Source: Weissella confusa
GTDB lineage: Bacteria > Bacillota > Bacilli > Lactobacillales > Lactobacillaceae
Direction of reading: 5' to 3'
NCBI GenBank assembly: GCA_041871065.1
Contig: CP168942.1
Span: 1,458,501-1,522,500, forward strand
DNA: 64,000 nucleotides
Shown here: positions 1 to 64,000 of the stretch, one piece after another
Layout of the letters: every line of letters starts with the position of its first letter
Position numbering within the stretch: position 1 is the first letter of the stretch
Made by a program: the position numbers and the translations under genes
The notes under the pieces: model-generated
What the model was told of the DNA's origin: nothing
The model's input: the letters and a program-made list of their open reading frames with translations, nothing else
Databases searched by the model: none

Positions 1-1951
1 CAAACTTCGTAGCCTGTACTGCGGTTCCTGCTGAACCGATACCAGATAGCAACTTTCCAGCTGTTGACTTAAAGAAACCTGTATTACGAGCTAATCGTCC
101 GGCCTCACCAGCTGCGGTCAATCCTTGTAGTGATGCGCCCTTTGCGCTCAAGCGAGAAAACAGCCCGCCAGCCGCTTTTGCTTCAGCTTGAGCTGCCAAG
201 CGTTCTGAACGTGTATTAAATTGTCCAGCACCGTTTGCTGAGGCACCGCCTACGCCACCAGCACCATTCATTCCACTGGTACCAGTAAACCGACCAACAG
301 CACTGCTAAACACGCTCGTAGCCTTGCTAAATACGCTATCGCTAGAACTGCGTGCCTTTGATAATCCAGGAATTATGCTAGAAAGGCCCTTGATACTATC
401 ACCAATCAGCCCCGCCCCACCTTTGAGCACCTTAAACGCAGCACCCGCTGTTAGCGCAACACCTACAAAGCGACCAACTGTGCTGATCACATCAGAAAGT
501 TTTTTCTGCGAACCTTCAGGAAGCATTTTGCCAATGCTTGACCCAACGCTCTTAATGCCATCAATACCCTTTTTGATTACCGCAAAGGTATCTTTGACAC
601 CGCCCCAAGCACCGCCGCTAAACGTTTTGACGTAAGGCGCAATAATTCTGGCACCTTCACCAATTCCATTAGCTACGCCAACCAGCGAATCCGTTATGCG
701 CTTTGAATTAGACTTCAGCTTATCAATATCCGTGAAACTACCTGAAAGTTTTCCTAGGATATTCTTGAATGCGCCACCCTTAGCAATACCGTCAGAGAAA
801 CCTTGCATGATTTCAGACAGCATGTAGCCACCAGCAGCCTTACCAGAACGCAAGACACCAGGTAGCGTTGAATTGAAGCGTTCTGACGCCTTAGAGATAC
901 CACCAGAATTACCATATCGATCAATTCCACGGTATGCGGTTTGCGCAGATACAGCGCCCCAATCATAGCCCGTACCAGTTTTGTTCAAACCAAGCTCATG
1001 ACCAGTTTCACGCTTGTACTCTTTACGAATAGCACGGGTAATTTTACCGTCGACCAGGTTCAATGACTTGGCAATTGCCCCGTTCATCTTACCCATATCA
1101 CCGGTATTACCGATAGCCGTCTTAAGCATTTCCATTTCACGTTGGTTAAGCGCATTGGCGTCTTGGATGTTGAACACACCTTTCAACAACTTTTGCGTCT
1201 TGCCAACACTTCCAGAATACTCACCGGCATCTGAAGAATAGATTTGCTTTGCGAAACCATTAGCCTCTGTGTAGTCATTACCAGCGAGAATTGCTGTTCG
1301 CATTGTGGCATCACTTGCACGCTTAGCCTGCACGGTCAGTTCAGAACCTTTCACATTCTTGTGTGCGTCTTGGATAGAAGTCGCCCACATAGCTTGGCCT
1401 GATTGACGTTCTTTCAACGTTTCCCAACCAGTGTTGACCATGCCCTTAACACCATCAGCAAGCCCCATAACGGCAGTTGCGCCCAACATACCAACTGAGA
1501 ACATGGCAGTTGCTTCTTTGAATGAGTCTTTCAGCTTTTGACCGGTTTTACTCATTTCGGCAGCCTGTTTCTGTGCAGCTTGTGCGCCACTCGAAGCAGA
1601 CTGTTTTTGCGCATTGGCTGCGCTTTTAGCAGCCGATTCAAGTTTCTTGTATGACTCGGTTGCCCGATTAATGTCATCAATCTGCCCCTTGAATTGGTTA
1701 CCACCAGAAGTCGACGTCTTCATTGCCGCTTCTGTTTTTTCACTCATAGCGCGCAACTTCTCTAATGAATCAGTTGCACGCTTAGCACCATCTGAATAAC
1801 CGTTGAATGAGTTACCAGACACCTTGCCAGAAAAGCCAGACAAACCTTGAGCAGCTTCTTTCAGCTCTCGTATGGCAGCACTGGCTTTCTTCAAGTCATC
1901 AATACCAGAGACGTTCATCTCCGTCTTGATTGTTGTTGAATATTCACCCAT
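1..1951 (-). CDS. Tail tape measure protein (3' end outside window)
   Basis: An open minus-strand frame of 650 codons starts at ATG 1951, overlapping the stop of the preceding frame (TAATG). It continues past the window edge without a stop. The N-terminus is Ala/Lys/Glu-rich and coiled-coil-like (motifs DDLKKASAAIRELKE and KRATDSLEKLRAMSEK), followed by a hydrophobic stretch (GATAVMGLADGV). This composition, the great length and the position just after the tail chaperone genes are typical of tape measures, which set tail length and form part of the DNA channel. The family is assigned from context and composition. Confidence 0.88.
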   Translation of the reverse strand, partial: MGEYSTTIKTEMNVSGIDDLKKASAAIRELKEAAQGLSGFSGKVSGNSFNGYSDGAKRATDSLEKLRAMSEKTEAAMKTSTSGGNQFKGQIDDINRATESYKKLESAAKSAANAQKQSASSGAQAAQKQAAEMSKTGQKLKDSFKEATAMFSVGMLGATAVMGLADGVKGMVNTGWETLKERQSGQAMWATSIQDAHKNVKGSELTVQAKRASDATMRTAILAGNDYTEANGFAKQIYSSDAGEYSGSVGKTQKLLKGVFNIQDANALNQREMEMLKTAIGNTGDMGKMNGAIAKSLNLVDGKITRAIRKEYKRETGHELGLNKTGTGYDWGAVSAQTAYRGIDRYGNSGGISKASERFNSTLPGVLRSGKAAGGYMLSEIMQGFSDGIAKGGAFKNILGKLSGSFTDIDKLKSNSKRITDSLVGVANGIGEGARIIAPYVKTFSGGAWGGVKDTFAVIKKGIDGIKSVGSSIGKMLPEGSQKKLSDVISTVGRFVGVALTAGAAFKVLKGGAGLIGDSIKGLSSIIPGLSKARSSSDSVFSKATSVFSSAVGRFTGTSGMNGAGGVGGASANGAGQFNTRSERLAAQAEAKAAGGLFSRLSAKGASLQGLTAAGEAGRLARNTGFFKSTAGKLLSGIGSAGTAVQATKF

Positions 1952-2187
1952 TACTCTTCACCACCCAAACCAAAAGGACCGCTCACATAAGCTTGTTTCT
2001 TATCAGCCAGCGCATTTAGGTATTGCAGCTCTTTTAAAGTCGCATGATCAATTTCTTCTCGTGATGCAACTCCCGCAATTACCGGCCATTCATATATCCA
2101 ATTATCTTCAACATCCTTGTTAGTGAAGTATTCACTTGGATAGTGACTAGTCGTCAAACTCACCAAGAAACAAGTCTGCCTCGTCAA
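1951..2187 (-). CDS. Tail assembly chaperone, downstream frame (gpT-like, probably made by frameshift)
   Basis: This 78-codon frame overlaps the end of the previous chaperone gene by about 40 nt in the +1 frame and has no ribosome binding site. Its only early start is a TTG inside the upstream gene. It ends one base into the tape measure ATG. This is the classic gpG/gpGT layout, in which a minority of ribosomes change frame to make a longer chaperone that coats the tape measure. The frame relation needs a +1 (or -2) shift. I see no textbook slippery heptamer; the upstream stop context GAC-TAG-T is one possible site. Confidence 0.7.
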   Translation of the reverse strand: MTRQTCFLVSLTTSHYPSEYFTNKDVEDNWIYEWPVIAGVASREEIDHATLKELQYLNALADKKQAYVSGPFGLGGEE

Positions 2188-2470
2188 TCAATTGTGATAG
2201 TCCTGGGCGCTCGTCGAATGAATCAACATCCAAACCAGCTGGTTCAACAACGACTTGCTCCAACAATTGGTCAGCAAATACAGAACGTGCAATCAAACCA
2301 TTAGGCATGCGTGAGTTGTCCAAGATTTCCATCGCTGCACGCATTCCTGGGTATTGCAACTTGTACGTCCAGTCCTTACCGTTCTTGTCCGTGATTACCA
2401 CCGTCTTTTGCTTACCAAACTTATTCTCTGGCTTTGCTTCAACTTGTTGGTTCTTTACTTCTTCTAACAT
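2147..2470 (-). CDS. Tail assembly chaperone, upstream frame (gpG-like)
   Basis: A 107-residue acidic protein. The start is ATG 2470 because GGAGGATATTAAC precedes it; the longer open frame to 2542 would run through a structured non-coding stretch. It has a basic N-terminal half (KTVVITDKNGKDWTYKLQ) and an acidic tail ending LFLGEFDD. Its position between the tail tube and tape measure genes, and the overlap with a frame lacking its own start, identify it as the abundant short tail chaperone. No similarity search was possible, so the assignment rests on gene order. Confidence 0.75.
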   Translation of the reverse strand: MLEEVKNQQVEAKPENKFGKQKTVVITDKNGKDWTYKLQYPGMRAAMEILDNSRMPNGLIARSVFADQLLEQVVVEPAGLDVDSFDERPGLSQLIDEADLFLGEFDD

Positions 2471-2479
2471 GTTAATATC

Positions 2480-2570
2480 CTCCAAATATAGACGGGCACC
2501 GGCCCTTAGTAATTTGTGGCCAATTGCCACTAGTAATGACACAGGAGTCGAACCTGTGCCATCAAAAAAG
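2480..2570 (-). other. Structured intergenic RNA with a perfect tRNA T-arm
   Basis: The 118-nt gap between the tail tube stop and the chaperone start is large for this tightly packed operon. On the minus strand it folds into a T-arm-like hairpin (CACAGG, loop TTCGACT, CCTGTG; 2540-2558), a hairpin GTGGC-AATTG-GCCAC, and GGGC-CGGT-GCCC, then the RBS. No complete tRNA can be drawn, because too few bases precede the T-arm. It may be a tRNA remnant or a 5' UTR control element. Confidence 0.5.
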
Positions 2571-2588
2571 CTATCAAAATTCGATTAC

Positions 2589-2990
2589 TTATCGAACTTC
2601 AATAGCCATATCCAATGTTTCGATTGTGTAAGTTCGCTTAGGCGTTTGCTTACCATAAGCACCGTCAGCCGGCTTCGCGATAAACGCACGCGTAGCAGAA
2701 ATCTTCTCAGTATCTGACAAGATAACAACCGGGAATTGCTTGTGAGCATTTGCCAAGGTGTTCAAATACTTGTGAGAAGCGGAATTGCCTGACAAGTTAA
2801 TCGTGATTTGTCCCAATCGTGAGTTGTTAACCGCGAATGAGGCGAACCCTTGCGCATCAACTTCAGTTGTAATCATATCTTCCTTGTTGGTGTATGAAAT
2901 CATATCACCGTCTTGGAATCCAATAATGACCTTGCCGTCGACGGTCAACGTGACCGACTTGGCGTCATAAGCCTTCATATCTTCAGCCAT
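2589..2990 (-). CDS. Tail tube protein (DUF3277-like)
   Basis: A 133-residue protein starting at ATG 2990 behind GGGGTGATATAG. It is predicted to form the inner tube of the contractile tail. The sequence is beta-rich (VTLTVDGKVIIGFQDGDMISY, RLGQITINLSG) and resembles the DUF3277 tail tube family that follows DUF3383 sheath-like proteins in other phages. Length and position immediately after the sheath gene fit. The family name comes from recognition of pattern and order, not a database hit. Confidence 0.75.
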   Translation of the reverse strand: MAEDMKAYDAKSVTLTVDGKVIIGFQDGDMISYTNKEDMITTEVDAQGFASFAVNNSRLGQITINLSGNSASHKYLNTLANAHKQFPVVILSDTEKISATRAFIAKPADGAYGKQTPKRTYTIETLDMAIEVR

Positions 2991-3002
2991 CTATATCACC
3001 CC

Positions 3003-4067
3003 TTAAATATCGCCAATAGTTCCGTGAATTGTAACGTCATGGATAGCACCAGCACGCGTGTAAGTGAATGACAATCCATTGTACTTACGTGACGAGATAT
3101 CCGCTGCAGCTTGTTGATCACGCGTTTGAGCAGTGACTGTGAATTGACCGGCACCAGTCTCAGGGTTAACCAAGATAATACCGTTATCAGTTGCTTGACG
3201 AAGTACCGTCGTAACAGCAGCTTCAAGTTGAGCGATACCAGTCATGTCGTATGACAACTTATCCACTGATTGCAACAAGTTTTGGATATTCGTTTCCAAA
3301 GTTGCTCGTACCCAATCATCACCAAGCAATGCGTCGATATAATCTCCGCCCAGCGTCAAACCTTCTGATGTTTGGTCCTTGCCTGCCTTAACAACATACA
3401 AGTTGACGTTGTTCTTAGTGGCAATAGAAACTACAGAACCATTAGCCTTAATCGCCGTTGAACCAGTCAATGACTTAAACTTCCAAGTTGTAGAACCTGG
3501 CGTCTTGTTACCGACCGCCCCGACGAAGGCTCCGATATTGTAGCTTTGTTCAGCGTCAACACCGCCAATCATAAACGTGCGGGCATTACCGTAGAACGGT
3601 GCATTCTTGACAGCTTCCAATGCGGTAATTGCACCAGCTGGTGCACCGTCAAAGCCAGTTCCTGATACAACCAAGAACTTACGACCATATGCCTCAATCG
3701 CGTTAGACATTGCAACAATGTCATTTTGCGTTGAAGGCACAATAGCACCGAACTCCCAGCCATCACCCAGAGCCGTTTCAAGCTTCGTGGTAGTTGCTGA
3801 ACCATCAGTTGAATTAGGCACACCATAGATAAACAATGTTTGTCCGTGTGCTTCTTGTGCAAAGAACCCCTTAGCAATTTGTGTTGCTTCGGCTCCCAAA
3901 TTTAAACCACGATCAGTAATTTCTTGCAACGTTGATACATTCGTATCAGCAATCACTTCATTCGTACCGTTTTGTACGATAAAGATGGCCAAGTTACCAA
4001 GATTTACTGGTTGTGCTGGTGACGCCACGTCCAAAATGACGTGTACGTCTAGCAAATCATTCGCCAT
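3003..4067 (-). CDS. Contractile tail sheath-like protein (DUF3383-like)
   Basis: A 354-residue protein that probably forms the contractile outer sheath. It has a small N-terminal beta domain, a central region of alternating strands and helices (WEFGAIVPSTQNDIVAMSNAIEAYGRKFLVVSG), a motif DDWVRATLETNIQNLL, and a C-terminal ITVTAQ-type strand domain. It resembles the DUF3383 family encoded next to DUF3277 tail tubes in myovirus-type phages. With the tube gene 12 bp downstream, this is the main evidence that prophage 1 is contractile-tailed. ATG 4067 follows AGGAGAAATAAGTA. Confidence 0.78.
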   Translation of the reverse strand: MANDLLDVHVILDVASPAQPVNLGNLAIFIVQNGTNEVIADTNVSTLQEITDRGLNLGAEATQIAKGFFAQEAHGQTLFIYGVPNSTDGSATTTKLETALGDGWEFGAIVPSTQNDIVAMSNAIEAYGRKFLVVSGTGFDGAPAGAITALEAVKNAPFYGNARTFMIGGVDAEQSYNIGAFVGAVGNKTPGSTTWKFKSLTGSTAIKANGSVVSIATKNNVNLYVVKAGKDQTSEGLTLGGDYIDALLGDDWVRATLETNIQNLLQSVDKLSYDMTGIAQLEAAVTTVLRQATDNGIILVNPETGAGQFTVTAQTRDQQAAADISSRKYNGLSFTYTRAGAIHDVTIHGTIGDI

Positions 4068-4079
4068 TACTTATTTCTC

Positions 4080-4553
4080 CTATTTTTCTTGTACATCAAC
4101 GCTGTCGATTTGCGGCATCTGTTCGTCAACGAATGGATCCCGTAACCGCAAGCGCATATCAAATCCGACCATGAACTTGTCAGCCGTCGAATTTTGAATT
4201 GAACGAATATTTGTCGGCATAACTTCCGCAATCACGATATCAGCTTGTCGTAACTGAGTTAATGATGCATCAGTCACGAACTGATTACGTAAGTTTTCCG
4301 ACAAATTGAGAGCTTCTAATTTTTTCAAAGCGTAGTGAGTAAAACTAACCACCGCTTCAAAGGGAACACGTTCAGTAACGTCGTAGTGTTCATAGATGTC
4401 GATACGAGGACTAATAATGTCGAATACAACAAAAGGCGCTGCCGGAATTTCTCCAGCACCGCCTAGTTCAATCATGGTCAGTCCCTGCGTGTCCTTAATG
4501 ATTGTGCTGAATACCTTGTACAGCACCGAATAATCATACGTCTGTATTGCCAT
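4080..4553 (-). CDS. Neck / tail terminator-like protein
   Basis: A 157-residue protein beginning MAIQTYDYSVLYKVF. The PAAPFVVFDIISPRID segment and the central strand pattern resemble phage neck terminators (the 'PYVTY'-type family) that cap the tail tube and join it to the head. Its position just before the sheath gene agrees. The start overlaps the end of the preceding connector gene by about 20 bp, suggesting translational coupling. Assignment is by context and motif only. Confidence 0.6.
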   Translation of the reverse strand: MAIQTYDYSVLYKVFSTIIKDTQGLTMIELGGAGEIPAAPFVVFDIISPRIDIYEHYDVTERVPFEAVVSFTHYALKKLEALNLSENLRNQFVTDASLTQLRQADIVIAEVMPTNIRSIQNSTADKFMVGFDMRLRLRDPFVDEQMPQIDSVDVQEK

Positions 4554-4914
4554 TCAATGCCTCCTCAGTCTTCAATTCGTATTGGATGACATTTGAGTAG
4601 TCCTTGTATGACTGCTTACCTGTCACTCGATACCTCACATCATTGTGTTCTACTAACGTTCCTTCAGGAAAGTCATGCTCCGAAAACCATGCCACCGTTT
4701 CTTCAGTATCATCACCCTGTTCGGTACTAATTAGCTGACCAGCAAGAATAGAACTTGTAATCGAGAACGTTAGAAACGGCTCATACAAGCTAACAGGCTC
4801 GCTTTCAGTTTCAACCCACTGACCGTCTACCCAATCACCAGTAGCTTTCGGATGCACCATCAGATTAGTTCCAAACATTTGAATAAGCGAGCTCATATCA
4901 AGATAAAAAGCCAT
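4534..4914 (-). CDS. Head-tail connector protein (stopper-like)
   Basis: A 126-residue protein using ATG 4914 (GGAGAGTTAGTAAT precedes it). It has an N-terminal helix followed by strands; VRYRVTGKQSYKDYSNVIQYEL is the kind of beta-barrel ending seen in head-closure proteins. It lies within the usual connector cluster between the capsid and the sheath. No specific family was recognised with certainty. Confidence 0.55.
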   Translation of the reverse strand: MAFYLDMSSLIQMFGTNLMVHPKATGDWVDGQWVETESEPVSLYEPFLTFSITSSILAGQLISTEQGDDTEETVAWFSEHDFPEGTLVEHNDVRYRVTGKQSYKDYSNVIQYELKTEEALNGNTDV

Positions 4915-4918
4915 ATTA

Positions 4919-5356
4919 CTAACTCTCCTTGTGTGTGACTGCGCCAATCATATCTCCGGTATCAATCAACGGCTGACTAGAACCCTTATGTGACACCGTA
5001 GCCGGTGCAAGTGGTGCGAAATTACCGGCACGAATAGTCTTTTGAATATCATCAGCCATTTTGCTGCCGAGTTGTGACATCAAGGCGGTTGTTGAGAGAT
5101 TTCCAGTAAATACCTTCAGAACATCACCACCGACATCATTCGCCCACTTACGTTCATTCTCATATTGAGTATTACGTAGGAATGGGCGGGCTGGAATACC
5201 CCGACTTGTCCCGTATTCATTCCACATTGCTTTTTTAGCAGCGAAGCCACCAAATATACCCGCTTCAGCTTCTCGCCCGTCAACGGCTTCTAATCGTGCA
5301 ATCATTTCATCTAAATCGAAATTAGATTCGACAGACGTGTCACATGTTATTTCCAT
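4919..5356 (-). CDS. Tail completion / HK97 gp10-like connector protein
   Basis: A 145-residue protein starting at ATG 5356 after AGGTGATCATC. The motif NEYGTSRGIPARPFLR is characteristic of gp10-like and virion morphogenesis proteins, which complete the head-tail interface. A C-terminal PLAPATVSHKGSSQPLIDTGDM segment is also typical of this group. Genes on either side are connectors. Function is inferred from the ARPFLR motif and order. Confidence 0.7.
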   Translation of the reverse strand: MEITCDTSVESNFDLDEMIARLEAVDGREAEAGIFGGFAAKKAMWNEYGTSRGIPARPFLRNTQYENERKWANDVGGDVLKVFTGNLSTTALMSQLGSKMADDIQKTIRAGNFAPLAPATVSHKGSSQPLIDTGDMIGAVTHKES

Positions 5357-5365
5357 GATGATCAC

Positions 5366-5701
5366 CTAGATGAATACAGCAACATTAGCTCCACCTTGCA
5401 AGCTGTCTAACAAGTCTTGATATTGGCGCAAATAATCGCTCATTCCGCCAGTATCCTTGTATTCGATAGACATTACAGACAAAGTTTGCTTCTTAACGTT
5501 GCTGTTCTGATTGTTCACAACGCTTGCATAGTGAGCACCCAAGTAACCGGCAGCCATTTCTAGCTTTGGGTCCTTGAATCCGTCCTGCGTTGCGACCGTA
5601 ATCGCATCCTCTGCCAATACCTCTAGCGTGTTAGGTGGAACAGACGCTAATTGTGGCGCTAACATCTTAATTCTTGTAACTACTTTTGCTACGTCTGCCA
5701 T
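5366..5701 (-). CDS. Head-tail adaptor (DUF4054-like)
   Basis: A 111-residue, mostly helical protein: MADVAKVVTRIKMLAPQLA, then AAGYLGAHYAS and a C-terminal SDYLRQYQDLLDSL. This resembles DUF4054 head-tail adaptors, which sit just after the capsid genes. It is followed within 10 bp by the gp10-like connector. It probably docks to the portal ring. Confidence 0.7.
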   Translation of the reverse strand: MADVAKVVTRIKMLAPQLASVPPNTLEVLAEDAITVATQDGFKDPKLEMAAGYLGAHYASVVNNQNSNVKKQTLSVMSIEYKDTGGMSDYLRQYQDLLDSLQGGANVAVFI

Positions 5702-5709
5702 ATCAGCAC

Positions 5710-6309
5710 CTACTTAATCTTCAATACTCGTCCAATAAACAACACGTTAGACATAAGACCGTTGAGTCGCTTCAAGTTGCCAACGCTCATGTGAAAGCTA
5801 TTAGCAATAGATGCCAGCGTGTCGCCGTCTTGTACCGTGTATGTGTTCTCTGGGCGTGTTTCAGGAACCGGCGCAGTCTCTACTGGCTTTGGCATGAAAA
5901 TACTTGCCCAATCATGTGATTGAGCTGGTGCCTCCGGTTCAGTCGGCGTAACTGGTACTTCTGGCGTGACCGGTTGCGGGTCAACTGGCGCACTCTCTAC
6001 CGGCGCTTCTGGTTGAACAGCTGATGATGATGAGTCTGGTTGAGCAGGTTGTACGTCAACAGCTGCACTTGATGAAGCCATTGATGACGAATCTGAAGCG
6101 GATGAAGCTGAATCAGCTACAGAAGATGTAGCCTCACTTTGTCCGACAATCGTCGCCTCGCTTTCAGCTTGATCAATATCTTCTTGTGGCTCACCAGGAA
6201 CCAACTTCAACAAGTCAGCCTTTTGTGCGTTTGATGGATACTCAATACCATGTGAATCAAGCCAGGACTTAATTTCGGTAACAGTATTCTTATCAGTGAC
6301 AATATCCAT
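5710..6309 (-). CDS. HeH-like plus LysM protein encoded among the capsid genes
   Basis: A 199-residue protein with three parts. Residues 9-38 form a HeH/SAP-like helical motif (TVTEIKSWLDSHGIEY...ADLLKLV). Residues 45-150 are a low-complexity Ser/Ala/Pro/Glu/Val linker. The last 45 residues are a LysM domain (YTVQDGDTLASIANSF, NLKRLNGL, IGRVLKIK). LysM binds N-acetylglucosamine in peptidoglycan. There is no signal peptide. It lies between the major capsid and adaptor genes, so a capsid-borne or internal virion role is likely. The HeH-like motif recurs in two other proteins of this window. Confidence 0.8.
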   Translation of the reverse strand: MDIVTDKNTVTEIKSWLDSHGIEYPSNAQKADLLKLVPGEPQEDIDQAESEATIVGQSEATSSVADSASSASDSSSMASSSAAVDVQPAQPDSSSSAVQPEAPVESAPVDPQPVTPEVPVTPTEPEAPAQSHDWASIFMPKPVETAPVPETRPENTYTVQDGDTLASIANSFHMSVGNLKRLNGLMSNVLFIGRVLKIK

Positions 6310-6323
6310 TTAAGTCACCCCCC

Positions 6324-7337
6324 TTACAAAACAGTTGCTTGGAAGATATTGTCTGCTTGTGCCAACGTAGGAACAACCATTGTTGAAACCTTGATAACAG
6401 AACGGATAGGGTCGTGCGTCTCTTCGTAGCGGTCAGCAAACATGTTACCGATTTGTGATGATTCAACATCACCCGCTGCAACTGCACGAGCTTCTTCAGG
6501 TGTCAAACCGTAAACAGTCTCACCAACAATACCATCCGCAAACATTGCAAATTGATTGTCGTCAACGTAGTTCTTTACCGTCTTCTTACCCTTGGTGTCT
6601 ACATCAGCATACTTGCCAGTGTAAGCGCGCAAAATTGGCAACCCATTATTTTGCATAAAGGCGTCCAAGTCTGATTGCATGACCGTGCGACCATTGTTAG
6701 AACCAAAGATGTTGGCAACAACGTTCTTGTTCTTTCGCAACGCGTACAATGCCTTTTGAGACATGATTGCGCGTGTTGGGGTAACTGAAACTGATTGAGA
6801 CCATTCCAAAATTTGCTCGATTGGATCCTTACTATCGTCTGCGAAATCTGCCGTTCCCTTCTGAGACTTGTCGATACCGTAATCCACCTTATAAGAACCG
6901 CCGTTTTGGTCCTTAACTGTAATTACACCAGCGAACAACGCTTGCATACGCATCAATTCAGTTGCGGCATCAATTGAACGAACAGTGTTACCCAAATCAT
7001 CATAAACAGTGTTCATGATGTAGCTTTGCTCTTCCGGCGTACGTGGCGTACGCAACTTAACCAAATCATCTTCCTTAAGAATCATCTTCTTCTTGATGAA
7101 GAATGGTTCAGTCTCTGATACTTGTGCAGTACGGTCGCCAATTTCTGCTTCCGTATCGAAAGCGTGAACATGAGCGATAACTGGCACAGTAGTACCTGAC
7201 GTCAATACCTTGATGTCGTTTGATTGCACCTTACGTGCTGGGAACAATTCAGCACCCAATAGGTTTGGTGTTTGAACCGTCTTGGTGTAGTCCAACACGT
7301 CTTGGTGTGGGAACAAATCCAAAATATCTGTTGCCAT
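6324..7337 (-). CDS. Major capsid protein (lambda gpE-like)
   Basis: A 337-residue protein resembling the lambda-gpE-type capsid family found in SPP1-portal phages. It has the N-terminal ILDLFPHQDVLDYTKTVQ, the central VNTVYDDLGNTVRSIDAATELMRMQ-type helix and the PVIAHVHAFDTEAEIGDR segment. It follows the scaffold and decoration genes directly, with RBS AGAAGGAGAAATAAAAA. It builds the icosahedral shell. The capsid type differs from the HK97-type capsid of prophage 2, showing that the two prophages are unrelated in their head modules. Confidence 0.85.
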   Translation of the reverse strand: MATDILDLFPHQDVLDYTKTVQTPNLLGAELFPARKVQSNDIKVLTSGTTVPVIAHVHAFDTEAEIGDRTAQVSETEPFFIKKKMILKEDDLVKLRTPRTPEEQSYIMNTVYDDLGNTVRSIDAATELMRMQALFAGVITVKDQNGGSYKVDYGIDKSQKGTADFADDSKDPIEQILEWSQSVSVTPTRAIMSQKALYALRKNKNVVANIFGSNNGRTVMQSDLDAFMQNNGLPILRAYTGKYADVDTKGKKTVKNYVDDNQFAMFADGIVGETVYGLTPEEARAVAAGDVESSQIGNMFADRYEETHDPIRSVIKVSTMVVPTLAQADNIFQATVL

Positions 7338-7353
7338 TTTTTATTTCTCCTTC

Positions 7354-7686
7354 TTAGTTAGTAGTGGTTCCTGAACCACCCGCAGTAGATGGTGCTGGAG
7401 CTTCACCGCGGAACTTAATACCGATTGCCTTCAACGCCGTCTTTTGAGCGTCAGTCAACGCTACTGGTAGACGGTCAGGCAAAACATATCCCTCAACCAT
7501 TACGGATGCGGGCATTGGGTCATCAGTCGAACCAACAACATGATTAACTACCAACCCGGCAACTGCTCCATTCTTCATGAATACGGCTCCTGACTCATAT
7601 TCAGCGTCAGCCGCTTCAGTGAATGCTTGGAAACGTGATGAGGCCAACCAATTTAGTTGATCAACCTTTGTCGTCTTGTACTTCAT
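7354..7686 (-). CDS. Head decoration / stabilisation protein
   Basis: A 110-residue protein of beta type (VMVEGYVLPDRLPVALTDAQKTALKAIGIKF) with a flexible Ala/Ser/Gly/Thr C-terminal tail. Its size and its place between the scaffold and the major capsid gene fit small decoration proteins that bind the mature shell. It is 16 bp upstream of the capsid gene in the same operon. Specific family not established. Confidence 0.6.
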   Translation of the reverse strand: MKYKTTKVDQLNWLASSRFQAFTEAADAEYESGAVFMKNGAVAGLVVNHVVGSTDDPMPASVMVEGYVLPDRLPVALTDAQKTALKAIGIKFRGEAPAPSTAGGSGTTTN

Positions 7687-7702
7687 TCGTACATCCTCCT
7701 AA

Positions 7703-8335
7703 TTATTTAATGCCAAAGAAGCTGTCAGCAACATGGTTTGATGATGTGCTATTAGCGCGCTCAGCTGCCAATTGTCCACGAGACTTACCAATTGAAGTAG
7801 AAACGCCTGGATTACGTGGCGTAGTACCACGCAATGACTCTTGACGCTTTGCTTCAACTTTTTCATCAACCAACTTAGCGAATGCTGCCACTGCCGCAGT
7901 CGTTTCATCAGCCGTATCACGTACAACGAACGCCAAAGTATCCTCATCAGCAACCATGCCCTTATCAGCAAGCATCTTACTTGCTTCAGACACCATGTTT
8001 GTGTGATTAAGTTGGGCTTGCAAATCATCAGCGCGCTTTTGAGCTGCTAACAATTCTTCACTTGCCTTTTGAGCTTCATGCTCCTTGCGTTGGTCGTCAG
8101 ACATTTTGGCTACCTTTGCGGCTTCCTCTTGGTCTGCTTCCCACTTAGCACGAGCATCAGCAAGGTCCTTAGCGAACTTTGCTTCATTGGTCTTGTTAGC
8201 GCGCGATACTCTTTCAGTTAGCAATGCATTAATGTGCGCTTGTTGTTCTGGTGTGAATTGCACACCGACCTCTTGACCACCGTTGCTGTTTTCGTTTCCG
8301 TTAGCGCCTTGTGCGCCAGTAGGTTCATCAGCCAT
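7703..8335 (-). CDS. Capsid scaffold protein (DUF4355-like)
   Basis: A 210-residue, highly charged protein with a long predicted coiled coil (QAHINALLTERVSRANKTNEAKFAKDLADARAKW region, then EEAAKVAKMSDDQRKEHEA). The C-terminal tail is Ser/Thr/Asn-rich. This is the usual make-up of DUF4355-type scaffolds that direct procapsid assembly. The start ATG 8335 follows GGAGGTATGTAAC. It is preceded by a hairpin terminator, so its supply relative to the portal genes may be tuned by partial read-through. Confidence 0.75.
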   Translation of the reverse strand: MADEPTGAQGANGNENSNGGQEVGVQFTPEQQAHINALLTERVSRANKTNEAKFAKDLADARAKWEADQEEAAKVAKMSDDQRKEHEAQKASEELLAAQKRADDLQAQLNHTNMVSEASKMLADKGMVADEDTLAFVVRDTADETTAAVAAFAKLVDEKVEAKRQESLRGTTPRNPGVSTSIGKSRGQLAAERANSTSSNHVADSFFGIK

Positions 8336-8415
8336 GTTACATACCTCCGTTTACAGTCCGTCGACTATCATTTCCTTGCAGCTTTTAGGGCCAATCAGCA
8401 CGTTTTGGGCACAAT

Positions 8416-8447
8416 AAAAGCGCCCAGCCATTTCTAGCTAAGCGCTT
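8416..8447 (-). terminator. Hairpin terminator between the immunity-like gene and the scaffold gene
   Basis: On the minus strand AAGCGC pairs with GCGCTT around an inner AGC/GCT helix, followed by TTATTG. It lies after the candidate immunity gene and before the scaffold gene, in the middle of a late operon. It could act as a partial terminator. Confidence 0.55.
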
Positions 8448-8455
8448 ATTAACAA

Positions 8456-8752
8456 TTATTTATTCTTCATGACTTGATTGTACAAATCATCAATCAAATC
8501 TTCATATCGATTAACAATATCCCAATCAGGGTTATCGTAATCCCAACTACCGTCAGCTTGCTTGTACCCAGCAATAGACAAAAACTTCTTTAGTTCTAAA
8601 TAATCATTAGCCCTAAATTCAAACCGGGTAAAATCATTACCGCGTTCAATTTTAGTGGCTTTTAGCAAATACTCAGAGGCACTATTTTTAATGAAATCTA
8701 CATCATTGTTAGGCAGTTCAAACTGAACTATTTTATTCGACTTCGTCAACAT
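8456..8752 (-). CDS. Candidate immunity protein for the MuF-linked toxin domain
   Basis: A 98-residue acidic protein (motifs FELPNNDVDFIKNSASEYLL, DNPDWDIVNRYEDLIDDLYNQV), not recognised from any phage structural family. Its start lies 20 bp inside the end of the MuF-fusion gene with no strong RBS, so it is probably translationally coupled. It is followed by a terminator. A small, acidic, unrelated gene directly behind a toxin-bearing head protein is the standard arrangement of a toxin-immunity pair. The function is inferred from context alone. Confidence 0.5.
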   Translation of the reverse strand: MLTKSNKIVQFELPNNDVDFIKNSASEYLLKATKIERGNDFTRFEFRANDYLELKKFLSIAGYKQADGSWDYDNPDWDIVNRYEDLIDDLYNQVMKNK

Positions 8753-9587
8753 GATACACCGTAATAATTTTCCCTTCTTTTTTATTTACAACCAGAAGCA
8801 CGTCGTTGTCACCATTATACCAAAACACATCATCACCGGGCGCTTCCGTGATTAAGGTGTTGTCTGACACTAGTGTCTTTTTGAAATCTTCTACTGTAAT
8901 ATCACGCTCATACGCCCGTTGAATAGCATGAAAATTAACTTGCTTAATGACTGTACCGTCAACTGCCTTAATTCCTCGAAGCGCAAACCACTCTTCTGGG
9001 ATATCTTTCAACGATTTAATTTCTATTGGTTCTTCTGGCTCTTGATCAATGTTTTCATAATCATCATCAGAATTATCATCATTGCCGATTTGAGTTCCAG
9101 CCAGTATGCCACCAAAAAAAGAAAGGTCTGGTTTAGAATCATCTTCCACACGAACCAATGTGCAACGGCAGTTTGGATGGAATGGAACCAACGTCTGTGC
9201 ATCCCCAAGCGAATACGTCTTGCCAACATACGGCAAGCAATATTGGCACGCGCCAAATTCGTTGATAATCATCACTTGCTGGTCCTTGCTACCCGGCAAA
9301 TCACGATATTGCGATAACTCTCTTTCGCGGTCATCTGCAGACTTCCAAGCAGCTACCTTAGCTTCACGGTCAGCAATTGCTGCATACGTTCGGATATTAC
9401 GGGCAGCAGAAGCACTGAATGAGCGTAAATACCACCACAAGCCCATATAACCACCAACCATTTCAGCTAGTTGCTTACGTCGCTCTGCTTCGTCTTGCTC
9501 TTTCTCTTTCTTAGCCGCGTCAACATAGTCTTTCAATTCGGCCAGATAATCATCATCACTGTAGTTTTCGTAATCATTGTCAGCCAT
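8733..9587 (-). CDS. MuF-type minor head protein fused to a DUF4258/BECR-like toxin domain
   Basis: A 284-residue protein. The start (9587) lies one base after the stop of the preceding half. Residues 1-45 are a charged linker. Residues 55-150 match the end of Mu gpF-type head morphogenesis domains, with CQYC (114-117) and PFHPNCRC (135-142). An acidic linker (165-192) leads to a C-terminal domain (195-284) with FHAIQRAYERDIT (219-231), VFWYNGDNDVLLVV and IITVYHVDE. That pattern resembles DUF4258 and other RelE/Barnase-EndoU-type (BECR) small nucleases. Temperate phages are known to carry MuF-linked polymorphic toxins. The toxin assignment is by pattern only. Confidence 0.7.
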   Translation of the reverse strand: MADNDYENYSDDDYLAELKDYVDAAKKEKEQDEAERRKQLAEMVGGYMGLWWYLRSFSASAARNIRTYAAIADREAKVAAWKSADDRERELSQYRDLPGSKDQQVMIINEFGACQYCLPYVGKTYSLGDAQTLVPFHPNCRCTLVRVEDDSKPDLSFFGGILAGTQIGNDDNSDDDYENIDQEPEEPIEIKSLKDIPEEWFALRGIKAVDGTVIKQVNFHAIQRAYERDITVEDFKKTLVSDNTLITEAPGDDVFWYNGDNDVLLVVNKKEGKIITVYHVDEVE

Positions 9588-9588
9588 A

Positions 9589-10203
9589 CTACATTCCTCC
9601 AGTAATAATCGCCCATTGCTTAGCGCTCACTCCTTGCTGGATAGCTTTGCTAATCTCAATCGATAAACTAGCAAGGGTATTATCAAACGACGTCCAGTAG
9701 GCTTGTGAGGGCGTTTTCTTGTCGAAAGAAGCGTGGGACAATTCCTGAACTTTACTATCAGGTAACGTGGACTTAATGCCCGTGTACTTTGCTTGTCGCT
9801 GATACTCGTCTTTGAACTCATCGTTAAGCGTTGAGTCAAATAACTTGTATGAATCAATTGCGAACGGCAACATCAGTAAACCCAGCAATGACTGAACATA
9901 CATTTCCATGTCTGAAACCCCCATAGTAAGAAACGCCATTTTGCGCTTCTTAGCGTTGATTTCAGACGTTCTGGGTAATTGTTCGGCCAGCTTCTTCAAA
10001 CGGTTAATATCAGCAGCATTTGGCGCCTTGGTTAGTATTCCGCTATCAATGTGGTCATCAGCACTGTGAGTAACAAAAAAAGCGCTCAATTCCGCGCTCA
10101 TCTTATCAGTATGTTGATCAGCTTTCTTATCAAGCTTCACATTGATGTCGTAGTCATGCTTCATTGTGGCAAGCATGTGTTGCTTTTCCTGTGATAGTTG
10201 CAT
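9589..10203 (-). CDS. Minor head protein, N-terminal half of a split MuF protein
   Basis: A 204-residue mainly helical protein ending in FDNTLASLSIEISKAIQQGVS, which looks like the middle of Mu gpF-type proteins just before the RTE helix. The matching part (SAARNIRTYAAIADREA) opens the next gene, one base downstream. The pair therefore looks like one MuF protein divided in two, either naturally or by an old frameshift (the frames differ by one). It starts immediately after the portal gene. Confidence 0.65.
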   Translation of the reverse strand: MQLSQEKQHMLATMKHDYDINVKLDKKADQHTDKMSAELSAFFVTHSADDHIDSGILTKAPNAADINRLKKLAEQLPRTSEINAKKRKMAFLTMGVSDMEMYVQSLLGLLMLPFAIDSYKLFDSTLNDEFKDEYQRQAKYTGIKSTLPDSKVQELSHASFDKKTPSQAYWTSFDNTLASLSIEISKAIQQGVSAKQWAIITGGM

Positions 10204-11633
10204 TACTTAGCCTCTTGCTTATCAAAATCGGCATCCGTCTCATCACTGAGTGAGCCCATCATGCTCTTAGCAGCGTCCTTTTGCTCTCGTTCCTTGGCCT
10301 TGATAACTGCATCAGGGTCTTCAATCGTTGAAATCTCTGACAACGCGGTCTTACGGTCAACACCAGCGTCAAGCATTACCTTGGCTGTGTTGGCTTCGTC
10401 TTGCACGTTGTGTGGCACAGTTCGTTTGAACGTCATTTTGACGTTGTTTGCATAATTCTTATCACCGGTATCAAGCGGTAGCGTTGCTCCAATGGTGAAT
10501 GCCAAGCGCCACATTTGGCGCAACGACATTTTGAACTTGCGCTCCTTCATGTTTGCTGCCGTACTCATTGACTGCAGCTTAAATTCAAGCGAAGTACCTG
10601 ACGCATTACCAAACACATCATCATTGAAGTTGGCGACGTTTGACTTGTTGTAAATCATGTCGATAACCCGGTCCAAGAAGTTCTCTTGGATACCATCAGC
10701 GTCTGGCTTGTTCATAAAGTCAATCGTCACATCACGTTCAGTATCTACTGACGCAACGTTAATGACGCGCTTATCAATCATATCTTTGATGATGTCAGGT
10801 TTAAGCTTAGCGTTAATCACCTTCATGATGGTGTTTGAGAAATAATCAATGTCATTCCCCTTATTGCTCAAGGCAACTTCAACCGCATCAATCAAGCTCA
10901 TAACTTGCTCAAACAGTCCCTGACGCTCCGTTGACGCGTAGAACTCAACCATTGGCACATTCATAAATTGGTTATCCATTACTTCTTCCGAAATGGTCAT
11001 TTCAGCACCGGGCGTACCAGTGAATGAATACGCATCCGTCTTGGTGTACAACGTGCCTGATAACTCACCGTTACGTTGCTTTTGTGTGTAGTAGATACCA
11101 AACACTGGACGCTTCTCAATTGAGCTGTCATACACAATAAAGCCGTTACGCGGGTCAACTGGTGCGACACGCGTCTCTTTCTCCTCGTTTTGGTAAACAA
11201 GAACGTACGAACGGCCGAAGATATCAACTTGCTTTGCCAATTCAGCAACAATGTCAGTCAAATCATTAATATCAACAAACTTGTTGATTGCTTGATCAAG
11301 CTCATCATTGGGCTTGCCGTTGTCGTTGTAATCGAACTTAACCGGTGTACCAGCAAAGTATCCGACTTCTGTATCAACCAATTCCTTGGCGAAATTAACA
11401 ATCAAGCGATTATCAGGCTTACCGGGTGCTTTAGACATCTTCTCTAAGATTGAATGCTTACCCAAGTAATACTTCATAAGCTTGTTGAACCAGTTATGCA
11501 TTGCACGGTTGTGCTTGCTTAATAGTTGGCTCAATTCATCAGGAGCCAGCATTTCATCCCCGACGCCCTGGTCGAAGTAGAAGACATTATTATCATCAGA
11601 CGATAATCTGTCGCTATTGAATCTAAACGCCAT
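10203..11633 (-). CDS. Portal protein (SPP1 gp6-like)
   Basis: A 476-residue portal that forms the dodecameric DNA entry ring. It has the family's N-terminal helices (LSQLLSKHNRAMHNWFNKLMKYYLG), ELVDTEVGYFAGTPVKFDY, and the central FGRSYVLVYQNEE, NVPMVEFYAS and GTSLEFKLQSMS motifs. Its acidic C-terminus ends DFDKQEAK. Length fits SPP1-type portals. ATG 11633 overlaps the terminase stop (TAATG), and the next head gene overlaps its own stop, so the genes are coupled. Confidence 0.92.
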   Translation of the reverse strand: MAFRFNSDRLSSDDNNVFYFDQGVGDEMLAPDELSQLLSKHNRAMHNWFNKLMKYYLGKHSILEKMSKAPGKPDNRLIVNFAKELVDTEVGYFAGTPVKFDYNDNGKPNDELDQAINKFVDINDLTDIVAELAKQVDIFGRSYVLVYQNEEKETRVAPVDPRNGFIVYDSSIEKRPVFGIYYTQKQRNGELSGTLYTKTDAYSFTGTPGAEMTISEEVMDNQFMNVPMVEFYASTERQGLFEQVMSLIDAVEVALSNKGNDIDYFSNTIMKVINAKLKPDIIKDMIDKRVINVASVDTERDVTIDFMNKPDADGIQENFLDRVIDMIYNKSNVANFNDDVFGNASGTSLEFKLQSMSTAANMKERKFKMSLRQMWRLAFTIGATLPLDTGDKNYANNVKMTFKRTVPHNVQDEANTAKVMLDAGVDRKTALSEISTIEDPDAVIKAKEREQKDAAKSMMGSLSDETDADFDKQEAK

Positions 11634-12907
11634 TAGAAAATACCCTCCATTACGACGATTTGGTTATCTGTCGACTTGTCATTGTGAATGACGTATCGCA
11701 TTGTATCCATTGCGTGGTCGTTATCCTTAACTGGCACGCCTTTCTTCTCATCCCACACGTAGGCGAAAATTTCCGTTTCGAACTCAGGCGCATCCTCACG
11801 TACAACATGAAGCTTATCTGCCTTGATTAGCTTTGCTACGTCTTCAATACCCTTAAGGATGCGCTTATCAGCATTGCGAACATCAATATCTTCGTTAGCA
11901 AAACGCGCAACGTGTTCAGGTCGTGCGGAATCAGCCCAAAATGGAATGTCACCGTATCGGTCAACGACATCCTTGGCAACTTCAACCCAGTAATCAATTT
12001 CAGCGTGTCGCTTTGCCCGCTCTTCGATGAGGTAATAATCTTCACCCTTAACACCCCACACTTGAATAACACCAGTGTGTTCATATCCCCAGTCGACACC
12101 AGCAATATAGCGGTCCATTTCTGGTAGGTCTTCTTTATTGATAAAGTGCTTCTCTTCGTCAAAGTCGGCATACACGGCACCTTCACCAGAAACCCAGCGC
12201 CCATAGATTGCACGATCGTATAGCATACCACTAGGTGTCAGTGCCTTGATGTTTTCGCGGGACTTCTTACTTAGTGACGTGTTATCGTCCAAAATGAACT
12301 GATTCTGAATGATGTGGCTGCGCTTCTTTTCAGCTGGCGTATATCGCAGGCTATCAGAATTAATAGCCTTATCAATATAATCAGTCTTCAACCAATGTGA
12401 CGGAATGTCCGGGTTGGTATCGACTAGAACACGCGCCGTATCAATAGCAGAAATACGCTTAAGAATTTCGGAAAACACTTCCGGATTAGCCAATGAAGCC
12501 TCGTTGATATAAGCGCCATAGGCCGTCATACCACGAATAGACTGCAAACCACTTATTGACCCGTGATAGGCAAGAACAATCTTCACTCCCCGGATATAGA
12601 GGTTGTTGAAGCGGTCATACGTTGGATAGATACCAAACACTTCACTCAATGGCTGGATAATGTTGTTTTCAATCGTCTTAGCAGTGGCACCAGACATGAT
12701 GTACATAGGCGTGCCAATACCTTGCGCATTAGCCAGCTTGCGAACACGCTCAATCTCATACAAGAACATAAGATTATCAATGAAGGTCTTACCAGCACGG
12801 ACACCGCCATGATTAATCATCATGTTCCAATCGTCCCTGGCAAGAAATCCGATTGTTTGAATTTGCTTCTTAGTCAGAAACATTGGGTTCTTAACCGTAT
12901 CAGCCAT
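11633..12907 (-). CDS. Terminase large subunit
   Basis: A 424-residue packaging motor and headful/cos nuclease. A Walker A-like GVRAGKTFIDNLM lies near residue 35, a Walker B/acid region YGAYINEAS near residue 130, and an RNase-H-type nuclease start AGVDWGYEHTGVIQVWG near residue 245. I chose ATG 12907 because AAAGGTGG lies 9 nt upstream; ATG 12916 is also possible. It overlaps the small subunit stop and the portal start. Confidence 0.94.
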   Translation of the reverse strand: MADTVKNPMFLTKKQIQTIGFLARDDWNMMINHGGVRAGKTFIDNLMFLYEIERVRKLANAQGIGTPMYIMSGATAKTIENNIIQPLSEVFGIYPTYDRFNNLYIRGVKIVLAYHGSISGLQSIRGMTAYGAYINEASLANPEVFSEILKRISAIDTARVLVDTNPDIPSHWLKTDYIDKAINSDSLRYTPAEKKRSHIIQNQFILDDNTSLSKKSRENIKALTPSGMLYDRAIYGRWVSGEGAVYADFDEEKHFINKEDLPEMDRYIAGVDWGYEHTGVIQVWGVKGEDYYLIEERAKRHAEIDYWVEVAKDVVDRYGDIPFWADSARPEHVARFANEDIDVRNADKRILKGIEDVAKLIKADKLHVVREDAPEFETEIFAYVWDEKKGVPVKDNDHAMDTMRYVIHNDKSTDNQIVVMEGIF

Positions 12908-13805
12908 TGCCTTCATCCACCTTTCTCAGTTCTTCTTGTGCGATTATGTTGATACCAGCAAGCAAGCGATCAATTTGTTCATCTTGACGCTCTTGTTCAG
13001 CACCAGTTGTTTGAATTGCTGCCGCCTTAGCTTCTGCAATGATTGCGTCAGCGATTACACGGCGTACACGGGCGCTTTCTAGCTCAACTTGCTGTGATTT
13101 GTTTATCTCAGCTAACAGACGTTCTTGGGCTTTCTGCTTGTCGTACAAATCGAGTACAACACCATCTCGACCAATTGAAACTTTCTTGATCAAGCTTGTG
13201 TCAACCAGTGATTTGTCTTTCAACTGCACCCATGAACGGTGATTAATGACTGGATTACCATCTACATCAACCAAAGGCTCACCTTGATAATCAATAGCAA
13301 ACTCATCATATCCACCAAAATCAAGGTAGCTACCAATATCTGAGAATGCTTGTTTCATTAAGTCGGCAAGTACGTCGTTTTTGTCGGCACCAATCTCTTG
13401 AAGTCTTGCTTTGCGCACTCGTTCGATTTCGTGTTTCACCCTAACATTTCCTAACAATCTAGGTCCTGCAGCGCTTGCTGTCTTGTAATCAACTTCATAA
13501 ACATTCATATACGACTGAGTTGCGTTAAACGTTCTCACATATTCAATGACAAAAGCCTTCTGCTTATCGGTTAATCCACTGCCATCAACTTCATCAATCG
13601 CTTCTTCAACAATATTTTTTGTACGCGTACTTTTTGATTTTGTACGCGTACTTTTTTTAGGTGGCGCATCCTTATTTCGCGACCAACCGTAACGCTGTTT
13701 CCAGCTCTTAACTGTGCTTAGCGCAACATCATACTTGGCTGCAATATCCTTGTACTTCATACCAGCCAGGTAGTCTTGCTCCGCCTCTACCCATTTGTCG
13801 GCCAC
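12900..13805 (-). CDS. Terminase small subunit
   Basis: A 301-residue protein. Residues 1-45 hold an HTH (YLAGMKYKDIAAKYDVALSTVKSWKQRYGW), then a basic linker with a duplicated KSTRTK element. A Terminase_2-type domain follows (LTDKQKAFVIEYVRTFNATQSYMNVY). The rest is helical and charged. It recognises the packaging site and recruits the large subunit. GTG 13805 is preferred because AGAGGTG lies 9 nt upstream; GTG 13817 is an alternative. Confidence 0.88.
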   Translation of the reverse strand: MADKWVEAEQDYLAGMKYKDIAAKYDVALSTVKSWKQRYGWSRNKDAPPKKSTRTKSKSTRTKNIVEEAIDEVDGSGLTDKQKAFVIEYVRTFNATQSYMNVYEVDYKTASAAGPRLLGNVRVKHEIERVRKARLQEIGADKNDVLADLMKQAFSDIGSYLDFGGYDEFAIDYQGEPLVDVDGNPVINHRSWVQLKDKSLVDTSLIKKVSIGRDGVVLDLYDKQKAQERLLAEINKSQQVELESARVRRVIADAIIAEAKAAAIQTTGAEQERQDEQIDRLLAGINIIAQEELRKVDEGNG

Positions 13806-13841
13806 TCTCTTCACCACCTCTCACACCGCTACCGAGCGGCA

Positions 13842-13985
13842 CTAATAGTGAACTACCTGAGTGCGAATTGGTTTTGGTGACTTATCCTTCTTTACTACTT
13901 TCTTTGGTTGCTGCTTACACTTATCAGCTTTGTCGATTGCCCCGATAATTTGAGCCTCGACACTTCTATAACTTGGATTACCCAT
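13842..13985 (-). CDS. Small basic phage protein
   Basis: A 47-residue protein, MGNPSYRSVEAQIIG..., with a Lys-rich C-terminus (KKVVKKDKSPKPIRT). ATG 13985 follows TTTGGAGTAAATATC. A longer open frame reaches back to 14042, but that part is a terminator hairpin. It is the first gene after the terminator and directly precedes terS. Function unknown. Confidence 0.65.
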   Translation of the reverse strand: MGNPSYRSVEAQIIGAIDKADKCKQQPKKVVKKDKSPKPIRTQVVHY

Positions 13986-13998
13986 GATATTTACTCCA

Positions 13999-14038
13999 AA
14001 ACAAAAGCCAGCTATCAAGTATTCCTTGATAACTGGCT
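13999..14038 (-). terminator. Intrinsic terminator after the tRNA-like RNA
   Basis: On the minus strand a strong stem (AGCCAGTTATCAAGG / CTTGATAGCTGGCT) is followed by TTTTGTTTT. It ends the transcript carrying the tRNA-like region and insulates it from the packaging genes downstream. Confidence 0.85.
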
Positions 14039-14120
14039 TCAACCGCGCGCTGACACATCCACAGCCACGGCACGATTATTAGATTCGAGAAAGCATATCC
14101 TTATGCTTATTGATATGTAT

Positions 14121-14281
14121 GCATGTGGTCAGGATTTGCACCTGACATAATGTGTATTCTCTTCCAAACGGGTTGCCACACTCACTGGGGCATCATGACT
14201 TCGCTTATTATTCCAGCCATTCTCAAACCTAGGCGTAACACATCTTATTGTCTAAGCGTCTACCTATTCCGCCACACATGC
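14121..14281 (-). ncRNA. tRNA-Leu-like structured RNA with expanded variable region
   Basis: On the minus strand a perfect 7-bp acceptor (GCATGTG with CACATGC) encloses TG and then a D-arm (GCGGAATAGGTAGACGC) almost identical to that of the host tRNA-Leu at 32,148. The 3' part is a T-arm, TCAGG-TGCAAAT-CCTGA. A weak anticodon arm (AGACA/TGTGT with a G-G mismatch, loop ATAAGA) could present AAG. About 90 nt separate it from the T-arm, where about 15 are normal. An alternative long helix (GACA..TAA..TGTGT with ACACA-TTA-TGTC) competes with the anticodon arm. It may be a decayed tRNA-Leu or a distinct RNA. Confidence 0.5.
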
Positions 14282-14285
14282 TATA

Positions 14286-14553
14286 TAACACACATTTACT
14301 AGCCGAACTAACGGCAATAGCGACTGCCGGAACCGACCCGACCGACACCCAACGAGTGCCATAACGAACAGCTTGGATACTGTTGTCGCTGCCAATTTTG
14401 AATTAAGGAGTTAATCCATATGACTTTAGCCTTGGTGTCTACTTGATTGAAGGACCACATCTCCAAATCTTTCGACCCTAACATAATACAACGGAAAGCA
14501 CGAACCATGTGCGACTTCAAAACGAAGCTCATACGAACGATATGCGAACTAAA
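14286..14553. other. Gene-free stretch upstream of the tRNA-like RNA
   Basis: No convincing gene is seen. The minus strand has a GC-rich patch with three GTCGG units (about 14,325-14,350) and a 73-nt segment (14,318-14,390) whose ends pair like an acceptor and T-stem but whose middle does not fold as a tRNA. A packaging site could lie here, since terS is nearby, but nothing proves it. Confidence 0.4.
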
Positions 14554-14982
14554 TCAATCCTCATCAATACTGCGGTATACGTGGAAATCGTATGTATCAA
14601 CGAACGCATCCGCAAAATAGCGAAACGCACGTTGTATATACTTTTGTCCCATCCTTGGGGTCATATTCATTAATTCAGAAATATCGATCCATTCCATATC
14701 GTCAATATAGCGATATTTAAAGAAAAACTTCTCTGGTTCTGGCATTGCATTAATTGCTTGTCTAACCAATTCAATGTAAACCTGTGCCCGTGTGTGGTTG
14801 CTAAGCTTATCATCAACAGAATTTCCATGTTTTGGTGATCCCGGCATATCTGTAATAACCGGAGACTTCAAATCAACGTAACTCATCCGAGCTTGTGCTT
14901 TGATATGTTTAAATTCTCGTTCAAAAAAATCTCGAACATTATCTTCTGTTGCGCGTTCGTTAACTGCCCTTAAAAGTGCCAT
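14554..14982 (-). CDS. ArpU-family late transcription regulator
   Basis: A 142-residue protein with DLKSPVITDMPGSPKHGNSVDD, then a helical region with a sigma-region-4-like HTH (YIDDMEWIDISELMNMTPRMGQKYIQRAF). This is the pattern of ArpU/RinA-type phage regulators that switch on packaging, head and tail genes. It is the last early-operon gene before terminase, the usual place. ATG 14982 has GGGGGCGACGG upstream; a longer TTG start at 15009 is possible. Confidence 0.82.
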   Translation of the reverse strand: MALLRAVNERATEDNVRDFFEREFKHIKAQARMSYVDLKSPVITDMPGSPKHGNSVDDKLSNHTRAQVYIELVRQAINAMPEPEKFFFKYRYIDDMEWIDISELMNMTPRMGQKYIQRAFRYFADAFVDTYDFHVYRSIDED

Positions 14983-15057
14983 TCCGTCGCCCCCGTTCTT
15001 CTGATACAATGAAATCTGCTACGAAAACATTGCGCTGGGCTTAACGGTCTGGCGCTT

Positions 15058-15324
15058 TTATTTTGCTTTCTTAGATCCCACAACATACGGCTCACGAACC
15101 TTTTTGAACGTCCAACCGTAATACCGTGCAATCTCTAGCACCGTCTCTACGCTGGTGTGAACAACATAAGCTAACTTTCGCGCTGACCAGTCAGGATGCG
15201 CTTCACGCTTCTGAACTGTTCGCTGCCAAATAATGTCGTGCGTCTTATCAACAAGTGTTACCTTGTGATTGCTAATTACCGCAGACTGTACTTCTTTTGC
15301 AAAGTTATAATTCAAACCACTCAT
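15058..15324 (-). CDS. Small HTH-like phage protein
   Basis: An 88-residue protein beginning MSGLNYNFAKEVQ. The stretch WSARKLAYVVHTSVETVLEIARYYGW looks like a helix-turn-helix. The C-terminus is basic. ATG 15324 follows GGTGGAGTGATT. It overlaps nothing of note downstream; an imperfect hairpin (15,010-15,050) separates it from the ArpU gene. It may be a DNA-binding regulator or a structural small protein; family not recognised. Confidence 0.55.
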   Translation of the reverse strand: MSGLNYNFAKEVQSAVISNHKVTLVDKTHDIIWQRTVQKREAHPDWSARKLAYVVHTSVETVLEIARYYGWTFKKVREPYVVGSKKAK

Positions 15325-15326
15325 AA

Positions 15327-15557
15327 TCACTCCACCAAATTCTCGTATCGTTCACCGTACAGCTCTGCCATCTTCATCAACATTTCCTTATTCGGCTTAT
15401 CTAAGCCATGTTCAAGGCGCTTGAGGTCTGCTAACCCAGATAACCCCAACTTATACCAAGCCGTATTTTGCGCTACCTTTGCCTTGATACGTGCTTTGGC
15501 AAGCTTTGTCGTTGGTGGCATACGGTACACGTCATCTTTCCAGTACAACTTTTTCAT
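15327..15557 (-). CDS. Small XRE-like DNA-binding protein
   Basis: A 76-residue basic protein with RIKAKVAQNTAWYKLGLSGLADLKRLEHGLDKPNKEMLMKMAELYG, an arrangement like an XRE-family HTH. The stop is within a few bases of the next gene's start. Possible late-switch regulator; no family hit available. Confidence 0.55.
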   Translation of the reverse strand: MKKLYWKDDVYRMPPTTKLAKARIKAKVAQNTAWYKLGLSGLADLKRLEHGLDKPNKEMLMKMAELYGERYENLVE

Positions 15558-15565
15558 TTGTCAGC

Positions 15566-15823
15566 CTAAAACAAGTCCAACTGAACTTGCTCGTCCCTTT
15601 CATCTTGAATAATTTCGGTATTTTGGTGAGGATCGTCTTCAATCACTTCACTTTTAAAGAACCATTCACCAATTTCAGTGCCGTTCGAATCATGTCCGTA
15701 GACGGTCATCATGTTTTTCGCAATCATTTTGATTTTGTATCCGTCTCGCTCTTCAAGAGTGAACAACGGCTTACTGCTCAAAATAATGAACCATTTACGA
15801 AGCAGCCGTTCTGGTATATCCAT
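15566..15823 (-). CDS. Hypothetical phage protein
   Basis: An 85-residue protein, MDIPERLLRKWFIILSSK..., acidic at the C-terminus and ending VQLDLF, a motif resembling a beta-clamp-binding peptide (QLxLF). ATG 15823 has GGAGG 7 nt upstream inside the preceding gene and overlaps its stop (TGATG). The clamp-binding reading is speculative. Confidence 0.55.
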   Translation of the reverse strand: MDIPERLLRKWFIILSSKPLFTLEERDGYKIKMIAKNMMTVYGHDSNGTEIGEWFFKSEVIEDDPHQNTEIIQDERDEQVQLDLF

Positions 15824-15945
15824 CACCAAACCTCCGTAATATCAAACATTTCACCAGCATACTTACGAAGCAACGCATCATAATCAATGCCAGTATCGAT
15901 ATGTTCTCTAGTTCCGTATGGACTAAGCCAGTAAACATTCCACAT
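15823..15945 (-). CDS. Hypothetical small phage protein
   Basis: A 40-residue protein, MWNVYWLSPYGTREHIDTG..., found by translating the gap between neighbours. Its ATG overlaps the preceding stop (TAATG) and its stop overlaps the following ATG, so it fits the coupled operon exactly. Function unknown. Confidence 0.6.
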   Translation of the reverse strand: MWNVYWLSPYGTREHIDTGIDYDALLRKYAGEMFDITEVW

Positions 15946-16238
15946 TACTTTTCCCTCGGACGTTGAACAACGTATTGACCCATGAACACCGTCTCAGCAG
16001 TGCCATTATTAATTACTCGTAACGCACTTCGAACTGCCGCTTCACTCTTGCCAACAATCTGTGCGATTTTTTCAGTATCAAGTCCCTTAAGGATGTACTG
16101 CGATTCAGCATCCAATACGTCATACTTCTTGCGAGGCTTAGTAACATGCTTGCGTTGGCCAACTACCTTTACATTCGTCATATCAGCGCCTTCAAGTTCC
16201 TTGTACCGCTCCGCCTCTGCTTGCGTCATTCGCATCAT
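15945..16238 (-). CDS. HTH-like phage protein
   Basis: About 97 residues; several in-frame ATGs (16,229-16,263) make the start uncertain. LDTEKIAQIVGKSEAAVRSALRVIN reads as a helix-turn-helix, preceded by a basic segment (RKHVTKPRKKY). The 5' end overlaps the disrupted gene upstream. Possible transcription regulator of the early-late switch. Confidence 0.55.
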   Translation of the reverse strand: MMRMTQAEAERYKELEGADMTNVKVVGQRKHVTKPRKKYDVLDAESQYILKGLDTEKIAQIVGKSEAAVRSALRVINNGTAETVFMGQYVVQRPREK

Positions 16239-16434
16239 GATCATCACCGTCCATTTCAAATAATTCACGTTTGCGTTTTTCATCACGTCTAATTCGCCAC
16301 AGTTTGGCGCGTATGGCGTTTTCTGTTCTTAGAAGGTAAAACACCATGTCGCGCTTTCTAAGCCCCTGGTCATTAAGAATAAGAAGCCTGCGGATATCTT
16401 ATGACGACCAAGGCGTGTCTCGTGGGTCATTCAT
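16192..16434 (-). pseudogene. Small phage gene interrupted by an in-frame TAA
   Basis: ATG 16434 has a good RBS (GAGGGGTTAAGT). The frame reads MNDPRDTPWSS, then TAA at codon 12 (16,399-16,401), then continues open for 68 codons (DIRRLLILNDQGLRKRDM..., ending GGAVQGT). A one-base change from TAT/TAC would give a continuous 80-residue protein. The downstream part is basic and helical. No alternative start with an RBS is seen after the stop, so the protein is probably lost. Confidence 0.55.
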
Positions 16435-16444
16435 ACTTAACCCC

Positions 16445-16900
16445 TCATTTCTTATCTACATGCTGCCAAGTGATTTCCAATCGCTCATTCTCTTTATCAA
16501 TACCCGCAAAAACGTCTGTCAGCCCCACCACGTGTTTCAAACCGTCGCCAGGCATAAATTTATTGCCTTGTACTGAAACGCCCTGAAATGCGTCAAAAAT
16601 GAACTTGTGCATGAATGCTATGTTGTCCAAGTCTGTCCGCCTATCCTTTAAGAACCATTCGAACTTAAATTCGGCAGGGTATTCGATTGCGGCACCATTA
16701 GTGATGGCTTCCAACACGATTGGCCGAATCTTCGCTTGAATGATTGCCTTATGACGGTTAAGAATCATGCGACCCCTGTTCATACCACTGATATCGACGT
16801 ACTTGTTCAACGTCAGAGGTGATAATCTAACCGGCGCTTGCTTCTTCTCACGCCATGCAATCTGAAAGGCAGACATTGGAATAACTAATCGATCATTCAT
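16445..16900 (-). CDS. rusA: RusA-family Holliday junction resolvase
   Basis: A 151-residue endonuclease that resolves branched DNA before packaging. The catalytic signature LKDRRTDLDNIAFMHKFIFDAFQG holds the spaced acidic residues of RusA (D-x3-D-x-DN). The N-terminal VIPMSAFQIAWREKK is also typical. It overlaps the upstream gene by four bases. Length and location in the late-early part of the operon fit phage RusA proteins. Confidence 0.85.
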   Translation of the reverse strand: MNDRLVIPMSAFQIAWREKKQAPVRLSPLTLNKYVDISGMNRGRMILNRHKAIIQAKIRPIVLEAITNGAAIEYPAEFKFEWFLKDRRTDLDNIAFMHKFIFDAFQGVSVQGNKFMPGDGLKHVVGLTDVFAGIDKENERLEITWQHVDKK

Positions 16901-17142
16901 TTACGCACCTCACCGCTTTCCCACCACTGCTCTGCAATCTTTTCGGCTGGCAGCAACTTCATGGCGTCACTTCCTAAGTGGCTGCGTCCCCAATAAATTG
17001 CATTAGCAACCGCAGATGTCATCAAAGTTTCAGTATCAATCGACTTGTAAGGCTTGTTTTGTCGGCGAACAGTTACCCAACGCCAAAATGCCGTTGCTGC
17101 GAAAAATCCAAATACGAAGAAGTAAAAATCGTATAATCCCAT
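16897..17142 (-). CDS. Small membrane protein
   Basis: An 81-residue protein, MGLYDFYFFVFGFFAATAFWRW, whose first 20 residues form a transmembrane segment, followed by a basic stop-transfer (VRRQNKPYK) and a soluble tail. ATG 17142 overlaps the previous stop (TAATG) and has GAGGAATGG upstream. Phage, function unknown. Confidence 0.6.
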   Translation of the reverse strand: MGLYDFYFFVFGFFAATAFWRWVTVRRQNKPYKSIDTETLMTSAVANAIYWGRSHLGSDAMKLLPAEKIAEQWWESGEVRK

Positions 17143-17309
17143 TACCATTCCTCACGTTCTACTAAATCCGCTGTGCGAACAATTTCATACGCGTCTCCGC
17201 TGTAATAAGTTCGCAGTAGTCCCAAATCATCACCACCAGAAACTGGCTTGTGGAACCTGCCACCCATGTTCTTGTTGAACACAATGTACTTCGGCGTCTT
17301 CTTACCCAC
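17142..17309 (-). CDS. Hypothetical small phage protein
   Basis: A 55-residue protein starting at GTG 17309 with a strong AAGGAGG upstream: VGKKTPKYIVFNKNMGG..., ending VEREEW. It fills the gap exactly between neighbours and its stop overlaps the next ATG. Not recognised. Confidence 0.65.
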   Translation of the reverse strand: MGKKTPKYIVFNKNMGGRFHKPVSGGDDLGLLRTYYSGDAYEIVRTADLVEREEW

Positions 17310-17324
17310 TTCGTCACACCTCCT

Positions 17325-17567
17325 TTAACTCAACGTCTGCCAAACGATTAGCATCATTGCAATTAGTAAACCTATTTCCACACCGATAACCACGCTCAAA
17401 ACAATTTCATGCTTGCGTAACTTGTCGTAAATTTCTCTTGTAGCTTCCACACGTTCATCGCGTTCAATCTCAATTGCATTCAGCAGCAACCGATCATTTT
17501 TAACACGGTTTTCAGTTTCAACATCTGTTCCCCCAATAGATACGAAGATACTTTCATTATTAGCCAT
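17325..17567 (-). CDS. Tail-anchored small membrane protein
   Basis: An 80-residue protein with an acidic N-terminal part, a coiled-coil-like middle (IEIERDERVEATREIYDKLRKHE) and a C-terminal membrane segment (VLSVVIGVEIGLLIAMMLIVW). Its topology suggests a tail-anchored protein. It starts directly after the stop of the upstream gene. Function unknown. Confidence 0.6.
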   Translation of the reverse strand: MANNESIFVSIGGTDVETENRVKNDRLLLNAIEIERDERVEATREIYDKLRKHEIVLSVVIGVEIGLLIAMMLIVWQTLS

Positions 17568-17801
17568 CTACTCCACCTCGTTTTCAGCTTCGTCAATTTC
17601 AACAACTACCTGATGCGAATTAGCCCACTCTTGCGCTTCTACTCCTAAAAAGTCCCAAATTTCATCAAATACTGTTTGCCGTTGCTCTTTAAAAGAGTCT
17701 TTTTGATATGTCACAGCTTCCATGAGTTCAAACTCGCTTTGGATGAGTTGTAAATTTCTAGTGACAGCAATGATGTCATCAATTTCATGTTTCATCTTCA
17801 T
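17568..17801 (-). CDS. Hypothetical acidic phage protein
   Basis: A 77-residue acidic helical protein (MKMKHEIDDIIAVTRNLQ..., DEIWDFLGVEAQEWANSH). ATG 17801 lies right at the end of a repeated leader element also found upstream of the next gene. Not recognised. Confidence 0.55.
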   Translation of the reverse strand: MKMKHEIDDIIAVTRNLQLIQSEFELMEAVTYQKDSFKEQRQTVFDEIWDFLGVEAQEWANSHQVVVEIDEAENEVE

Positions 17802-17834
17802 ACGGGCTCACAGTCTTTTCACCCTTGGCTGTTT
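17801..17834 (-). repeat. Leader repeat copy 1
   Basis: A 33-nt element that differs from the copy at 18,197-18,230 by one substitution and one base of length. Each copy sits directly 5' of a minus-strand start codon. It contains AAGGGTG, which may act as a weak RBS, and pairs GGGCTC-type ends poorly. Confidence 0.75.
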
Positions 17835-17845
17835 GTTTTCTATAT

Positions 17846-18190
17846 TTAAAAGTTGCTTCTGATAACCGTTCCAGTTTCATCAACCGACAAGCCGGCTACA
17901 CACGAATATTCGTTGTATATTTCAACTGAAATATTTTCAACGCCATATTTTTCGAAAACTCTTTTTGAATACTTTTTGAAAGCTCGCTCTAACTTTTCAC
18001 AAGTCTCGTAAAAGTTACTTTCGCTTGTTTTGTATGCTTCATCATAAGGTTCGCACTCGTAATATGCAGTGTTGTTTTCTACGTGATGCAGCTGGATAGA
18101 TTTATAAATGCTGTTCTTGAAAACGCCTTTAACAAAGTCGTGATAAAAAGTGCCACGCAATTCAGATTTTTCTTTTTCAAGGTTCTTCAT
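17846..18190 (-). CDS. Hypothetical phage protein
   Basis: A 114-residue protein, MKNLEKEKSELRGTFYHDF..., with FERAFKKYSKRVFEKYGVENISVEIYNEYSCVAGL. It follows leader repeat copy 2. It looks like a small cytosolic alpha/beta protein. No family recognised. Confidence 0.55.
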   Translation of the reverse strand: MKNLEKEKSELRGTFYHDFVKGVFKNSIYKSIQLHHVENNTAYYECEPYDEAYKTSESNFYETCEKLERAFKKYSKRVFEKYGVENISVEIYNEYSCVAGLSVDETGTVIRSNF

Positions 18191-18196
18191 GTCGTA

Positions 18197-18230
18197 ACGG
18201 GCTCGCAGTCTTTTCCACCCTTGGCTGTTT
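18197..18230 (-). repeat. Leader repeat copy 2
   Basis: A 34-nt element nearly identical to 17,801-17,834, located 7 nt upstream of the next minus-strand ATG. The spacing to the start differs between the copies, so a regulatory or recombination role is more likely than a shared RBS. Confidence 0.75.
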
Positions 18231-18234
18231 ATGT

Positions 18235-18747
18235 TTAATCGACTTCTTCTGCTACGTCGTTCTTGAGAATAATCAGTTGATTCAATCCCTCGATATATTT
18301 AATTGACTCATCTGCCTTATGCTCCAAGTCTCGAATGCGTTCAACCGTCATTTTGTAGAAGTTGTCTGCATCTTCTTCGCTAGTGTCATAAGATAGGTAT
18401 GAAAATTTTGCACTATCGCGGTAGATGTCATGCGAAAACGCACTGATGTGATCCATTTTTAGACGTTGTGCCGCCTTTGCAAGGTCGGTTTTTAGTTCAT
18501 CTGGGAAATCATTCGATAAGATGTGATAAACGGTCACAATGACCTTGCTGTGAGGATTGATGACCATACCAACTTCACCGCTATGCCATACTTGTGTGCC
18601 GTTATTTTGCATCTTGACCATTTCTGCATCCATGTTGAATGACGTCAGCCAGTTCTTCCGATTATTTCGCTCCGTTTTAAAGCGGTTCTTCAATTGCTCT
18701 GCTGCATGCTCACTGAACTCATACAGCTCAATACGCTTAATTCCCAT
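18235..18747 (-). CDS. Hypothetical phage protein
   Basis: A 170-residue protein. The N-terminal part (ELYEFSEHAAEQLKNRF ... VWHSGEVGMVINPHSKVIVTVYHI) resembles the DUF4258/RelE-like fold pattern (H..Eq..R, then strands with VTVYH). The C-terminal half is helical and acidic. A small nuclease-like or polyvalent domain is possible but not shown. No strong RBS is visible at ATG 18747; a tiny upstream frame overlaps it. Confidence 0.5.
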   Translation of the reverse strand: MGIKRIELYEFSEHAAEQLKNRFKTERNNRKNWLTSFNMDAEMVKMQNNGTQVWHSGEVGMVINPHSKVIVTVYHILSNDFPDELKTDLAKAAQRLKMDHISAFSHDIYRDSAKFSYLSYDTSEEDADNFYKMTVERIRDLEHKADESIKYIEGLNQLIILKNDVAEEVD

Positions 18748-18801
18748 GTTTACTCATTTGTTGCCCACCCATACCCGCCGTTACCGGCACACTCATTCAA
18801 T

Positions 18802-18957
18802 TTAGATGGCTTGTTCTAGCCAAATATCGTTGTCACTCAACTCAAACGCCTTGGCTAACTCGGTTAACTTGCTACCGGCAGCCTTCAACGAATAGTTTCC
18901 CCAATATCGTTGATCACCAAACACGTTGGCAACGACTCGGAACTTCTTGTCACCCAT
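18802..18957 (-). CDS. Hypothetical small phage protein
   Basis: A 51-residue protein, MGDKKFRVVANVFGDQRYWG..., with LTELAKAFELSDNDIWLE. ATG 18957 overlaps the replication gene's stop (TAATG), so it is coupled to it. Not recognised. Confidence 0.6.
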   Translation of the reverse strand: MGDKKFRVVANVFGDQRYWGNYSLKAAGSKLTELAKAFELSDNDIWLEQAI

Positions 18958-19820
18958 TACCAAATCTCCTTTTTCTGTTTATCACCGTACTTATTGGAAA
19001 CGCCTTGCTTCTGTGCCTCGAACGTTTCTAACTGTTTTAGCGTCAAAATATGTTGAGCAAGCCAATTTTCCAAAATTCCATTTGTGTAATAGGCTGCCGA
19101 TTTACCGGATGACCTTGTAATCTCAATGGCTTTAGCCACTAACTCTGGTTGCATTCCGTCATTAGTGATGTAATACAAAAGGTCTTGCTTTTGTTTGAGC
19201 TGGTACGGACCCGTTGAATAATCAAACCCATTATCAGAGATTGCCTTTTCAATTGTTTGAATAGCGCTCGCATTTGGGACAGACAACGACGACATGTTTT
19301 GATTTGCTAGATAATCTAGTTCTCTATTACTAAAGTTATCGATACGCTCATCAGTCCGTAGTTGTTCTTTATCTATATCTTTCTCTATCTCTATCTCTAC
19401 GTGACCCAACCGTGACTGACCTGTGACATTGTCACGCTCAATAAGCTGTTGCTTCTCACGTTCACGTTGACGGCGCTTACGTTCAGCGCCTGAACTTTCT
19501 GATCCGACCAATGATTTTATGCTGGTCAATTCAAACTCATACTCATCACTTGATAGCAGTAAGCCCTTACGACGTAGATATTCAACGGTCACTTGTACGT
19601 TCTCAATATCTTCATCAATATCAAGCGCTAGTTCTTCGATGAAACTATCACCAATGCCTTCGAAATACAGCTTTCCGTTGGTCTTAAGTGACTTTAATAG
19701 CATTTCAAGATAAATCACCGTGTACGTATCGCCACCCGCAACCTTGCGCAACAACTTCACTTCCTTACGGTTAAAAAAATCTTCTTGCAACTTAAACCAG
19801 TAATATCTTTTCTCAGGCAT
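18957..19820 (-). CDS. Phage replisome organizer / DnaD-like replication initiator
   Basis: A 287-residue protein. The N-terminal domain (YYWFKLQEDFFNRKEVKLLRKVAGGDTYTVIYLEML) is a winged-helix replisome organizer. A basic/charged linker (ERKRRQREREKQQ) follows, then a DnaB/DnaD-type C-terminal helix bundle (TGPYQLKQKQDLLYYI ... YTNGILENWLAQHI). It binds the phage origin and works with the DnaC-type loader encoded 3 bp upstream to load host helicase. RBS GGGAGG. Confidence 0.87.
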   Translation of the reverse strand: MPEKRYYWFKLQEDFFNRKEVKLLRKVAGGDTYTVIYLEMLLKSLKTNGKLYFEGIGDSFIEELALDIDEDIENVQVTVEYLRRKGLLLSSDEYEFELTSIKSLVGSESSGAERKRRQREREKQQLIERDNVTGQSRLGHVEIEIEKDIDKEQLRTDERIDNFSNRELDYLANQNMSSLSVPNASAIQTIEKAISDNGFDYSTGPYQLKQKQDLLYYITNDGMQPELVAKAIEITRSSGKSAAYYTNGILENWLAQHILTLKQLETFEAQKQGVSNKYGDKQKKEIW

Positions 19821-19822
19821 TG

Positions 19823-20596
19823 TTAAGCCTCCCGATAATCATCAATATCTTTGAACAAGACAATCTTTTGCTCGTCCTTTGGAATAAGCCGACTTGTCAA
19901 ACTCTCGTCGTACTTGCTCCTAAGTTGGCTTAGATTGTCATTCGTCGTTACAATCGTCGACTTGCCAATTCGTGCATTCACAATCGAATACAGAATTTCA
20001 GTCATCTTGTCAGTAGCGCCACCGGCACCGGACTCCTTACCAAAGTCATCCATAACCAGTAGTTCCACTTCTTTCATGCCCCGGATAATCAAGTTGTAAT
20101 CTTGCTTAGCCCGCTCATCATCAATTGAAGCCAACATAGTTGATCTCAATGCCACCAGATTGACGAACATAATCGACTTAACATCAGCCAGTTTGTTCAT
20201 CACAGCCACCGCTAGTGCTGTCTTACCCGTACCAGCTGGTCCAACGAATACGTAGTTGCTATTTTGTTGAACCAACTGCTTGCTAGCCATAAATGCCGAT
20301 ACGCCAACTGCCTTTCGAGCAGGTGTATTAGCATTCCAGTTCTCAAAGGTAAAATGCTTGATGTCTTCTGACGTGAACAATGACATTGGGTAATACTTAC
20401 GAGTTTCACCACGCTTGAACTTGGCAATCTTCTCAGCTAACACACCACTTACTTCCGGAATATCTTCAGCTTTTGATGCAGCACCCTTACGGAAGTTCTC
20501 TAAAAACGTTTGCTTATCAAACTTCGTATTGGATTTAGCTGCAATGAGTTCAGCGAATCGAACCGCTGTATCTTCGGTCATGTCAAAACTTCCCAT
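19823..20596 (-). CDS. DnaC-type helicase loader ATPase
   Basis: A 257-residue AAA+ ATPase. The Walker A VFVGPAGTGKTAL lies near residue 115, Walker B ELLVMDDFGKESG near residue 178, and sensor-type IVTTNDNLSQL near residue 220. The N-terminal part (KFDKQTFLENFRKGAAS) is a partner-binding region. It loads the host replicative helicase with the neighbouring initiator. ATG 20596 follows AAAGGAGCAGTC. Confidence 0.88.
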   Translation of the reverse strand: MGSFDMTEDTAVRFAELIAAKSNTKFDKQTFLENFRKGAASKAEDIPEVSGVLAEKIAKFKRGETRKYYPMSLFTSEDIKHFTFENWNANTPARKAVGVSAFMASKQLVQQNSNYVFVGPAGTGKTALAVAVMNKLADVKSIMFVNLVALRSTMLASIDDERAKQDYNLIIRGMKEVELLVMDDFGKESGAGGATDKMTEILYSIVNARIGKSTIVTTNDNLSQLRSKYDESLTSRLIPKDEQKIVLFKDIDDYREA

Positions 20597-20656
20597 GACT
20601 GCTCCTTTCTGGGCTTCTCACCCCGTTCGGTCGATTAGGTCAACGTCCGTTTTCCG

Positions 20657-21475
20657 TTACAACGTCACTACGTGTTCTGGATCAACTCGATAGTTTGTAC
20701 GGTACAAGCGACTGTACGTGTTGGCATTGTCCGGCTCAACTTCACCGTTGATAAGCTGTACAATTCGTGGCTGGTGAACCTTGATTTCAGCAAGTCCCGC
20801 ATCTAACGTATCTTGCGAAATCTGGTACACGTCAGCCATAGGTTCGTCTTCCTTGCTTACCGCAACGATATATACTTCGAAGTTCTTACCAGTCATTTGG
20901 CGCAACATCTCTTGATATGCTGCCATTTGCATGTGGTAACCACGGCCAATAAAGAAATTCTCATAGTCGCCGTAATGTTCAGACCACTCACCACCGACTA
21001 ACCCGTGATATTCCTTCAATGACTTAACTGTCTTAAAGTCCACGAAGTAACCTTCTTCAAAATTGACTGCGTCCAACTTTCCACGCCATTCAACACCATC
21101 AATCGAACCTTCGATAACAGATTCTTTATCAGGAGCTTCATTGATCAATGCCATAATGCTGTCGTCAGCTTCAATACGGTCAATCATTGCTTGTGCAAGC
21201 TTGTATTCGGTCTTAAGTTGACCTTTCGAAGCACCACGAGTCGAAATGATTTCAGGATGTTCATCCTTAAATTGTTGGTGCGCTTCTGGTGACTCAAAGT
21301 ATGAGTGCAAGTAGTTTCCAACTAACAATGCTGTCTTGTTTGGAATGATTTCATACTCGCCACGCATTTGCGCAAGCGCTTCAGCTTCACCAGCAAACAA
21401 GAAGTTTTTGAAGTTTGAAGCGTGCATATGAACAAATGCATCGCGTGGGTCATAGTAGTCGTATTCTTCAGCCAT
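20657..21475 (-). CDS. PD-(D/E)XK exonuclease-like protein (RecE/DUF3799-like)
   Basis: A 272-residue protein. The nuclease core is visible: SVIEGSIDGVEWRGKLDAVNFEEGYFVDFKTVK, with D in GKLDA and the D-x-K of VDFKT, and later QMAAYQEMLRQ. An N-terminal HASNFKNFLFAGEAEAL segment is typical of RecE-like phage nucleases. It is coupled to recT (TAATG overlap), forming a single-strand annealing recombination pair. Confidence 0.85.
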   Translation of the reverse strand: MAEEYDYYDPRDAFVHMHASNFKNFLFAGEAEALAQMRGEYEIIPNKTALLVGNYLHSYFESPEAHQQFKDEHPEIISTRGASKGQLKTEYKLAQAMIDRIEADDSIMALINEAPDKESVIEGSIDGVEWRGKLDAVNFEEGYFVDFKTVKSLKEYHGLVGGEWSEHYGDYENFFIGRGYHMQMAAYQEMLRQMTGKNFEVYIVAVSKEDEPMADVYQISQDTLDAGLAEIKVHQPRIVQLINGEVEPDNANTYSRLYRTNYRVDPEHVVTL

Positions 21476-22647
21476 TACCGAACACCTCCACCATACATAG
21501 CTTCAGGACTAAACCCCGTTTGTTCAGGCTCTACCGGTGCATCTGACTGTCGGTCTCCTGCCCAATCTGGTTCTTCATCTGGCATATCCAATTCTTCATC
21601 AACGCTATTACCACGCTCTTGTTCCAACTCATAATCTCGAACTTTCGCAAGCAACACTGGCTTAGTATCAGTTGCAAGGTAAGAAACACCATTGAACGAC
21701 AACCAAGCTTTGATTTCAGAAACAGTATTTGCTGCACTCAATCGTCCTTGAGGAATAACAACTTCAGTTTCGCGTTCAGGCTCTACCACAGCCTCATCAG
21801 GCTCCGTTGTACGCGTTTCAAGCTCATCAACTTGTTCTTGTTCGTGATGTTGCTCAATTGGCTTCACAGCCTCTTTTTTAGCCATTCGTGCAAACGCACC
21901 CTTTGGCTTCTCCACAACTTCTGCTGTGACATCACGTGGATCCTCAGCATATTCATTCGCGGTAGTGCCATTAATCGCAGATACCAACGCGCTCTCATCA
22001 TCAGTTGTGTTGATAATGTTCTTCGCTGCACGGTTGATTACTGTTCGCTTAGCCATCTCTTCTGGAAACTTCTTGTGTACGTTCAATTGACGTGATTGAC
22101 CCCAAGATGCGTCGATTTGCTTCTTCGTCATAACCTCATACTGCTTGGTACCGTCTGTCTTTGTGATGACGGCGTAAGCACCAACAATGGGGTTATCTAG
22201 CTTCATGAAGTCCGTGTGGTGTTCAGTAACAATCAGCTCACCATCTTCGTTGTAATCAACTTGGAAGTCTTCACCTTCGTGAACAATGAACGCTGCAATA
22301 TTCTCAATTTCAGGCAACCGCTTAAGCACTTGTTGAGTTCCAAAGTATGATCGTTGCATCTGAAGTTGACGCCCATAAACAATGAAGTAAACTTGCGTCT
22401 TTGCTGGGCTCAATCCTTGAACCACCATGTCGAATAGTGACTTCTTAATTGAATCGGGTGTCACATTCTCAATTCCCTTGATTGTTGGTAACAATGCCAC
22501 AGCTTCTTGCAATGCATTTGCAACGTGGTAGTTTTCTGGAACCTTGAAACCTTGCGTTTCAACCAATCCCTTGAAATCCTTTGCAACAGACGAAGCAATC
22601 AACTGTTGTGTCTGTGTCGTTGTTACATTAAAGTTTTGTTCTGCCAT
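21475..22647 (-). CDS. recT: RecT-family ssDNA annealing protein with C-terminal HeH-like domain
   Basis: A 390-residue protein. Residues 1-240 are RecT (LFDMVVQGLSPAKTQVYFIVYG, LQMQRSYFGTQQVLKR, WGQSRQLNVHKKFPEEMAKRTVINRAAK). After an acidic linker, residues 308-340 form a HeH/SAP-like motif (TVSEIKAWLSFNGVSY...VLLAKVRDY), then an acidic tail. Canonical RecT proteins are about 270-300 residues, so the extra module is unusual. It pairs with the RecE-like nuclease in phage recombination. Confidence 0.88.
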   Translation of the reverse strand: MAEQNFNVTTTQTQQLIASSVAKDFKGLVETQGFKVPENYHVANALQEAVALLPTIKGIENVTPDSIKKSLFDMVVQGLSPAKTQVYFIVYGRQLQMQRSYFGTQQVLKRLPEIENIAAFIVHEGEDFQVDYNEDGELIVTEHHTDFMKLDNPIVGAYAVITKTDGTKQYEVMTKKQIDASWGQSRQLNVHKKFPEEMAKRTVINRAAKNIINTTDDESALVSAINGTTANEYAEDPRDVTAEVVEKPKGAFARMAKKEAVKPIEQHHEQEQVDELETRTTEPDEAVVEPERETEVVIPQGRLSAANTVSEIKAWLSFNGVSYLATDTKPVLLAKVRDYELEQERGNSVDEELDMPDEEPDWAGDRQSDAPVEPEQTGFSPEAMYGGGVR

Positions 22648-22650
22648 TTC

Positions 22651-22791
22651 TTATTCCTCCGTCACTGGTTCTTGAAACTTGATATACGTTGTGTTCGGCG
22701 CCTTTTGCCAGTCTTTGTGATACTTAGGTTCGAAGTAGTGAACTTCTCGACCTGTATCAAGCACCGCCCACGTTTCAAACTTGGTAGCCAT
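22651..22791 (-). CDS. Hypothetical small phage protein
   Basis: A 46-residue protein, MATKFETWAVLDTGREVHYF..., 3 bp upstream of recT. ATG 22791 follows TAGGAGGCCAATAA. Not recognised; likely part of the recombination operon. Confidence 0.6.
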   Translation of the reverse strand: MATKFETWAVLDTGREVHYFEPKYHKDWQKAPNTTYIKFQEPVTEE

Positions 22792-22903
22792 TTATTGGCC
22801 TCCTATCATGTGATACAATCGAAGGGTAATTGAACCTACTAAATTCATTACCCGAGCCCTTGGTGATTGCTGTCACTGAGGGCTCTTTTATTTCGATTTT
22901 CAT
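22775..22903 (-). CDS. Possible small phage protein over a structured leader
   Basis: A 42-codon frame (MKIEIKEPSVTAITK...) from ATG 22903 with AAAGGA 7 nt upstream. It overlaps the next gene by 17 bp. The same DNA carries two hairpins (22,824-22,853 and 22,854-22,885), so it could instead be an untranslated leader. Uncertain. Confidence 0.4.
   Translation of the reverse strand: MKIEIKEPSVTAITKGSGNEFSRFNYPSIVSHDRRPINGYQV
22854..22892 (+). terminator. Hairpin with U-run on the plus strand
   Basis: GAGCCCT pairs with AGGGCTC (inner GTGA/TCAC), followed by TTTTATTT on the plus strand. No plus-strand gene leads into it, so it may stop antisense transcription, or be only a structured leader on the minus strand. 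Confidence 0.4.
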
Positions 22904-23015
22904 GTGTCATTCCTTTCAGTCGAACGCCACAATCTGCACACCACACCGGGACTTATAGATACTTTTCTCGGAGATTTTTCAGGGAGTGATATGCATTTTG
23001 TGACGCTCGACTTAT

Positions 23016-23127
23016 ATCAGGCGCTCTCACCGGCGGTTTAGGAAATACTGGGATTCATAACAGCCGTACATTTAGGGATATATACCGATTACATTTGATA
23101 TCTAAACCGCCTGTCAGAGCGCCTGAT
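23016..23127. repeat. Large inverted repeat in a gene-free control region
   Basis: Arms of 26 bp (23,016-23,041 and 23,102-23,127) match in 24 positions and enclose a 60-nt AT-rich loop. The surrounding stretch 22,904-23,137 has no credible gene. Candidate roles are a promoter or origin region, a small RNA, or a very long hairpin leader for the recombination operon. Confidence 0.75.
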
Positions 23128-23137
23128 AGTTAATTAA

Positions 23138-23317
23138 CTAGCTGTTGATGTTAGCGTTATGCCAAATGATGTAGTCATCAACAGCCTTATCGCCATCTTC
23201 GCCATTAGCAATTGCTTCATCACGAATTTCAGATAGAAACTTCTTGTCAACACCAATCAAAGCCACGCTATCGAAAGCTTTGCCAAGCAACTTAAACATC
23301 ATCTTGATGATCTTCAT
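23138..23317 (-). CDS. Hypothetical small phage protein
   Basis: A 59-residue protein, MKIIKMMFKLLGKAFDSVAL..., amphipathic at the N-terminus and acidic after residue 25. AAGGAGGTAATGAAA precedes ATG 23317. It overlaps the upstream gene by 26 bp. Not recognised. Confidence 0.6.
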   Translation of the reverse strand: MKIIKMMFKLLGKAFDSVALIGVDKKFLSEIRDEAIANGEDGDKAVDDYIIWHNANINS

Positions 23318-23450
23318 TTTTCATTACCTCCTTTTCCAAATATGGTCGTAGTCGCATATCGTTGGCTTCGAAGAAGTCTATTAACCAAGCAGCGAATACA
23401 ACTAAGCCAATAACCGCGGCTATTGCATAGCCAATTACGATGTCGCTCAA
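23292..23450 (-). CDS. Small membrane protein
   Basis: A 52-residue protein from TTG 23450 (GAGGTGATGGT upstream, overlapping the previous TGA). Residues 4-24 (IVIGYAIAAVIGLVVFAAWLI) are a membrane segment; the tail is charged. Function unknown. Confidence 0.55.
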   Translation of the reverse strand: MSDIVIGYAIAAVIGLVVFAAWLIDFFEANDMRLRPYLEKEVMKNEDHQDDV

Positions 23451-23779
23451 ACCATCACCTCATCAACATGTTCTTCAATGTACTTGGCAATCTTGAAACC
23501 GTGATACAGGCGTTGGTTTTGACCTTTCTTAATCGTCAAGCCAGGTTCAGCCTCCACTCGAGTACGCCAGTACGTATTGAAATCTTTCAAACTAATTGCG
23601 CCCAGGTAATCTTTCAAAGTTAGTTGATCATCTGGTGTGCTCTTCGTTCGATACATCTGAACGAATTGATGACTATAGATAATATTTTGCTCAGCCGTTT
23701 TAACAGCCTGCTCAAACACTTGAACTCCTAGCTGCATCAACATGTCAGTTGGCAGCTGAAGTGATACTTGCTCTGTCAT
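23447..23779 (-). CDS. Excisionase-like / DUF771-like phage protein
   Basis: A 110-residue protein, MTEQVSLQLPTDMLMQLGVQ..., with LKDYLGAISLKDFNTYWRTRVEAE followed by TIKKGQNQRLYHGFKIAKYIEEH. The LPxDM opening and small size resemble the DUF771 family found early in lactococcal and lactobacillar phage operons. It overlaps the upstream gene by 4 bp. Assignment tentative. Confidence 0.5.
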   Translation of the reverse strand: MTEQVSLQLPTDMLMQLGVQVFEQAVKTAEQNIIYSHQFVQMYRTKSTPDDQLTLKDYLGAISLKDFNTYWRTRVEAEPGLTIKKGQNQRLYHGFKIAKYIEEHVDEVMV

Positions 23780-24009
23780 AAGCCCTCCTTACGCGATAAC
23801 TTTCGAATCAACCGCCAACGTGATTTCGTGATAATCGAACGAGAACTAGTTGTTCGCTCAATATTTTTGAAAAACTCACGATTATTCTTAGCAACCCACT
23901 GGTTGATGTACCTGCGTTCCACTTTTGTATATTGCTTGTCGCCTTTTGGAATTCGGCTGATTAACAACTTACCTAGCGGATGGTTTTTGATAATCCACTT
24001 GTTATTCAT
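23776..24009 (-). CDS. Basic hypothetical phage protein
   Basis: A 77-residue, strongly basic protein (MNNKWIIKNHPLGKLLISR..., SRSIITKSRWRLIRKLSRK). Its charge suggests nucleic acid binding, but no fold is recognisable. Overlaps the next gene by 4 bp. Confidence 0.5.
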   Translation of the reverse strand: MNNKWIIKNHPLGKLLISRIPKGDKQYTKVERRYINQWVAKNNREFFKNIERTTSSRSIITKSRWRLIRKLSRKEGL

Positions 24010-24012
24010 GAC

Positions 24013-24438
24013 CTAAACCTCAGCATTCTCAAAGTTTCTTGGCATTGCCAATACTGATTGCCACGTTGCTTCGTTAATAGTTCCGTGGTCATGCTTGTAT
24101 GACATCCATTCAAAGAATTTAGGTCCAATTCCGTCTGAGTTATAACCATTCGCAACCGCTGCTAATCTCACTTGCTCTGTAAAAGCTGATAGATCATCAG
24201 GTTCAGCCGTTACACCGAACATTTCGAGATATGCATATAACTGCAGCATGAGTTCGTGATTTAACTCATTCGACTCTTTTGCTAACGCAAGCTCTTCGTT
24301 GTACACATCAACAAGTGAGTTGTGTTTGTCAACAAGCGAATGATTTATAGCATTTAACTCATTAATCACACGGCTGCTAAGCCTGTGGTCAATCACGATC
24401 GCCACGATTGCAATAACAATTACTACCGCCGTTGTCAT
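24013..24438 (-). CDS. Membrane-anchored coiled-coil phage protein
   Basis: A 141-residue protein with an N-terminal membrane segment (TTAVVIVIAIVAIVI), a coiled coil (INELNAINHSLVDKHNSLVDVYNEELALAKE) and a soluble C-terminus. It lies 2 bp after the antirepressor stop. Function unknown. Confidence 0.55.
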   Translation of the reverse strand: MTTAVVIVIAIVAIVIDHRLSSRVINELNAINHSLVDKHNSLVDVYNEELALAKESNELNHELMLQLYAYLEMFGVTAEPDDLSAFTEQVRLAAVANGYNSDGIGPKFFEWMSYKHDHGTINEATWQSVLAMPRNFENAEV

Positions 24439-24440
24439 AT

Positions 24441-25208
24441 TTACGCCTCCAAAAGTGTTTGCTCATTTGCTCCGTTAATCGCAAACATCAACACTTCATC
24501 AGGTTGCCAGTTCTGAGCGATACGCATAGCTTCATCAAATTTTGCAATTGGCAAGTCACCATATGATTCAATGTCATAACGGTCTTTAATGACTCGTTCA
24601 AGTTGCTTATACACCGCACTTCGAACCGTCTTAGCTTGATAAGCCGCTCCGTAATATCCGCCCATAACCTCTGCCACACGCTTATTTCGAGCCTTCGTAA
24701 ATCGACGTCGCATTGAACTAGGCAAGCCCATTTGGTTCTTCAGTTCAGCTAGATCACTTTCAGTTGACGTTTGCCGTTCTTCGATTTGTGCAATTTGCTT
24801 TTCTTGTTGAACAAGTTTGTTCGCACTTGCGGCCACAATTTCCATCTCGGTCATTGTTTGCGTTTGATAACCGCCAGTCTTGCGAATGCTTGGCAAAACT
24901 TTAGCTGTTACCCAATCTTGGAACCGCTCAGCCGTCTCGTTGTTGGCCTTGATTGCTAACTTGTAGAATTGCGGCTCAGTAATGAAATCACCTTTCCCAA
25001 CTTCCTTAGAAATGAAATTTTCATCTTTCCGCACATGTGCGGAAACGTTATTTAGATAGTTATTTACACGCTTCCATTGAACATAAGTGACGCCATTCTT
25101 CTCTTGAGTGATGCCCAACCCAATTGCTGCAGTTTCTGCGTCGAACATTACTTGTCCGTTTTCTTCCTTAACCTTCAAGTCGTTGAAGATTTGTACTTCA
25201 TTTGCCAT
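24441..25208 (-). CDS. Phage antirepressor (Bro-N plus C-terminal ORF6C-like domain)
   Basis: A 255-residue protein. The N-terminal Bro-type part has VMFDAETAAIGLGITQEKNG, WKRVNNYL, FITEPQFYKLAIKANNETAERFQDWVTAKVLPSIRKTGGYQ. A coiled coil follows, then a C-terminal domain with ARNKRVAEVMGG and YKQLERVIKDRYDIESYGDLPI. Such proteins antagonise the CI repressor or drive the lytic switch. ATG 25208 follows AAAGGAGACCAAATT. Confidence 0.88.
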   Translation of the reverse strand: MANEVQIFNDLKVKEENGQVMFDAETAAIGLGITQEKNGVTYVQWKRVNNYLNNVSAHVRKDENFISKEVGKGDFITEPQFYKLAIKANNETAERFQDWVTAKVLPSIRKTGGYQTQTMTEMEIVAASANKLVQQEKQIAQIEERQTSTESDLAELKNQMGLPSSMRRRFTKARNKRVAEVMGGYYGAAYQAKTVRSAVYKQLERVIKDRYDIESYGDLPIAKFDEAMRIAQNWQPDEVLMFAINGANEQTLLEA

Positions 25209-25302
25209 AATTTGGTCTCCTTTAAATTTGTTATTGTTCAACCGTCTTTAATTTCATGGTTTCCTTCATCGTTACGTTCTCCTTCCGTACTTCTTTCGTT
25301 TT

Positions 25303-25319
25303 GTACAAGTAGACCGTAC
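25303..25319. promoter_or_regulatory. Second candidate repressor operator
   Basis: GTACAAGTAGACCGTAC is 17 bp with GTAC at both ends and one half (CCGTAC) identical to the primary operator at 25,549. It lies just after the Cro-like gene on the early operon. Confidence 0.5.
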
Positions 25320-25325
25320 TTTGAT

Positions 25326-25511
25326 TTAAAAAATAATGTCGTCATAAGCGACATTAAATGATGTGAGTATCTTATCGATATTTCGTTGGGTCGGCGACGA
25401 CTTGTGATTCTCCCACTTAGCCCATGAAGCTAAGCTAACGCCTATAGCATCGGCCGCTTCTTTTTGAGTCCAACGCTTACCAACACGAAGTTGAGCTAAC
25501 GTATATCCCAT
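25326..25511 (-). CDS. Cro-like XRE repressor
   Basis: A 61-residue HTH protein: LAQLRVGKRWTQKEAADAIGVSLASWAKWENHK is a standard XRE helix-turn-helix, ending FNVAYDDIIF. It is the first gene of the minus-strand early operon, divergent from the CI-like repressor, as expected for Cro. RBS AGGAGGCGGACG. Confidence 0.88.
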   Translation of the reverse strand: MGYTLAQLRVGKRWTQKEAADAIGVSLASWAKWENHKSSPTQRNIDKILTSFNVAYDDIIF

Positions 25512-25542
25512 ACGTCCGCCTCCTTTCTTAAGGTATGTTTAC

Positions 25543-25571
25543 ATTCTAGTACGGATAAACCGTACAGTCAA
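25543..25571 (-). promoter_or_regulatory. Early lytic promoter with operator filling its spacer
   Basis: TTGACT (25,571-25,566) and TAGAAT (25,548-25,543) are separated by exactly 17 bp, and those 17 bp are the palindrome GTACGG-ATAAA-CCGTAC (25,549-25,565). A repressor bound there would cover the promoter completely. Confidence 0.82.
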
Positions 25572-25579
25572 TACTTTTG

Positions 25580-25612
25580 TTCGAATTAGTAGTACTTTAG
25601 TTTTATAATAAT
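25580..25612 (+). promoter_or_regulatory. Candidate promoter for the CI-like repressor
   Basis: TATAAT precedes the repressor gene by about 35 nt, with a poor -35 (TTCGAA, 18-bp spacing). The half-site-like AGTACTT lies in the spacer. It is divergent from the early promoter. Confidence 0.55.
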
Positions 25613-25640
25613 AAACAAAAGTAGTTATGAGGACATACAA

Positions 25641-25997
25641 ATGGCTAACGATATAACCGTTGCAGAAAATTTAAAAAGGTTGCGCAAGCAACACGGATAC
25701 ACCCAACAGCAACTTGCTGATATTCTTCACACGGCAAAGACAACTGTTTCAACTTGGGAACGAGGTGCTGCCAAACCAAGAATGGATGTTGCCAAGGAAC
25801 TCGCAAACATTTACTCAATTTCTGTAAGCGAGTTGATTGGTGATGCCACAGAAACCAATAGTCCTGAATACATCAACTTAGACGAAGCACTCCGCAAACA
25901 AGGCGTTGTCATGGAGTACCAAGGAAAAGAACTGTCAGACAAAGCCAAAAGAAAAATCCTCGACATCCTTAAGATTGTAGATGATGACGAGGATTAG
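25641..25997 (+). CDS. CI-like repressor, HTH part only
   Basis: A 118-residue protein. An XRE HTH (LKRLRKQHGYTQQQLADILHTAKTTVSTWERGAAKP) is followed by a short helical C-terminus, with no LexA-type Ser/Lys peptidase domain. An ImmA-type metalloprotease follows directly. Repressors of this class are cleaved by a separate protease rather than by RecA-stimulated autocleavage. It probably binds the GTACGG operators. Confidence 0.88.
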   Translation: MANDITVAENLKRLRKQHGYTQQQLADILHTAKTTVSTWERGAAKPRMDVAKELANIYSISVSELIGDATETNSPEYINLDEALRKQGVVMEYQGKELSDKAKRKILDILKIVDDDED

Positions 25998-26002
25998 ACC
26001 AT

Positions 26003-26419
26003 ATGGATTTTAAAGACTTAGAAGAGAGAATTGACGCTCAAATTAGAGCAGCTGGCATCAACGTAATGTATGACGAGTTCGAAACGTATGATCCCGACGT
26101 TGTTTTCATTAGAGAAGGTAAACGCCCCCTAATAGTGATTAACACTGTTTCGGATAGTGACGTCCCTGTTGTTGCCCGCAAAGCTCACGAGTTGTCTCAC
26201 GTATTAGATGGAGATGGTTCAGCCAGAAGCTACACCTTCAGTATCGGTTTTAAAAACAACGCTGAGCGTATCGCTAACCGAGGCATGGTTTGGCGCTTAG
26301 CTAAAATTATTTATGAAGACATCCCCTTAGAAAATCGTAATTACTACGACTTTATGAAGTGGTTTAACTTGCCTAGCGGTTTTGAAGCAATTGTCGAAGA
26401 GTCCGTACGTCACGCGTGA
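26003..26419 (+). CDS. ImmA/IrrE-type metallopeptidase
   Basis: A 138-residue protein with the zinc motif KAHELSHVLDGD (HExxH form HELSH). The family's role is to cleave the adjacent HTH repressor and trigger induction. It lies 5 bp after the repressor gene on the same strand. The C-terminus (SGFEAIVEESVRHA) is short, as in other phage ImmA proteins. Confidence 0.85.
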   Translation: MDFKDLEERIDAQIRAAGINVMYDEFETYDPDVVFIREGKRPLIVINTVSDSDVPVVARKAHELSHVLDGDGSARSYTFSIGFKNNAERIANRGMVWRLAKIIYEDIPLENRNYYDFMKWFNLPSGFEAIVEESVRHA

Positions 26420-26428
26420 CACAACGTC

Positions 26429-26450
26429 CAGACAGGATTGACGTTAAAAG
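26429..26450 (+). repeat. Cargo leader repeat, copy 1
   Basis: A 22-bp element matching 19 of 22 positions at 27,493-27,514, ending ACGTTAAAAG. It lies just upstream of the SHOCT gene. Confidence 0.7.
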
Positions 26451-26465
26451 CTTAAGGGGCTAATT

Positions 26466-27458
26466 ATGTTTTTGCTATTGCTAATAATCGTTGTGGTAAC
26501 AATTATCGTATTAGTAAGTAACTCAAAAGAAAAACATTCTAAGTTTGATAAGTTACACGAAAACACGCTATTTGATTTACGCAACGACGGATCTGAAGTT
26601 AAGTATTCTTATTACGGTAAGAATAGTGCTATATACGTTAAAAAGGGCGTCCCTACTTTATACGTATTGGATGAAAAGTTTGAACTTAAAGAGTATTCAC
26701 TCCAAGGCATTTCTCATTTCATCCAGTACAACCACGGACTAATCGAGTTGTTTGAAGTTGATTCTACTAACCCAACCGTTTTGTTAGATAAAGCTCACAT
26801 AAAAGTAGCGGCTTTTGCCGGTCAACAAAACTTAGATTCATACACATCAGTTCAAGATTTAATTGATTTTTCAGGTTCAAACGTAAAGCAAATAACATGG
26901 TCTCATACCATTGAGTACGAAAACGGCACGTTCGACCTTAATTATCGTGAAGGATATTTCTCGTTTGGAACTACTGACGAAATATACACTATGGAATCGG
27001 TTGACTCATTTTCATGGAACGTTGGTGCAGAACAACACCATTACACTACTAAAAAGGGGCGTTCAGGTGCCGGAGGCGCTATTGTTGGCGGTTTAACATT
27101 TGGAGTTGTTGGTGCGGTTGCTGGAGGTTTAGCTCGTCGTAAATCTGATGAAATTATCGAAGGCAACGCGTATATCGACAGCGCATATGCTGACCTAGTT
27201 ATCAACGGTGAATTAAGCCGTCTTTGGTTTGTATCCAAAGAAACTGAAAACTATGACAAAAAGGTTGCCAAATTGTATGAACTAGCTAACTTAATGGAGA
27301 AGCTTCTTCCCGATGTCGAAGAGAACGCAGCACCAGATAACCAAGCAAATCAAGTATCCGCTCGATTTGCAGATTTGCGTGAGCTAAAGTCACTTCTTGA
27401 TGACGGAATCATCACACAAGAAGATTTTGACAAGAAAAAGGCTGACATTCTGGGTTAA
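26466..27458 (+). CDS. Membrane-anchored SHOCT-domain protein
   Basis: A 330-residue protein. An N-terminal membrane anchor (LLLLIIVVVTIIVLVS) leads to a beta-rich region. A glycine-rich hydrophobic patch (GAIVGGLTFGVVGAVAGGLA) follows near residue 205. The C-terminal SHOCT motif reads LRELKSLLDDGIITQEDFDKKKADILG. It sits in the lysogeny cargo and is expected to be expressed in the lysogen. Superinfection exclusion or stress sensing is possible, with no direct evidence. Confidence 0.65.
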   Translation: MFLLLLIIVVVTIIVLVSNSKEKHSKFDKLHENTLFDLRNDGSEVKYSYYGKNSAIYVKKGVPTLYVLDEKFELKEYSLQGISHFIQYNHGLIELFEVDSTNPTVLLDKAHIKVAAFAGQQNLDSYTSVQDLIDFSGSNVKQITWSHTIEYENGTFDLNYREGYFSFGTTDEIYTMESVDSFSWNVGAEQHHYTTKKGRSGAGGAIVGGLTFGVVGAVAGGLARRKSDEIIEGNAYIDSAYADLVINGELSRLWFVSKETENYDKKVAKLYELANLMEKLLPDVEENAAPDNQANQVSARFADLRELKSLLDDGIITQEDFDKKKADILG

Positions 27459-27492
27459 TACCCTACCCGCTCTGCGGGATACATAATACGTG

Positions 27493-27514
27493 CAGACAGT
27501 ATCCACGTTAAAAG
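27493..27514 (+). repeat. Cargo leader repeat, copy 2
   Basis: Second copy of the 22-bp element (CAGACAG..AT..ACGTTAAAAG), 20 bp upstream of the secreted-protein gene. Confidence 0.7.
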
Positions 27515-27533
27515 GTCTTTTGGAGTGGGATCC

Positions 27534-28061
27534 ATGAGTAAATTTATGAAGTTATCGGCCATTTTGCTAACAAGCATTATGTTGGGGGGCGTTGCACTTG
27601 AAACAACGTCTTCATTTTCAAATGATACATTCGTTAGTGCTGCATCAAAGAAATCAAAAAAAGCTACGGCTAAGCGAAAGCGTGTTAATAAGTTAATTGA
27701 TGCTGTAATTAAGCAGGATCAGGGAATCGCTAACGGATTAGTAGACGAAGATGGTAATTCCGTCGACAATGGAACACCAAATCCAGATTATGCTTGGGCA
27801 CTAACAATCGATACTGTTACTTACCGCAAAGATGGAGAACTTCTCATTCGGGTTAACAACCAGTTCAATAATTTAAGTAAGTCAGATAAGACACAAGCCC
27901 TTCGTTATGCGCAAAGTGAAGCATTTACGGTTCTAGGAGATAATTATAAAAAGTGGGCTGATTCATATGATCGCCCACGCGTAACTGTACAAGACAATAC
28001 TGGTGTGTTTATTGCAACAAGCAAGGTCTCAGACCCTGGCAAATTTAAATTTTTTGAGTAA
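27534..28061 (+). CDS. Secreted or surface protein of unknown function
   Basis: A 175-residue protein with a signal peptide (MSKFMKLSAILLTSIMLGGVAL...) and probable cleavage near VSAASKK. A Lys-rich segment (KKSKKATAKRKRV) follows, then a small alpha/beta domain (DYAWALTIDTVTYRKDGELLIRVNNQF). ATG 27534 follows TTGGAGTGGGATCC. It may be a lysogenic conversion factor or an exclusion protein. Confidence 0.65.
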   Translation: MSKFMKLSAILLTSIMLGGVALETTSSFSNDTFVSAASKKSKKATAKRKRVNKLIDAVIKQDQGIANGLVDEDGNSVDNGTPNPDYAWALTIDTVTYRKDGELLIRVNNQFNNLSKSDKTQALRYAQSEAFTVLGDNYKKWADSYDRPRVTVQDNTGVFIATSKVSDPGKFKFFE

Positions 28062-28147
28062 AACTCTTCCCGCTTGCTTTGCTGAATAGCAAGAAACACT
28101 GCTTAAAGATAATTCTTGGCAATCTTATGTACATTGAGGAGTAGAAA

Positions 28148-29845
28148 ATGTTTGACGTAAAGACTTACAAAGAACGAAACGATTATGGAATAGACACGAA
28201 CAGTGGTGTTGAAATTAAATCTGTAGATGGGCTAGATATTGAGCAATTTAGGAAGTTTAACAAACAACACTTAAACTTCGGAAACTACGTCACTCTGCTT
28301 GCAGGAAAAAACGGAACGATGAAGTCCACCTTGCTTGGGCTTGGTATACACGCCTTTGAATCTGAAAGTCTTGATATTTATGGTAATCAACTTCAATCAA
28401 AGATGAATGACGTTTTCAACTTGTCCTTAAAGAAGGATGCAAAACGTTATTTTTATAACCTAATGCTAACTGACATCAATGGACAAAAAATTTCTCAACC
28501 CGTTCGAGTCTATCCGGACAATCTGCAAAAACCAACTAGGTTCCGTTTCACACTAAGTAAAGCGAATGTAAAGGGTGATGATCGTTTTAACTTACCAGTT
28601 GCGTATTTAAATTTGCGCCGTCTATTTCCACCTGTTCACATGAAATATTCACAATCTTCCGACGAAGAATTAACTTTTTCACCGGAAGAACAAAAAATGC
28701 GGAGCAATTTCTTTTTCAAAACTTTATTCCGTAATGACTTCGATATTGCCACTCCCTTTGGTGCGAAATTGGAGAAAACATCTATCGAAAAGCACTCATT
28801 CGGCCCTGCTGGAGACAACGCCATGTATGACGGACAAACAATCAGTGCCGGAGAGGACAATTTGGGAGCTATTTTTTCTCAAATACTTTCATTAGAACGG
28901 ATTTTTCAGGCAAATAAAAAAAGCAATAAATTAACTGGCATTTTAGCAATTGATGAGTTTGACGCAACACTTCATGAAACAACGGTTATAAATTTATTCA
29001 AATATATCTTGGAGTGGGCTAAAACGCGTCGGGTACAAGTGTTCCTTACCTCACACGAACTTAGTTTGATTGATTACATTTATAACAATCTTCAGCAAGA
29101 TTTAAAATATGAGGATATTGCTATAAATTTTGTCACAACTTTGTATGAAGACAGTAAAACGCTATCCATTCAAGAAAATCCTCCCTACGAAACAGCAATG
29201 GAAGAAATTTCTCTTCGGAAAAATCAATCAGAATCTCCTTCGTTTAAACTAAGAGTTCGTTTGGAAGATAAAGCTGCTGAAAGTTATTTTAAGAAACTTG
29301 TACCCAAAAAAATTCAGAAGCTGCTGGATATTTCATCGTCAGTTTCTAACGATAATGACTCTGGTTCATCTGCAAGCACCTTAAGGAAAGTTATTAAGAA
29401 TTATCCTGCATTGTTAACGGATACACGGTCAATTGTTGTCTTCGATGCAGATGTCGACTTGGAAGAAGTTCTCACAGATAATTATCGATATGTTTTAAAA
29501 CTCCCTTCATTACAAGAACCCGGACTTCCGTTCGAAAAAGAAATAGCCTATTGGGTGTATGAAAAAGGTGCTTCAGATCCATTGTTTCGACAGTCGTTAA
29601 AGCAATCAAGAGAATCAATTATTCAGACGCTTGCTCTTAGCGATGCCAATCCAGGAGCGGCTGACTTTAGGGAACAACCAACTAAACGTTATAAAAATTG
29701 GCGAGAACATAACCTTGCTTTGTTTAATAAGTTACTGACACGCTACAAATCGGAAAACTCGGAAATGGTAACTAATTTTAATCAAAAACTGAATAACCAT
29801 ATTTCAGATTTATACCAGAATTTCGGCATCAATAACCCTTTCTAA
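28148..29845 (+). CDS. OLD-like protein: ABC-type ATPase fused to a TOPRIM nuclease domain
   Basis: A 565-residue protein. The ATPase part has Walker A LLAGKNGTMKST (50-61; Met replaces the usual Gly before Lys), signature ISAGEDNLG (232-240), Walker B GILAIDEFD (264-272) and the H-loop VFLTSHELS (298-306). The C-terminal part has a TOPRIM-like Glu in RLEDKAAESYF (E373) and a DxD in IVVFDADVD (433-435). This is the layout of OLD-family nucleases and of fused PARIS-type ATPase-TOPRIM proteins, both anti-phage. A Dam-type methylase gene follows 52 bp downstream. Confidence 0.75.
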   Translation: MFDVKTYKERNDYGIDTNSGVEIKSVDGLDIEQFRKFNKQHLNFGNYVTLLAGKNGTMKSTLLGLGIHAFESESLDIYGNQLQSKMNDVFNLSLKKDAKRYFYNLMLTDINGQKISQPVRVYPDNLQKPTRFRFTLSKANVKGDDRFNLPVAYLNLRRLFPPVHMKYSQSSDEELTFSPEEQKMRSNFFFKTLFRNDFDIATPFGAKLEKTSIEKHSFGPAGDNAMYDGQTISAGEDNLGAIFSQILSLERIFQANKKSNKLTGILAIDEFDATLHETTVINLFKYILEWAKTRRVQVFLTSHELSLIDYIYNNLQQDLKYEDIAINFVTTLYEDSKTLSIQENPPYETAMEEISLRKNQSESPSFKLRVRLEDKAAESYFKKLVPKKIQKLLDISSSVSNDNDSGSSASTLRKVIKNYPALLTDTRSIVVFDADVDLEEVLTDNYRYVLKLPSLQEPGLPFEKEIAYWVYEKGASDPLFRQSLKQSRESIIQTLALSDANPGAADFREQPTKRYKNWREHNLALFNKLLTRYKSENSEMVTNFNQKLNNHISDLYQNFGINNPF

Positions 29846-29897
29846 AAGGATGTCCATGAACTGCGAAATTTGCTAAAATTCCTGGAGGTGAACAAAT

Positions 29898-30809
29898 ATG
29901 GTATCAACATTTTCCCCGCTAAGATATCCTGGCGGCAAGTCACAATTGTACAAATTCGTAGAAGGAACCTTAAGTAAAAACTCAATAACTGGTACATACA
30001 TTGAGCCATTCGCTGGTGGCGCCGGCATTGCTATAGAACTACTTCTAAAAAACAAAGTTTCTAAGATTGTCATTAACGATTTCGATCCAAGCATTTACTC
30101 TGTGTGGTACGCAATCATTAATCATGCGGAGGCATTAGTTGAGCTACTTAGTTCAGTGCCGTTCGACTATGCTACTCGTGGTGATACATCTCCAGCTGAC
30201 CTAGCTAATTATTGGAACTATATTAAGGAGGTACATGATCAGTTTGACCACGATCCTAATTCAATTCAGAATGCATTTACCACATTAATGCTGAACCGAA
30301 TGAACGTTAGCGGTATCATAAGCGGTGGCCCAATCGGTGGTAGAACCCAACAAGGAAAGTACAAGCTTGATTCCCGTTTTAATAAAGATACTCTCATCAA
30401 AAAAATTATGGCCATAGCTGCAAGGTCTGCCGATATCGACCTGTACAAGCTAGATGCAAATGAATTGATTACGGTCATTAGTAATGAACCGAAATATGAA
30501 CCTGACAACACGTTCATATTCTTCGACCCGCCTTATTATGTTCAAGGGAAAAATCTATATCTTTCCTTCATCAACAATTCGCAGCATGCAATTTTAGCTA
30601 AAAACATTTTGGCCATGGACGACTACTTCTGGATCACCACTTATGACAGTGCTCCGCAAATTGCAGATATCTATCATAGTGCTTCACAAAAATATACTTA
30701 TTCCCTAAACTACACAGCAAACAAACGTGGAAAATTCAGTGAGTACCTATTCGCTAGTGCTAAAACAAAACTAGCGTTCATAGAAAAAATGTCGGTTATT
30801 GCACAATAA
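29898..30809 (+). CDS. Dam-type N6-adenine DNA methyltransferase
   Basis: A 303-residue D12-class methylase. It has motif I SPLRYPGGKSQL near the N-terminus, the acceptor-loop region IEPFAGGAGIAIEL, and the catalytic motif FFDPPYYVQGKN near residue 210. Dam-class enzymes of this size usually methylate GATC, but specificity cannot be read here. GGAGGTGAACAAAT precedes the ATG. It lies with the OLD-like gene between repressor and integrase, a common place for defence or anti-restriction cargo. Confidence 0.88.
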   Translation: MVSTFSPLRYPGGKSQLYKFVEGTLSKNSITGTYIEPFAGGAGIAIELLLKNKVSKIVINDFDPSIYSVWYAIINHAEALVELLSSVPFDYATRGDTSPADLANYWNYIKEVHDQFDHDPNSIQNAFTTLMLNRMNVSGIISGGPIGGRTQQGKYKLDSRFNKDTLIKKIMAIAARSADIDLYKLDANELITVISNEPKYEPDNTFIFFDPPYYVQGKNLYLSFINNSQHAILAKNILAMDDYFWITTYDSAPQIADIYHSASQKYTYSLNYTANKRGKFSEYLFASAKTKLAFIEKMSVIAQ

Positions 30810-30978
30810 AAAAGCGCATCCCCTTTATCGCTAAACTCAGGGATACGCTAATCAGTTATTCAACAAGCTAACAGTCTTGAAACGTTTTTAGTTTGTTTTC
30901 GATAAATATTATATCAGATAGACCCGGACACGTCTCTAAACTGTCCTATTATTTAACAGAAAGGTTAGGTTTAAACTA

Positions 30979-32070
30979 ATGGCAAGTATTTACAAGCGCG
31001 GATCAACTTGGACTGCAAATGTTTTCGTCATGAAAGATGGCCAGCGACGGCGCAAAACAAAGTCTGGTTTCCGAACAAAAGCTGAAGCAAACGGCTGGGC
31101 AATGCAGACAGAGGCCGATAAAGTCAATCAAACGCTGGTACTACCTAATAAGATTTCGTTTCCAGACGCTTTTGATAACTGGTACCAGACATACAAAGAG
31201 CCTACACTTTCGGCAGCTACTAAGCGCTGGTATAAGTTCACAAGTGGCGTATTACATGAACGTTTTAATAACGTACGTCTATCATCAATGGACCGTCAAC
31301 GTTTTCAGAGTTTCTTAAATGATTTTGGAAAGACACACGCAATTGAAACAGCTCGCAAAATAAAAATGCACGTTCATCAAATGGCTGAAGCAGCAATCAT
31401 TGATGAAAAATTATCAAAAGACTTTACTGCTAGCACGAAAGTTACTGGTTCAGATGGCAAGTCTTCTGATATGAAGTTCTTAGAGGCCGACGATATGAAA
31501 AAACTTGTTGATCATATTAATGAGCGACTAGTTGTAACACGACCAGTTACCGACATGATGATTCTAACGGCTCTACACACTGGTGCGCGGTATTCAGAAA
31601 TAGCAGGGTTAACATGGACCGACATTGACTTTGATAACAGCCAAATATCAATAAACAAGACTTGGGACATGGTTAACAAGGAATTCAAGGGTACAAAGAC
31701 GAAAGGTTCCAATCGCACCATTGATGTGCCGACTGTATTAGTTGAGCAACTGTTAGAGTGGCGTAAAGTACACCCTGAAACAGTTTTTGTATTTCAAGGT
31801 AAACATGCCTACCCTCCGACAAACAATGCGGCAAACAAGCAATTAGAGCATAATTTGAAGCAAATTGAAGCCGAAAAGATTATTACGTTTCACGGTTTGC
31901 GACACACTCATGCAAGTTGGTTGTTGTCTCAAGGAGTCGATGTGAAATATGTGTCCGAAAGACTTGGTCACTCAGGTATCGAAATCACCTTATCAACGTA
32001 CACGCACCTACTTGATCATGAACGAAAAGACGAAGCTCAGAGGTCAGTAAACCTACTAAATAACCTATGA
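30979..32070 (+). CDS. int: Tyrosine-family integrase
   Basis: A 363-residue integrase. An N-terminal arm-binding domain (SIYKRGSTWTANVFVMKDGQ) is followed by a core-binding SAM-like domain and the catalytic domain. Catalytic residues are visible: Arg in TGARYSEIAGL, H-x-x-R in FHGLRHTHASWLL, His in LGHSGIEITLSTYTHL and the Tyr of that motif. It catalyses integration at the adjacent tRNA-Leu. RBS AGAAAGGTTAGG. Confidence 0.95.
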   Translation: MASIYKRGSTWTANVFVMKDGQRRRKTKSGFRTKAEANGWAMQTEADKVNQTLVLPNKISFPDAFDNWYQTYKEPTLSAATKRWYKFTSGVLHERFNNVRLSSMDRQRFQSFLNDFGKTHAIETARKIKMHVHQMAEAAIIDEKLSKDFTASTKVTGSDGKSSDMKFLEADDMKKLVDHINERLVVTRPVTDMMILTALHTGARYSEIAGLTWTDIDFDNSQISINKTWDMVNKEFKGTKTKGSNRTIDVPTVLVEQLLEWRKVHPETVFVFQGKHAYPPTNNAANKQLEHNLKQIEAEKIITFHGLRHTHASWLLSQGVDVKYVSERLGHSGIEITLSTYTHLLDHERKDEAQRSVNLLNNL

Positions 32071-32091
32071 GTGCTACAAAAGTGCTACAAA
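32071..32091 (+). repeat. Integrase arm-type site candidates
   Basis: Two direct copies of GTGCTACAAA (32,071-32,080 and 32,082-32,091) start right after the integrase stop and lie about 57 bp from the tRNA 3' end. A similar pair occurs at 47,540-47,561 near the end of prophage 2. Confidence 0.6.
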
Positions 32092-32102
32092 TACAAAATA
32101 AA

Positions 32103-32140
32103 AACCCATGAACACCTTTATTTAAGGGGTTTCATGGGTT
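32103..32140 (-). terminator. Terminator after tRNA-Leu
   Basis: On the minus strand AACCCATGAAACCCCTT pairs with AAGGTGTTCATGGGTT, followed by TTTATTTTG. It ends tRNA-Leu transcription and may also end the integrase transcript. It lies on the phage side of the attachment site. Confidence 0.75.
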
Positions 32141-32147
32141 GGTTTGA

Positions 32148-32231
32148 TGCCGCCGACAGGAATCGAACCTGCACGAGATTGCTCTCACACCGACCTGAAC
32201 GGTGCGCGTCTGCCAGTTCCGCCACGGCGGC
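32148..32231 (-). tRNA. tRNA-Leu (anticodon CAG)
   Basis: An 84-nt class II tRNA: acceptor GCCGCCG/CGGCGGC, D-arm GCGGAACTGGCAGACGC, anticodon arm CACCG-TTCAGGT-CGGTG (CAG), long variable arm, T-arm GCAGG-TTCGATT-CCTGT, discriminator A. CCA is not encoded. Its 3' end faces the integrase, so it is the likely attB/attR of prophage 1. Confidence 0.96.
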
Positions 32232-32284
32232 ATATCAATAACAGTATTAACTATATCAAATTATCCTGTTATTGAATAGATTAT

Positions 32285-32797
32285 TTACATATTCTGCTTT
32301 GAGAACGCTGCGAAGCTGTATTGCTTACGCATCAAACCATATAAGCTGTTTGAACTCTCATATTGACGGAGTGGGAAGTCATTCTTGGCATGCCATAGCT
32401 CCCAATCAGACTTCATGTTCCACGTTGATAGCATCACAAGTTGATGTTGGTTATCGTTACGTTGCAACAAGAATGAGCTAATGAAACCATGCTCATCCAT
32501 CCCCTCTTCATAGGCATTATAACGACGAATGAAGTTATCACGCTCTGCATCATTCAATGTGATGAACGTAAAATTCATCCAGCCACGAATATCACTTGTT
32601 TCCCCACGACTAGCAAGGATTTCATACGTCGTTGGCATTGCAAAAATTGACTTCTTATCCGTTGTCTTTTCAAGCAACTGGTAGCGAGACTTATCTTCGT
32701 CATCAACCATCATCAACAACTTGTGATCCAAGTGTTCGTTACGCACATTTTGCAACACTGCCTTTGAACCAAAGGCGACATGTAAGTATTCAGTCAT
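32285..32797 (-). CDS. Antibiotic biosynthesis monooxygenase-like domain protein
   Basis: A 170-residue host protein. The central stretch WMNFTFITLNDAERDNFIRRYNAYEEGMDEHGFISSFLL followed by VMLSTWNMKSDWELWHAKNDF has the strand-helix-strand pattern of ABM/ferredoxin-like domains, which include small monooxygenases and heme-degrading proteins. ATG 32797 follows GGAGGAAAACATA. The function is not settled. It faces the tRNA and is the first host gene past the prophage. Confidence 0.55.
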   Translation of the reverse strand: MTEYLHVAFGSKAVLQNVRNEHLDHKLLMMVDDEDKSRYQLLEKTTDKKSIFAMPTTYEILASRGETSDIRGWMNFTFITLNDAERDNFIRRYNAYEEGMDEHGFISSFLLQRNDNQHQLVMLSTWNMKSDWELWHAKNDFPLRQYESSNSLYGLMRKQYSFAAFSKQNM

Positions 32798-32882
32798 TAT
32801 GTTTTCCTCCACATTATTCCCCAATTAGATTAAAAACATTATAACCAATTTATATCAAAAATACCCGTCAAAACTATCCGCT

Positions 32883-33290
32883 TTACTTATATTCTGGTCC
32901 GTTTTGATTAGCATCGTATGCTGCAATATCAACCCCAGTGGCATCCTTTACAGCGACACTCTCAACCAAACGACCTTGTTCGTTGGAATCAAGTGCCAAG
33001 CCACCAAAATTGTTCTTCTTACGAAGTTGCATGTTTTCAGCTAGCAAAGACTTTGACGTACTCTTGATGTACCAAGTCCCCAAGCTCGTTTCCAAAGGCA
33101 TATCAAACCAGCGTTGGTATGGGACATCCTTGTTAACAATGTTAATCGTAAAGCTTGTTTCCATCGTGACATCTAGCGGATCATTGTATGGGCTGATTCC
33201 ATCTTCAACCGCAAACAAAATGACTTGGGTCTCAGGATCAAAGTTATTCATTACACGGTTCGTTGCGTAATCATCAAGTTCAATATACAT
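32883..33290 (-). CDS. HesB/YneR-like iron-sulfur biosynthesis family protein
   Basis: A 135-residue protein. The pattern VILFAVEDGISPY..., then TINIVNKDVPYQRWFDMPLETSLGTWYIKSTSKSLLAENMQLRKK, resembles the lactobacillar YneR/HesB-like group, which lacks the clustered cysteines of true A-type Fe-S carriers. ATG 33290 is preferred (GAGGTGATGAAG upstream). Role unproven in this branch. Confidence 0.6.
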   Translation of the reverse strand: MYIELDDYATNRVMNNFDPETQVILFAVEDGISPYNDPLDVTMETSFTINIVNKDVPYQRWFDMPLETSLGTWYIKSTSKSLLAENMQLRKKNNFGGLALDSNEQGRLVESVAVKDATGVDIAAYDANQNGPEYK

Positions 33291-33344
33291 CTTCATCACC
33301 TCATCTTTTGTTCTAATCTTAGAATAATTTCGGCTTTATTGGTC

Positions 33345-33373
33345 AAAAAAAGGACCGACAAATTTGTCGGTCC
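33345..33373 (-). terminator. Intrinsic terminator
   Basis: A perfect palindrome GGACCGACAAATTTGTCGGTCC followed on the minus strand by seven T residues; it terminates the gene at 33,382-33,801. Confidence 0.92.
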
Positions 33374-33381
33374 CTCTTCTA

Positions 33382-33801
33382 TTAGTTGTTGCCTTCAGCT
33401 TCTTGACGGGCGATGTAACCGCGTGACGTCGTTTGAGCAAAAGGTCCTGATTGCATTTGCATACGCATACGCAAGTTTTGTTGAACGTTTTGGTTGATCG
33501 TTTGTGCTACCAATGGTGTAACATCGGCAGGTACTTCTGAGTCAACCTTCGTACGAATTTGGCGAATCAATTGGTAAAAGTCCTTACCCTTACGCATAAC
33601 CAACTCGTTGTCAGCCTTATCAAACGCAAAGTGCGCGTCATCCGTGTCCTTGTTGTAAACAAAGTCCATGATTTGTGACGTTACAGCTTCGTTCTCGTAG
33701 TTGTCTTCTTCACCTTGCCAAAGGTTAGCGATTTCCGTCAAGTAAGCCTCAACTTCTGCTGGGTCGATGTAAACTTCCTTCAAGTTAACCATGAATGCCA
33801 T
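33382..33801 (-). CDS. Hypothetical protein (possibly YlbF/YmcA-like)
   Basis: A 139-residue, mostly helical acidic protein (MAFMVNLKEVYIDPAEVEAYLTE..., FDKADNELVMRKGKDFYQLIRQIRTKV), with a Met/Gln-rich stretch near the C-terminus (RMRMQMQSGPF). Helical content and size recall YlbF/YmcA proteins, but the match is not convincing. AGAGGATTTGGCAC precedes ATG 33801. It is a single-gene unit ended by a strong terminator. Confidence 0.5.
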   Translation of the reverse strand: MAFMVNLKEVYIDPAEVEAYLTEIANLWQGEEDNYENEAVTSQIMDFVYNKDTDDAHFAFDKADNELVMRKGKDFYQLIRQIRTKVDSEVPADVTPLVAQTINQNVQQNLRMRMQMQSGPFAQTTSRGYIARQEAEGNN

Positions 33802-33949
33802 GTGCCAAATCCTCTTTCCGTGCTTATTTATATTCGCATACTTACTAATTACAAGTATTAGTTTATCGAAAAACAAGCTAATATGCACTGATTAAGGGAG
33901 CTCCCACGACACCTTTTATGTTGCATTTTCGAAACACACGGTGTAACGA

Positions 33950-34678
33950 TTAATGCAACGCCATCGAGATTAATGATAACGACGCAATCGCGTTATTCAA
34001 CATGTGCGTCATCATTGAATATTGAATCTGTTTCGTCTTCTTATAAACAACCGCCAACGCAATTCCCATCAATGAATACTGAATAAGCGCGAAGATTTGG
34101 AAATCTTGGAAGACGTGGAAATAACCGAACAGCACCCCTGAAATGACCACATTTAGCCACCAAGGCCCATCCTTAAAGAAGTAGTTCAGCACAATACCAC
34201 GGAAGATCAACTCTTCCACTAATGGTGCCACAACCACCGCCAACAAAATAACAAAGACTAGATTTGTCCCGCCTGTGCTGGCCATTTTTTCGAGCGCCTG
34301 TTGATTCGTTGCCGTCTGAACCCCGCCGGCAAAAATATATTGCAACAGGACGGTGACAATACCGGCACCGATAATCATCAAGTAGCCGCGCCAAATCCAG
34401 TTTGCCTTATGTCCATTGAACTTGTGCAGACCAAGCTTTGGTGAACGTTGACGAACGCCATAACCGACCACCAGGACGGCAATTGTGGTAAACACTGCCA
34501 AGAACAGCACCATCGTGATGATTGGTCCAGCACTATTTGCTGACACATGCAACAAGCTCGCCATACTGCGTGCACTGTACATGCCAGCAACCTGAATTGC
34601 AAAATCCAGTAGTACACCGATGATAATCCAAATCAGTCCGGTGATAATGTCACCAATCCAATTATGTTCCTTAGTCAT
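33950..34678 (-). CDS. CPBP-family intramembrane metalloprotease
   Basis: A 242-residue membrane protein with about seven hydrophobic segments. The family motifs are present: PLVEELIFRGIVLNYFF (EExxxR), GVLFGYFHVFQ (FxxxH form) and THMLNNAIAS. CPBP (CAAX-like) proteases in lactic acid bacteria are linked to peptide maturation and bacteriocin self-immunity, but the substrate cannot be read here. It overlaps the upstream small membrane gene by 8 bp. Confidence 0.88.
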   Translation of the reverse strand: MTKEHNWIGDIITGLIWIIIGVLLDFAIQVAGMYSARSMASLLHVSANSAGPIITMVLFLAVFTTIAVLVVGYGVRQRSPKLGLHKFNGHKANWIWRGYLMIIGAGIVTVLLQYIFAGGVQTATNQQALEKMASTGGTNLVFVILLAVVVAPLVEELIFRGIVLNYFFKDGPWWLNVVISGVLFGYFHVFQDFQIFALIQYSLMGIALAVVYKKTKQIQYSMMTHMLNNAIASLSLISMALH

Positions 34679-34883
34679 GATTAGCCTCTTCCTCCTTCTT
34701 TTCCGCCTTTAATCGCAACGTTACCGTCAACCATGACATCACAACTGTCATCAAGACGAATAGGAGCAAGAATACTGGGATTGACACCCAGAGTGGCCAC
34801 GCCATTATTTTCGCGACTGCTGCCAGCCCGACAAAAAGTAGCACCGTTATTATACTCGTGCCAATCTGCAACGCTAATCCCAT
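34671..34883 (-). CDS. Small two-span membrane protein
   Basis: A 70-residue protein with two membrane segments (IITVLLFVGLAAVAKIMAW, VSIPVFLLLFVLMTVVMSWL) and a charged tail (KAEKKEEEANHD). It is translationally coupled to the CPBP protease and may partner with it. Function unknown. Confidence 0.65.
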   Translation of the reverse strand: MGLALQIGTSIITVLLFVGLAAVAKIMAWPLWVSIPVFLLLFVLMTVVMSWLTVTLRLKAEKKEEEANHD

Positions 34884-34896
34884 TATTTACCTATCC

Positions 34897-35724
34897 TTAC
34901 AGTACGTATTTTTCAAGAATTTCCGCAATCGCACCCTCGTTGTTCGTCTTTGACGTCACAACATCAGCAGCTTCCTTGATTGCTGGAATACCATTCGCCA
35001 CACTGACCCCTAATCCAACAGCAGTCAGCATCTTCAAATCATTATTATTATCACCAGCGGCAATAATTTCATCACGTGCAATGCCTAACTTCTCACCCAA
35101 CAACAATGATGCTGATCCCTTATCAACACCCTTCTTGTTGAATTCAACATAACGTGAAGATGAGAATGTGGCTTCAACTTGATCGCCACCAACAGCAGCA
35201 ATCACCGCATCACGAATTTGCTCACGGACAGCTTCATCAGGGTGCTCAAAAATCACCTTCATCACCGGCTGTTCGTTAGCCAAGAATGACAAGTCATCCG
35301 TTGCCATCAATTCATACGGCACACCACGCTCGGCCATGTATTGCTTATCAGTTGGTGAGATGTTGTAAATGAACAGTGTGTCTACCGTATATACGTGCAC
35401 ATCAACCGTCTCGTTCACCAAGCCAGCCTTAAAAATCTTTTCCGCAATCGCAAGATCCATGCCACGCGTCAACAAGACTTGATTGTCTTTGTTTTCAACA
35501 ATTGCTGCCCCATTGTAAGAGATAACATATTGTCCGGCTTGGTCGTAAAGGCCTAACGTCTTAAGCAATTCTTGGACTGACTTAAATGAACGACCAGTGT
35601 TGGGCACAAACTTAAATCCCGCCGCCACAGCTTGCTTAATCGCTGCCAAATTGGCTTCGTGAACGGTACCATCATCATTCAACAACGTCTCATCTAAGTC
35701 TGAAACTAGCATTTTATATACCAT
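34897..35724 (-). CDS. Cof-type HAD-IIB phosphatase
   Basis: A 275-residue HAD hydrolase. Motif I MLVSDLDETLLND opens the protein (DxDET). Motif II lies in FVPNTGRSFKSV, and motif IV is ARDEIIAAGDNNNDLKML with GLGVSVANG following. Such enzymes dephosphorylate sugar phosphates or flavin and pyridoxal precursors. ATG 35724 is chosen because GGGGGATAATACAA precedes it. Substrate unknown. Confidence 0.9.
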   Translation of the reverse strand: MVYKMLVSDLDETLLNDDGTVHEANLAAIKQAVAAGFKFVPNTGRSFKSVQELLKTLGLYDQAGQYVISYNGAAIVENKDNQVLLTRGMDLAIAEKIFKAGLVNETVDVHVYTVDTLFIYNISPTDKQYMAERGVPYELMATDDLSFLANEQPVMKVIFEHPDEAVREQIRDAVIAAVGGDQVEATFSSSRYVEFNKKGVDKGSASLLLGEKLGIARDEIIAAGDNNNDLKMLTAVGLGVSVANGIPAIKEAADVVTSKTNNEGAIAEILEKYVL

Positions 35725-35898
35725 TTGTATTATCCCCCGTGTGTTTACCTTTATTGTAACAAATAAAGGCAACCGCTTATTACCAATTCATGAATAATTA
35801 TTTGATTTTTACTTTGTTTTTCAAATGCTTTTGCTTGCTGTCACATTTCTGAAACAGTTATAATCAAGGTAACGAAAGGAATATAGGAGAGTATTCAG

Positions 35899-36294
35899 AT
35901 GCGTAATTTTATTAATGAGTTCCGCGACTTTATTATGCGTGGAAATGTTTTGGACCTAGCTATCGCCTTCATCATGGGTGCTGCTTTCCAAACTGTTGTT
36001 AAATCAGTTGTTGACGATTTGATTATGCCACTAGTTGGAATCGCAACGGGGTCAATCTCATTCTCAGCCATCGTTTGGCATGTGGGATCTGCCGACATTA
36101 AGGTTGGTGCTTTCATTTCAGCAGTAATTACCTTCCTGTTGACTAGTTTTGCGGTCTTCTTGATTTTGAAGGCAATCCGCAAGGCACAAGCTTTGACTTC
36201 TAAGGAAGTTGAAGAAGAGGAAGAAGCAACAATCGAAACGGAGCTTGGCGTTTTGCAAGAAATCCGTGATGCTTTGGCCGCTAAGAAGGACTAA
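35899..36294 (+). CDS. mscL: Large-conductance mechanosensitive channel MscL
   Basis: A 131-residue channel. It begins with the amphipathic FINEFRDFIMRGNVLDLAIAFIMGAAF, the most conserved MscL segment, followed by TM1 and TM2 (VGAFISAVITFLLTSFAVFLILKAI) and a charged C-terminal helix. It opens under membrane tension to release solutes on hypo-osmotic shock. TATAAT at about 35,859 with TTGCTG upstream is a plausible promoter; RBS AGGAGAG. Confidence 0.95.
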   Translation: MRNFINEFRDFIMRGNVLDLAIAFIMGAAFQTVVKSVVDDLIMPLVGIATGSISFSAIVWHVGSADIKVGAFISAVITFLLTSFAVFLILKAIRKAQALTSKEVEEEEEATIETELGVLQEIRDALAAKKD

Positions 36295-36346
36295 AGCCGA
36301 ACGATATTTTCGACATAAAATAGACATATTTTATTCACTTTCCGAA

Positions 36347-36393
36347 GAATGCCTAAGCGGTGGGGTTTATCCCCACTTGGCATTCTTTTTTTA
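36347..36393 (+). terminator. Intrinsic terminator after mscL
   Basis: GAATGCC...GTGGGG pairs with CCCCAC...GGCATTC, followed by seven T residues on the plus strand. Confidence 0.92.
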
Positions 36394-36511
36394 TTTGTCA
36401 AGACGTTGAATTAAATTCATATTTTGGCTAAGATAGTTATCAGTTATTCAACGCAGCTTATGCTGTAGTTGACGATTCTTGAAACAAAATTCTGAAGGAA
36501 GAAGGACTACC

Positions 36512-37156
36512 ATGGTGATTATCACGGCAGGTATGATTGGTGTTGGTAAGACGACATTGACTGATTTGATTGCAAAGCATTTGGGGACGCAAGCATTCTT
36601 CGAGCCAGTTGGCGAAAACCCGGTTTTGCCCCTATACTACGCTGATCCAAAGCAATACGGTTTCCTATTGCAAATTTACTTCTTGAACAAGCGATTTGCG
36701 ATGATTAAGAAGGCCTTGACCGACGACAACAATGTCCTTGATCGTTCAATTTATGAAGATGCCCTCTTCACACAAGAGAACCACCGCGAAGGTAACATTT
36801 CAGACGCCGAACTTGATGTTTACATGACGTTGTTGAACAACATGATGGCGGAAATTCAAACGATGCAAAAGGGACGTCCTGACTTGATGGTCTTCGCCGA
36901 TGCTGACTTTGACACGATCTTGTACCGTATTAAGAAGCGTGGTCGTGACTACGAACAATTCGAAGACAACGACGAATTGCGTAGCTACTACTTCAAGATG
37001 TGGAGCGCTTACCAAAAGTGGTACGAAGAATACGATGCTTCACCAAAGATTAAGATCGACTTGCAACAATTTGACCTTGAGGATGAAGCCAACCGTCAAG
37101 CAGTCCTAGAGACGATTGACGCCCGTTTGGCCGAACTTGATGCAACTGTTAAGTAA
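36512..37156 (+). CDS. Deoxynucleoside kinase (dAK/dGK type)
   Basis: A 214-residue kinase that phosphorylates deoxyadenosine or deoxyguanosine for nucleotide salvage. The P-loop ITAGMIGVGKTTLTDLIAKHLG lies at the N-terminus; FFEPVGENPVLPLYY and NNVLDRSIYEDALFTQ (DRS motif) are typical of lactobacillar dAK/dGK. Lactobacilli often carry two adjacent copies, whereas only one is seen here. ATG 36512 follows AAGGAAGAAGGAC. Confidence 0.92.
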   Translation: MVIITAGMIGVGKTTLTDLIAKHLGTQAFFEPVGENPVLPLYYADPKQYGFLLQIYFLNKRFAMIKKALTDDNNVLDRSIYEDALFTQENHREGNISDAELDVYMTLLNNMMAEIQTMQKGRPDLMVFADADFDTILYRIKKRGRDYEQFEDNDELRSYYFKMWSAYQKWYEEYDASPKIKIDLQQFDLEDEANRQAVLETIDARLAELDATVK

Positions 37157-37163
37157 CGATTGA

Positions 37164-37196
37164 AAAAGCCGTTAGCACTGCGCTAACGGCTTTTTT
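37164..37196 (+). terminator. Intrinsic terminator after the kinase gene
   Basis: AAAGCCGTTAGC pairs with GCTAACGGCTTTTTT. The flanking A and T runs would let it act in both directions. Confidence 0.92.
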
Positions 37197-37203
37197 GGTG
37201 CAC

Positions 37204-37238
37204 AAAAACACACAGACGATTAAACATCATCCGTGTTT
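37204..37238 (-). terminator. Terminator after the NlpC/P60 gene
   Basis: On the minus strand ACACGGATGAT pairs (with two wobbles) to ATCGTCTGTGT, followed by GTTTTTG. Confidence 0.7.
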
Positions 37239-37244
37239 TTGAAA

Positions 37245-38591
37245 TTATGCGTTATATGAACCGACAAAGGCAGGCATAAAGCCAGTCGTCACGTTTTCGA
37301 CGCGGACATTGTAACCTGGTGCTGGTGCGGCAACATATTGACCATTACCGATATAAATAGCCACGTGCCATGAAGAACCATGATCACCCCAGAACAACAA
37401 ATCTCCTGGTTGTGCAGTGGCGATAACATCAGCCGGTGTCTTAACATCAGTTGTTGAAACGTATGCTTCCTCTGATACCGTGTATGATGGCAAGCTTAGT
37501 CCTGCATCATTGAATACCCAAGCTGCCAAGCCTGAGCAATCGAAACCAGCTGGTGTCTTTCCACCCCATACGTATGGAATGTCTTGACCAGCATACTTCA
37601 ACGCAGCGTTAACAATCGCCGTACGTTGTGATGCCGTCAAGCCACCTTGAACACTTGCCCGTGCATTAACATAATCAGAAGCTGGTGCCTCTGATGCAAC
37701 CGACGCTGCTTCTGATGGTGCAACCGCTGTCTCTGAAGTCGCAACCGATGTGGCTGGTACTTCTGAGGCCATAACTGGCGTTTCACTGACAATGGATGAT
37801 TCAGCTGGTGCGACTGGTGCTTCTGAAACGACAGATGCCTCTGACGCAACCGGTGCTTCCGAGGCCACTTCTGACGTTTGTGACACAACTGATGACTCAG
37901 CTACCACTGGCGCTTCTGACGGTGCCACACTAGCAATAGCTGGCGCTTCTGAGGCGGCAACCGATGCGGGTGTGGCCGTCGCTGATCCTGTAGCTGGAAT
38001 GTAGACAATTTGCCCAATTTGCAACATTGTCACGTCAACGCCAGGATTCAGGGCTTGAATAGCGGCCACTGAAACACCATATTGGGCTGCCAATTGGCCA
38101 AGCGTGTCGCCATCCTTAATTGTGTACGTGCTTGTATCAGCAGGCTTCTCTGTCGTTGCCTCAGCTTCTGATACGACTGCTTGCTCAGCCGGTGTCACCG
38201 CAGCACTTGTCGCAGCTGAAGACGCTGCTGGCGTGTAAACTGCCGTCGCTGATGATGCTGCTTCAGTCTCCGAGTTAGCTAGCAGCTCGACATCCCCCAC
38301 GTTGTCAGTTGCTGGCGCCACTGGCGCAACGTTGGCAACGGCACGCAAAGAAATCTTTGGTGCGGTTGCCAATACCTTATCGCGAACAACATCTGACTTG
38401 GTTGTCACTTGCTTATCATCATTGTCCACCACTGATGATGATTCATGCGTCGTCGCAACGTGCTCTGAATCAGTTGCGATGTTCGCTAATTGATCAACCG
38501 CTGCTTGTACCATTGGCACTTGCGTTGTTGCAACAACGCCCAGAGCGCCAGCAACACCAGCAACGATTGCTTTAGTTGATACTTGTCCCAT
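37245..38591 (-). CDS. Secreted LysM plus NlpC/P60 peptidoglycan hydrolase
   Basis: A 448-residue exported wall hydrolase. A signal peptide (KAIVAGVAGALGVVATTQVPMVQA) is followed by a disordered region. One LysM domain (STYTIKDGDTLGQLAAQYGV ... IGQIVYIPATG) and a long Ser/Ala/Val/Glu/Pro linker of SEAP-type repeats come next. The C-terminal NlpC/P60 domain has catalytic Cys in AGFDCSGLAAW, His in GSSWHVAIYIG and a following polar residue. It cleaves D-Glu-L-Lys-type stem peptide bonds, as in daughter cell separation. ATG 38591 follows GAGAGGAGTAG. Confidence 0.93.
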   Translation of the reverse strand: MGQVSTKAIVAGVAGALGVVATTQVPMVQAAVDQLANIATDSEHVATTHESSSVVDNDDKQVTTKSDVVRDKVLATAPKISLRAVANVAPVAPATDNVGDVELLANSETEAASSATAVYTPAASSAATSAAVTPAEQAVVSEAEATTEKPADTSTYTIKDGDTLGQLAAQYGVSVAAIQALNPGVDVTMLQIGQIVYIPATGSATATPASVAASEAPAIASVAPSEAPVVAESSVVSQTSEVASEAPVASEASVVSEAPVAPAESSIVSETPVMASEVPATSVATSETAVAPSEAASVASEAPASDYVNARASVQGGLTASQRTAIVNAALKYAGQDIPYVWGGKTPAGFDCSGLAAWVFNDAGLSLPSYTVSEEAYVSTTDVKTPADVIATAQPGDLLFWGDHGSSWHVAIYIGNGQYVAAPAPGYNVRVENVTTGFMPAFVGSYNA

Positions 38592-38970
38592 ATGAACTAC
38601 TCCTCTCAAGGTTTATATACTCTCGTCTACAGAAAAAGTGTTAAGAAAGTTTTAAATAATATCTCGACTACTCTATAATACCCTATTTTTTCGCTGAAAT
38701 GTGGGGAACTTATGTTCGGATACAAAAATTCACACTTTAGCATGTCAAATACAAAATCTATGTTTTAGTAAAAATTAAGATAATCATCGTGACCCAAAAT
38801 GTGTCACAGGCAAACCCGCACGAATACAAACAAAAATGACGATTGAAACATCACCTGTGTCACAGGCAGATTGTCTTAATCGTCATTCGCGTTATTTCAT
38901 TTGTATTGCAACGCACATATACTTTGCAATTATTTATTTACAAACTTATCAAGTTTACGTTGCATATCGC
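38592..38970. other. Intergenic region between the NlpC/P60 gene and glpK
   Basis: An AT-rich 379-bp gap. The left part should hold the wall-hydrolase promoter. The right part carries the glpK terminator and two copies of TGTGTCACAGGCA (about 38,802 and 38,856). No gene is supported. Confidence 0.7.
38831..38888 (-). terminator. glpK terminator with long loop
   Basis: AATGACGATT and AATCGTCATT pair around a 34-nt loop that itself contains the palindrome CCTGTGACACAGG, followed by TTTTTG on the minus strand. Confidence 0.7.
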
Positions 38971-40476
38971 TTAATCCAAGGGGAACATACGTGCGGCTTT
39001 GACTGCTCGTTGCCACCCAGTATAAGCCTTAGCCATTTCATCTTGGCGTTCTGCAAGTGGTTCTTTCATCTCAGTTGCCGCTTGTTCGGGCAGTGCATCC
39101 ATCGACTCCCAGTAACCAACACCCAAACCTGCTAGATATGCAGCCCCAAGAGCCGTCGTTTCAAGTTGCTTTGGACGACGAACCGGTACGTTAATTAAAT
39201 CTGCTTGGAATTGTTGCAAGTAGTTATTCGCAGCTGCACCACCGTCAATAACCAAGCTACCAACTGTCAAACCAGTATCAGTCTGCATGGCATCCAATAC
39301 ATCACGTGTTTGGTAGGCCAATGACTCCAACGTTGCACGAACAACGTCACCCTTTGTCGTGGCACGCGTCAAGCCAAACATCGCACCACGGACGTTTTGG
39401 TCCCAATATGGCGCACCTAGGCCACTGAATGCTGGCACTAGATAAATTGGTTCAGGATGTTGTTCGCGGGCTACCTCGGCCAAATCAGCGGTCTCCTTGG
39501 CGCTCTTGATAAGCTCCAAACCATCACGAAGCCATTGAATAGCCGCACCAGCAATAAAGACTGATCCTTCCAAGGCGTACGTCACCTTGCCATCCAAGCC
39601 ATACCCAATCGTCGTCAACAAACCATTCTTTGATGTCGCGATATCATCCCCGGTATTCATCACGATAAATGAACCGGTTCCAAAAGTGTTCTTAACATCC
39701 CCGGCTTCAAACGCCTTATGACCGAACAAAGCCGCTTGTTGGTCACCAGCAATTCCAGCGATTGGCACTTGAATACCAAAGAACGCATAGTCAGCTGTGT
39801 AACCGAACACACCAGATGAATCCTTAACGTCAGGCAACACACTTGCTGGAATATTGAACTTGTCCAACAACTCTTGATCCCACGACAACGTGTGAATGTT
39901 AAATAGCATTGTACGTGAGGCGTTTGAGTAATCCGTCGCGTGGACCGCACCATTCGTCAACTTATACAATAGCCAGCTATCAATCGTACCAAACAATAAT
40001 TCGCCACGTTCAGCACGCTCACGAGCACCTGGTACATTATCAAGCAACCACATAATCTTCGTTGCAGAGAAGTACGCATCAATCCAAAGACCAGTCTTCT
40101 CGTATACCCAGTCCGTCAAACCGTCCGCCTTAAGTTGCTCAGCAATCGCGTCACTTTGCTTTGATTGCCAAACAACAGCTGGTGCAATTGGCTCACCGGT
40201 CAACCGATCCCAAATCACCGTTGTTTCACGTTGATTAGTTACACCAATTCCTGCGACCTTATAAGGTGGCACGTTAGCCTTAATGACAACTTCGGCCATC
40301 ACTTGACGGGCATCATCCCAGATAGTCATTGCATCATGTTCAACCCAACCTGGTTGCTTAAAGATTTGTGGCAACTCTTTTTGTGCCGTTGCAATGGCCG
40401 TACCGGTTTCGTCAAACAGAATAGCACGCGTACTTGTGGTCCCTTGATCAAGGGCCATGATAAATTGATCAGCCAT
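38971..40476 (-). CDS. glpK: Glycerol kinase
   Basis: A 501-residue FGGY kinase that makes glycerol-3-phosphate from glycerol and ATP. N-terminal [15 protein letters not shown], the substrate region [22 protein letters not shown], the [14 protein letters not shown]-site loop and C-terminal [20 protein letters not shown] are all present. Length matches GlpK. No glpF or glpO neighbour is seen, so it is a single-gene unit. RBS TAGGAGC. Confidence 0.97.
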
Positions 40477-40521
40477 AAAAGCTCCTAATAGTTCGTTTAT
40501 TGTTTACGCATCCCCGTTGCG

Positions 40522-40558
40522 TAAAAAAAGAGAGATGGTTTTTAAAACCACCTCTCTT
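40522..40558 (-). terminator. Intrinsic terminator
   Basis: AGAGAGGTGGTTTT pairs with AAAACCATCTCTCT followed by TTTTTTT on the minus strand; ends the tautomerase (and possibly yitT) transcript. Confidence 0.92.
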
Positions 40559-40569
40559 ATTGTACGCAA

Positions 40570-40755
40570 TTACTTTTCAGAACGCAAAGTACCGCCGTCC
40601 ATGAAACGGTCAGTGCGCATTTCGTTAACAATCACCTTGATTGCCTCACGTGGTGCCCCAGTGTTCTTTTCAACAGCTGCAGTGATGTCAGCCATCATTC
40701 CCTTCAATTGTTCGTCTGAACGACCTTCAACCAATTCTACGTGTACAAATGGCAT
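40570..40755 (-). CDS. 4-oxalocrotonate tautomerase family protein
   Basis: A 61-residue protein, [19 protein letters not shown]..., with Pro2 (catalytic Pro1 after Met removal) and a conserved Arg in the [11 protein letters not shown] region. The family catalyses keto-enol tautomerisation; in lactic acid bacteria the substrate is usually unknown. It lies 20 bp downstream of yitT. Confidence 0.9.
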
Positions 40756-40775
40756 TATTATTTCCTCTTTCTTTT

Positions 40776-41732
40776 CTACTTATTCATTAGCTTATCAGCC
40801 TCAGCATCTAAATTCAATGCCTCGGTAATTTGCGCTTGTGCCGCTAGTCGCTCACGGCGAATTTGGCTCTGCAAATCTTCATTCCAGAAGTTGTTTGAAA
40901 CGTTAACTGTATTAACAATATTGATAAATGCATCTGGATCAACCGACTTCGTCAAACGCTCCATCTCAGTCAATTCATAACGTGACAAAACCATCATCAA
41001 TGTCGTGTTTGGTTCACGTGTGTAAGCACCAACTGACGGCAAAATCGTAATACCACGAATCAAATCTTCTTGAAGTGCTTTGACCACTTCATCAGAACGC
41101 TTCGTGACAATGAATGCTGTCAGCTTTTGGTGACGCGTGTGAATTGAATCAACCGCAACCGACGTCGCATAGATACCAATAATCGTGTACATCGCGTTTT
41201 GCCAACCAATAAATGAACCAGCAATGACAACAACAAACCCATTAATAAACAGGTTGATGAACCCAATTGACTTTCCAGTCGTCTTTTGGACAATCATCGC
41301 CACAATATCCATACCACCGGTTGAGAATCCCAACTTAAATGTGATACCGATTGCCACCCCTAGTAGCAGCCCCCCAAACAAACCAGCCAAAATTGGCTCA
41401 TGTGCAACCAGCGTTTGCTTTGGCAACATAATTTGCATGAACGACGCAAAGAAGTTATTCAAAAATGATAGAATCGTAAATTCTCGCCCAGCGTAAATCC
41501 AACCAGCAATTGCTAGCGGGATGTTAACGGCCATGATAATGGCTCCAACTTCAACGTTGATACCAAACACTGCTTTGAAGAACAAACTAAGCAGCTGCGC
41601 AACTCCGTTAAATCCGCCGGAGAAGATATTATTTGGGATAAAGAAATTATTCATCGCGACAGCAACCAAAACTGATGCTGCTACAAAGACAATTGCCTTT
41701 AGTCCATACTCACGTACACGTGCAATGTTCAC
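40776..41732 (-). CDS. YitT family membrane protein with DUF2179 domain
   Basis: A 318-residue protein. Five to six membrane segments include [19 protein letters not shown] with [19 protein letters not shown], and [29 protein letters not shown]-terminal cytosolic DUF2179 domain holds [30 protein letters not shown] start (41732) follows AAGGAGGCGGCACTT. Function of the family is not established. Confidence 0.9.
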
Positions 41733-41845
41733 AAGTGCCGCCTCCTTACGTCATTTTTTAATCGTCCCTATATTATCACACAGTTTTCACGGTTAGACCA
41801 CACCAGATGTCAGGTTTGACAACATATTGAAACACTTCAAATTAT

Positions 41846-41879
41846 CAAAAAACGGAACCTTGCATTAGCAAGATTCCGT
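41846..41879 (-). terminator. Intrinsic terminator after the symporter gene
   Basis: ACGGAATCTTGC pairs with GCAAGGTTCCGT followed by TTTTT on the minus strand. Confidence 0.92.
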
Positions 41880-41887
41880 CATTACTT

Positions 41888-43174
41888 TTAGTCGTTCATC
41901 GCTGCGACATAACGCAAGCTCTTTTCTTCATCAAAGTCCTTTTCTGACTTTGAAATAACGATTGATGCAGCTGAGTTACCAACAACGTTAACCACTGTAC
42001 GACCCATGTCGACCAAACGATCAATACCAGCAATAAAGGCCAAACCTTGTACTGGCACACCAATAGTTGAAACGGTTGCCAACAACACCACGAATGATGC
42101 TCCTGGCACACCAGCCATTCCCTTTGAGGTAATCATCAACACGACCAACAACGTCAATTGGTGTTGAATAGACAAGTGAATACCATATGCTTGGGCCATA
42201 AACAATGCACCCAACGCTTGGTAGATGGCTGACCCATCCAAGTTAAACGTATAGCCAGTTGGCACAACGAATGAGACAACACCTTGGCTAACACCAAACT
42301 TCTCCATCTTTGACACGATACGTGGCAAAGTCGCTTCTGATGATGCAGTCGTGAAGGCCAAAATGATTTCTTCCTTCAACACCTTGATCAACGTCCAAAT
42401 GTTGACGCCAAAGAAGTGCAAGACACCACCCAAAACAACCAAGATGAAGAAAATCATTGTGACGTAGGCGATGAAGATAAAGAAACCAAGTGAGCCCAAT
42501 GAGCTAACACCCATTTGGGCAACTGTCGCCCCAATCAAGGCACCCACACCAATTGGTGCAACTTGCATGACCCAGTTCGTCACCTTAAACATAACCTCGG
42601 CAACAGCGTCCAAGAAATCAATAATAATTTGACCCTTAGGACCGATGGCCGCTGTACCCAAACCAAAGAATACAGCGAAGAAGATAACTTGCAACATCTT
42701 GTCTTCAGCCAATGAGCCGAAGAAGTTCGTTGGAATAATATCCATTAACGTTGCCCAAATACCATGTTCACCCGCTTCCTTAGCGGAACTCAAGTATGAA
42801 CTGATGTTTGATGCTTGCAAGTTGTGGATATCAACATGGGCACCTGGTTGGAAAATATTTCCAGCCAACAAACCAATGACAATCGCCAACGTTGACAACA
42901 CTTCGAAGTAGATAATTGTCTTACCACCGATACGACCTAGCTTGTGCATATCACCCATCTTGGCAATACCAGCTGTCAAACTAGACAACACAATTGGCAA
43001 CACAATCATTTGAATCAATCCAATAAACATTGATCCGATGTTTTGCATGGCCGTAATCGCCGTCTTATTTTGGTAGAAAATAACTCCCAAAATAATTCCG
43101 ACAACTAGCCCTAACAAAATGCGCCAGCCAAGCCCAATGCTTCGCTTTTGCTTCTTTGTTTTTTGCTCGCTCAT
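41888..43174 (-). CDS. Dicarboxylate/amino acid:cation symporter (DAACS family)
   Basis: A 428-residue transporter with about eight membrane segments and re-entrant loops. Family motifs are GLIQMIVLPIVLSSLTAGIA, the Ser-rich loop FTTASSEATLPRIVSKME, VVPTGYTFNLDGSAIYQALG and GVPGASFVVLLATV. It probably imports glutamate, aspartate or a C4-dicarboxylate with H+ or Na+. ATG 43174 is chosen; no strong RBS is seen, and a TTG at 43189 is an alternative. Confidence 0.92.
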   Translation of the reverse strand: MSEQKTKKQKRSIGLGWRILLGLVVGIILGVIFYQNKTAITAMQNIGSMFIGLIQMIVLPIVLSSLTAGIAKMGDMHKLGRIGGKTIIYFEVLSTLAIVIGLLAGNIFQPGAHVDIHNLQASNISSYLSSAKEAGEHGIWATLMDIIPTNFFGSLAEDKMLQVIFFAVFFGLGTAAIGPKGQIIIDFLDAVAEVMFKVTNWVMQVAPIGVGALIGATVAQMGVSSLGSLGFFIFIAYVTMIFFILVVLGGVLHFFGVNIWTLIKVLKEEIILAFTTASSEATLPRIVSKMEKFGVSQGVVSFVVPTGYTFNLDGSAIYQALGALFMAQAYGIHLSIQHQLTLLVVLMITSKGMAGVPGASFVVLLATVSTIGVPVQGLAFIAGIDRLVDMGRTVVNVVGNSAASIVISKSEKDFDEEKSLRYVAAMND

Positions 43175-43320
43175 TATATGAAAACCCAATCCTTATAGAA
43201 AATATCACTCGTTATAGTTTACACTATTTCACGCCTTTTTCATAACAAATTATGAAATTAACCCTAATAAAATTATATTTTTATCATTAAACGTTTTACT
43301 AATTAAATATCCGTAAGTAC

Positions 43321-43354
43321 AACAAAAAAAGCTGATTCCAAACGGAATCAGCTT
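43321..43354 (-). terminator. Intrinsic terminator after rplS
   Basis: AAAGCTGATTCCG pairs with GGAATCAGCTTT followed by a T run on the minus strand. Confidence 0.93.
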
Positions 43355-43380
43355 TCTTATCGCTTAATGACGTAATGTCA

Positions 43381-43737
43381 TTAGGCACGGCGTGCTTCGC
43401 GGATACGAGCAGCCTTACCGTGCAATGCACGCAAGTAGTACAACTTAGCGCGACGTACACGACCGTGACGAGTCACTTCGATCTTGTCAACACGTGGTGA
43501 GTGCAATGGGAACGTACGCTCCACGCCAACACCGTTAGAAATCTTACGAACAGTGTACGTAGCTTGGATGCCAGTACCCTTACGCTTGATAACAACACCT
43601 TCGAACATTTGCACACGCTCACGTGAACCTTCAACGATTCGAGCGTGGACACGAACTGAATCACCGGCACGGAACTCAGGAATGTCCGTACGCAATTGAT
43701 CAGCAACCAACTTTTCTAGCAAAGCGTTTTGACGCAT
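43381..43737 (-). CDS. rplS: 50S ribosomal protein L19
   Basis: A 118-residue protein. [46 protein letters not shown] and the ending [24 protein letters not shown] are diagnostic of L19. It lies downstream of trmD as in most Firmicutes but is separated from it by a terminator. ATG 43737 follows TAGGAGATTTGATT. Confidence 0.98.
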
Positions 43738-43795
43738 AATCAAATCTCCTAGTCGACAATCATTTCACCACCTGGCCAGCGGATTATCGGGTTTA
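43738..43795 (-). promoter_or_regulatory. Possible L19 leader RNA
   Basis: The 58-nt 5' region of rplS contains CCGCTGGCCAGGTGG and ends in the RBS. Firmicute rplS genes often carry an autoregulatory L19 leader; only position and the short motif support it here. Confidence 0.35.
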
Positions 43796-43804
43796 TTTTT
43801 TGGT

Positions 43805-43842
43805 GAATAAAACACCAGAAATAATAATATCATCTCTGGTGT
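43805..43842 (-). terminator. Terminator between trmD and rplS
   Basis: ACACCAGA pairs with TCTGGTGT across an AT-rich loop, followed by TTTATT on the minus strand. It partly separates rplS from trmD. Confidence 0.75.
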
Positions 43843-43861
43843 CCTTTAACAAGTCTTAATC

Positions 43862-44599
43862 CTACTTATTCGCTTCTTCGTCCTTTACTTCGTTGAGCAA
43901 TTGGCGCTCTTCCTTCGTAAAGTCGTAGTTTTCAAGCAAATCTGGGCGACGAAGGTACGTGCGGCGCAAGGCCTCCTTCTTCTTCCACTTTGCAATATTA
44001 GCGTGGTGCCCTGACATCAACACATCAGGTACTTTCATACCACGGAAATCAGCAGGACGCGTGTATTGCGGATACTCAAGCAAGCCAGTTGAGAATGAAT
44101 CATCAACGGCTGACATTTGATCACCCAAGGCTTCATCCAGCAAACGAACCGTGGCATCGATGACCACCATCGCACCAAGTTCACCACCAGTCAACACAAA
44201 GTCACCAAGTGAAATTTCATCAGTCACCAAATCACGAATACGTTCATCGTACCCTTCGTAGTGCCCCGCAATAAACGTCAAATGGTCTTCCTTAGCAAGT
44301 TCTTCAGCCATCTCTTGGTTGAATGTCTTACCAGCTGGGTCCATCAAAATCACACGGCCACGTGAACCAGCTTCTGATTCAATGGCATCCATCGCGTCGA
44401 AAATCGGTTGTGGCATCAACAACATGCCTTGGCCACCACCATAAATTTCATCATCAACCTTGTTGTGCTTGTTGTCAGTATAGTCACGGAAGTCCGTCAC
44501 CTTAAAATCCACCAAACCGCGCTCAATCGTCTTACCGATAATTGATTCACGCATTGGCGTAAACATATTTGGGAATAAACTCAAAACATCAATGCGCAT
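43862..44599 (-). CDS. trmD: tRNA (guanine37-N1)-methyltransferase
   Basis: A 245-residue SPOUT methyltransferase that modifies G37 next to the anticodon. [13 protein letters not shown] opens it; [30 protein letters not shown] and [21 protein letters not shown] form the AdoMet knot, and [27 protein letters not shown] is the TrmD signature. It lies 2 bp after rimM. Confidence 0.98.
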
Positions 44600-44601
44600 G
44601 A

Positions 44602-45105
44602 TTAAATTTCCTCAAGCATGTTGACCTTGGCAACACCTGCATCAAGATCAATCTCAGTCACAACGTTTTCAATGTATGGCAAGAAAATATCATCTTGACC
44701 CTTGGCCTTCACAACCCAAACATCGTTAGCTGGTAGTTCCATGATTTCAGCTACCTTACCAAGTGTCTTACCGGTTGCGTTATCCACGACATCCAACCCA
44801 ACGATTTCGTGGTAGTAATATTCATCATCCGCCAAATCTTGTAGCGCTTCTTCAGGCACCATCAAGTCGTGCGTCTTGTATTGCTCGACCAAGTTAATGT
44901 TTTGCAAATCCTTGAATGACAACAAGACAAATTGCTTGTGGTTACGAACCGTTGCAATCTCAACTTCAACTGGTGTCTTGCCATCAATGATTAGCTTGCT
45001 GCCCTTTTGGAAACGTTCTTCAGGAAAGTCAGTCGTTGCAATCACACGGACCTCACCACGGATACCGTGTGTATTAACAATCGTTCCTACTTTATACAAA
45101 GCCAT
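44602..45105 (-). CDS. rimM: 16S rRNA processing protein RimM
   Basis: A 167-residue 30S maturation factor. The N-terminal [27 protein letters not shown] and the PRC-barrel part ([41 protein letters not shown]) are diagnostic. ATG 45105 is chosen over the longer frame by homologous length and AGGAAGACTG upstream. Forms an operon with trmD. Confidence 0.96.
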
Positions 45106-45269
45106 AATATCAGTCTTCCTCTTATTGTTAGTTTCATCTTTACTCATTACAGTAAAGTTTTCGGTTAATTTGCTAACTTCTAGTATACCTTAATTTTTGT
45201 CCCAACTAAACAAGAATTATCCCGCCATCTTTGCTAAACTAGAGGCATACAAACGGGGGATAATTATTT

Positions 45270-45938
45270 ATGAGTATTAACGTCTATATGGTTCGTCACG
45301 GCCAAACTTATCTAAACAAGTATCGTCGTATGCAAGGCTGGACCAACGCACCGCTAACGGAAAAAGGGATTGCGGATGGTCAGGCAGCCGGGGAACGTCT
45401 GCGTCACGTTCACTTTGACGGTGTCTACTCTTCAGACCTAGCCCGTGCGGCACAAACTGCTCGTTATGTGATGGATGCCAATCTAACTGGTGACAGCCAA
45501 GATTTGATTGAATTACCTGATTTCCGTGAACAATTCTTCGGTTCTTTCGACGGCTTATCTGGTGTTGAAGCTGGTCATGAGTTAGCTAACGTACTTGGTT
45601 TGCCTGCGGATACAACGTACGGCGATTTGATTCAAAGCATGGATAGCAACGAACTAATGAACGCTTTCCGTGAGGCTGACCCAGCTGGTGATGCTGAGGA
45701 TGCTAATATGTTTTGGACACGTATTAACAATGGTCTTGATACGCTTCTCCAAACTCACAAAGATGGCGATAACGTTTTGCTAGTAGTTCATGGTATTTTG
45801 TTGATTAACCTAACCAACCGTTTCGCCGGTCCTGAATACAAGGGCGTCGAACCTGAAAATGGTTCCGTCACCACTTGGCAACTTGACGAAGACGGACTTC
45901 ACATTGATACGTTTAATGACACGACAACTGAATGGTAA
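45270..45938 (+). CDS. Histidine phosphatase (phosphoglycerate-mutase-like)
   Basis: A 222-residue protein with the phosphohistidine motif YMVRHGQTYLNKYRRMQGW at the N-terminus, SSDLARAAQTARYVM, the LPDFREQFFGSFDG acid region and the second catalytic His in LLVVHGILLINL. Likely a broad phosphatase rather than glycolytic PGM, given its divergence and stand-alone position. Divergent from rimM. Confidence 0.92.
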   Translation: MSINVYMVRHGQTYLNKYRRMQGWTNAPLTEKGIADGQAAGERLRHVHFDGVYSSDLARAAQTARYVMDANLTGDSQDLIELPDFREQFFGSFDGLSGVEAGHELANVLGLPADTTYGDLIQSMDSNELMNAFREADPAGDAEDANMFWTRINNGLDTLLQTHKDGDNVLLVVHGILLINLTNRFAGPEYKGVEPENGSVTTWQLDEDGLHIDTFNDTTTEW

Positions 45939-45940
45939 CC

Positions 45941-45976
45941 AAAAGCCCCGATGGCAAAAATTGCATCGGGGCTTTT
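45941..45976 (+). terminator. Bidirectional intrinsic terminator
   Basis: AAAAGCCCCGATG pairs with CATCGGGGCTTTT. It can serve the histidine phosphatase gene and, on the other strand, the small membrane gene. Confidence 0.92.
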
Positions 45977-45977
45977 A

Positions 45978-46112
45978 CTATATGTCATCTTCGTGATGGT
46001 GCTTATCTTGTTGGTTTTGATCATGCTTGTATGCTTCATAGGCCCTGTAACCCATATAGACTGCCGCAATAATCGCAATCGCTAAAATAATTCGGAAAAT
46101 AAAGAATCCCAT
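45978..46112 (-). CDS. Small membrane protein with His-rich tail
   Basis: A 44-residue protein: one membrane segment (FFIFRIILAIAIIAAVYMGY) followed by a charged tail with KHHHEDDI. It sits 2 bp downstream of the broken SPFH gene in the same direction. It could be a membrane partner of the SPFH protein. Confidence 0.6.
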   Translation of the reverse strand: MGFFIFRIILAIAIIAAVYMGYRAYEAYKHDQNQQDKHHHEDDI

Positions 46113-46114
46113 CG

Positions 46115-46908
46115 TTAGTTACCTGTGGCATCAACCATTGCATCGTTCGTTTGAACCGTGACCCAGCCGTGCTTCAAGCGGGTTTGTGCCTCCATGTAAG
46201 CAATCGTTTGGTCGTTGATTGACGCGTTAATCTTATTGTTTGCTTCAGCTTCAGCGTTCGCAGCTGTAATCTTAGCATCCGCTTCCGCCTTAGCTTGCGT
46301 TTCCTTCGTCTTGGCTTCCAGTTCAGCCTTCTTGTTGTCTTGGCCAGCCTTGATAATGTCATCAATTGACTTTTGCGTTTGCTCATCAATTGATGGCGTT
46401 CCGAATGACAAATCTTCAATCACAAAGCCATAAGGTTCCGCAGACTTTTGGAAGCCTTTCAAGATACCTGCTTGTGCCTTAGTTGAATCCGTTCCGACGA
46501 CTTCCAACAACGTGAATTGTGCCATTGACTCACGAGCTGCCTTTTGCAACTTTTGTGCCAACCAGCCAGTTTCAATTGTGTGAATGTTAGCTGAACCAAA
46601 CTTCTTATAGATTGAAACCGCCTTAGATGGATCTACGTGGTATGAATAGCTAATCTTCACATCCGTCTTCTTTCCATCAGAAGTGGCAACCGCAACCTTT
46701 TGCTTGATAGATTGTGTCTTAATTGGATATTGTGTCACATAATCCAACCCAACAAAGCGAATTCCTTGTGACAACGCACACCCCCTGAAATGGCATAACG
46801 AATACCGACGTTACCGTTATCAACACGTTCAAAAAACTTGAACCCACCAACAACAACTAGCAATACCACCACAACTGCCCATGCAATAACCTTAATCTGC
46901 TTACCCAT
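46115..46908 (-). pseudogene. SPFH/prohibitin-family membrane protein, frameshifted
   Basis: The N-terminal part starts at ATG 46908 (MGKQIKVIAWAVVVVLLVVV..., RVDNGNVGIRYAISGG). The rest, from about 46,774, continues in another frame (LSQGIRFVGLDYVTQYPIKTQ, then an SPFH domain and an Ala/Glu-rich coiled coil EAKTKETQAKAEADAK). The break is at a run of five G (46,781-46,785, minus strand). Six G would restore one reading frame of about 264 codons. It is either a sequencing/assembly error or a phase-variable or dead gene. Confidence 0.78.
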
Positions 46909-47014
46909 ATATCCCCCGATATTATCTTAAAAAAGATATTTTTTTAGTTCCAATAAACAGTTTACCGGAAATAGCAGACTCTGAACAGAGGTTGCCAAAC
47001 ATTTTTAAGATATG

Positions 47015-47048
47015 AAAAAAGAGCTGACCCAAATGGATCAGCTCTTTT
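47015..47048 (+). terminator. Intrinsic terminator hairpin
   Basis: AAGAGCTGA pairs with TCAGCTCTT; A runs on one side and T on the other make it usable on either strand. It marks the last clear host element before prophage 2. Confidence 0.7.
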
Positions 47049-47050
47049 AA

Positions 47051-47297
47051 GAAGTCCAAAACTGAACTCTCAAATTACTTTGAGAACTTATATAGGAAGG
47101 AAACTGACAAATATCACTCAAATATCGTGCATAAAACGCCTTGTTTTGGCTATATCTGTGCGATATATGCCCGCGAATTATTGGCGAGTGACCAAAGAGT
47201 GACCAAAGTGACCATAAAAAAAGCCCGAACAAAATTGCCCGGGGACTTGATATGTCTTTATTATATACGGCACCATATTGAATATCAATTTCAATAC
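47051..47297. other. Junction region between host and prophage 2
   Basis: No gene is supported. It contains CTCAAATTACTTTGAG (hairpin) and tandem 11-bp repeats GAGTGACCAAA at 47,186-47,196 and 47,197-47,207, followed by GTGACCATAAA. Such repeats resemble integrase arm-type sites, so the attachment core of prophage 2 may lie here. Confidence 0.5.
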
Positions 47298-47346
47298 AAA
47301 AAAGCCCGTCCAGATTAAGTACATCGTACCTAGTCCAGACGGGCTT
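47298..47346. repeat. Direct terminator repeat, copy 1
   Basis: A strong hairpin (AAGCCCGTC...GACGGGCTT) almost identical over about 50 bp to 47,974-48,024. The two copies bracket the plus-strand moron gene. Confidence 0.88.
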
Positions 47347-47356
47347 ATTTTATATG

Positions 47357-47402
47357 TGGGCCAACTTGCGCATCTGTTTCAGTGTCGCAAGTTGGTCCAT
47401 TT
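47357..47402 (+). terminator. Additional hairpin
   Basis: GGCCAACTTGCG pairs with CGCAAGTTGGTC around a 16-nt loop, followed by ATTTTAAAT. Possible terminator or attachment-site structure; role unclear. Confidence 0.45.
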
Positions 47403-47539
47403 TAAATTAATTAGAAAATGCAGCTTGTAGCCGACAGACAAACAGCGTAAAACAAGACAAAGATTGGGTGATTATTGGTTTTGTAGCTAATAAAATCAGA
47501 CGTTGTATTTTCATTTATCTGTTTATGTGTTTTTGGTGA

Positions 47540-47561
47540 GTGCTACAAATTGTGCTACATT
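47540..47561 (+). repeat. Integrase arm-type site candidates, prophage 2
   Basis: GTGCTACAAA (47,540-47,549) and GTGCTACATT (47,552-47,561) resemble the direct pair beside the prophage 1 integrase in sequence, orientation and spacing. Confidence 0.5.
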
Positions 47562-47584
47562 TTCAATTTTTGTTGTGTACTGTA

Positions 47585-47592
47585 TAATTAAT
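47585..47592 (+). promoter_or_regulatory. Promoter of the moron gene
   Basis: TATAAT lies about 35 nt upstream of the ATG, with TTTTCA 17 bp further upstream. The gene therefore has its own promoter, opposite to the late operon. Confidence 0.55.
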
Positions 47593-47622
47593 TTTAACTT
47601 AATGTTATAAGGAGAAACTTAC

Positions 47623-47970
47623 ATGACTAAATTAACACATTGGACAGAAAGAGTCCTCCAATTTTTGGCATCAGAAACTGAAGATGACCGTATTTTATAT
47701 GTAGGAAAGTTCAACGAGCTAATCGACAATGGTTTCTCTGAACGACAGGCATATATCAATCTGCACCGTGAGATTGTAGAGCCATTGCTTGTTGATGCTG
47801 ACCTAACATGGGAAGAATATACCGAAGCAACCGCTAAAGCTATGACGCGTCCAACCTTATATGATGTAAAGGTCTGGATTGAGCTTGCTGGCAAGATTGG
47901 ACCTTCTGCAGCTACAGGTAACTGGCATGCAGTTGAACATGACTGGAAATGGGACGTTCCAAGTAAATAA
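47623..47970 (+). CDS. Moron protein of unknown function
   Basis: A 115-residue acidic protein (THWTERVLQFLASETEDDRILYVGKF..., VDADLTWEEYTEATAKAMTRP), not recognised. It is the only plus-strand gene in prophage 2, lies beyond the lysin next to the attachment region, and has its own promoter, RBS (AAGGAGAAAC) and terminator. These are the marks of a lysogen-expressed moron, so a host-fitness or exclusion role is plausible but not shown. Confidence 0.7.
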   Translation: MTKLTHWTERVLQFLASETEDDRILYVGKFNELIDNGFSERQAYINLHREIVEPLLVDADLTWEEYTEATAKAMTRPTLYDVKVWIELAGKIGPSAATGNWHAVEHDWKWDVPSK

Positions 47971-47973
47971 CAT

Positions 47974-48024
47974 AAAAAAGCCCGTCCGGATTAAGTACCT
48001 TTTGTACATAGTCCAGACGGGCTT
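47974..48024. terminator. Terminator repeat copy 2, end of the lysis operon and moron
   Basis: GCCCGTC pairs with GACGGGC with inner paired bases and runs of A and T on both sides, so it can terminate both the moron and the converging lysin transcript. Near-identical to 47,298-47,346. Confidence 0.9.
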
Positions 48025-48035
48025 TATCTATTTAC

Positions 48036-49289
48036 TTATTCAGCGTATGCAGCCTTCAACCAGACCGACTCACCATTCATCTCTACTTCAATTGATGATA
48101 CAACACGTTGCAATACCTTGTATCGTCCATTCAAAGTGAAGTATTCGGGAACACCGTTGTTACCAAGACCGTTTTGATCCGCCAATGGGTTGCCATGACG
48201 GTCGGTCAACGTTACTGATACAGCCGGCATATCGTTGTGATAATCTGCTACTGGAATAGCCATATCATTGTTTCGAACGTACACACCACCCAACTCGTAT
48301 TGCCAACTATCTAGTACGAATACACCGTTAAACTCTGCCGAGTCATCTTGCGTGTTTGCGTCCAAGATTTCGACATTTTTCTTGTTTACCCATGAATAGA
48401 TGTCATCAAGCAACACGCGGTCACCATCAACTTCTAACACCTTGTGTGGTACACCCTTAATGAAGTCTGGGATAGTTTCACCAGTCGCATAGTGTGTTGC
48501 GCTGAAGTTAACCTTTACGGTCATTCCCGCTGCAATATCTGACTTTGGAGTGTTATCAGCTTCCTTACCGGCAACCACAGCTGGCGTGTCCGTGTTTGGC
48601 TTGCTAGGATTACCGTTCTTGTATCCATTATCAGTGATACCAGTCAGGTCAATATCACCATCCAATCCACCATCAATGTATGATGCCGTGAATTGGAACA
48701 ATTGCACGTTGTCAAACGAAGGAAAGTAATTGTAGTTTGGCGTTGGCGTAACGTTGTAATCAGGATACTCGGCCAACCACAATGCGTACGAATTAGCGAT
48801 ACGTTGCAAATCAGTTGAATCTTGCAAGTAGTTCTTATATCCGTAAACCATTGGTGTGTAACCAGCGTCCTTGATGCGTTGCAAGGCATGCATGATTACG
48901 TCGGTATTCTGTCCTCCACTCTCAACATCAAGCGCAACGATTGACCCCTTTGGCGTTTGTACCTTTGGTAAGAAGTAATCAAGCACCGCATCAGCTGTGG
49001 CATAGTCTGTAATGTCCTGCCACCACACATACGTGTGTGCACGCTTGCCCTGGGCGACTGCATATTGCACTTGCGTGGCATAAGTAGATTGATCATAGAT
49101 ATACCCGTGATAACCACCAATTTGAGCGATGGCAAACTTATCATGGCCATATCCAAACTTACCTTGTGAACCTTGGTAGATTGACCAATCAACACCCTGG
49201 TCGCCTTTGGCAGCATGTACTGATGGTACTGAGCCCATAATTAAAAGCGCTCCAGTCGAAACCAAAGCGCCTTGTAGCAATTTATTCAT
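48036..49289 (-). CDS. Endolysin: GH25 muramidase with SH3-like wall-binding domain
   Basis: A 417-residue lysin. A signal-like N-terminus (LVSTGALLIMGSVPSVHAA) precedes the GH25 barrel, with GVDWSIYQG (catalytic Asp) and GSIVALDVESGG (acid residues) and WLAEYPD. The region from about residue 255 (DIAAGMTVKVNFSATHYATG ... VPHKVLEVDGDRVLLDD) is an SH3-type binding domain, followed by a second beta domain. It cleaves the glycan strand to release virions. The export signal is notable for a holin-using phage. RBS GGTGG. Confidence 0.92.
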   Translation of the reverse strand: MNKLLQGALVSTGALLIMGSVPSVHAAKGDQGVDWSIYQGSQGKFGYGHDKFAIAQIGGYHGYIYDQSTYATQVQYAVAQGKRAHTYVWWQDITDYATADAVLDYFLPKVQTPKGSIVALDVESGGQNTDVIMHALQRIKDAGYTPMVYGYKNYLQDSTDLQRIANSYALWLAEYPDYNVTPTPNYNYFPSFDNVQLFQFTASYIDGGLDGDIDLTGITDNGYKNGNPSKPNTDTPAVVAGKEADNTPKSDIAAGMTVKVNFSATHYATGETIPDFIKGVPHKVLEVDGDRVLLDDIYSWVNKKNVEILDANTQDDSAEFNGVFVLDSWQYELGGVYVRNNDMAIPVADYHNDMPAVSVTLTDRHGNPLADQNGLGNNGVPEYFTLNGRYKVLQRVVSSIEVEMNGESVWLKAAYAE

Positions 49290-49602
49290 GTGTTTCCACC
49301 TCATTCATCTTTTTAACAGCCCATTCAATTGCTTCATCAATCTGCTTAGCAGTGAACAAATGAGCCTTGTCAGCCTTCATCAGATAATCTGTAATCGACT
49401 TGATTGCTTGTGCTTTTTGGGTTTGGCCACCGTCAAAGGTCACCTCAGCCCACTTAACCACAGCTTCTGCAATACCAAGCAAATTTGTTAACCGCTTATT
49501 GCGGGCAAATCGTGCTGATAGCCAACCAATGGCCAAAATTAAAAGCGCTGGCAGGATTCCAATTTCCCACAGCGCTTTTAGCAACTCGATTAAGTTATTC
49601 AT
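49282..49602 (-). CDS. Holin (LLH-type)
   Basis: A 106-residue protein with one N-terminal membrane segment (GILPALLILAIGWLSARFA), then an amphipathic charged C-terminus (NLLGIAEAVVKWAEVTF, IDEAIEWAVKKMNEVE). This fits the LLH/Phage_holin_6_1 family. It overlaps the lysin start by 8 bp. Confidence 0.82.
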   Translation of the reverse strand: MNNLIELLKALWEIGILPALLILAIGWLSARFARNKRLTNLLGIAEAVVKWAEVTFDGGQTQKAQAIKSITDYLMKADKAHLFTAKQIDEAIEWAVKKMNEVETHE

Positions 49603-49834
49603 GGTATCGCTCCTTTTCAAATAAGGTTTTAATTTGCTCGTCGTGCTTTACGAGATGAAGCTCATGCTTATCAAGACGATCATCTTGATGTCCTAGTTTA
49701 GCCGTTAAATCCCTAATGTCATTAGAAAGTTTGTCAAATGAGCGTACGAACGTGAACTTGATGATAAATCCTAATCCCGTTAGAAACGAACCAATGACGG
49801 ACAGCCAGCTGACTAGGTCATGTGGTAATTGCAT
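49595..49834 (-). CDS. Second holin-like / XhlA-like protein
   Basis: A 79-residue protein: a membrane segment (LVSWLSVIGSFLTGLGFIIKFTF) then a coiled coil (DKLSNDIRDLTAKLGHQDDRLDKHELHLVKHDEQI). Single-span plus coiled coil is typical of XhlA-like holin partners. It overlaps the holin gene by 8 bp. Confidence 0.72.
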   Translation of the reverse strand: MQLPHDLVSWLSVIGSFLTGLGFIIKFTFVRSFDKLSNDIRDLTAKLGHQDDRLDKHELHLVKHDEQIKTLFEKERYHE

Positions 49835-49846
49835 AGTTCAACCCCG

Positions 49847-50125
49847 TTATGCTTCCGTTGCAGCTGCATTCAATGAAGGCGTTGCCTCATCAGCCTTTTT
49901 AAATACGAAATCTTGGAACTCCGTCCATTGCTTACGAAATTCTGCGATGTTTTCCTTATATACAGCAACATAATTATCAGGGATATAGTAACTCACTTGT
50001 GGCATTCCATCAGAATTGATATTGCCGTTAAATGTTGCATATACCACGTTTTGCTTGTTCCCATCATTGTCAACCTTTTCAGCAAAAAGCTCTGCATCGA
50101 ATGTAGTTCGTACGTTAATCTTCAT
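49847..50125 (-). CDS. Hypothetical phage protein of the lysis cassette
   Basis: A 92-residue protein, MKINVRTTFDAELFAEKVDN..., beta then helical, with an Ala-rich tail. It is located between the tail tip and holin genes, where small accessory tail or lysis proteins occur. RBS GGAGGATCAACAAG. Not recognised. Confidence 0.6.
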   Translation of the reverse strand: MKINVRTTFDAELFAEKVDNDGNKQNVVYATFNGNINSDGMPQVSYYIPDNYVAVYKENIAEFRKQWTEFQDFVFKKADEATPSLNAAATEA

Positions 50126-50279
50126 CTTGTTGATCCTCCGTGTGTTCCGCTAATTGTTCATGTAAATTTTGCACTTCAACTTGCAACAGGGCTACCTGTG
50201 CTTTCAATTCGGCATTCTCAATCGCGCGTGTCGCGACTTCCAAACCCAATGTTTGAATAATTTGTTGATTTTGATCCAT
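50115..50279 (-). CDS. Small coiled-coil phage protein
   Basis: A 54-residue protein (MDQNQQIIQTLGLEVATRA...) with a heptad-rich coiled coil (ENAELKAQVALLQVEVQNLHEQL) and acidic end. RBS AGGAGGAAAAGAA. It overlaps the next gene by 11 bp. Resembles XkdX-type small proteins in place and size only. Confidence 0.6.
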   Translation of the reverse strand: MDQNQQIIQTLGLEVATRAIENAELKAQVALLQVEVQNLHEQLAEHTEDQQDED

Positions 50280-50297
50280 TTCTTTTCCTCCTAAATT

Positions 50298-53200
50298 CTA
50301 ACCCATATCAACGTTATACCAACCAGTAGCCGTTCCGTTGCTATTGAATCCGGTTGGTATAGCTGCTGTTCTGATACCACCAAAAGCTTTAGCAATCTTT
50401 GTAAGGTTGATAGCTGTTCCGTTTGACGACAAATAAATGTCGGAACCTGCATAAACAAAATAAGCAGAAGGACCACCGAAAGTTGGATAACTTCCTCCGT
50501 TTAAATTCGATGCCCTTACAAGCAATCTGTCGTCTGTCCCTTGAATTTTAATACCCCCTCTCATTTCTAATGGCTGGTTGAACAACACGTTATCTTGGAA
50601 ATTAAACCCTTCAATCGTTCCGGGTAGATTAGACGGAACCGAACCAACTCTGTACCAACTTAACTTGGTATCATATGGGTTTCCTGCGTAATTCTGCGCC
50701 CCCCAAGCCATGAAATCACCAGTTGATTCAAGTCCGAAATAAAGTCCTTTCTTAGAATTATCCTGATATAGGTCATTAACACCAATTCGACCAATCGAAC
50801 GGTTTGACTTATCAAACTTCATTCCGTCTTTGTCAAAAACAGTGGTTGCCAAACCTGCGCTAACGGTCATGCCTTCAGAGTCAATTGAAGTCGATCCATA
50901 ACGTCCATCCCAATAGGTTCGTATAAAGTTCGCAACGTTACCTGAAAGTTTATTAACGTCAAGGTTAAGAATGTTAGCATCCGTAATCGAAGCCTTGGCT
51001 ATCTGTGCGCCGCCGATTGACGCGTCCTTGATGACAGCGCCATTCAGCCAGTTGTTTCCTAAGAACGTCGTGTCCGCTGATACCGTTAATTTCTTGGCGG
51101 CAATTGTCATTCCTGAAGGGTCGCCGTTAATTCCGTTAATTAAATTACCAGCATTATCTTTTATACCGATTGCCCAATTATCTTGGAACAATTGCAAAAC
51201 TGTTTGATTACTAGACTTCGAACCGGGCATGTATCCATAATCTTTTGAACCACTGTACATAGACAGATGGCGGAATGAAACCTTACCACCATTCCAACCC
51301 ATACCAAATGAAACGTACGCTGCATTCGCGGGTGTCTTAACCGTGAATGAATATTGTGGCCAAGCTCCGCCTATCGAGCCACCAAAGTAATTAGTTGCAT
51401 CCGAACTGATCAATACATGGTCGCTGGTGTAATAACGAATATATCTTGCAAACGATACTTGCGATGAAGTTGCCCAACCGTCACCTTCTACCAGTTCAAA
51501 TGAACCACTATACGTTGAGTTAGGCATCGTAGGTATTGGATCAGAGTATAACCAAGATGATGAATTCCCACCATAATCGTGAATTAAACTCATAGTTCCA
51601 TCTGGGTTTGGCCCATTAACACTGACATTGTTTGATTTTCCAGCCCCAACCTTAACCGTAGCGCCCCAAGGGGTATCTACGTGCCAGCCCGGTAATGTTC
51701 CGTTAACGACCTCGAACTGTGAATTATTCAACAAATTTAATGATGAAATCTGAGCTAACAGCGCATTACTTATTTGAAGCAACGATGATTGGTATCCGTC
51801 TGTGACTGATGTTATTCGCTGACTAATCAAATCCGTCATTTGCTGTCTAACAGAATTGTCACCGGTTTTTCTGTTATCAATCTCATCATTAATTTGATCT
51901 GCTAATTGTGTTCGAACTGATTGAATGGCATTATCAGTGTCTTCAGGCGCTGTGTGCCAATCAGATACCACATTTCCTCGTTCAAGCTGGATATTATCAA
52001 TAACTTTCCAGCCACCTGCAGCCGAATTTTTTATGAAACCAAATCGTAGCTTTGTAATCGTTTTGTCGACTGTCAAAGTGAACGTTTTTGTGTACCGTTG
52101 CCAAACTTGTTGGCCTCCAGTTGTAACGTGGTTGGCGTGCTCCATCATCACACCATACACGGGTTGTCCATCATCTCCATACGCGTAATCAGAAGCTTGT
52201 CCCATCGCAGCAGTAGCCGTGGCGTAGTAATAACTCATCGTCCATTTTTCGCCGGCTTTAATGGTTACCGGCTTTGGAAGCGTAAAGTAGCTGATTATGT
52301 CTGCACCTGAAGCGGATGTACCATCATAAACACGTCCCATGTAATCACCGAACGGCTGCGGATAAGTTGCGGTCTGCGTAATTGGTGTAAGGCCGTGTCC
52401 GTTACCCGTCTCGAAGCCACCATCAACGATATAATTTTGCGTCCCAAGCTGGAAGTTTGCAACGGTAGTTTGAACGCCCTGGGCGGTGGTCAACGCGGTT
52501 GTTGCCGCATTACTTGCCTGAATAGCTATTGTCTGTCCGTTATTAGCCAAGTTCCACGTCGCGCTCAGTCCCTTACTAGGATCGTTAACAACTCCTGTGA
52601 TGCCGTCAACGTCTAACTCCAGTGACGATACTCGTGCGTTGTTATTATAATTTCCAGGGACATAATCGCCCACTTTATTTGCAAATACTAGCATTGGTTG
52701 AGCATAGTAGTTAGTGCCTGAATTTCCATTCATATAAATGTTGAACGAGATGTACGCTGTATTGGCTGGTGTCGTCACATTCGCTACCAATCGTTGCCAA
52801 GTAAGCCACCTTCCGGAATCAAAGTTTGAACGTCCGATATAGTGTTTGTTCGAATCGTAATACTTCAGATAGATAGCACCAGTTACCATACCATTAAAGT
52901 CGCTCGAACTGTATTGCCAGATAGATGCTGTAATGGGCGTTTGAGGACCAACCGGAATTAAACTAGTATGGATAGCATTAGTTGATGTCGAATTAACTTG
53001 CTTTCGCAAAACTGAGCTTCCGTTATACTTACCTCCTGCAATCATCCAGCTGGTGCTTGGTTCATTACCATCAGTGAATGAAGTTGTACTTTCAATTGAC
53101 CCACCATCAAACCAGCCTTGTAAATCAGGGCTAAACTCAGTATTAAACAACTGATTGACCTGCCCCATTGCATTAACTTGTGTCTGCAATTGCGTAGCTG

Positions 53201-55016
53201 CCAGTTGAATAGCACTCGCCGTCTGGTTGAACGTCGTGTTCTTCACGTACGCGGATGCAACCTGTGAGCCAAAATTAGAAATTGCAAGGCTAGTAATAGC
53301 CGTTGCGTTTTGCGAGGCCGTTGCAACGGCTTCATTTCGGGCTACCGTCGCATAACTACTTGCAGTCACGTCAGCTGATGTAATTGCAGTAGCAAGCTTG
53401 CCGTTCAACGAGTCAGAAGTTGACGTAATCTTGACGCCAACGTTCGAGCTCAATGCATTCACTGCAGCAGCGGCACCGGACATAGCGGCTGTGTACGCAC
53501 TATTAGCCGCAGATGAACCCTTAGCCGCTGCACTGTTCGCCATGCTTGACGCGTTAGACGCCAAGATTGAGCGTGCAGTTGAAGCGCTAGCCAATGCAGC
53601 TGCAGCGCTTGCAGATATTGAATTAGCAATTGAAGCTTGCATCAAATTCAATGAATCGGCATGTGATGTTGCTTCGTTTACTGCACTATCGACAGCATGG
53701 TCAATCCTCTCGTTTGTTTGGGTATCTACGCTGTCCACCCACTTGCCATTGACCCATACTTTAACGCCCGAATTTTCACCATCATTCCAGAACCACGTAT
53801 CACCTTCTTGTGGATGTTCCGGCGCATCACGCCCATAATGATTTTTGCTTTTTCCGTTTGCACTGACAATAGCTTGATTGGCTTGCTCCTTGACCTCCGT
53901 CACTTTATCTTGCAAGTCGTTCAACGCGTTCTTGTTACTATCTGCCCAGCTTACCTTAGCTGTTCCAATTGATAGCTTGGTAACACGTTCTGCCACCGGA
54001 TCATAGTGCAGTTCGTTAACAATTGCTGTTACGTTAACACCAAATTCAGGCACATAAACTGTCACGGTATCAGTAAGGCCGATTGTTTCTAACTTTGCGA
54101 ACTTGTCGGCATAATCTGCACTATCTTGTAGGCTTTCTACTTCAACCTCAACCGTGACTTCTGGCAAATCTTTTCCAGTATTAGCCGACTTAACAAACCA
54201 GTCCGCAGCAAACGCATTAATCCTCGCCTTGATTTGGTCGTCAGTGTCGCCTTCGTCAACTTTAACGTCTTGTGATACATCAACCATCTTCGAATAAACG
54301 AGTGGATAGTTACCCATTCGTGAACTTTGAACTGTTGCGCCCTCGATTGTTCGTGAAACATCAGTTGAGTTAACGGTTACCGTCGGAACGATTTCAGTCG
54401 TCAAGTTGGACACATCAACCGTGTACTTCAATCCGGCAATATTTTTACCCAAACGGAACGTCGCAACATTGTCACGTCCGCGTCGATTGAACATCGCAAC
54501 ACGACGATTTTCACGCTTTAATTCACCGCCCCAAATTTGCAAGAATGAACCTTGAGTTCCAGCTATTGCCTCCATCGGGTTAACGTATCGAAGTTGAGAC
54601 TCGCTTGTGTGTGTGATGTCTGAGTAGAAAGTGAAAATGTGCGGATGCAACGTTGATTTTTGAATGGCTGTCATTGCTGCCTGACCATCGCCTAACATGT
54701 GAATTGTCTTCGATAGATTATTCGTTAAATCATATGTGATTGAATCAGCTTCAATCATCACCGCATAGCCAGTGATATCCAACGCTACCGAAACAATGCG
54801 AAACGCGTGATTATCGTCCAATGGTGACGGCTTAGCAAGGATAATATTACCTTCACTGATATCGGCGTAATGTTGACCGTTCACTGGATAATATGCCGTT
54901 AAGTTAAGCAATCCGTTTCGCTGTTCATGAATATCGACGTCGTACAAGTCCCCCAGTTGACCCAAGCCGTTATTCAAAAAATCAATTTCATCACTTGAAT
55001 ATAGAATCGGTGTCAT
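50298..55016 (-). CDS. Tail-associated (Tal) tip protein with lectin-like modules
   Basis: A 1572-residue protein. Residues 1-380 are a Tal/prophage-tail N-terminus (LNNGLGQLGDLYDVDIHEQRNG; SNLTTEIVPTVTV). A short WxWNDG-type region and a long Ala/Ser-rich coiled segment follow. Three beta-sandwich modules begin LFNTEFSPDLQGW, NYIVDGGFETGNG and LLNNSQFEVVNGTLPGW, each resembling carbohydrate-binding modules. The C-terminus looks like a receptor-binding head. It forms the tail tip and binds cell surface sugars. ATG 55016 follows GGAGGACGCT. Confidence 0.87.
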   Translation of the reverse strand: MTPILYSSDEIDFLNNGLGQLGDLYDVDIHEQRNGLLNLTAYYPVNGQHYADISEGNIILAKPSPLDDNHAFRIVSVALDITGYAVMIEADSITYDLTNNLSKTIHMLGDGQAAMTAIQKSTLHPHIFTFYSDITHTSESQLRYVNPMEAIAGTQGSFLQIWGGELKRENRRVAMFNRRGRDNVATFRLGKNIAGLKYTVDVSNLTTEIVPTVTVNSTDVSRTIEGATVQSSRMGNYPLVYSKMVDVSQDVKVDEGDTDDQIKARINAFAADWFVKSANTGKDLPEVTVEVEVESLQDSADYADKFAKLETIGLTDTVTVYVPEFGVNVTAIVNELHYDPVAERVTKLSIGTAKVSWADSNKNALNDLQDKVTEVKEQANQAIVSANGKSKNHYGRDAPEHPQEGDTWFWNDGENSGVKVWVNGKWVDSVDTQTNERIDHAVDSAVNEATSHADSLNLMQASIANSISASAAAALASASTARSILASNASSMANSAAAKGSSAANSAYTAAMSGAAAAVNALSSNVGVKITSTSDSLNGKLATAITSADVTASSYATVARNEAVATASQNATAITSLAISNFGSQVASAYVKNTTFNQTASAIQLAATQLQTQVNAMGQVNQLFNTEFSPDLQGWFDGGSIESTTSFTDGNEPSTSWMIAGGKYNGSSVLRKQVNSTSTNAIHTSLIPVGPQTPITASIWQYSSSDFNGMVTGAIYLKYYDSNKHYIGRSNFDSGRWLTWQRLVANVTTPANTAYISFNIYMNGNSGTNYYAQPMLVFANKVGDYVPGNYNNNARVSSLELDVDGITGVVNDPSKGLSATWNLANNGQTIAIQASNAATTALTTAQGVQTTVANFQLGTQNYIVDGGFETGNGHGLTPITQTATYPQPFGDYMGRVYDGTSASGADIISYFTLPKPVTIKAGEKWTMSYYYATATAAMGQASDYAYGDDGQPVYGVMMEHANHVTTGGQQVWQRYTKTFTLTVDKTITKLRFGFIKNSAAGGWKVIDNIQLERGNVVSDWHTAPEDTDNAIQSVRTQLADQINDEIDNRKTGDNSVRQQMTDLISQRITSVTDGYQSSLLQISNALLAQISSLNLLNNSQFEVVNGTLPGWHVDTPWGATVKVGAGKSNNVSVNGPNPDGTMSLIHDYGGNSSSWLYSDPIPTMPNSTYSGSFELVEGDGWATSSQVSFARYIRYYTSDHVLISSDATNYFGGSIGGAWPQYSFTVKTPANAAYVSFGMGWNGGKVSFRHLSMYSGSKDYGYMPGSKSSNQTVLQLFQDNWAIGIKDNAGNLINGINGDPSGMTIAAKKLTVSADTTFLGNNWLNGAVIKDASIGGAQIAKASITDANILNLDVNKLSGNVANFIRTYWDGRYGSTSIDSEGMTVSAGLATTVFDKDGMKFDKSNRSIGRIGVNDLYQDNSKKGLYFGLESTGDFMAWGAQNYAGNPYDTKLSWYRVGSVPSNLPGTIEGFNFQDNVLFNQPLEMRGGIKIQGTDDRLLVRASNLNGGSYPTFGGPSAYFVYAGSDIYLSSNGTAINLTKIAKAFGGIRTAAIPTGFNSNGTATGWYNVDMG

Positions 55017-55738
55017 AGCGTCCTCCATCTCATCTCAATAGTTGCTGTACCTGCACTCAACTTCACCGTATTAGGCCCTGGTTTCAACATTGGGAATGGC
55101 CCAATTGCCATTTTCGCGTTTTCGTTGACCATTACACCACTGTCTACACGCCACACGTTCTGCATAGCGCTGTCTAGCTCGATTGAGCCACTTACACCAG
55201 TGAACTTATAAACTGTGCCGTTAATCGTCAGATTGATAGCACCGCTACCGGTAATCTTGATGTATGGCTTAGCGGGTGAAAGCGTCGGGTTGGTCAATGT
55301 TGTCTGCGTTGTTCCAATCGTGCCAGTTGGTGCAGGATAGACGTACTTATATGGCGCCGCACTCAACGTCACAGCTACTTCACGATATGTTGAGTTGATA
55401 CCTTTACGTGTCACCTCAGCTTCACCAGTGCGAACGACCTGATACGTGTAGTTCTCATCTGAATACAATCGCAAATCAACATACTTGCCAGTATCTAGCG
55501 CTGCCAAGAATTTTACGATATGTTGTCCGACACTTGGACTCGGCTTAAATCCCACCGTGAACTTAATTGTGCGGTTTTCATAAGCGTTATCGTCAAACAA
55601 AATAGCCCGATCAATACCGACCGGACTAGTGTTCAATGTGTGTTTGCGTTCAGGAATAGTGATTTCTGGGAAGCTGGTAATAACCGCTTGGATGTCCTCA
55701 CTATTCAACTGTCCAATTGTAAAACTTCCCTTGTTCAT
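55013..55738 (-). CDS. Distal tail protein (Dit)
   Basis: A 241-residue siphovirus distal tail hub. N-terminal SFTIGQLNSEDIQAVITSFPEITIPERK and ENRTIKFTVGFKPS belong to the Dit/sipho-tail family; the C-terminal beta domain ends LKPGPNTVKLSAGTATIEMRWR, a typical closing. It overlaps the Tal gene start by 4 bp. Confidence 0.88.
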   Translation of the reverse strand: MNKGSFTIGQLNSEDIQAVITSFPEITIPERKHTLNTSPVGIDRAILFDDNAYENRTIKFTVGFKPSPSVGQHIVKFLAALDTGKYVDLRLYSDENYTYQVVRTGEAEVTRKGINSTYREVAVTLSAAPYKYVYPAPTGTIGTTQTTLTNPTLSPAKPYIKITGSGAINLTINGTVYKFTGVSGSIELDSAMQNVWRVDSGVMVNENAKMAIGPFPMLKPGPNTVKLSAGTATIEMRWRTL

Positions 55739-55739
55739 C

Positions 55740-58304
55740 TTATGCTCCTGTTACACGGGCCTTTGCAGCTTGTGAACGTGTAATACCGTCCATTACTGCA
55801 TCCCTAATCTTATTAATTGTTGCTGGTGTTGTGTCTGCGTTAACTTGGATGACAATTTGAGTACCACCCATCTCACCACCAAGCGCATCAACAATACCTT
55901 TACCAATACCACCAAGTGTTTTGTCGTTCAAAGGCAATGCTGCTTCAGGGCCAGCTTCACCAACACCGTTATAGCCACCATTGGCAGCGAACAAAGTTGG
56001 CTTAGTAAAAATACCACCCTTGGCATACCAGTTAACGCCAATTTTTGGAATTTGTCCTTTCAATGGGTTAAATGATCCGGACAAACTAAAGTGTGGTAGT
56101 GGAATGTGTGGGAATGAGATTGAAGGGAACTTCAAACTGAAGTTAAACAGCCCCTTGATCCTACTAATAATGTCCCTAACCACATTCAACGCACCATTCA
56201 GAACGTTAGAAGCTGCATTACGAACGCCATTAAAAGCCCCCGACGCAATACCGCCAAGACTATTCAGAACGTTTGATATAGTGCTTCTAATGCCATTAAC
56301 AATATGGCTGATCGCAGAACGAATGCCATTCCAAACTGAACTAGTCGTTGATGAAATACCGTTCCATACACTAGAAATATTTGAACGAATACCATTAATG
56401 ATATTTCTAATCGTTGATGAGATGGCGTTAAATACGTTCGATATCGTTGAACTAATTGCATTAGCGACGCCGGACACAGTTGAACTAATTGCGTTCCAGA
56501 CAGTAGAAAATACATTTTGAATGCCTGCCCACAACCCAGAAAAGAACGACCCAATCGCTGTAAACACAGTCGTAATCGTATTTTGAATTTCAAAAATTGC
56601 ATAATTAATGGCAACCTTGATTTTTGCCCAAACTGTATCCAGCCACTCAACAATCGCGCCCCAATTCTGGATGGCAATCACAATCGCCGAAATAGCTGCA
56701 ATAACACCAGCGATAATACCGACAATTGGCAGCAATACACCGGCACCAAACGCACCGACAACTGTTGCGATTGTAGTAATTACTGGCATCAAAATAGCTA
56801 GCACCGCTAACACAGCCCCGATAACACCAATAATCGCTTGAATAGGCCCTGGCGCATTAGCAATTGACGTTACTAGTTGTGAAATAAAATCAATTACTGG
56901 TGCTAACTGAGAAACCAAGTTCGCAAGTGCATCTTTCAATTGATTGATTGACGCTTGCATTTTTTCACCAGGTGTTTTTTTGGCCATTTTATCAGCAGCA
57001 CCGTTCACCTTTTCGGTTCCGGTTGCGGCTTCAAGCAATGCGGCCGAAGCACCTTGACCCAAATCTTCGAATTGTGTTCCCAAACCTTGAACAGCTGCTT
57101 TAGCTTGGTCGGCCGGCATTCCCTTCAAGTCTTTACCAACGGCAGCCATGACTTCAGCTGATGTCGCTTGTCCGTCCTTAAACTTTTGGAAAACGTCCTG
57201 CGTAGCTTGCCCAAACTGTTTCATTGGTTCGTCAAGCTGTCCTGACGTCAAACGAAGTTGGAATTCCTTAACCGCATCAGCGACCTTGTCAGTGTTAAAG
57301 GCTCCGTTTTGCATACCTGCGTTCAACACATTAAGCATGTTTCCAGCGCTCATCCCAGCGTCTTGGAATGTTGGTGCATACTCATTGACCGTGTCCAAGA
57401 AGTCATCATTCTTGTTCAGTCCGTCTTGCAGACCTTTAGCCACAACATCAGTGGCCTCTTGACCACTAATTTCAAATCCCTTCATTGCTTGTGAAGCAGC
57501 GTTGGTGGCGTCCTTAATGTCAACACCACCGTGCTTTGCAATAGCTACTAACTGGTTAGTTAGATTCGTCAAGTCTTGACCGTTTAAGTCTTGAAATGAG
57601 TTCTTGACCGTCATGACAGCTTCACTAGCTTCGTTTACATCTTCAACTAATCCGCTGTTAAACACGCCGTGAACTGATTGAGTTGCCTGGTCAGCTTGCG
57701 ACTTGGTCAATCCCATTGAATTCTGCATCAAGCTTTGTGCGTTGGCAAAATCCATACCAGTATTAAGGATGTCGCCACCAATTTCAGCCGCCTTATCACC
57801 AACTTGGCCCAAGGCATCTGCTAAGCCCATATTTTTGATGTTTTCAGCAGTATCATTAAGCTCATCCATACCTGATTTAGCTTGCTTGAAACCAGCTTCT
57901 GCTTGTGCGGCAGCATCACCGCTACCTTCAAGATAGTTCGTAGTGTCTTGCAAACCATTCTTCAAGCGACCCAATTGTGCTTCAGTAGCTTGTACTTCAC
58001 GTTGAAAACCACGATATTGTTCTTCACCAATATCACCAGCTTTGAATTGTGCCTCCACTTGTGATTGTGCCGACTTCAATTGATCAAGCTTTTGAGACGT
58101 AGTTTGAACTGCATTGCTCAATAGCTTTTGTTTTTGTGCAACTAATTCAACATTACCAGGGTCTAGCTTCAACAACTTATTTACGTCACGCAATTCTGCG
58201 CTTGTCTTACTGGTTTGTGAGTTGACGTCCTTTAAACTCGACTGCAATCCGGTAGTATTACCGTCAATGTCAATCGTGATACCTTTAATTCGACTTCCCG
58301 CCAT
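55740..58304 (-). CDS. Tail tape measure protein
   Basis: An 854-residue protein. The N-terminal coiled coil (DVNSQTSKTSAELRDVNKLL..., KQKLLSNAVQTTSQKLDQL) is followed by a helical domain and hydrophobic stretches (IQAIIGVIGAVLAVLAILMPVIT). The central part holds about ten degenerate 11-residue repeats of the type SSTISNVFNAI / IRSNISSVWNGI. The C-terminal end has FSGSFNPLKGQIPKI. It sets tail length, which fits the repeats. Preceded by chaperone genes. Confidence 0.93.
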   Translation of the reverse strand: MAGSRIKGITIDIDGNTTGLQSSLKDVNSQTSKTSAELRDVNKLLKLDPGNVELVAQKQKLLSNAVQTTSQKLDQLKSAQSQVEAQFKAGDIGEEQYRGFQREVQATEAQLGRLKNGLQDTTNYLEGSGDAAAQAEAGFKQAKSGMDELNDTAENIKNMGLADALGQVGDKAAEIGGDILNTGMDFANAQSLMQNSMGLTKSQADQATQSVHGVFNSGLVEDVNEASEAVMTVKNSFQDLNGQDLTNLTNQLVAIAKHGGVDIKDATNAASQAMKGFEISGQEATDVVAKGLQDGLNKNDDFLDTVNEYAPTFQDAGMSAGNMLNVLNAGMQNGAFNTDKVADAVKEFQLRLTSGQLDEPMKQFGQATQDVFQKFKDGQATSAEVMAAVGKDLKGMPADQAKAAVQGLGTQFEDLGQGASAALLEAATGTEKVNGAADKMAKKTPGEKMQASINQLKDALANLVSQLAPVIDFISQLVTSIANAPGPIQAIIGVIGAVLAVLAILMPVITTIATVVGAFGAGVLLPIVGIIAGVIAAISAIVIAIQNWGAIVEWLDTVWAKIKVAINYAIFEIQNTITTVFTAIGSFFSGLWAGIQNVFSTVWNAISSTVSGVANAISSTISNVFNAISSTIRNIINGIRSNISSVWNGISSTTSSVWNGIRSAISHIVNGIRSTISNVLNSLGGIASGAFNGVRNAASNVLNGALNVVRDIISRIKGLFNFSLKFPSISFPHIPLPHFSLSGSFNPLKGQIPKIGVNWYAKGGIFTKPTLFAANGGYNGVGEAGPEAALPLNDKTLGGIGKGIVDALGGEMGGTQIVIQVNADTTPATINKIRDAVMDGITRSQAAKARVTGA

Positions 58305-58317
58305 CTATATCTCCTTT

Positions 58318-58551
58318 CTAGAACGTATCGAAATCAGCTTGGTTCGCCTTTTTGACAGGTGATTCATTAGACTTAGCGCGTTCATTAGCTTTTGTTTCAG
58401 AGTTTGCGTATTCAACGATGTAGTCCATTACCTGACCTAAGTCCATCATGCGTAACTCTTCCCAGGACAAGCCCGATTTTTTAGCAATGTATAAGTAGCT
58501 TTCATCATCAAATACATCGTCGGTTTCGTACTCGTCCTTTAGGCTTTTTTT
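58318..58551 (-). CDS. Tail assembly chaperone extension (gpT), made by -1 frameshifting
   Basis: From the slippery site at 58,545-58,551 the -1 frame stays open for 77 codons (SLKDEYETDDVFDDESYLYIA..., KANQADFDTF) to TAG 58,318-58,320. It has no start codon with an RBS, so it should exist only as the gpGT fusion with the upstream gene. Located directly before the tape measure gene, whose RBS lies in AAAGGAGATATAG. Confidence 0.85.
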   Translation of the reverse strand, partial: KKSLKDEYETDDVFDDESYLYIAKKSGLSWEELRMMDLGQVMDYIVEYANSETKANERAKSNESPVKKANQADFDTF

Positions 58552-58892
58552 GTCGAAATTGAGGTCATAGCAATCTCGACAATATCTTCCAAAATGTCGA
58601 AAATTGGGAAGACTTCAAATCCTTCAAACCACTTGTCATATGGCGCAATGTTAACATCTGCATTCTTGGCGTAAATGTAGGCCATATCTTGTACTAATGT
58701 GATGTCCTTGTTGAACAAAACGCCAGCCTTTTCTGCGTCCGTTTCAGCACTAGCCGCCTGTTGAGCCAGCTCCAAGAACTTTCCAAAATCATCAAAGAAA
58801 TCACGTCCAAATTCATTGCGATAAAAGATTGGTGTAGCACCGGATGAAACTAACGTTATTTCCTTATTTCCAATAGTGATTGCCTTTTGCAT
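58539..58892 (-). CDS. Tail assembly chaperone (gpG)
   Basis: A 117-residue protein, MQKAITIGNKEITLVSSGATP, ending MTSISTKKA. Near its 3' end the sequence ACA-AAA-AAA-GCC-TAA contains the heptamer A-AAA-AAA in the right frame for -1 slippage. This is the abundant short chaperone; the fusion (gpGT) is the minor form. Position between the tail tube and tape measure agrees. Confidence 0.9.
   Translation of the reverse strand: MQKAITIGNKEITLVSSGATPIFYRNEFGRDFFDDFGKFLELAQQAASAETDAEKAGVLFNKDITLVQDMAYIYAKNADVNIAPYDKWFEGFEVFPIFDILEDIVEIAMTSISTKKA
58545..58551 (-). promoter_or_regulatory. Programmed -1 frameshift slippery site
   Basis: Seven A residues on the minus strand form the heptamer A-AAA-AAA, read as ACA-AAA-AAA in the gpG frame, just upstream of GCC-TAA. 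The -1 frame downstream stays open to the tape measure gene. Confidence 0.88.
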
Positions 58893-58946
58893 GTCATTGC
58901 TCCATTTCTATTTTCGATATGTATGCCGGGTTTCCCCGGCCAGTCA

Positions 58947-59528
58947 TTAAACCGTTGGTGCGCTTGCGCCAGGTACGTAAACAGCAGTAAACCAGTCGTC
59001 GTACTTAGCAGAGCCTTGTGCAGCCTTACCCTTAATCTTGTAGTCATAAGGGTCTGCCATTGCTGAAAATTCGAACTCAGCAGTTTGTGCGTCAATCTTG
59101 TCACTCTTGGTTGCTGAACCATCACCAGCGCGTGAGAATGCCACGTTATACAAGACGTGTCGAACGTGCTTCTTATCTCCTGAAAACTCAAAGGCCATTG
59201 CGACCTTTGAACCATGGTTATCAGCATTTTCAACCACTACACCATCGGCGTTCTCAACGTTACCAAACAGCAACGCTTCAATTTCGGGTTGCAAGTAAAG
59301 CATCGTTAGCTTTCCCGTGTACCCTTGGTTGTTTTCTTCCTTGTCGTAAATAATATCGTCAGCATGGACTTCCAAAGCGTCTCCGTTTGGATCCAATGTC
59401 AATTCAGTTGCTCCACGCCAAGGAACAGGTGTTCCGTACGTCAATTTAGTGCCACTGTCTGTAATTTCAAACAAATGCACATTGCGCAAACCGTACTTCA
59501 CCTTGTTGGTATCATTCGATGTTGTCAT
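58947..59528 (-). CDS. Major tail protein (phi13/TP901-like)
   Basis: A 193-residue tail tube subunit. KVKYGLRNVHLFEITDSGTKLTYGTPVPWRGATELTLDPNG and FEFSGDKKHVRHVLYNVAFSRAG are phi13-type tail tube patterns. The C-terminal tail ends YVPGASAPTV. It stacks as rings to build the tail. Follows the tail terminator gene by overlap. Confidence 0.88.
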   Translation of the reverse strand: MTTSNDTNKVKYGLRNVHLFEITDSGTKLTYGTPVPWRGATELTLDPNGDALEVHADDIIYDKEENNQGYTGKLTMLYLQPEIEALLFGNVENADGVVVENADNHGSKVAMAFEFSGDKKHVRHVLYNVAFSRAGDGSATKSDKIDAQTAEFEFSAMADPYDYKIKGKAAQGSAKYDDWFTAVYVPGASAPTV

Positions 59529-59862
59529 CTAAATCTTCTCCAATCAATTGAATTAAGAAAATCGTCTCGTGCATGTCTTCTGACTCGATTGGTTGGTCAG
59601 ACTTTGCATAAACGATTTCTTGTGAACGCAAAAAGGACTTAACAGCTCGTTCAAGTTGTAAGTCCTTTTTGTCTGTGTATAGCTCAATAGTCACGTTAAT
59701 GACTTCTTGATAGTTTTCATCATCTGCAAACGCATCCTCGTTGTCTTCTGCGTAATACACAGCGAACGGTGTACCGGGTGCGTCACCTTCCGGAAATTGA
59801 TAATAGGCAACCGGAATGCCTAGCGCAGTTTTAAGTGCTGCCCCAAACTCATTGAATTGCAT
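59512..59862 (-). CDS. Tail terminator (DUF806-like)
   Basis: A 116-residue protein (MQFNEFGAALKTALGIPVAYYQF..., PFAVYYAEDNEDAFADDENYQEVINVTIELYTDKKDLQLE). It matches the DUF806/minor-tail-terminator pattern that caps the tail. Overlaps the major tail gene by 17 bp. Confidence 0.8.
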   Translation of the reverse strand: MQFNEFGAALKTALGIPVAYYQFPEGDAPGTPFAVYYAEDNEDAFADDENYQEVINVTIELYTDKKDLQLERAVKSFLRSQEIVYAKSDQPIESEDMHETIFLIQLIGEDLDDNIE

Positions 59863-60225
59863 CTAATCCCCCAATGCAGAACGAACACGGTCTTCATACT
59901 CGCTTGCTACCCACTCATCAACGTCAGCAATGTGTGGAAACGCTTTTGTACGCCCACCATTACGCTTGGCGTGACCCTTCTCCAGCAAGTGAGTTAGTTG
60001 ACCGTCAGTTGCGTTGAAGACAACGTAACCCTTACCGTTCTTCTTCGATTTCCAGCCTTTACGATACTTTCCAGTTTGGTCTTTGAACCCCCCAGCCGAC
60101 CGCATCTTGGTCGCCGCTTCTTTAGCGACTTCCTTTTGCGCGTCTTCCAATTTGTTCTCGACTTCATCTGTATATTGTGCCAATGCACGCGCGATTTCAG
60201 CGCCTAAGTCATCAATGCTTGCCAT
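59863..60225 (-). CDS. HK97 gp10-like head-tail connector
   Basis: A 120-residue basic protein. GYVVFNATDGQLTHLLEKGHAKRNGGRTKAFPHI is the gp10-family signature (LLExGH, then PHI). An N-terminal helix is Lys/Glu rich. It joins the head completion ring to the tail terminator. Confidence 0.85.
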   Translation of the reverse strand: MASIDDLGAEIARALAQYTDEVENKLEDAQKEVAKEAATKMRSAGGFKDQTGKYRKGWKSKKNGKGYVVFNATDGQLTHLLEKGHAKRNGGRTKAFPHIADVDEWVASEYEDRVRSALGD

Positions 60226-60520
60226 CAGTCAAATCCTTTTGCAAATACAAAGTAGTGCGATCACCAGACACGGCAGTTCGGTAAACCTTATACCGTTGTC
60301 CGTTGAACTCCACCGATTCTTCTCCTGAATAGTCAATTGAGTTGATTTGAAATGCCAAGTCGGCTCTCAGGCCAGCTTGCCCAGCCAAACTAAACTCATC
60401 ACGACCAACAGTGAAGGCATTAGCATATACCTTGCGCGCCGTAAAAGTTTCAACTGGTTGCAATAACTCATCTTGCGTATACGCTGCGCTTAACAGCGTT
60501 AAAACTTGGTCATACTTCAT
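60212..60520 (-). CDS. Head closure protein (head-tail joining)
   Basis: A 102-residue beta protein (LTLLSAAYTQDELLQPV..., SIDYSGEESVEFNGQRYKVYRTAVSGDRTTLYL), resembling SPP1 gp16-type head closure proteins. ATG 60520 follows GGGGGTGGAACTG; it overlaps neighbours on both sides. Confidence 0.78.
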   Translation of the reverse strand: MKYDQVLTLLSAAYTQDELLQPVETFTARKVYANAFTVGRDEFSLAGQAGLRADLAFQINSIDYSGEESVEFNGQRYKVYRTAVSGDRTTLYLQKDLTDGKH

Positions 60521-60818
60521 CAGTTCCACCCCCATATTGAGAATGAAACGACAAACTAGTTTTCAACTTCTCGTATCGGTCTAGAAACTTCTCTGAATCA
60601 GGATTGTCATAGCCCCAATGCGCCTTAACATAAAGCGTGATAGCTTGCCGAATAATGACCGCCTTAGAACTAGCGAACTCGTCCGACACCAAACCATCAA
60701 TATTGAGGTCGGCACGCGCTGCTAAGATAAGATCGTTCACTTCGTTTTGCAAACCCTCGTCAGTTGTGGTTGAGCGCAACGCAACCATGATGGTATCGAA
60801 TAATTCATCTCGTTCCAT
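60510..60818 (-). CDS. Head-tail connector (gp6-like)
   Basis: A 102-residue helical adaptor (MERDELFDTIMVALRSTTTDEGLQNEVNDLILAARADLNIDG). YVKAHWGYDNPDSEKFLDRYEKLKTSLS is a conserved gp6-family closing. It binds below the portal. ATG 60818 follows AAGGTGGCACTT. Confidence 0.85.
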   Translation of the reverse strand: MERDELFDTIMVALRSTTTDEGLQNEVNDLILAARADLNIDGLVSDEFASSKAVIIRQAITLYVKAHWGYDNPDSEKFLDRYEKLKTSLSFHSQYGGGTDEV

Positions 60819-60829
60819 AAGTGCCACCT

Positions 60830-61153
60830 TTAAATCAATGCAAGCAAATCTGACTTCTTAGCGTCATCGGCATATTCAATCTTGTTTTCGTCCAAGTGAG
60901 CCTTAATTTCCGCTACCGTATTCTTTTCAGTTGGCTTTTCAACGGTTTCTCCCACAGTTTCGTTAACGTCTGATTGACCCTCTTCAACTGATTCGTCTCC
61001 GGCCGGATTTTCATCAACTACTCCGATGAAATCACCAGATTTCAACTCAGCGACACGCTCGTCAGTCGGAAACTTTGGATATTCATCACCAGCAACATAT
61101 GAAATCTTCGTTTGCTTGTCGATAAAATCAGACTTTACAATAAACTTGTCCAT
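60830..61153 (-). CDS. Capsid-associated protein with C-terminal HeH-like motif
   Basis: A 107-residue protein. The N-terminal part (FIVKSDFIDKQTKISYVAGDEYPKFPTDERVAELKSGDF) resembles short head proteins that follow HK97 capsid genes. An acidic linker leads to a HeH/SAP-like motif at residues 80-107 (TVAEIKAHLDENKIEY...DLLALI). Similar motifs occur in the RecT and LysM proteins of prophage 1. Role unknown. Confidence 0.72.
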   Translation of the reverse strand: MDKFIVKSDFIDKQTKISYVAGDEYPKFPTDERVAELKSGDFIGVVDENPAGDESVEEGQSDVNETVGETVEKPTEKNTVAEIKAHLDENKIEYADDAKKSDLLALI

Positions 61154-61170
61154 GTTGCATCAGTCCTTTC

Positions 61171-62454
61171 TTATGCTTCTGCAGCGATTGATACCATGTA
61201 ACCAGCGTCGGTATCGGCAGCTTCAACGTCAAATCGGATAACAACGCGTGGAATGCGTCCGTATACATCGTTGTCTACCCATTCGATAGCGACGTCCAAA
61301 CGGTCAGCAAACAAAATTGCTCGGCGCAAATCACCAACCCATAGCTTCTTAGTACCAACGGTGTCAGTTGATACGAATTGGTTGTCAGCAATCACGTTAA
61401 CTGGCAACCCAAACAATGACTTACCGGCTGGTGAAGAAATTTGGTCTTGCAACAAGTAACGGCCTTCGTTGTCCTTCGTCTTGTCCAACTCGTTGTACAT
61501 TGATTGCGTCATAACAAACGTCTTGTTGTAAGCGGGGTCCAATGAAACGTTAACGATATCCTTCAACCCATCAACAATGGCCTTAGCAGGAACTGACTTA
61601 GCTGTAAATGAAGCCAACTTCGTAGCAATTGCAGCGTTCGTCGTGTTCGTCTTGATAGTTTGAATATGTTCAGCGACCAATTGACCCAAATCAACTTGTG
61701 CATCGTCCAAAGATTCTTGTGAGATTGGCAAAGCACCACGGTGGGTAACAATTTCCCATGCAACTTGCAAGAATTGTGGCTTAGCCAAATCAGGGTTGGC
61801 TTCCAATTCGGCAACTGATGGAATGGTAGTTGAAGCACGCTTCAAGATTGGGTACTTACCAGACGCAGTTGAAACCTTTGTCTTTTGAACCAAAGAAGCC
61901 AAATCAACAACCGTTTCCAACTTCAAAGTTGGGTCGTAAATGATTTCTTCTGGGATAAGTGAACCGGCGTCAGTTGACGTCAAACCGTCACGCTTCTCAC
62001 CCTTTGAGCGCATGAATGCGTTAAATGCTGAACGTTGCTCAGCTTGCTTGTCTTGTGAAGTCTTAGTTACTTCAATTGGCATTGATCGTTCCTCGTCTTT
62101 CTTTTCATCATCAGTGGCACCGTTGGCCGGTGCTTCGTTTTCATCTGTGTTGTCTTTTTCTGAATTGTCATCAGCCGGCGCATCATCTTCCGCGTTGTCC
62201 TCGGATACAGAAGAACCCGCATCAGGAGTTGAGCTTGCGCTGTCGTCCGGTGCGGGTTCCTTAGCTTCTTCTGGTTGTGCATCTTGCAATGATTGCAAGT
62301 CCTTAATATCATTTTCGATTTGCTTTACTGCATCCATTGCAGCTTGCGCATCATCTGCCGTTGCATTCGGGTCGTCGATTAGCTTTTGGGCTGCATCGAT
62401 TGCATCTTGCAACGCCGTGTTCTTTGCTTGAACACTCTCGTCTAGTGTTGCCAT
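61171..62454 (-). CDS. Major capsid protein (HK97 type)
   Basis: A 427-residue protein. The first 150 residues are a scaffold-like delta domain (coiled coil, then a very acidic Asp/Glu/Ala/Ser segment) that is removed by the protease. The mature HK97 fold begins near LTSTDAGSLIPEEIIYDPTLK. It is followed by WEIVTHRGALPISQESLDDAQVDL and the C-terminal FADRLDVAIEWVDNDVYGRIPRVVIRFD. It builds the shell of prophage 2. Confidence 0.93.
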   Translation of the reverse strand: MATLDESVQAKNTALQDAIDAAQKLIDDPNATADDAQAAMDAVKQIENDIKDLQSLQDAQPEEAKEPAPDDSASSTPDAGSSVSEDNAEDDAPADDNSEKDNTDENEAPANGATDDEKKDEERSMPIEVTKTSQDKQAEQRSAFNAFMRSKGEKRDGLTSTDAGSLIPEEIIYDPTLKLETVVDLASLVQKTKVSTASGKYPILKRASTTIPSVAELEANPDLAKPQFLQVAWEIVTHRGALPISQESLDDAQVDLGQLVAEHIQTIKTNTTNAAIATKLASFTAKSVPAKAIVDGLKDIVNVSLDPAYNKTFVMTQSMYNELDKTKDNEGRYLLQDQISSPAGKSLFGLPVNVIADNQFVSTDTVGTKKLWVGDLRRAILFADRLDVAIEWVDNDVYGRIPRVVIRFDVEAADTDAGYMVSIAAEA

Positions 62455-63041
62455 TAGAATCTACCGTTCCTTTTCTGAATTTGTGCCAGCGTTACAGTGT
62501 CCTGCAAGCGTTGGCGAAGTGAATATCCTTTAGCACGTTGTGCATCACGACTGGCGATTGCGATTGAGGTATCATCATACGCCGGCAAGGGTGTGATTGT
62601 AATTTCGAAAACTTGGTCAATCCTCGTTACGTGTCGGATATCAGGCTGACCAGGGTCATTACTGAACTCCCACGTATCTTCGGCAGCAGTGAACATGAAA
62701 CTCATGCCCTTGATATTGCCAACTCTGATATTTTCCAAGACGTCGTTCGCAAGCGTTGTATTTGGCAAAGTTGCTTCGAAATACAACCCGGTATCATCAA
62801 CTTTCAACTTCAATGTGCCAGAATCAACGCGTGCTAACGGTTGGTTCGGGTCGTGCGCATAAACTAGGTACACACCGCTCAAATCAACGTCTTTCAACGC
62901 GCCTTTATCGATATACTCGATAAAACCAATGTCTTTAGACGGTTTGCCAAAGACGATTGGATAACCAAACACCTTGCGACTACCTTCTTGCTCGTCGGCT
63001 CGTACTTCAACGCTAATGCTGCGTACTTCCTGATTGTTCAT
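62454..63041 (-). CDS. HK97-family prohead protease
   Basis: A 195-residue maturation protease. FGYPIVFGKPSKDIGFIEYIDKGALKD, the catalytic His in VYLVYAHDPNQPLAR, FEATLPNTTLANDVLENIRVGNIKGMSFMF (catalytic Ser) and VTRIDQVFEITITPLPAYDDTSI are classical. It cleaves the capsid delta domain. Overlaps the portal gene by 29 bp. Confidence 0.93.
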   Translation of the reverse strand: MNNQEVRSISVEVRADEQEGSRKVFGYPIVFGKPSKDIGFIEYIDKGALKDVDLSGVYLVYAHDPNQPLARVDSGTLKLKVDDTGLYFEATLPNTTLANDVLENIRVGNIKGMSFMFTAAEDTWEFSNDPGQPDIRHVTRIDQVFEITITPLPAYDDTSIAIASRDAQRAKGYSLRQRLQDTVTLAQIQKRNGRF

Positions 63042-64000
63042 CGGTTGTCTCCCCTTCCTTCAGCGTCTTTTCAAGCTCAGACTTAGCAACAATGTCATCC
63101 GTGATTAAGTCCGATTGACTCTTCAACAAAGCTTGTTGTGCCATCTCTGGCGACAAAATGGCTTTATCTACCAAGAAGCCAACACGTTGTTCAATCTGAC
63201 TACCGTCCAAGTCAGTCGCCCGGCGAACGTCTGGAACAACATTCACACCTAACTTTTGCTCCAATTCTTCAACAACTGGTGCTAGGTATCGGGCGAAAGT
63301 TTGGTTGTAGTCAGCACGTACCTGATCGGCATTTGAGTGTTCACTCTCACCGCCCAACATATTGACTGGCAACAAGAACGCCTTGGCAATTTGCGTTCGG
63401 GTAAAGTCAGTTGAAGCCAATAACTTCGCAATGTCTGTTTTAACCTCCAATTGTTGGTAGTCGAACAAATCGTCCAGTACCAGCAAACGCCCAGCATTGT
63501 CACCTGACTGCGCATCTTCGAATGCTGTTCGCACTGCCGCTCGTTCTTCTTCACCTAACTTGGTACCCTTAGCCTTCAAGATTGAAGAAGGGTTAACTGC
63601 CTGTTTCAGTGAAGCCAAACTCAAGCGACGTGAGTTTGCTTGCAAGTCCAACTCATTGCGCAAAGCCAATAGCGGACTTTGCCCCATCAACCCGCCGTTC
63701 ATTGATAGCCAACGAAGATGAATAATGTCGTTAGAATCAACGTTTTTCAACTCGTCTTCATTTCGGTTATCGAAGCGTAGATCATACGTCATCGTCTGAC
63801 CGTCATCTGACAACCAAGGCGTAACGTGTGACGGTGGCACGAATTCGAAATACTCGCGTCCATTGTTATACTTCTTGTCTGTCCGGCGCAGTGCGTATGC
63901 ATTACCGTCCAACAACATTTGAACGACCATTGCTTGAAAGAAGTTGAAGCGGTTGGTCAGTCGTGACGGATGCGTCAATAACCAATCAACTTGTTCATCT
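63013..64000 (-). CDS. Portal protein (HK97 family), 5' end outside window
   Basis: At least 328 residues, open to the window edge (DEQVDWLLTHPSR precedes the first listed start). FNFFQAMVVQMLLDGNAYAL, VPPSHVTPWLSDDG, IIHLRWLSMNGGLMGQSPLLAL and FAILPVNMLGG-type GGESEHSN are HK97-portal features. The C-terminus is acidic (EGETTDEQSGSTQH). It forms the DNA-entry ring; terminase should lie upstream beyond 64,000. Confidence 0.92.
   Translation of the reverse strand, partial: DEQVDWLLTHPSRLTNRFNFFQAMVVQMLLDGNAYALRRTDKKYNNGREYFEFVPPSHVTPWLSDDGQTMTYDLRFDNRNEDELKNVDSNDIIHLRWLSMNGGLMGQSPLLALRNELDLQANSRRLSLASLKQAVNPSSILKAKGTKLGEEERAAVRTAFEDAQSGDNAGRLLVLDDLFDYQQLEVKTDIAKLLASTDFTRTQIAKAFLLPVNMLGGESEHSNADQVRADYNQTFARYLAPVVEELEQKLGVNVVPDVRRATDLDGSQIEQRVGFLVDKAILSPEMAQQALLKSQSDLITDDIVAKSELEKTLKEGETTDEQSGSTQH

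What the first reader, a model, noticed from the sequence alone, without database searches (positions are those of the whole stretch)
8456..9587. MuF-linked toxin domain with a candidate immunity gene in the head operon of prophage 1
The MuF-type head protein ends in a separate ~90-residue domain (H220, R224, R228 pattern FHAIQRAYERDIT; closing IITVYHVDE) that looks like DUF4258/RelE/BECR nucleases. Its neighbour is a small acidic unrelated gene, overlapping by 20 bp, followed by a terminator. MuF-associated polymorphic toxins are known in temperate phages. The exact toxin-immunity pair here could be new, and a virion-delivered nuclease would be unusual biology.
Basis: partly seen in the sequence, partly recalled or inferred. 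Interest (0 to 1): 0.72.

Follow-up and report, generated by a model that had tools for sequence, protein, structure and literature searches.

The report
Phage head protein carrying swappable toxin
A minor head protein of a Weissella prophage ends in an exchangeable toxin-like domain, probably an RNA-cutting enzyme, next to a likely protective gene; sister phages carry other domains in the same slot, so it looks like a new and slightly unusual case of known phage-borne toxins.

Summary
In a Weissella prophage, gene 9587-8733 (minus strand) encodes the C-terminal half of a MuF minor head protein plus a C-terminal domain (residues ~206-284) distantly related to DUF4258. The next gene (8752-8456) overlaps it by 20 bp, encodes 98 acidic residues, and is followed by a terminator hairpin supported by compensatory changes.

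Comparative evidence supports the toxin-immunity reading. Related Weissella phages carry six different tail domains on this head protein (four of them on heads 92-98% identical), one a recognised toxin (Ntox50); in the loci read, a small ORF always precedes the scaffold gene. A profile built from other phages' domains finds this one, and relatives on RHS proteins, one with a related acidic neighbour.

MuF polymorphic toxins are known (Jamet 2017; Zhang 2012). New here are this toxin/immunity pair and a MuF carrier split into two genes, seen only in Weissella among genomes sampled.

Against or unresolved: below the Pfam cut-off; acidic while its relatives are basic; the 98-residue protein is not shown to belong to the relatives' immunity family; packaging, delivery and nuclease activity untested; structure prediction unavailable.

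The parts
10203..11633 (-). SPP1-type portal protein, immediately upstream (genomic context)
   Evidence: PF05133 E 5.7e-93; TIGR01538 E 1e-84
9589..10203 (-). MuF-N: N-terminal half of the split MuF minor head protein (204 aa)
   Evidence: phrog_115 positions 29-226, E 1.1e-11; weakly matches the first part of single-gene minor head proteins such as that of phiEf11 (27.8%, E 5e-4)
9138..9587 (-). MuF-C, head part (about residues 1-150) with the CxxC...HPNCRC motif; a GGAGG precedes its ATG and overlaps the end of MuF-N
   Evidence: phrog_115 positions 269-344, E 3.2e-9; junction sequence; motif at residue 94-113 in 6 of 6 Weissella loci and at 233-298 in the 12 of 24 other loci where it was recognised
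8736..8972 (-). C-terminal toxin-like domain (about residues 206-284; H220, R224, R228)
   Evidence: DUF4258 E 6.7e-4 sub-threshold; first of 707 frames with an independent domain profile, E 2.9e-5
8456..8752 (-). Candidate immunity gene, 98 aa, pI 4.8, overlapping the toxin gene by 20 bp
   Evidence: on the same 6 viral contigs as the window-type domain and in the same two genus genomes
8418..8447 (-). Terminator-like hairpin after the immunity gene, at the cassette boundary
   Evidence: compensatory changes in an alignment of 9 loci
7703..8335 (-). Scaffold protein; marks the downstream end of the exchangeable cassette
   Evidence: PF14265 E 1.5e-16; phrog_172 E 1e-30

Best explanation
It is a MuF-family polymorphic toxin with its immunity gene, in the packaging/head operon of a temperate Weissella phage. 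Shown by sequence comparison: a conserved MuF carrier, here split into two genes; an exchangeable C-terminal domain related to DUF4258; and a small ORF after it that is exchanged together with it. Inferred: the carrier is taken into the procapsid through the portal in a few copies; the C-terminal domain enters the next host with the DNA and acts there, most likely as an RNase of the BECR (RelE/barnase-like) fold; the 98-residue acidic protein binds and blocks it in the producing cell and in lysogens, so only unprotected cells suffer. My estimates: acts as a toxin 0.8; nuclease 0.6; the 98-aa protein is the immunity 0.8; carried in the virion 0.7; delivered to a new cell 0.55.
For: (1) Cassette swap: L012 and L013 are 83-100% identical in DNA in 60-base bins on both sides of the cassette (one flanking bin 71%) but 12-47% inside it, with one boundary bin of 60%. 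Five loci with heads 92-98% identical carry four different tail domains, 22-33% identical between types. (2) Six domain types on this carrier; in the loci read, a small ORF lies before the scaffold gene. (3) One type is Pfam Ntox50, E 7.6e-12 and 2.7e-11, above cut-off. (4) The domain alone, searched in 395 genomes of the order, gave 5 non-self hits; 4 are C-termini of single-gene MuF-type proteins followed by a 70-90 aa ORF. (5) In 36 of 38 viral-contig relatives (25 distinct pairs) the domain frame is intact with an adjacent 61-90 aa ORF of pI 4.1-4.6. (6) The same domain ends RHS proteins in 3 genomes; in one (L057, domain E 3.5e-24) the neighbour matches the phage immunity profile (E 5.5e-4). 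(7) Toxin and neighbour were found on the same contigs and genomes. (8) Both frames are intact in 8 window-type alleles (window, the other seven); pN/pS is 0.24 in the domain and 0.28 in the neighbour, on few differences.
Against: DUF4258 match below the Pfam cut-off. The domain core is acidic (pI 4.7) while the 36 intact relatives are basic (last 100 residues, pI 8.2-10.5), and it lacks their basic C-terminal tail. The 98-aa protein does not match the relatives' immunity profile (E 93); its best link, to the profile of the A' type neighbours, is rank 1 of 707 frames but E 2.4. The neighbours of L058 (E 0.27), of the RHS proteins L059 and L060, and of L048 also fail that profile at the 0.01 level. 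Immunity-alone search of 395 genomes gave only two non-self hits, both chance matches inside unrelated proteins. No solved structure matches convincingly. No structure prediction, expression, virion or infection data.
Confidence: 0.8

Rival explanations
1. The C-terminal domain is a phage structural or regulatory extension (portal or DNA binding), not a toxin, and the small gene is an accessory factor such as a chaperone.
For: It is part of a head protein, and MuF proteins with extensions of unknown function are common (PMC5576092 Results, part read). The window domain is acidic, unlike its relatives.
Against: A structural domain would hardly be swapped for unrelated domains between phages with 92-98% identical heads, nor share its slot with Ntox50, nor end RHS proteins, one with a related small gene beside it.
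Confidence: 0.1
2. A toxin-antitoxin pair (DUF4258-like toxin with its antitoxin) caught in the head operon, working inside the lysogen rather than by virion delivery.
For: Standalone DUF4258-like genes occur beside small zinc-finger-like partners (L061, L062, by my reading), and DUF4258 is listed among TA toxins (PMC11980606, passages). Both of these pairs are toxin first, as in the window, so gene order does not decide.
Against: The domain is in frame with the MuF head half in the 8 window-type alleles and in its MuF relatives, and its neighbour does not resemble the L061/L062 partners by eye.
Confidence: 0.06
3. A once-active toxin now inactivated in the window's lineage and kept as a passenger.
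For: Acidic core and missing basic tail; L004 has V in place of D229.
Against: Frames intact in the 8 alleles compared; pN/pS 0.24 on few differences; H220, R224 and R228 kept in all eight (window; others).
Confidence: 0.12

Closest known systems
MuF polymorphic toxins of temperate phages (Jamet et al. 2017, PMC5576092; MuF systems in Zhang et al. 2012, PMC3482391)
   Same: MuF head domain next to the portal gene, variable toxin C-terminus, small ORF downstream, phage of a Firmicutes host.
   Different: MuF is split into two genes here. DUF4258 has 0 occurrences in Jamet's main text and 0 in the listing for Zhang; supplements were not read.
Apk2/IapK MuF toxin of Streptococcus pneumoniae and relatives (PMC12226406)
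   Same: MuF toxin with cognate immunity protein; isolated toxin domain shown toxic in E. coli (passages read).
   Different: Alarmone (p)ppApp synthetase with two immunity proteins; here a predicted nuclease-like domain with one neighbour.
DUF4258 (PF14076), BECR-fold toxin family of TA modules (PMC11980606)
   Same: Sub-threshold match over residues 220-279; His/Arg pattern.
   Different: Attached to a head protein; score below the cut-off. The paper's table gives DUF4258 activity as unknown (passages read).
Ntox50 MuF toxins of sister Weissella phages (L009, L014)
   Same: Same carrier, same position, same downstream layout.
   Different: Different toxin domain and different small ORF.

Membership tests
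MuF polymorphic toxin | MuF/minor head domain encoded directly after the portal gene | tested here: met
   Portal PF05133; phrog_115 matches split over the two next genes. TIGR01641 on MuF-C is sub-threshold and PF04233 did not match the window protein.
MuF polymorphic toxin | Variable C-terminal domain on a conserved carrier | tested here: met
MuF polymorphic toxin | C-terminal domain shared with another polymorphic toxin system | tested here: met
   RHS-fused relatives L057, L059, L060.
MuF polymorphic toxin | Small downstream ORF (<150 aa) | tested here: met
   98-aa ORF, 20 bp overlap. That it neutralises the toxin is not testable here.
MuF polymorphic toxin | Toxicity and virion packaging | not testable with these tools
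   Needs expression and virion proteomics.
DUF4258 (PF14076) | Score above the curated Pfam cut-off (25 bits) | tested here: not met
   20.3 bits; filed as a distant relative, not a member.
BECR-fold RNase | Helix plus four-stranded meander fold with catalytic residues | tested here: inconclusive
   In a 30-row alignment H220 is kept in 29, R228 in 28, R224 in 24 rows; no solved relative by sequence; structure prediction switched off.
Small acidic immunity family of the phage relatives | Match to a profile of the relatives' neighbours | tested here: inconclusive
   Window protein E 93; A' type L013 E 0.0047, L048 E 20; window versus A' profile rank 1 of 707 frames, E 2.4.

The most novel reading that the evidence does not exclude
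The split is functional: MuF-N stays with the portal while the toxin-bearing MuF-C is a separate, zinc-ribbon-like cargo that can leave the capsid on its own with the DNA. The Weissella phages would then have turned a fused head toxin into a loadable, ejectable two-part system with interchangeable warheads.
Probability: 0.25. Interest if true: 0.65.

Novelty: new variant of a known kind. Interest (0 to 1): 0.47.

Why it matters
Virion delivery of MuF toxins was proposed in 2012 and 2017; two paper searches listed no demonstration by title or start of abstract, though I read only some of those papers. Here one head gene in one genus carries six tail cassettes, four of them on heads 92-98% identical. 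That is a ready matched set for testing whether the cassette alone changes what an infecting phage does to its host. The split carrier also allows the toxin half and the portal-side half to be followed separately in virions.

Tried and rejected
Structural-domain reading: rejected as less likely because of swapping and RHS fusions. Immunity-alone genome search: its two non-self hits (L028 inside an ATPase-like protein, L029 inside a D-Ala-D-Ala ligase-like protein; names from my reading of the frames) were rejected as chance. Domain hit L025 (stops in the frame, unrelated genes) was rejected as chance. Full-length hits L016-L020 are MuF proteins without this domain and were used only to place the split. 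L092 and L095 were left out of the profiles because the domain frame is interrupted; they were not mended. The match in L058 runs past a stop in the search table; only the part before the stop was used. Weak hits to unrelated families and bromodomain hits of the immunity profile (E 0.08 and above) were treated as noise. Plasmid records gave no match to the domain, phage records only weak ones (E 0.03 and 0.9) and none to the immunity protein; the full MuF-C protein hit one phage record, over the head part only. A viral-contig scan with the L048 domain found only itself. Gene order as an argument against a TA module was dropped: the two standalone pairs read are toxin first. Rejected claim: that the window's immunity protein is shown to belong to the relatives' immunity family.

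Full report
Check of the observation. The two ORFs are at the stated places, on the minus strand: 9587-8733 (284 aa) and 8752-8456 (98 aa), overlapping by 20 bp. The named residues are correct. Upstream lie an SPP1-type portal gene and a 204-aa gene; downstream a scaffold and a major capsid gene. The genome is 2.35 Mb. Its genus is Weissella: a same-genus genome with a 98% identical protein has the contig length of Weissella confusa DSM 20196 contig00003 (144,706 bases). An integrase (named by my reading; its family was not searched) at 30979-32070 next to a tRNA-Leu fits a prophage.

A split carrier. The MuF protein is encoded by two genes. MuF-N (10203-9589) matches positions 29-226 of phrog_115 and MuF-C positions 269-344. 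MuF-C has a GGAGG upstream of its ATG, overlapping the end of MuF-N, so I infer two polypeptides. A search of 397 genomes of the family with the MuF-C head profile hit 40; 6 genomes of the genus including this one score at E 1.9e-72 or better and the other 34 at E 1.4e-10 or weaker. In the 6 genus loci the CxxC...HPNCRC motif sits at residue 94-113. Loci were returned for 24 of the other places; the motif was recognised in 12 of these 24, at residue 233-298 in all 12, and my pattern found none in the other 12. Five hits (L016-L020) are single-gene MuF proteins that end soon after the motif. phiEf11 has a single MuF gene of 939 bp. As far as sampled, the split is specific to this lineage.

The slot is polymorphic. 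Relatives of MuF-C came from viral contigs (9 loci, 15, overlapping), genomes (10 of 100) and named genome contigs (4). On the split carrier I see six C-terminal types: A (window, L001-L006, L011/L036); A' (L013/L037, L054, L048); B (L007/L046, L008/L047, L050); B' (L012/L038, L051, L052); C, Ntox50 (L009/L053, L014, L015/L039); D (L049). A and A' are distant relatives, and B and B' may be. In the loci that I read a small ORF lies between MuF-C and the scaffold gene. L012 and L013 are 83-100% identical in DNA on both sides (one flanking 60-base bin 71%), 12-47% within domain plus small ORF, and 60% in one boundary bin. L049, L050, L051, L052 and L054 have heads 92-98% identical; their tails are 22-33% identical, except L051/L052, which are one type at 98%. 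Heads of the remaining types are less alike (53-79%, L046/L047 96%). Ntox50 passes the Pfam cut-off in L009 and L014. The B, B' and D domains tested have no Pfam family above cut-off.

The domain. DUF4258 is sub-threshold (20.3 versus 25 bits). Searched alone in 395 genomes of the order, the domain hit 6 including its own; 4 of the 5 others are the end of single-gene MuF-type proteins followed by a 70-90 aa ORF. PF04233 or PF06152 was shown for L022, L023 and L026 and, for L024, on L069, whose domain is 100% identical and whose frame has the same length. A profile search in 398 genomes of the phylum hit 11 including its own. Of the 10 others: one more MuF protein (L058), three RHS proteins (L057, L059, L060), one short frame with no carrier seen (L056), and five short frames (L061-L065), of which I read L061 and L062 and scanned L061 with Pfam (DUF4258 at 5.2e-31). 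A viral contig scan gave 38 relatives, 25 distinct pairs after dropping L092, L095 and duplicates. In 36 of 38 the domain frame is intact (L084 and L096 run off the contig's 5' end) with an adjacent 61-90 aa ORF of pI 4.1-4.6; L092 and L095 are interrupted. The ORF picker took the longest frame with any start near the stop, so lengths are upper estimates. Of 16 distinct carriers given to Pfam, 9 match PF04233 and 6 PF06152.

Independent test. Profiles were built from those 25 pairs, without the window or the split-carrier loci; the hosts of the 25 contigs were not determined. The domain profile ranks the window frame first of 707 (E 2.9e-5, database size set to 30,000) and the standalone early gene 18747-18235 second (E 0.0061). 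In a test of 674 frames from 18 loci that I chose, it recovers RHS-linked L057 (3.5e-24), L059 (2.4e-5) and L060 (4.6e-5), MuF-linked L058 (7.4e-6), short-frame L056 (1.3e-30), A' types L013 (0.0021) and L048 (0.0023), and L061, L063, L064, L065 (2.3e-5 to 0.0086); L062 fails (0.16). The immunity profile recovers the neighbours in L056 (2e-5), L057 (5.5e-4) and L013 (0.0035), not those of L048, L058 (0.27), L059 and L060. So the same toxin-immunity pairing exists behind two unrelated carriers, MuF and RHS.

The neighbour. The 98-aa gene lies on the same 6 viral contigs as the full window-type protein. It was found in 2 of 28 genus genomes, the same two that hold the full-length window-type protein among the 27 genus genomes. 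It does not match the relatives' immunity profile (E 93). It is the best of 707 window frames for the A' neighbours' profile, but at E 2.4; pairwise BLASTP to the L048 neighbour gives E 2e-4 over 24 residues for a single comparison, and E 5.9 to L013. Homology is suggestive only. A hairpin after it is kept in 9 aligned Weissella loci, some closely related, with compensatory changes at 3 of 12 pairs and one broken cell.

Results against. The domain core is acidic (pI 4.7); the 36 intact relatives are basic over their last 100 residues (8.2-10.5). The basic tail of relatives is missing, as it is in A' types. pN/pS of 0.24 (domain) and 0.28 (neighbour) rest on few differences in 8 and 7 distinct alleles.

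Mechanism. Established for SPP1: the portal binds gp7, which takes it into the procapsid in few copies (PMC6316719, passages read). Proposed for MuF toxins: loading into the head and entry with the DNA (PMC5576092: abstract, first part of Results, Discussion and passages read; PMC3482391: passages read). Shown for another MuF toxin: isolated domain toxic in E. coli and neutralised by its neighbour (PMC12226406, passages read). Applied here this is inference. PMC11980606 (passages read) places DUF4258 among BECR-fold toxins with unknown activity; an RNase is my best guess.

Known or new. MuF toxins are a known kind. Of 57 papers holding at least two of DUF4258, toxin and MuF, ranked by number of terms, the top one holds two, so none holds all three. 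Listings for Weissella prophage toxins (12 of 198 shown) and MuF toxin plus virion (2 papers) show nothing on this pair by title. A five-term search (10 of 1,075 shown) had no DUF4258 paper among those listed. Supplements could not be read. I rate it a new variant because of the split carrier.

Noticed in passing
L091 2243-2779; L097 2369-2773; L098 2339-2785; L100/L101 2318-2761; L105 1957-2379; L106 2297-2767; L108-L187: The same toxin domain and small acidic neighbour also sit on short proteins with an N-terminal tag like H[YH]G[VI]KGMKWGVRR. A terminase-like gene directly precedes it in L091, L097, L100 and L105 (family confirmed for L091 only; none seen nearby in L106). In 80 of these 120 loci there were 143 tag matches in 74 loci, up to 7 per locus; 133 post-tag regions fell in 54 single-linkage clusters (largest 69), none matching the toxin profile. 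Could be a virion-targeting tag. A paper search for three forms of the motif found one unrelated paper.
   Followed up: partly
18235-18747: Standalone gene in the early region of the same prophage with a weak match to the toxin-domain profile (E 0.0061, second of 707 frames; E 0.06 in the own-genome search); phrog_5083, unknown function.
   Followed up: partly
8418-8447: A terminator hairpin with compensatory changes lies inside the head operon between the immunity gene and the scaffold gene, at the edge of the exchangeable cassette.
   Followed up: partly
L069 500-2791 (domain identical to L024): A MuF toxin gene with an intein-like insertion near its HPNCRC motif (Intein_splicing E 2.7e-7, 30.9 bits, below the 35.8 cut-off).
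   Followed up: no
5710-6309: Head-region gene with a HeH/LEM domain near its N-terminus and a LysM domain at its C-terminus, joined by a Ser/Ala/Pro-rich stretch, next to the major capsid gene.
   Followed up: no
48036-64000: What looks like part of a second prophage (lysin, tail, capsid and portal-like genes by my reading of ORFs); no family search done.
   Followed up: no
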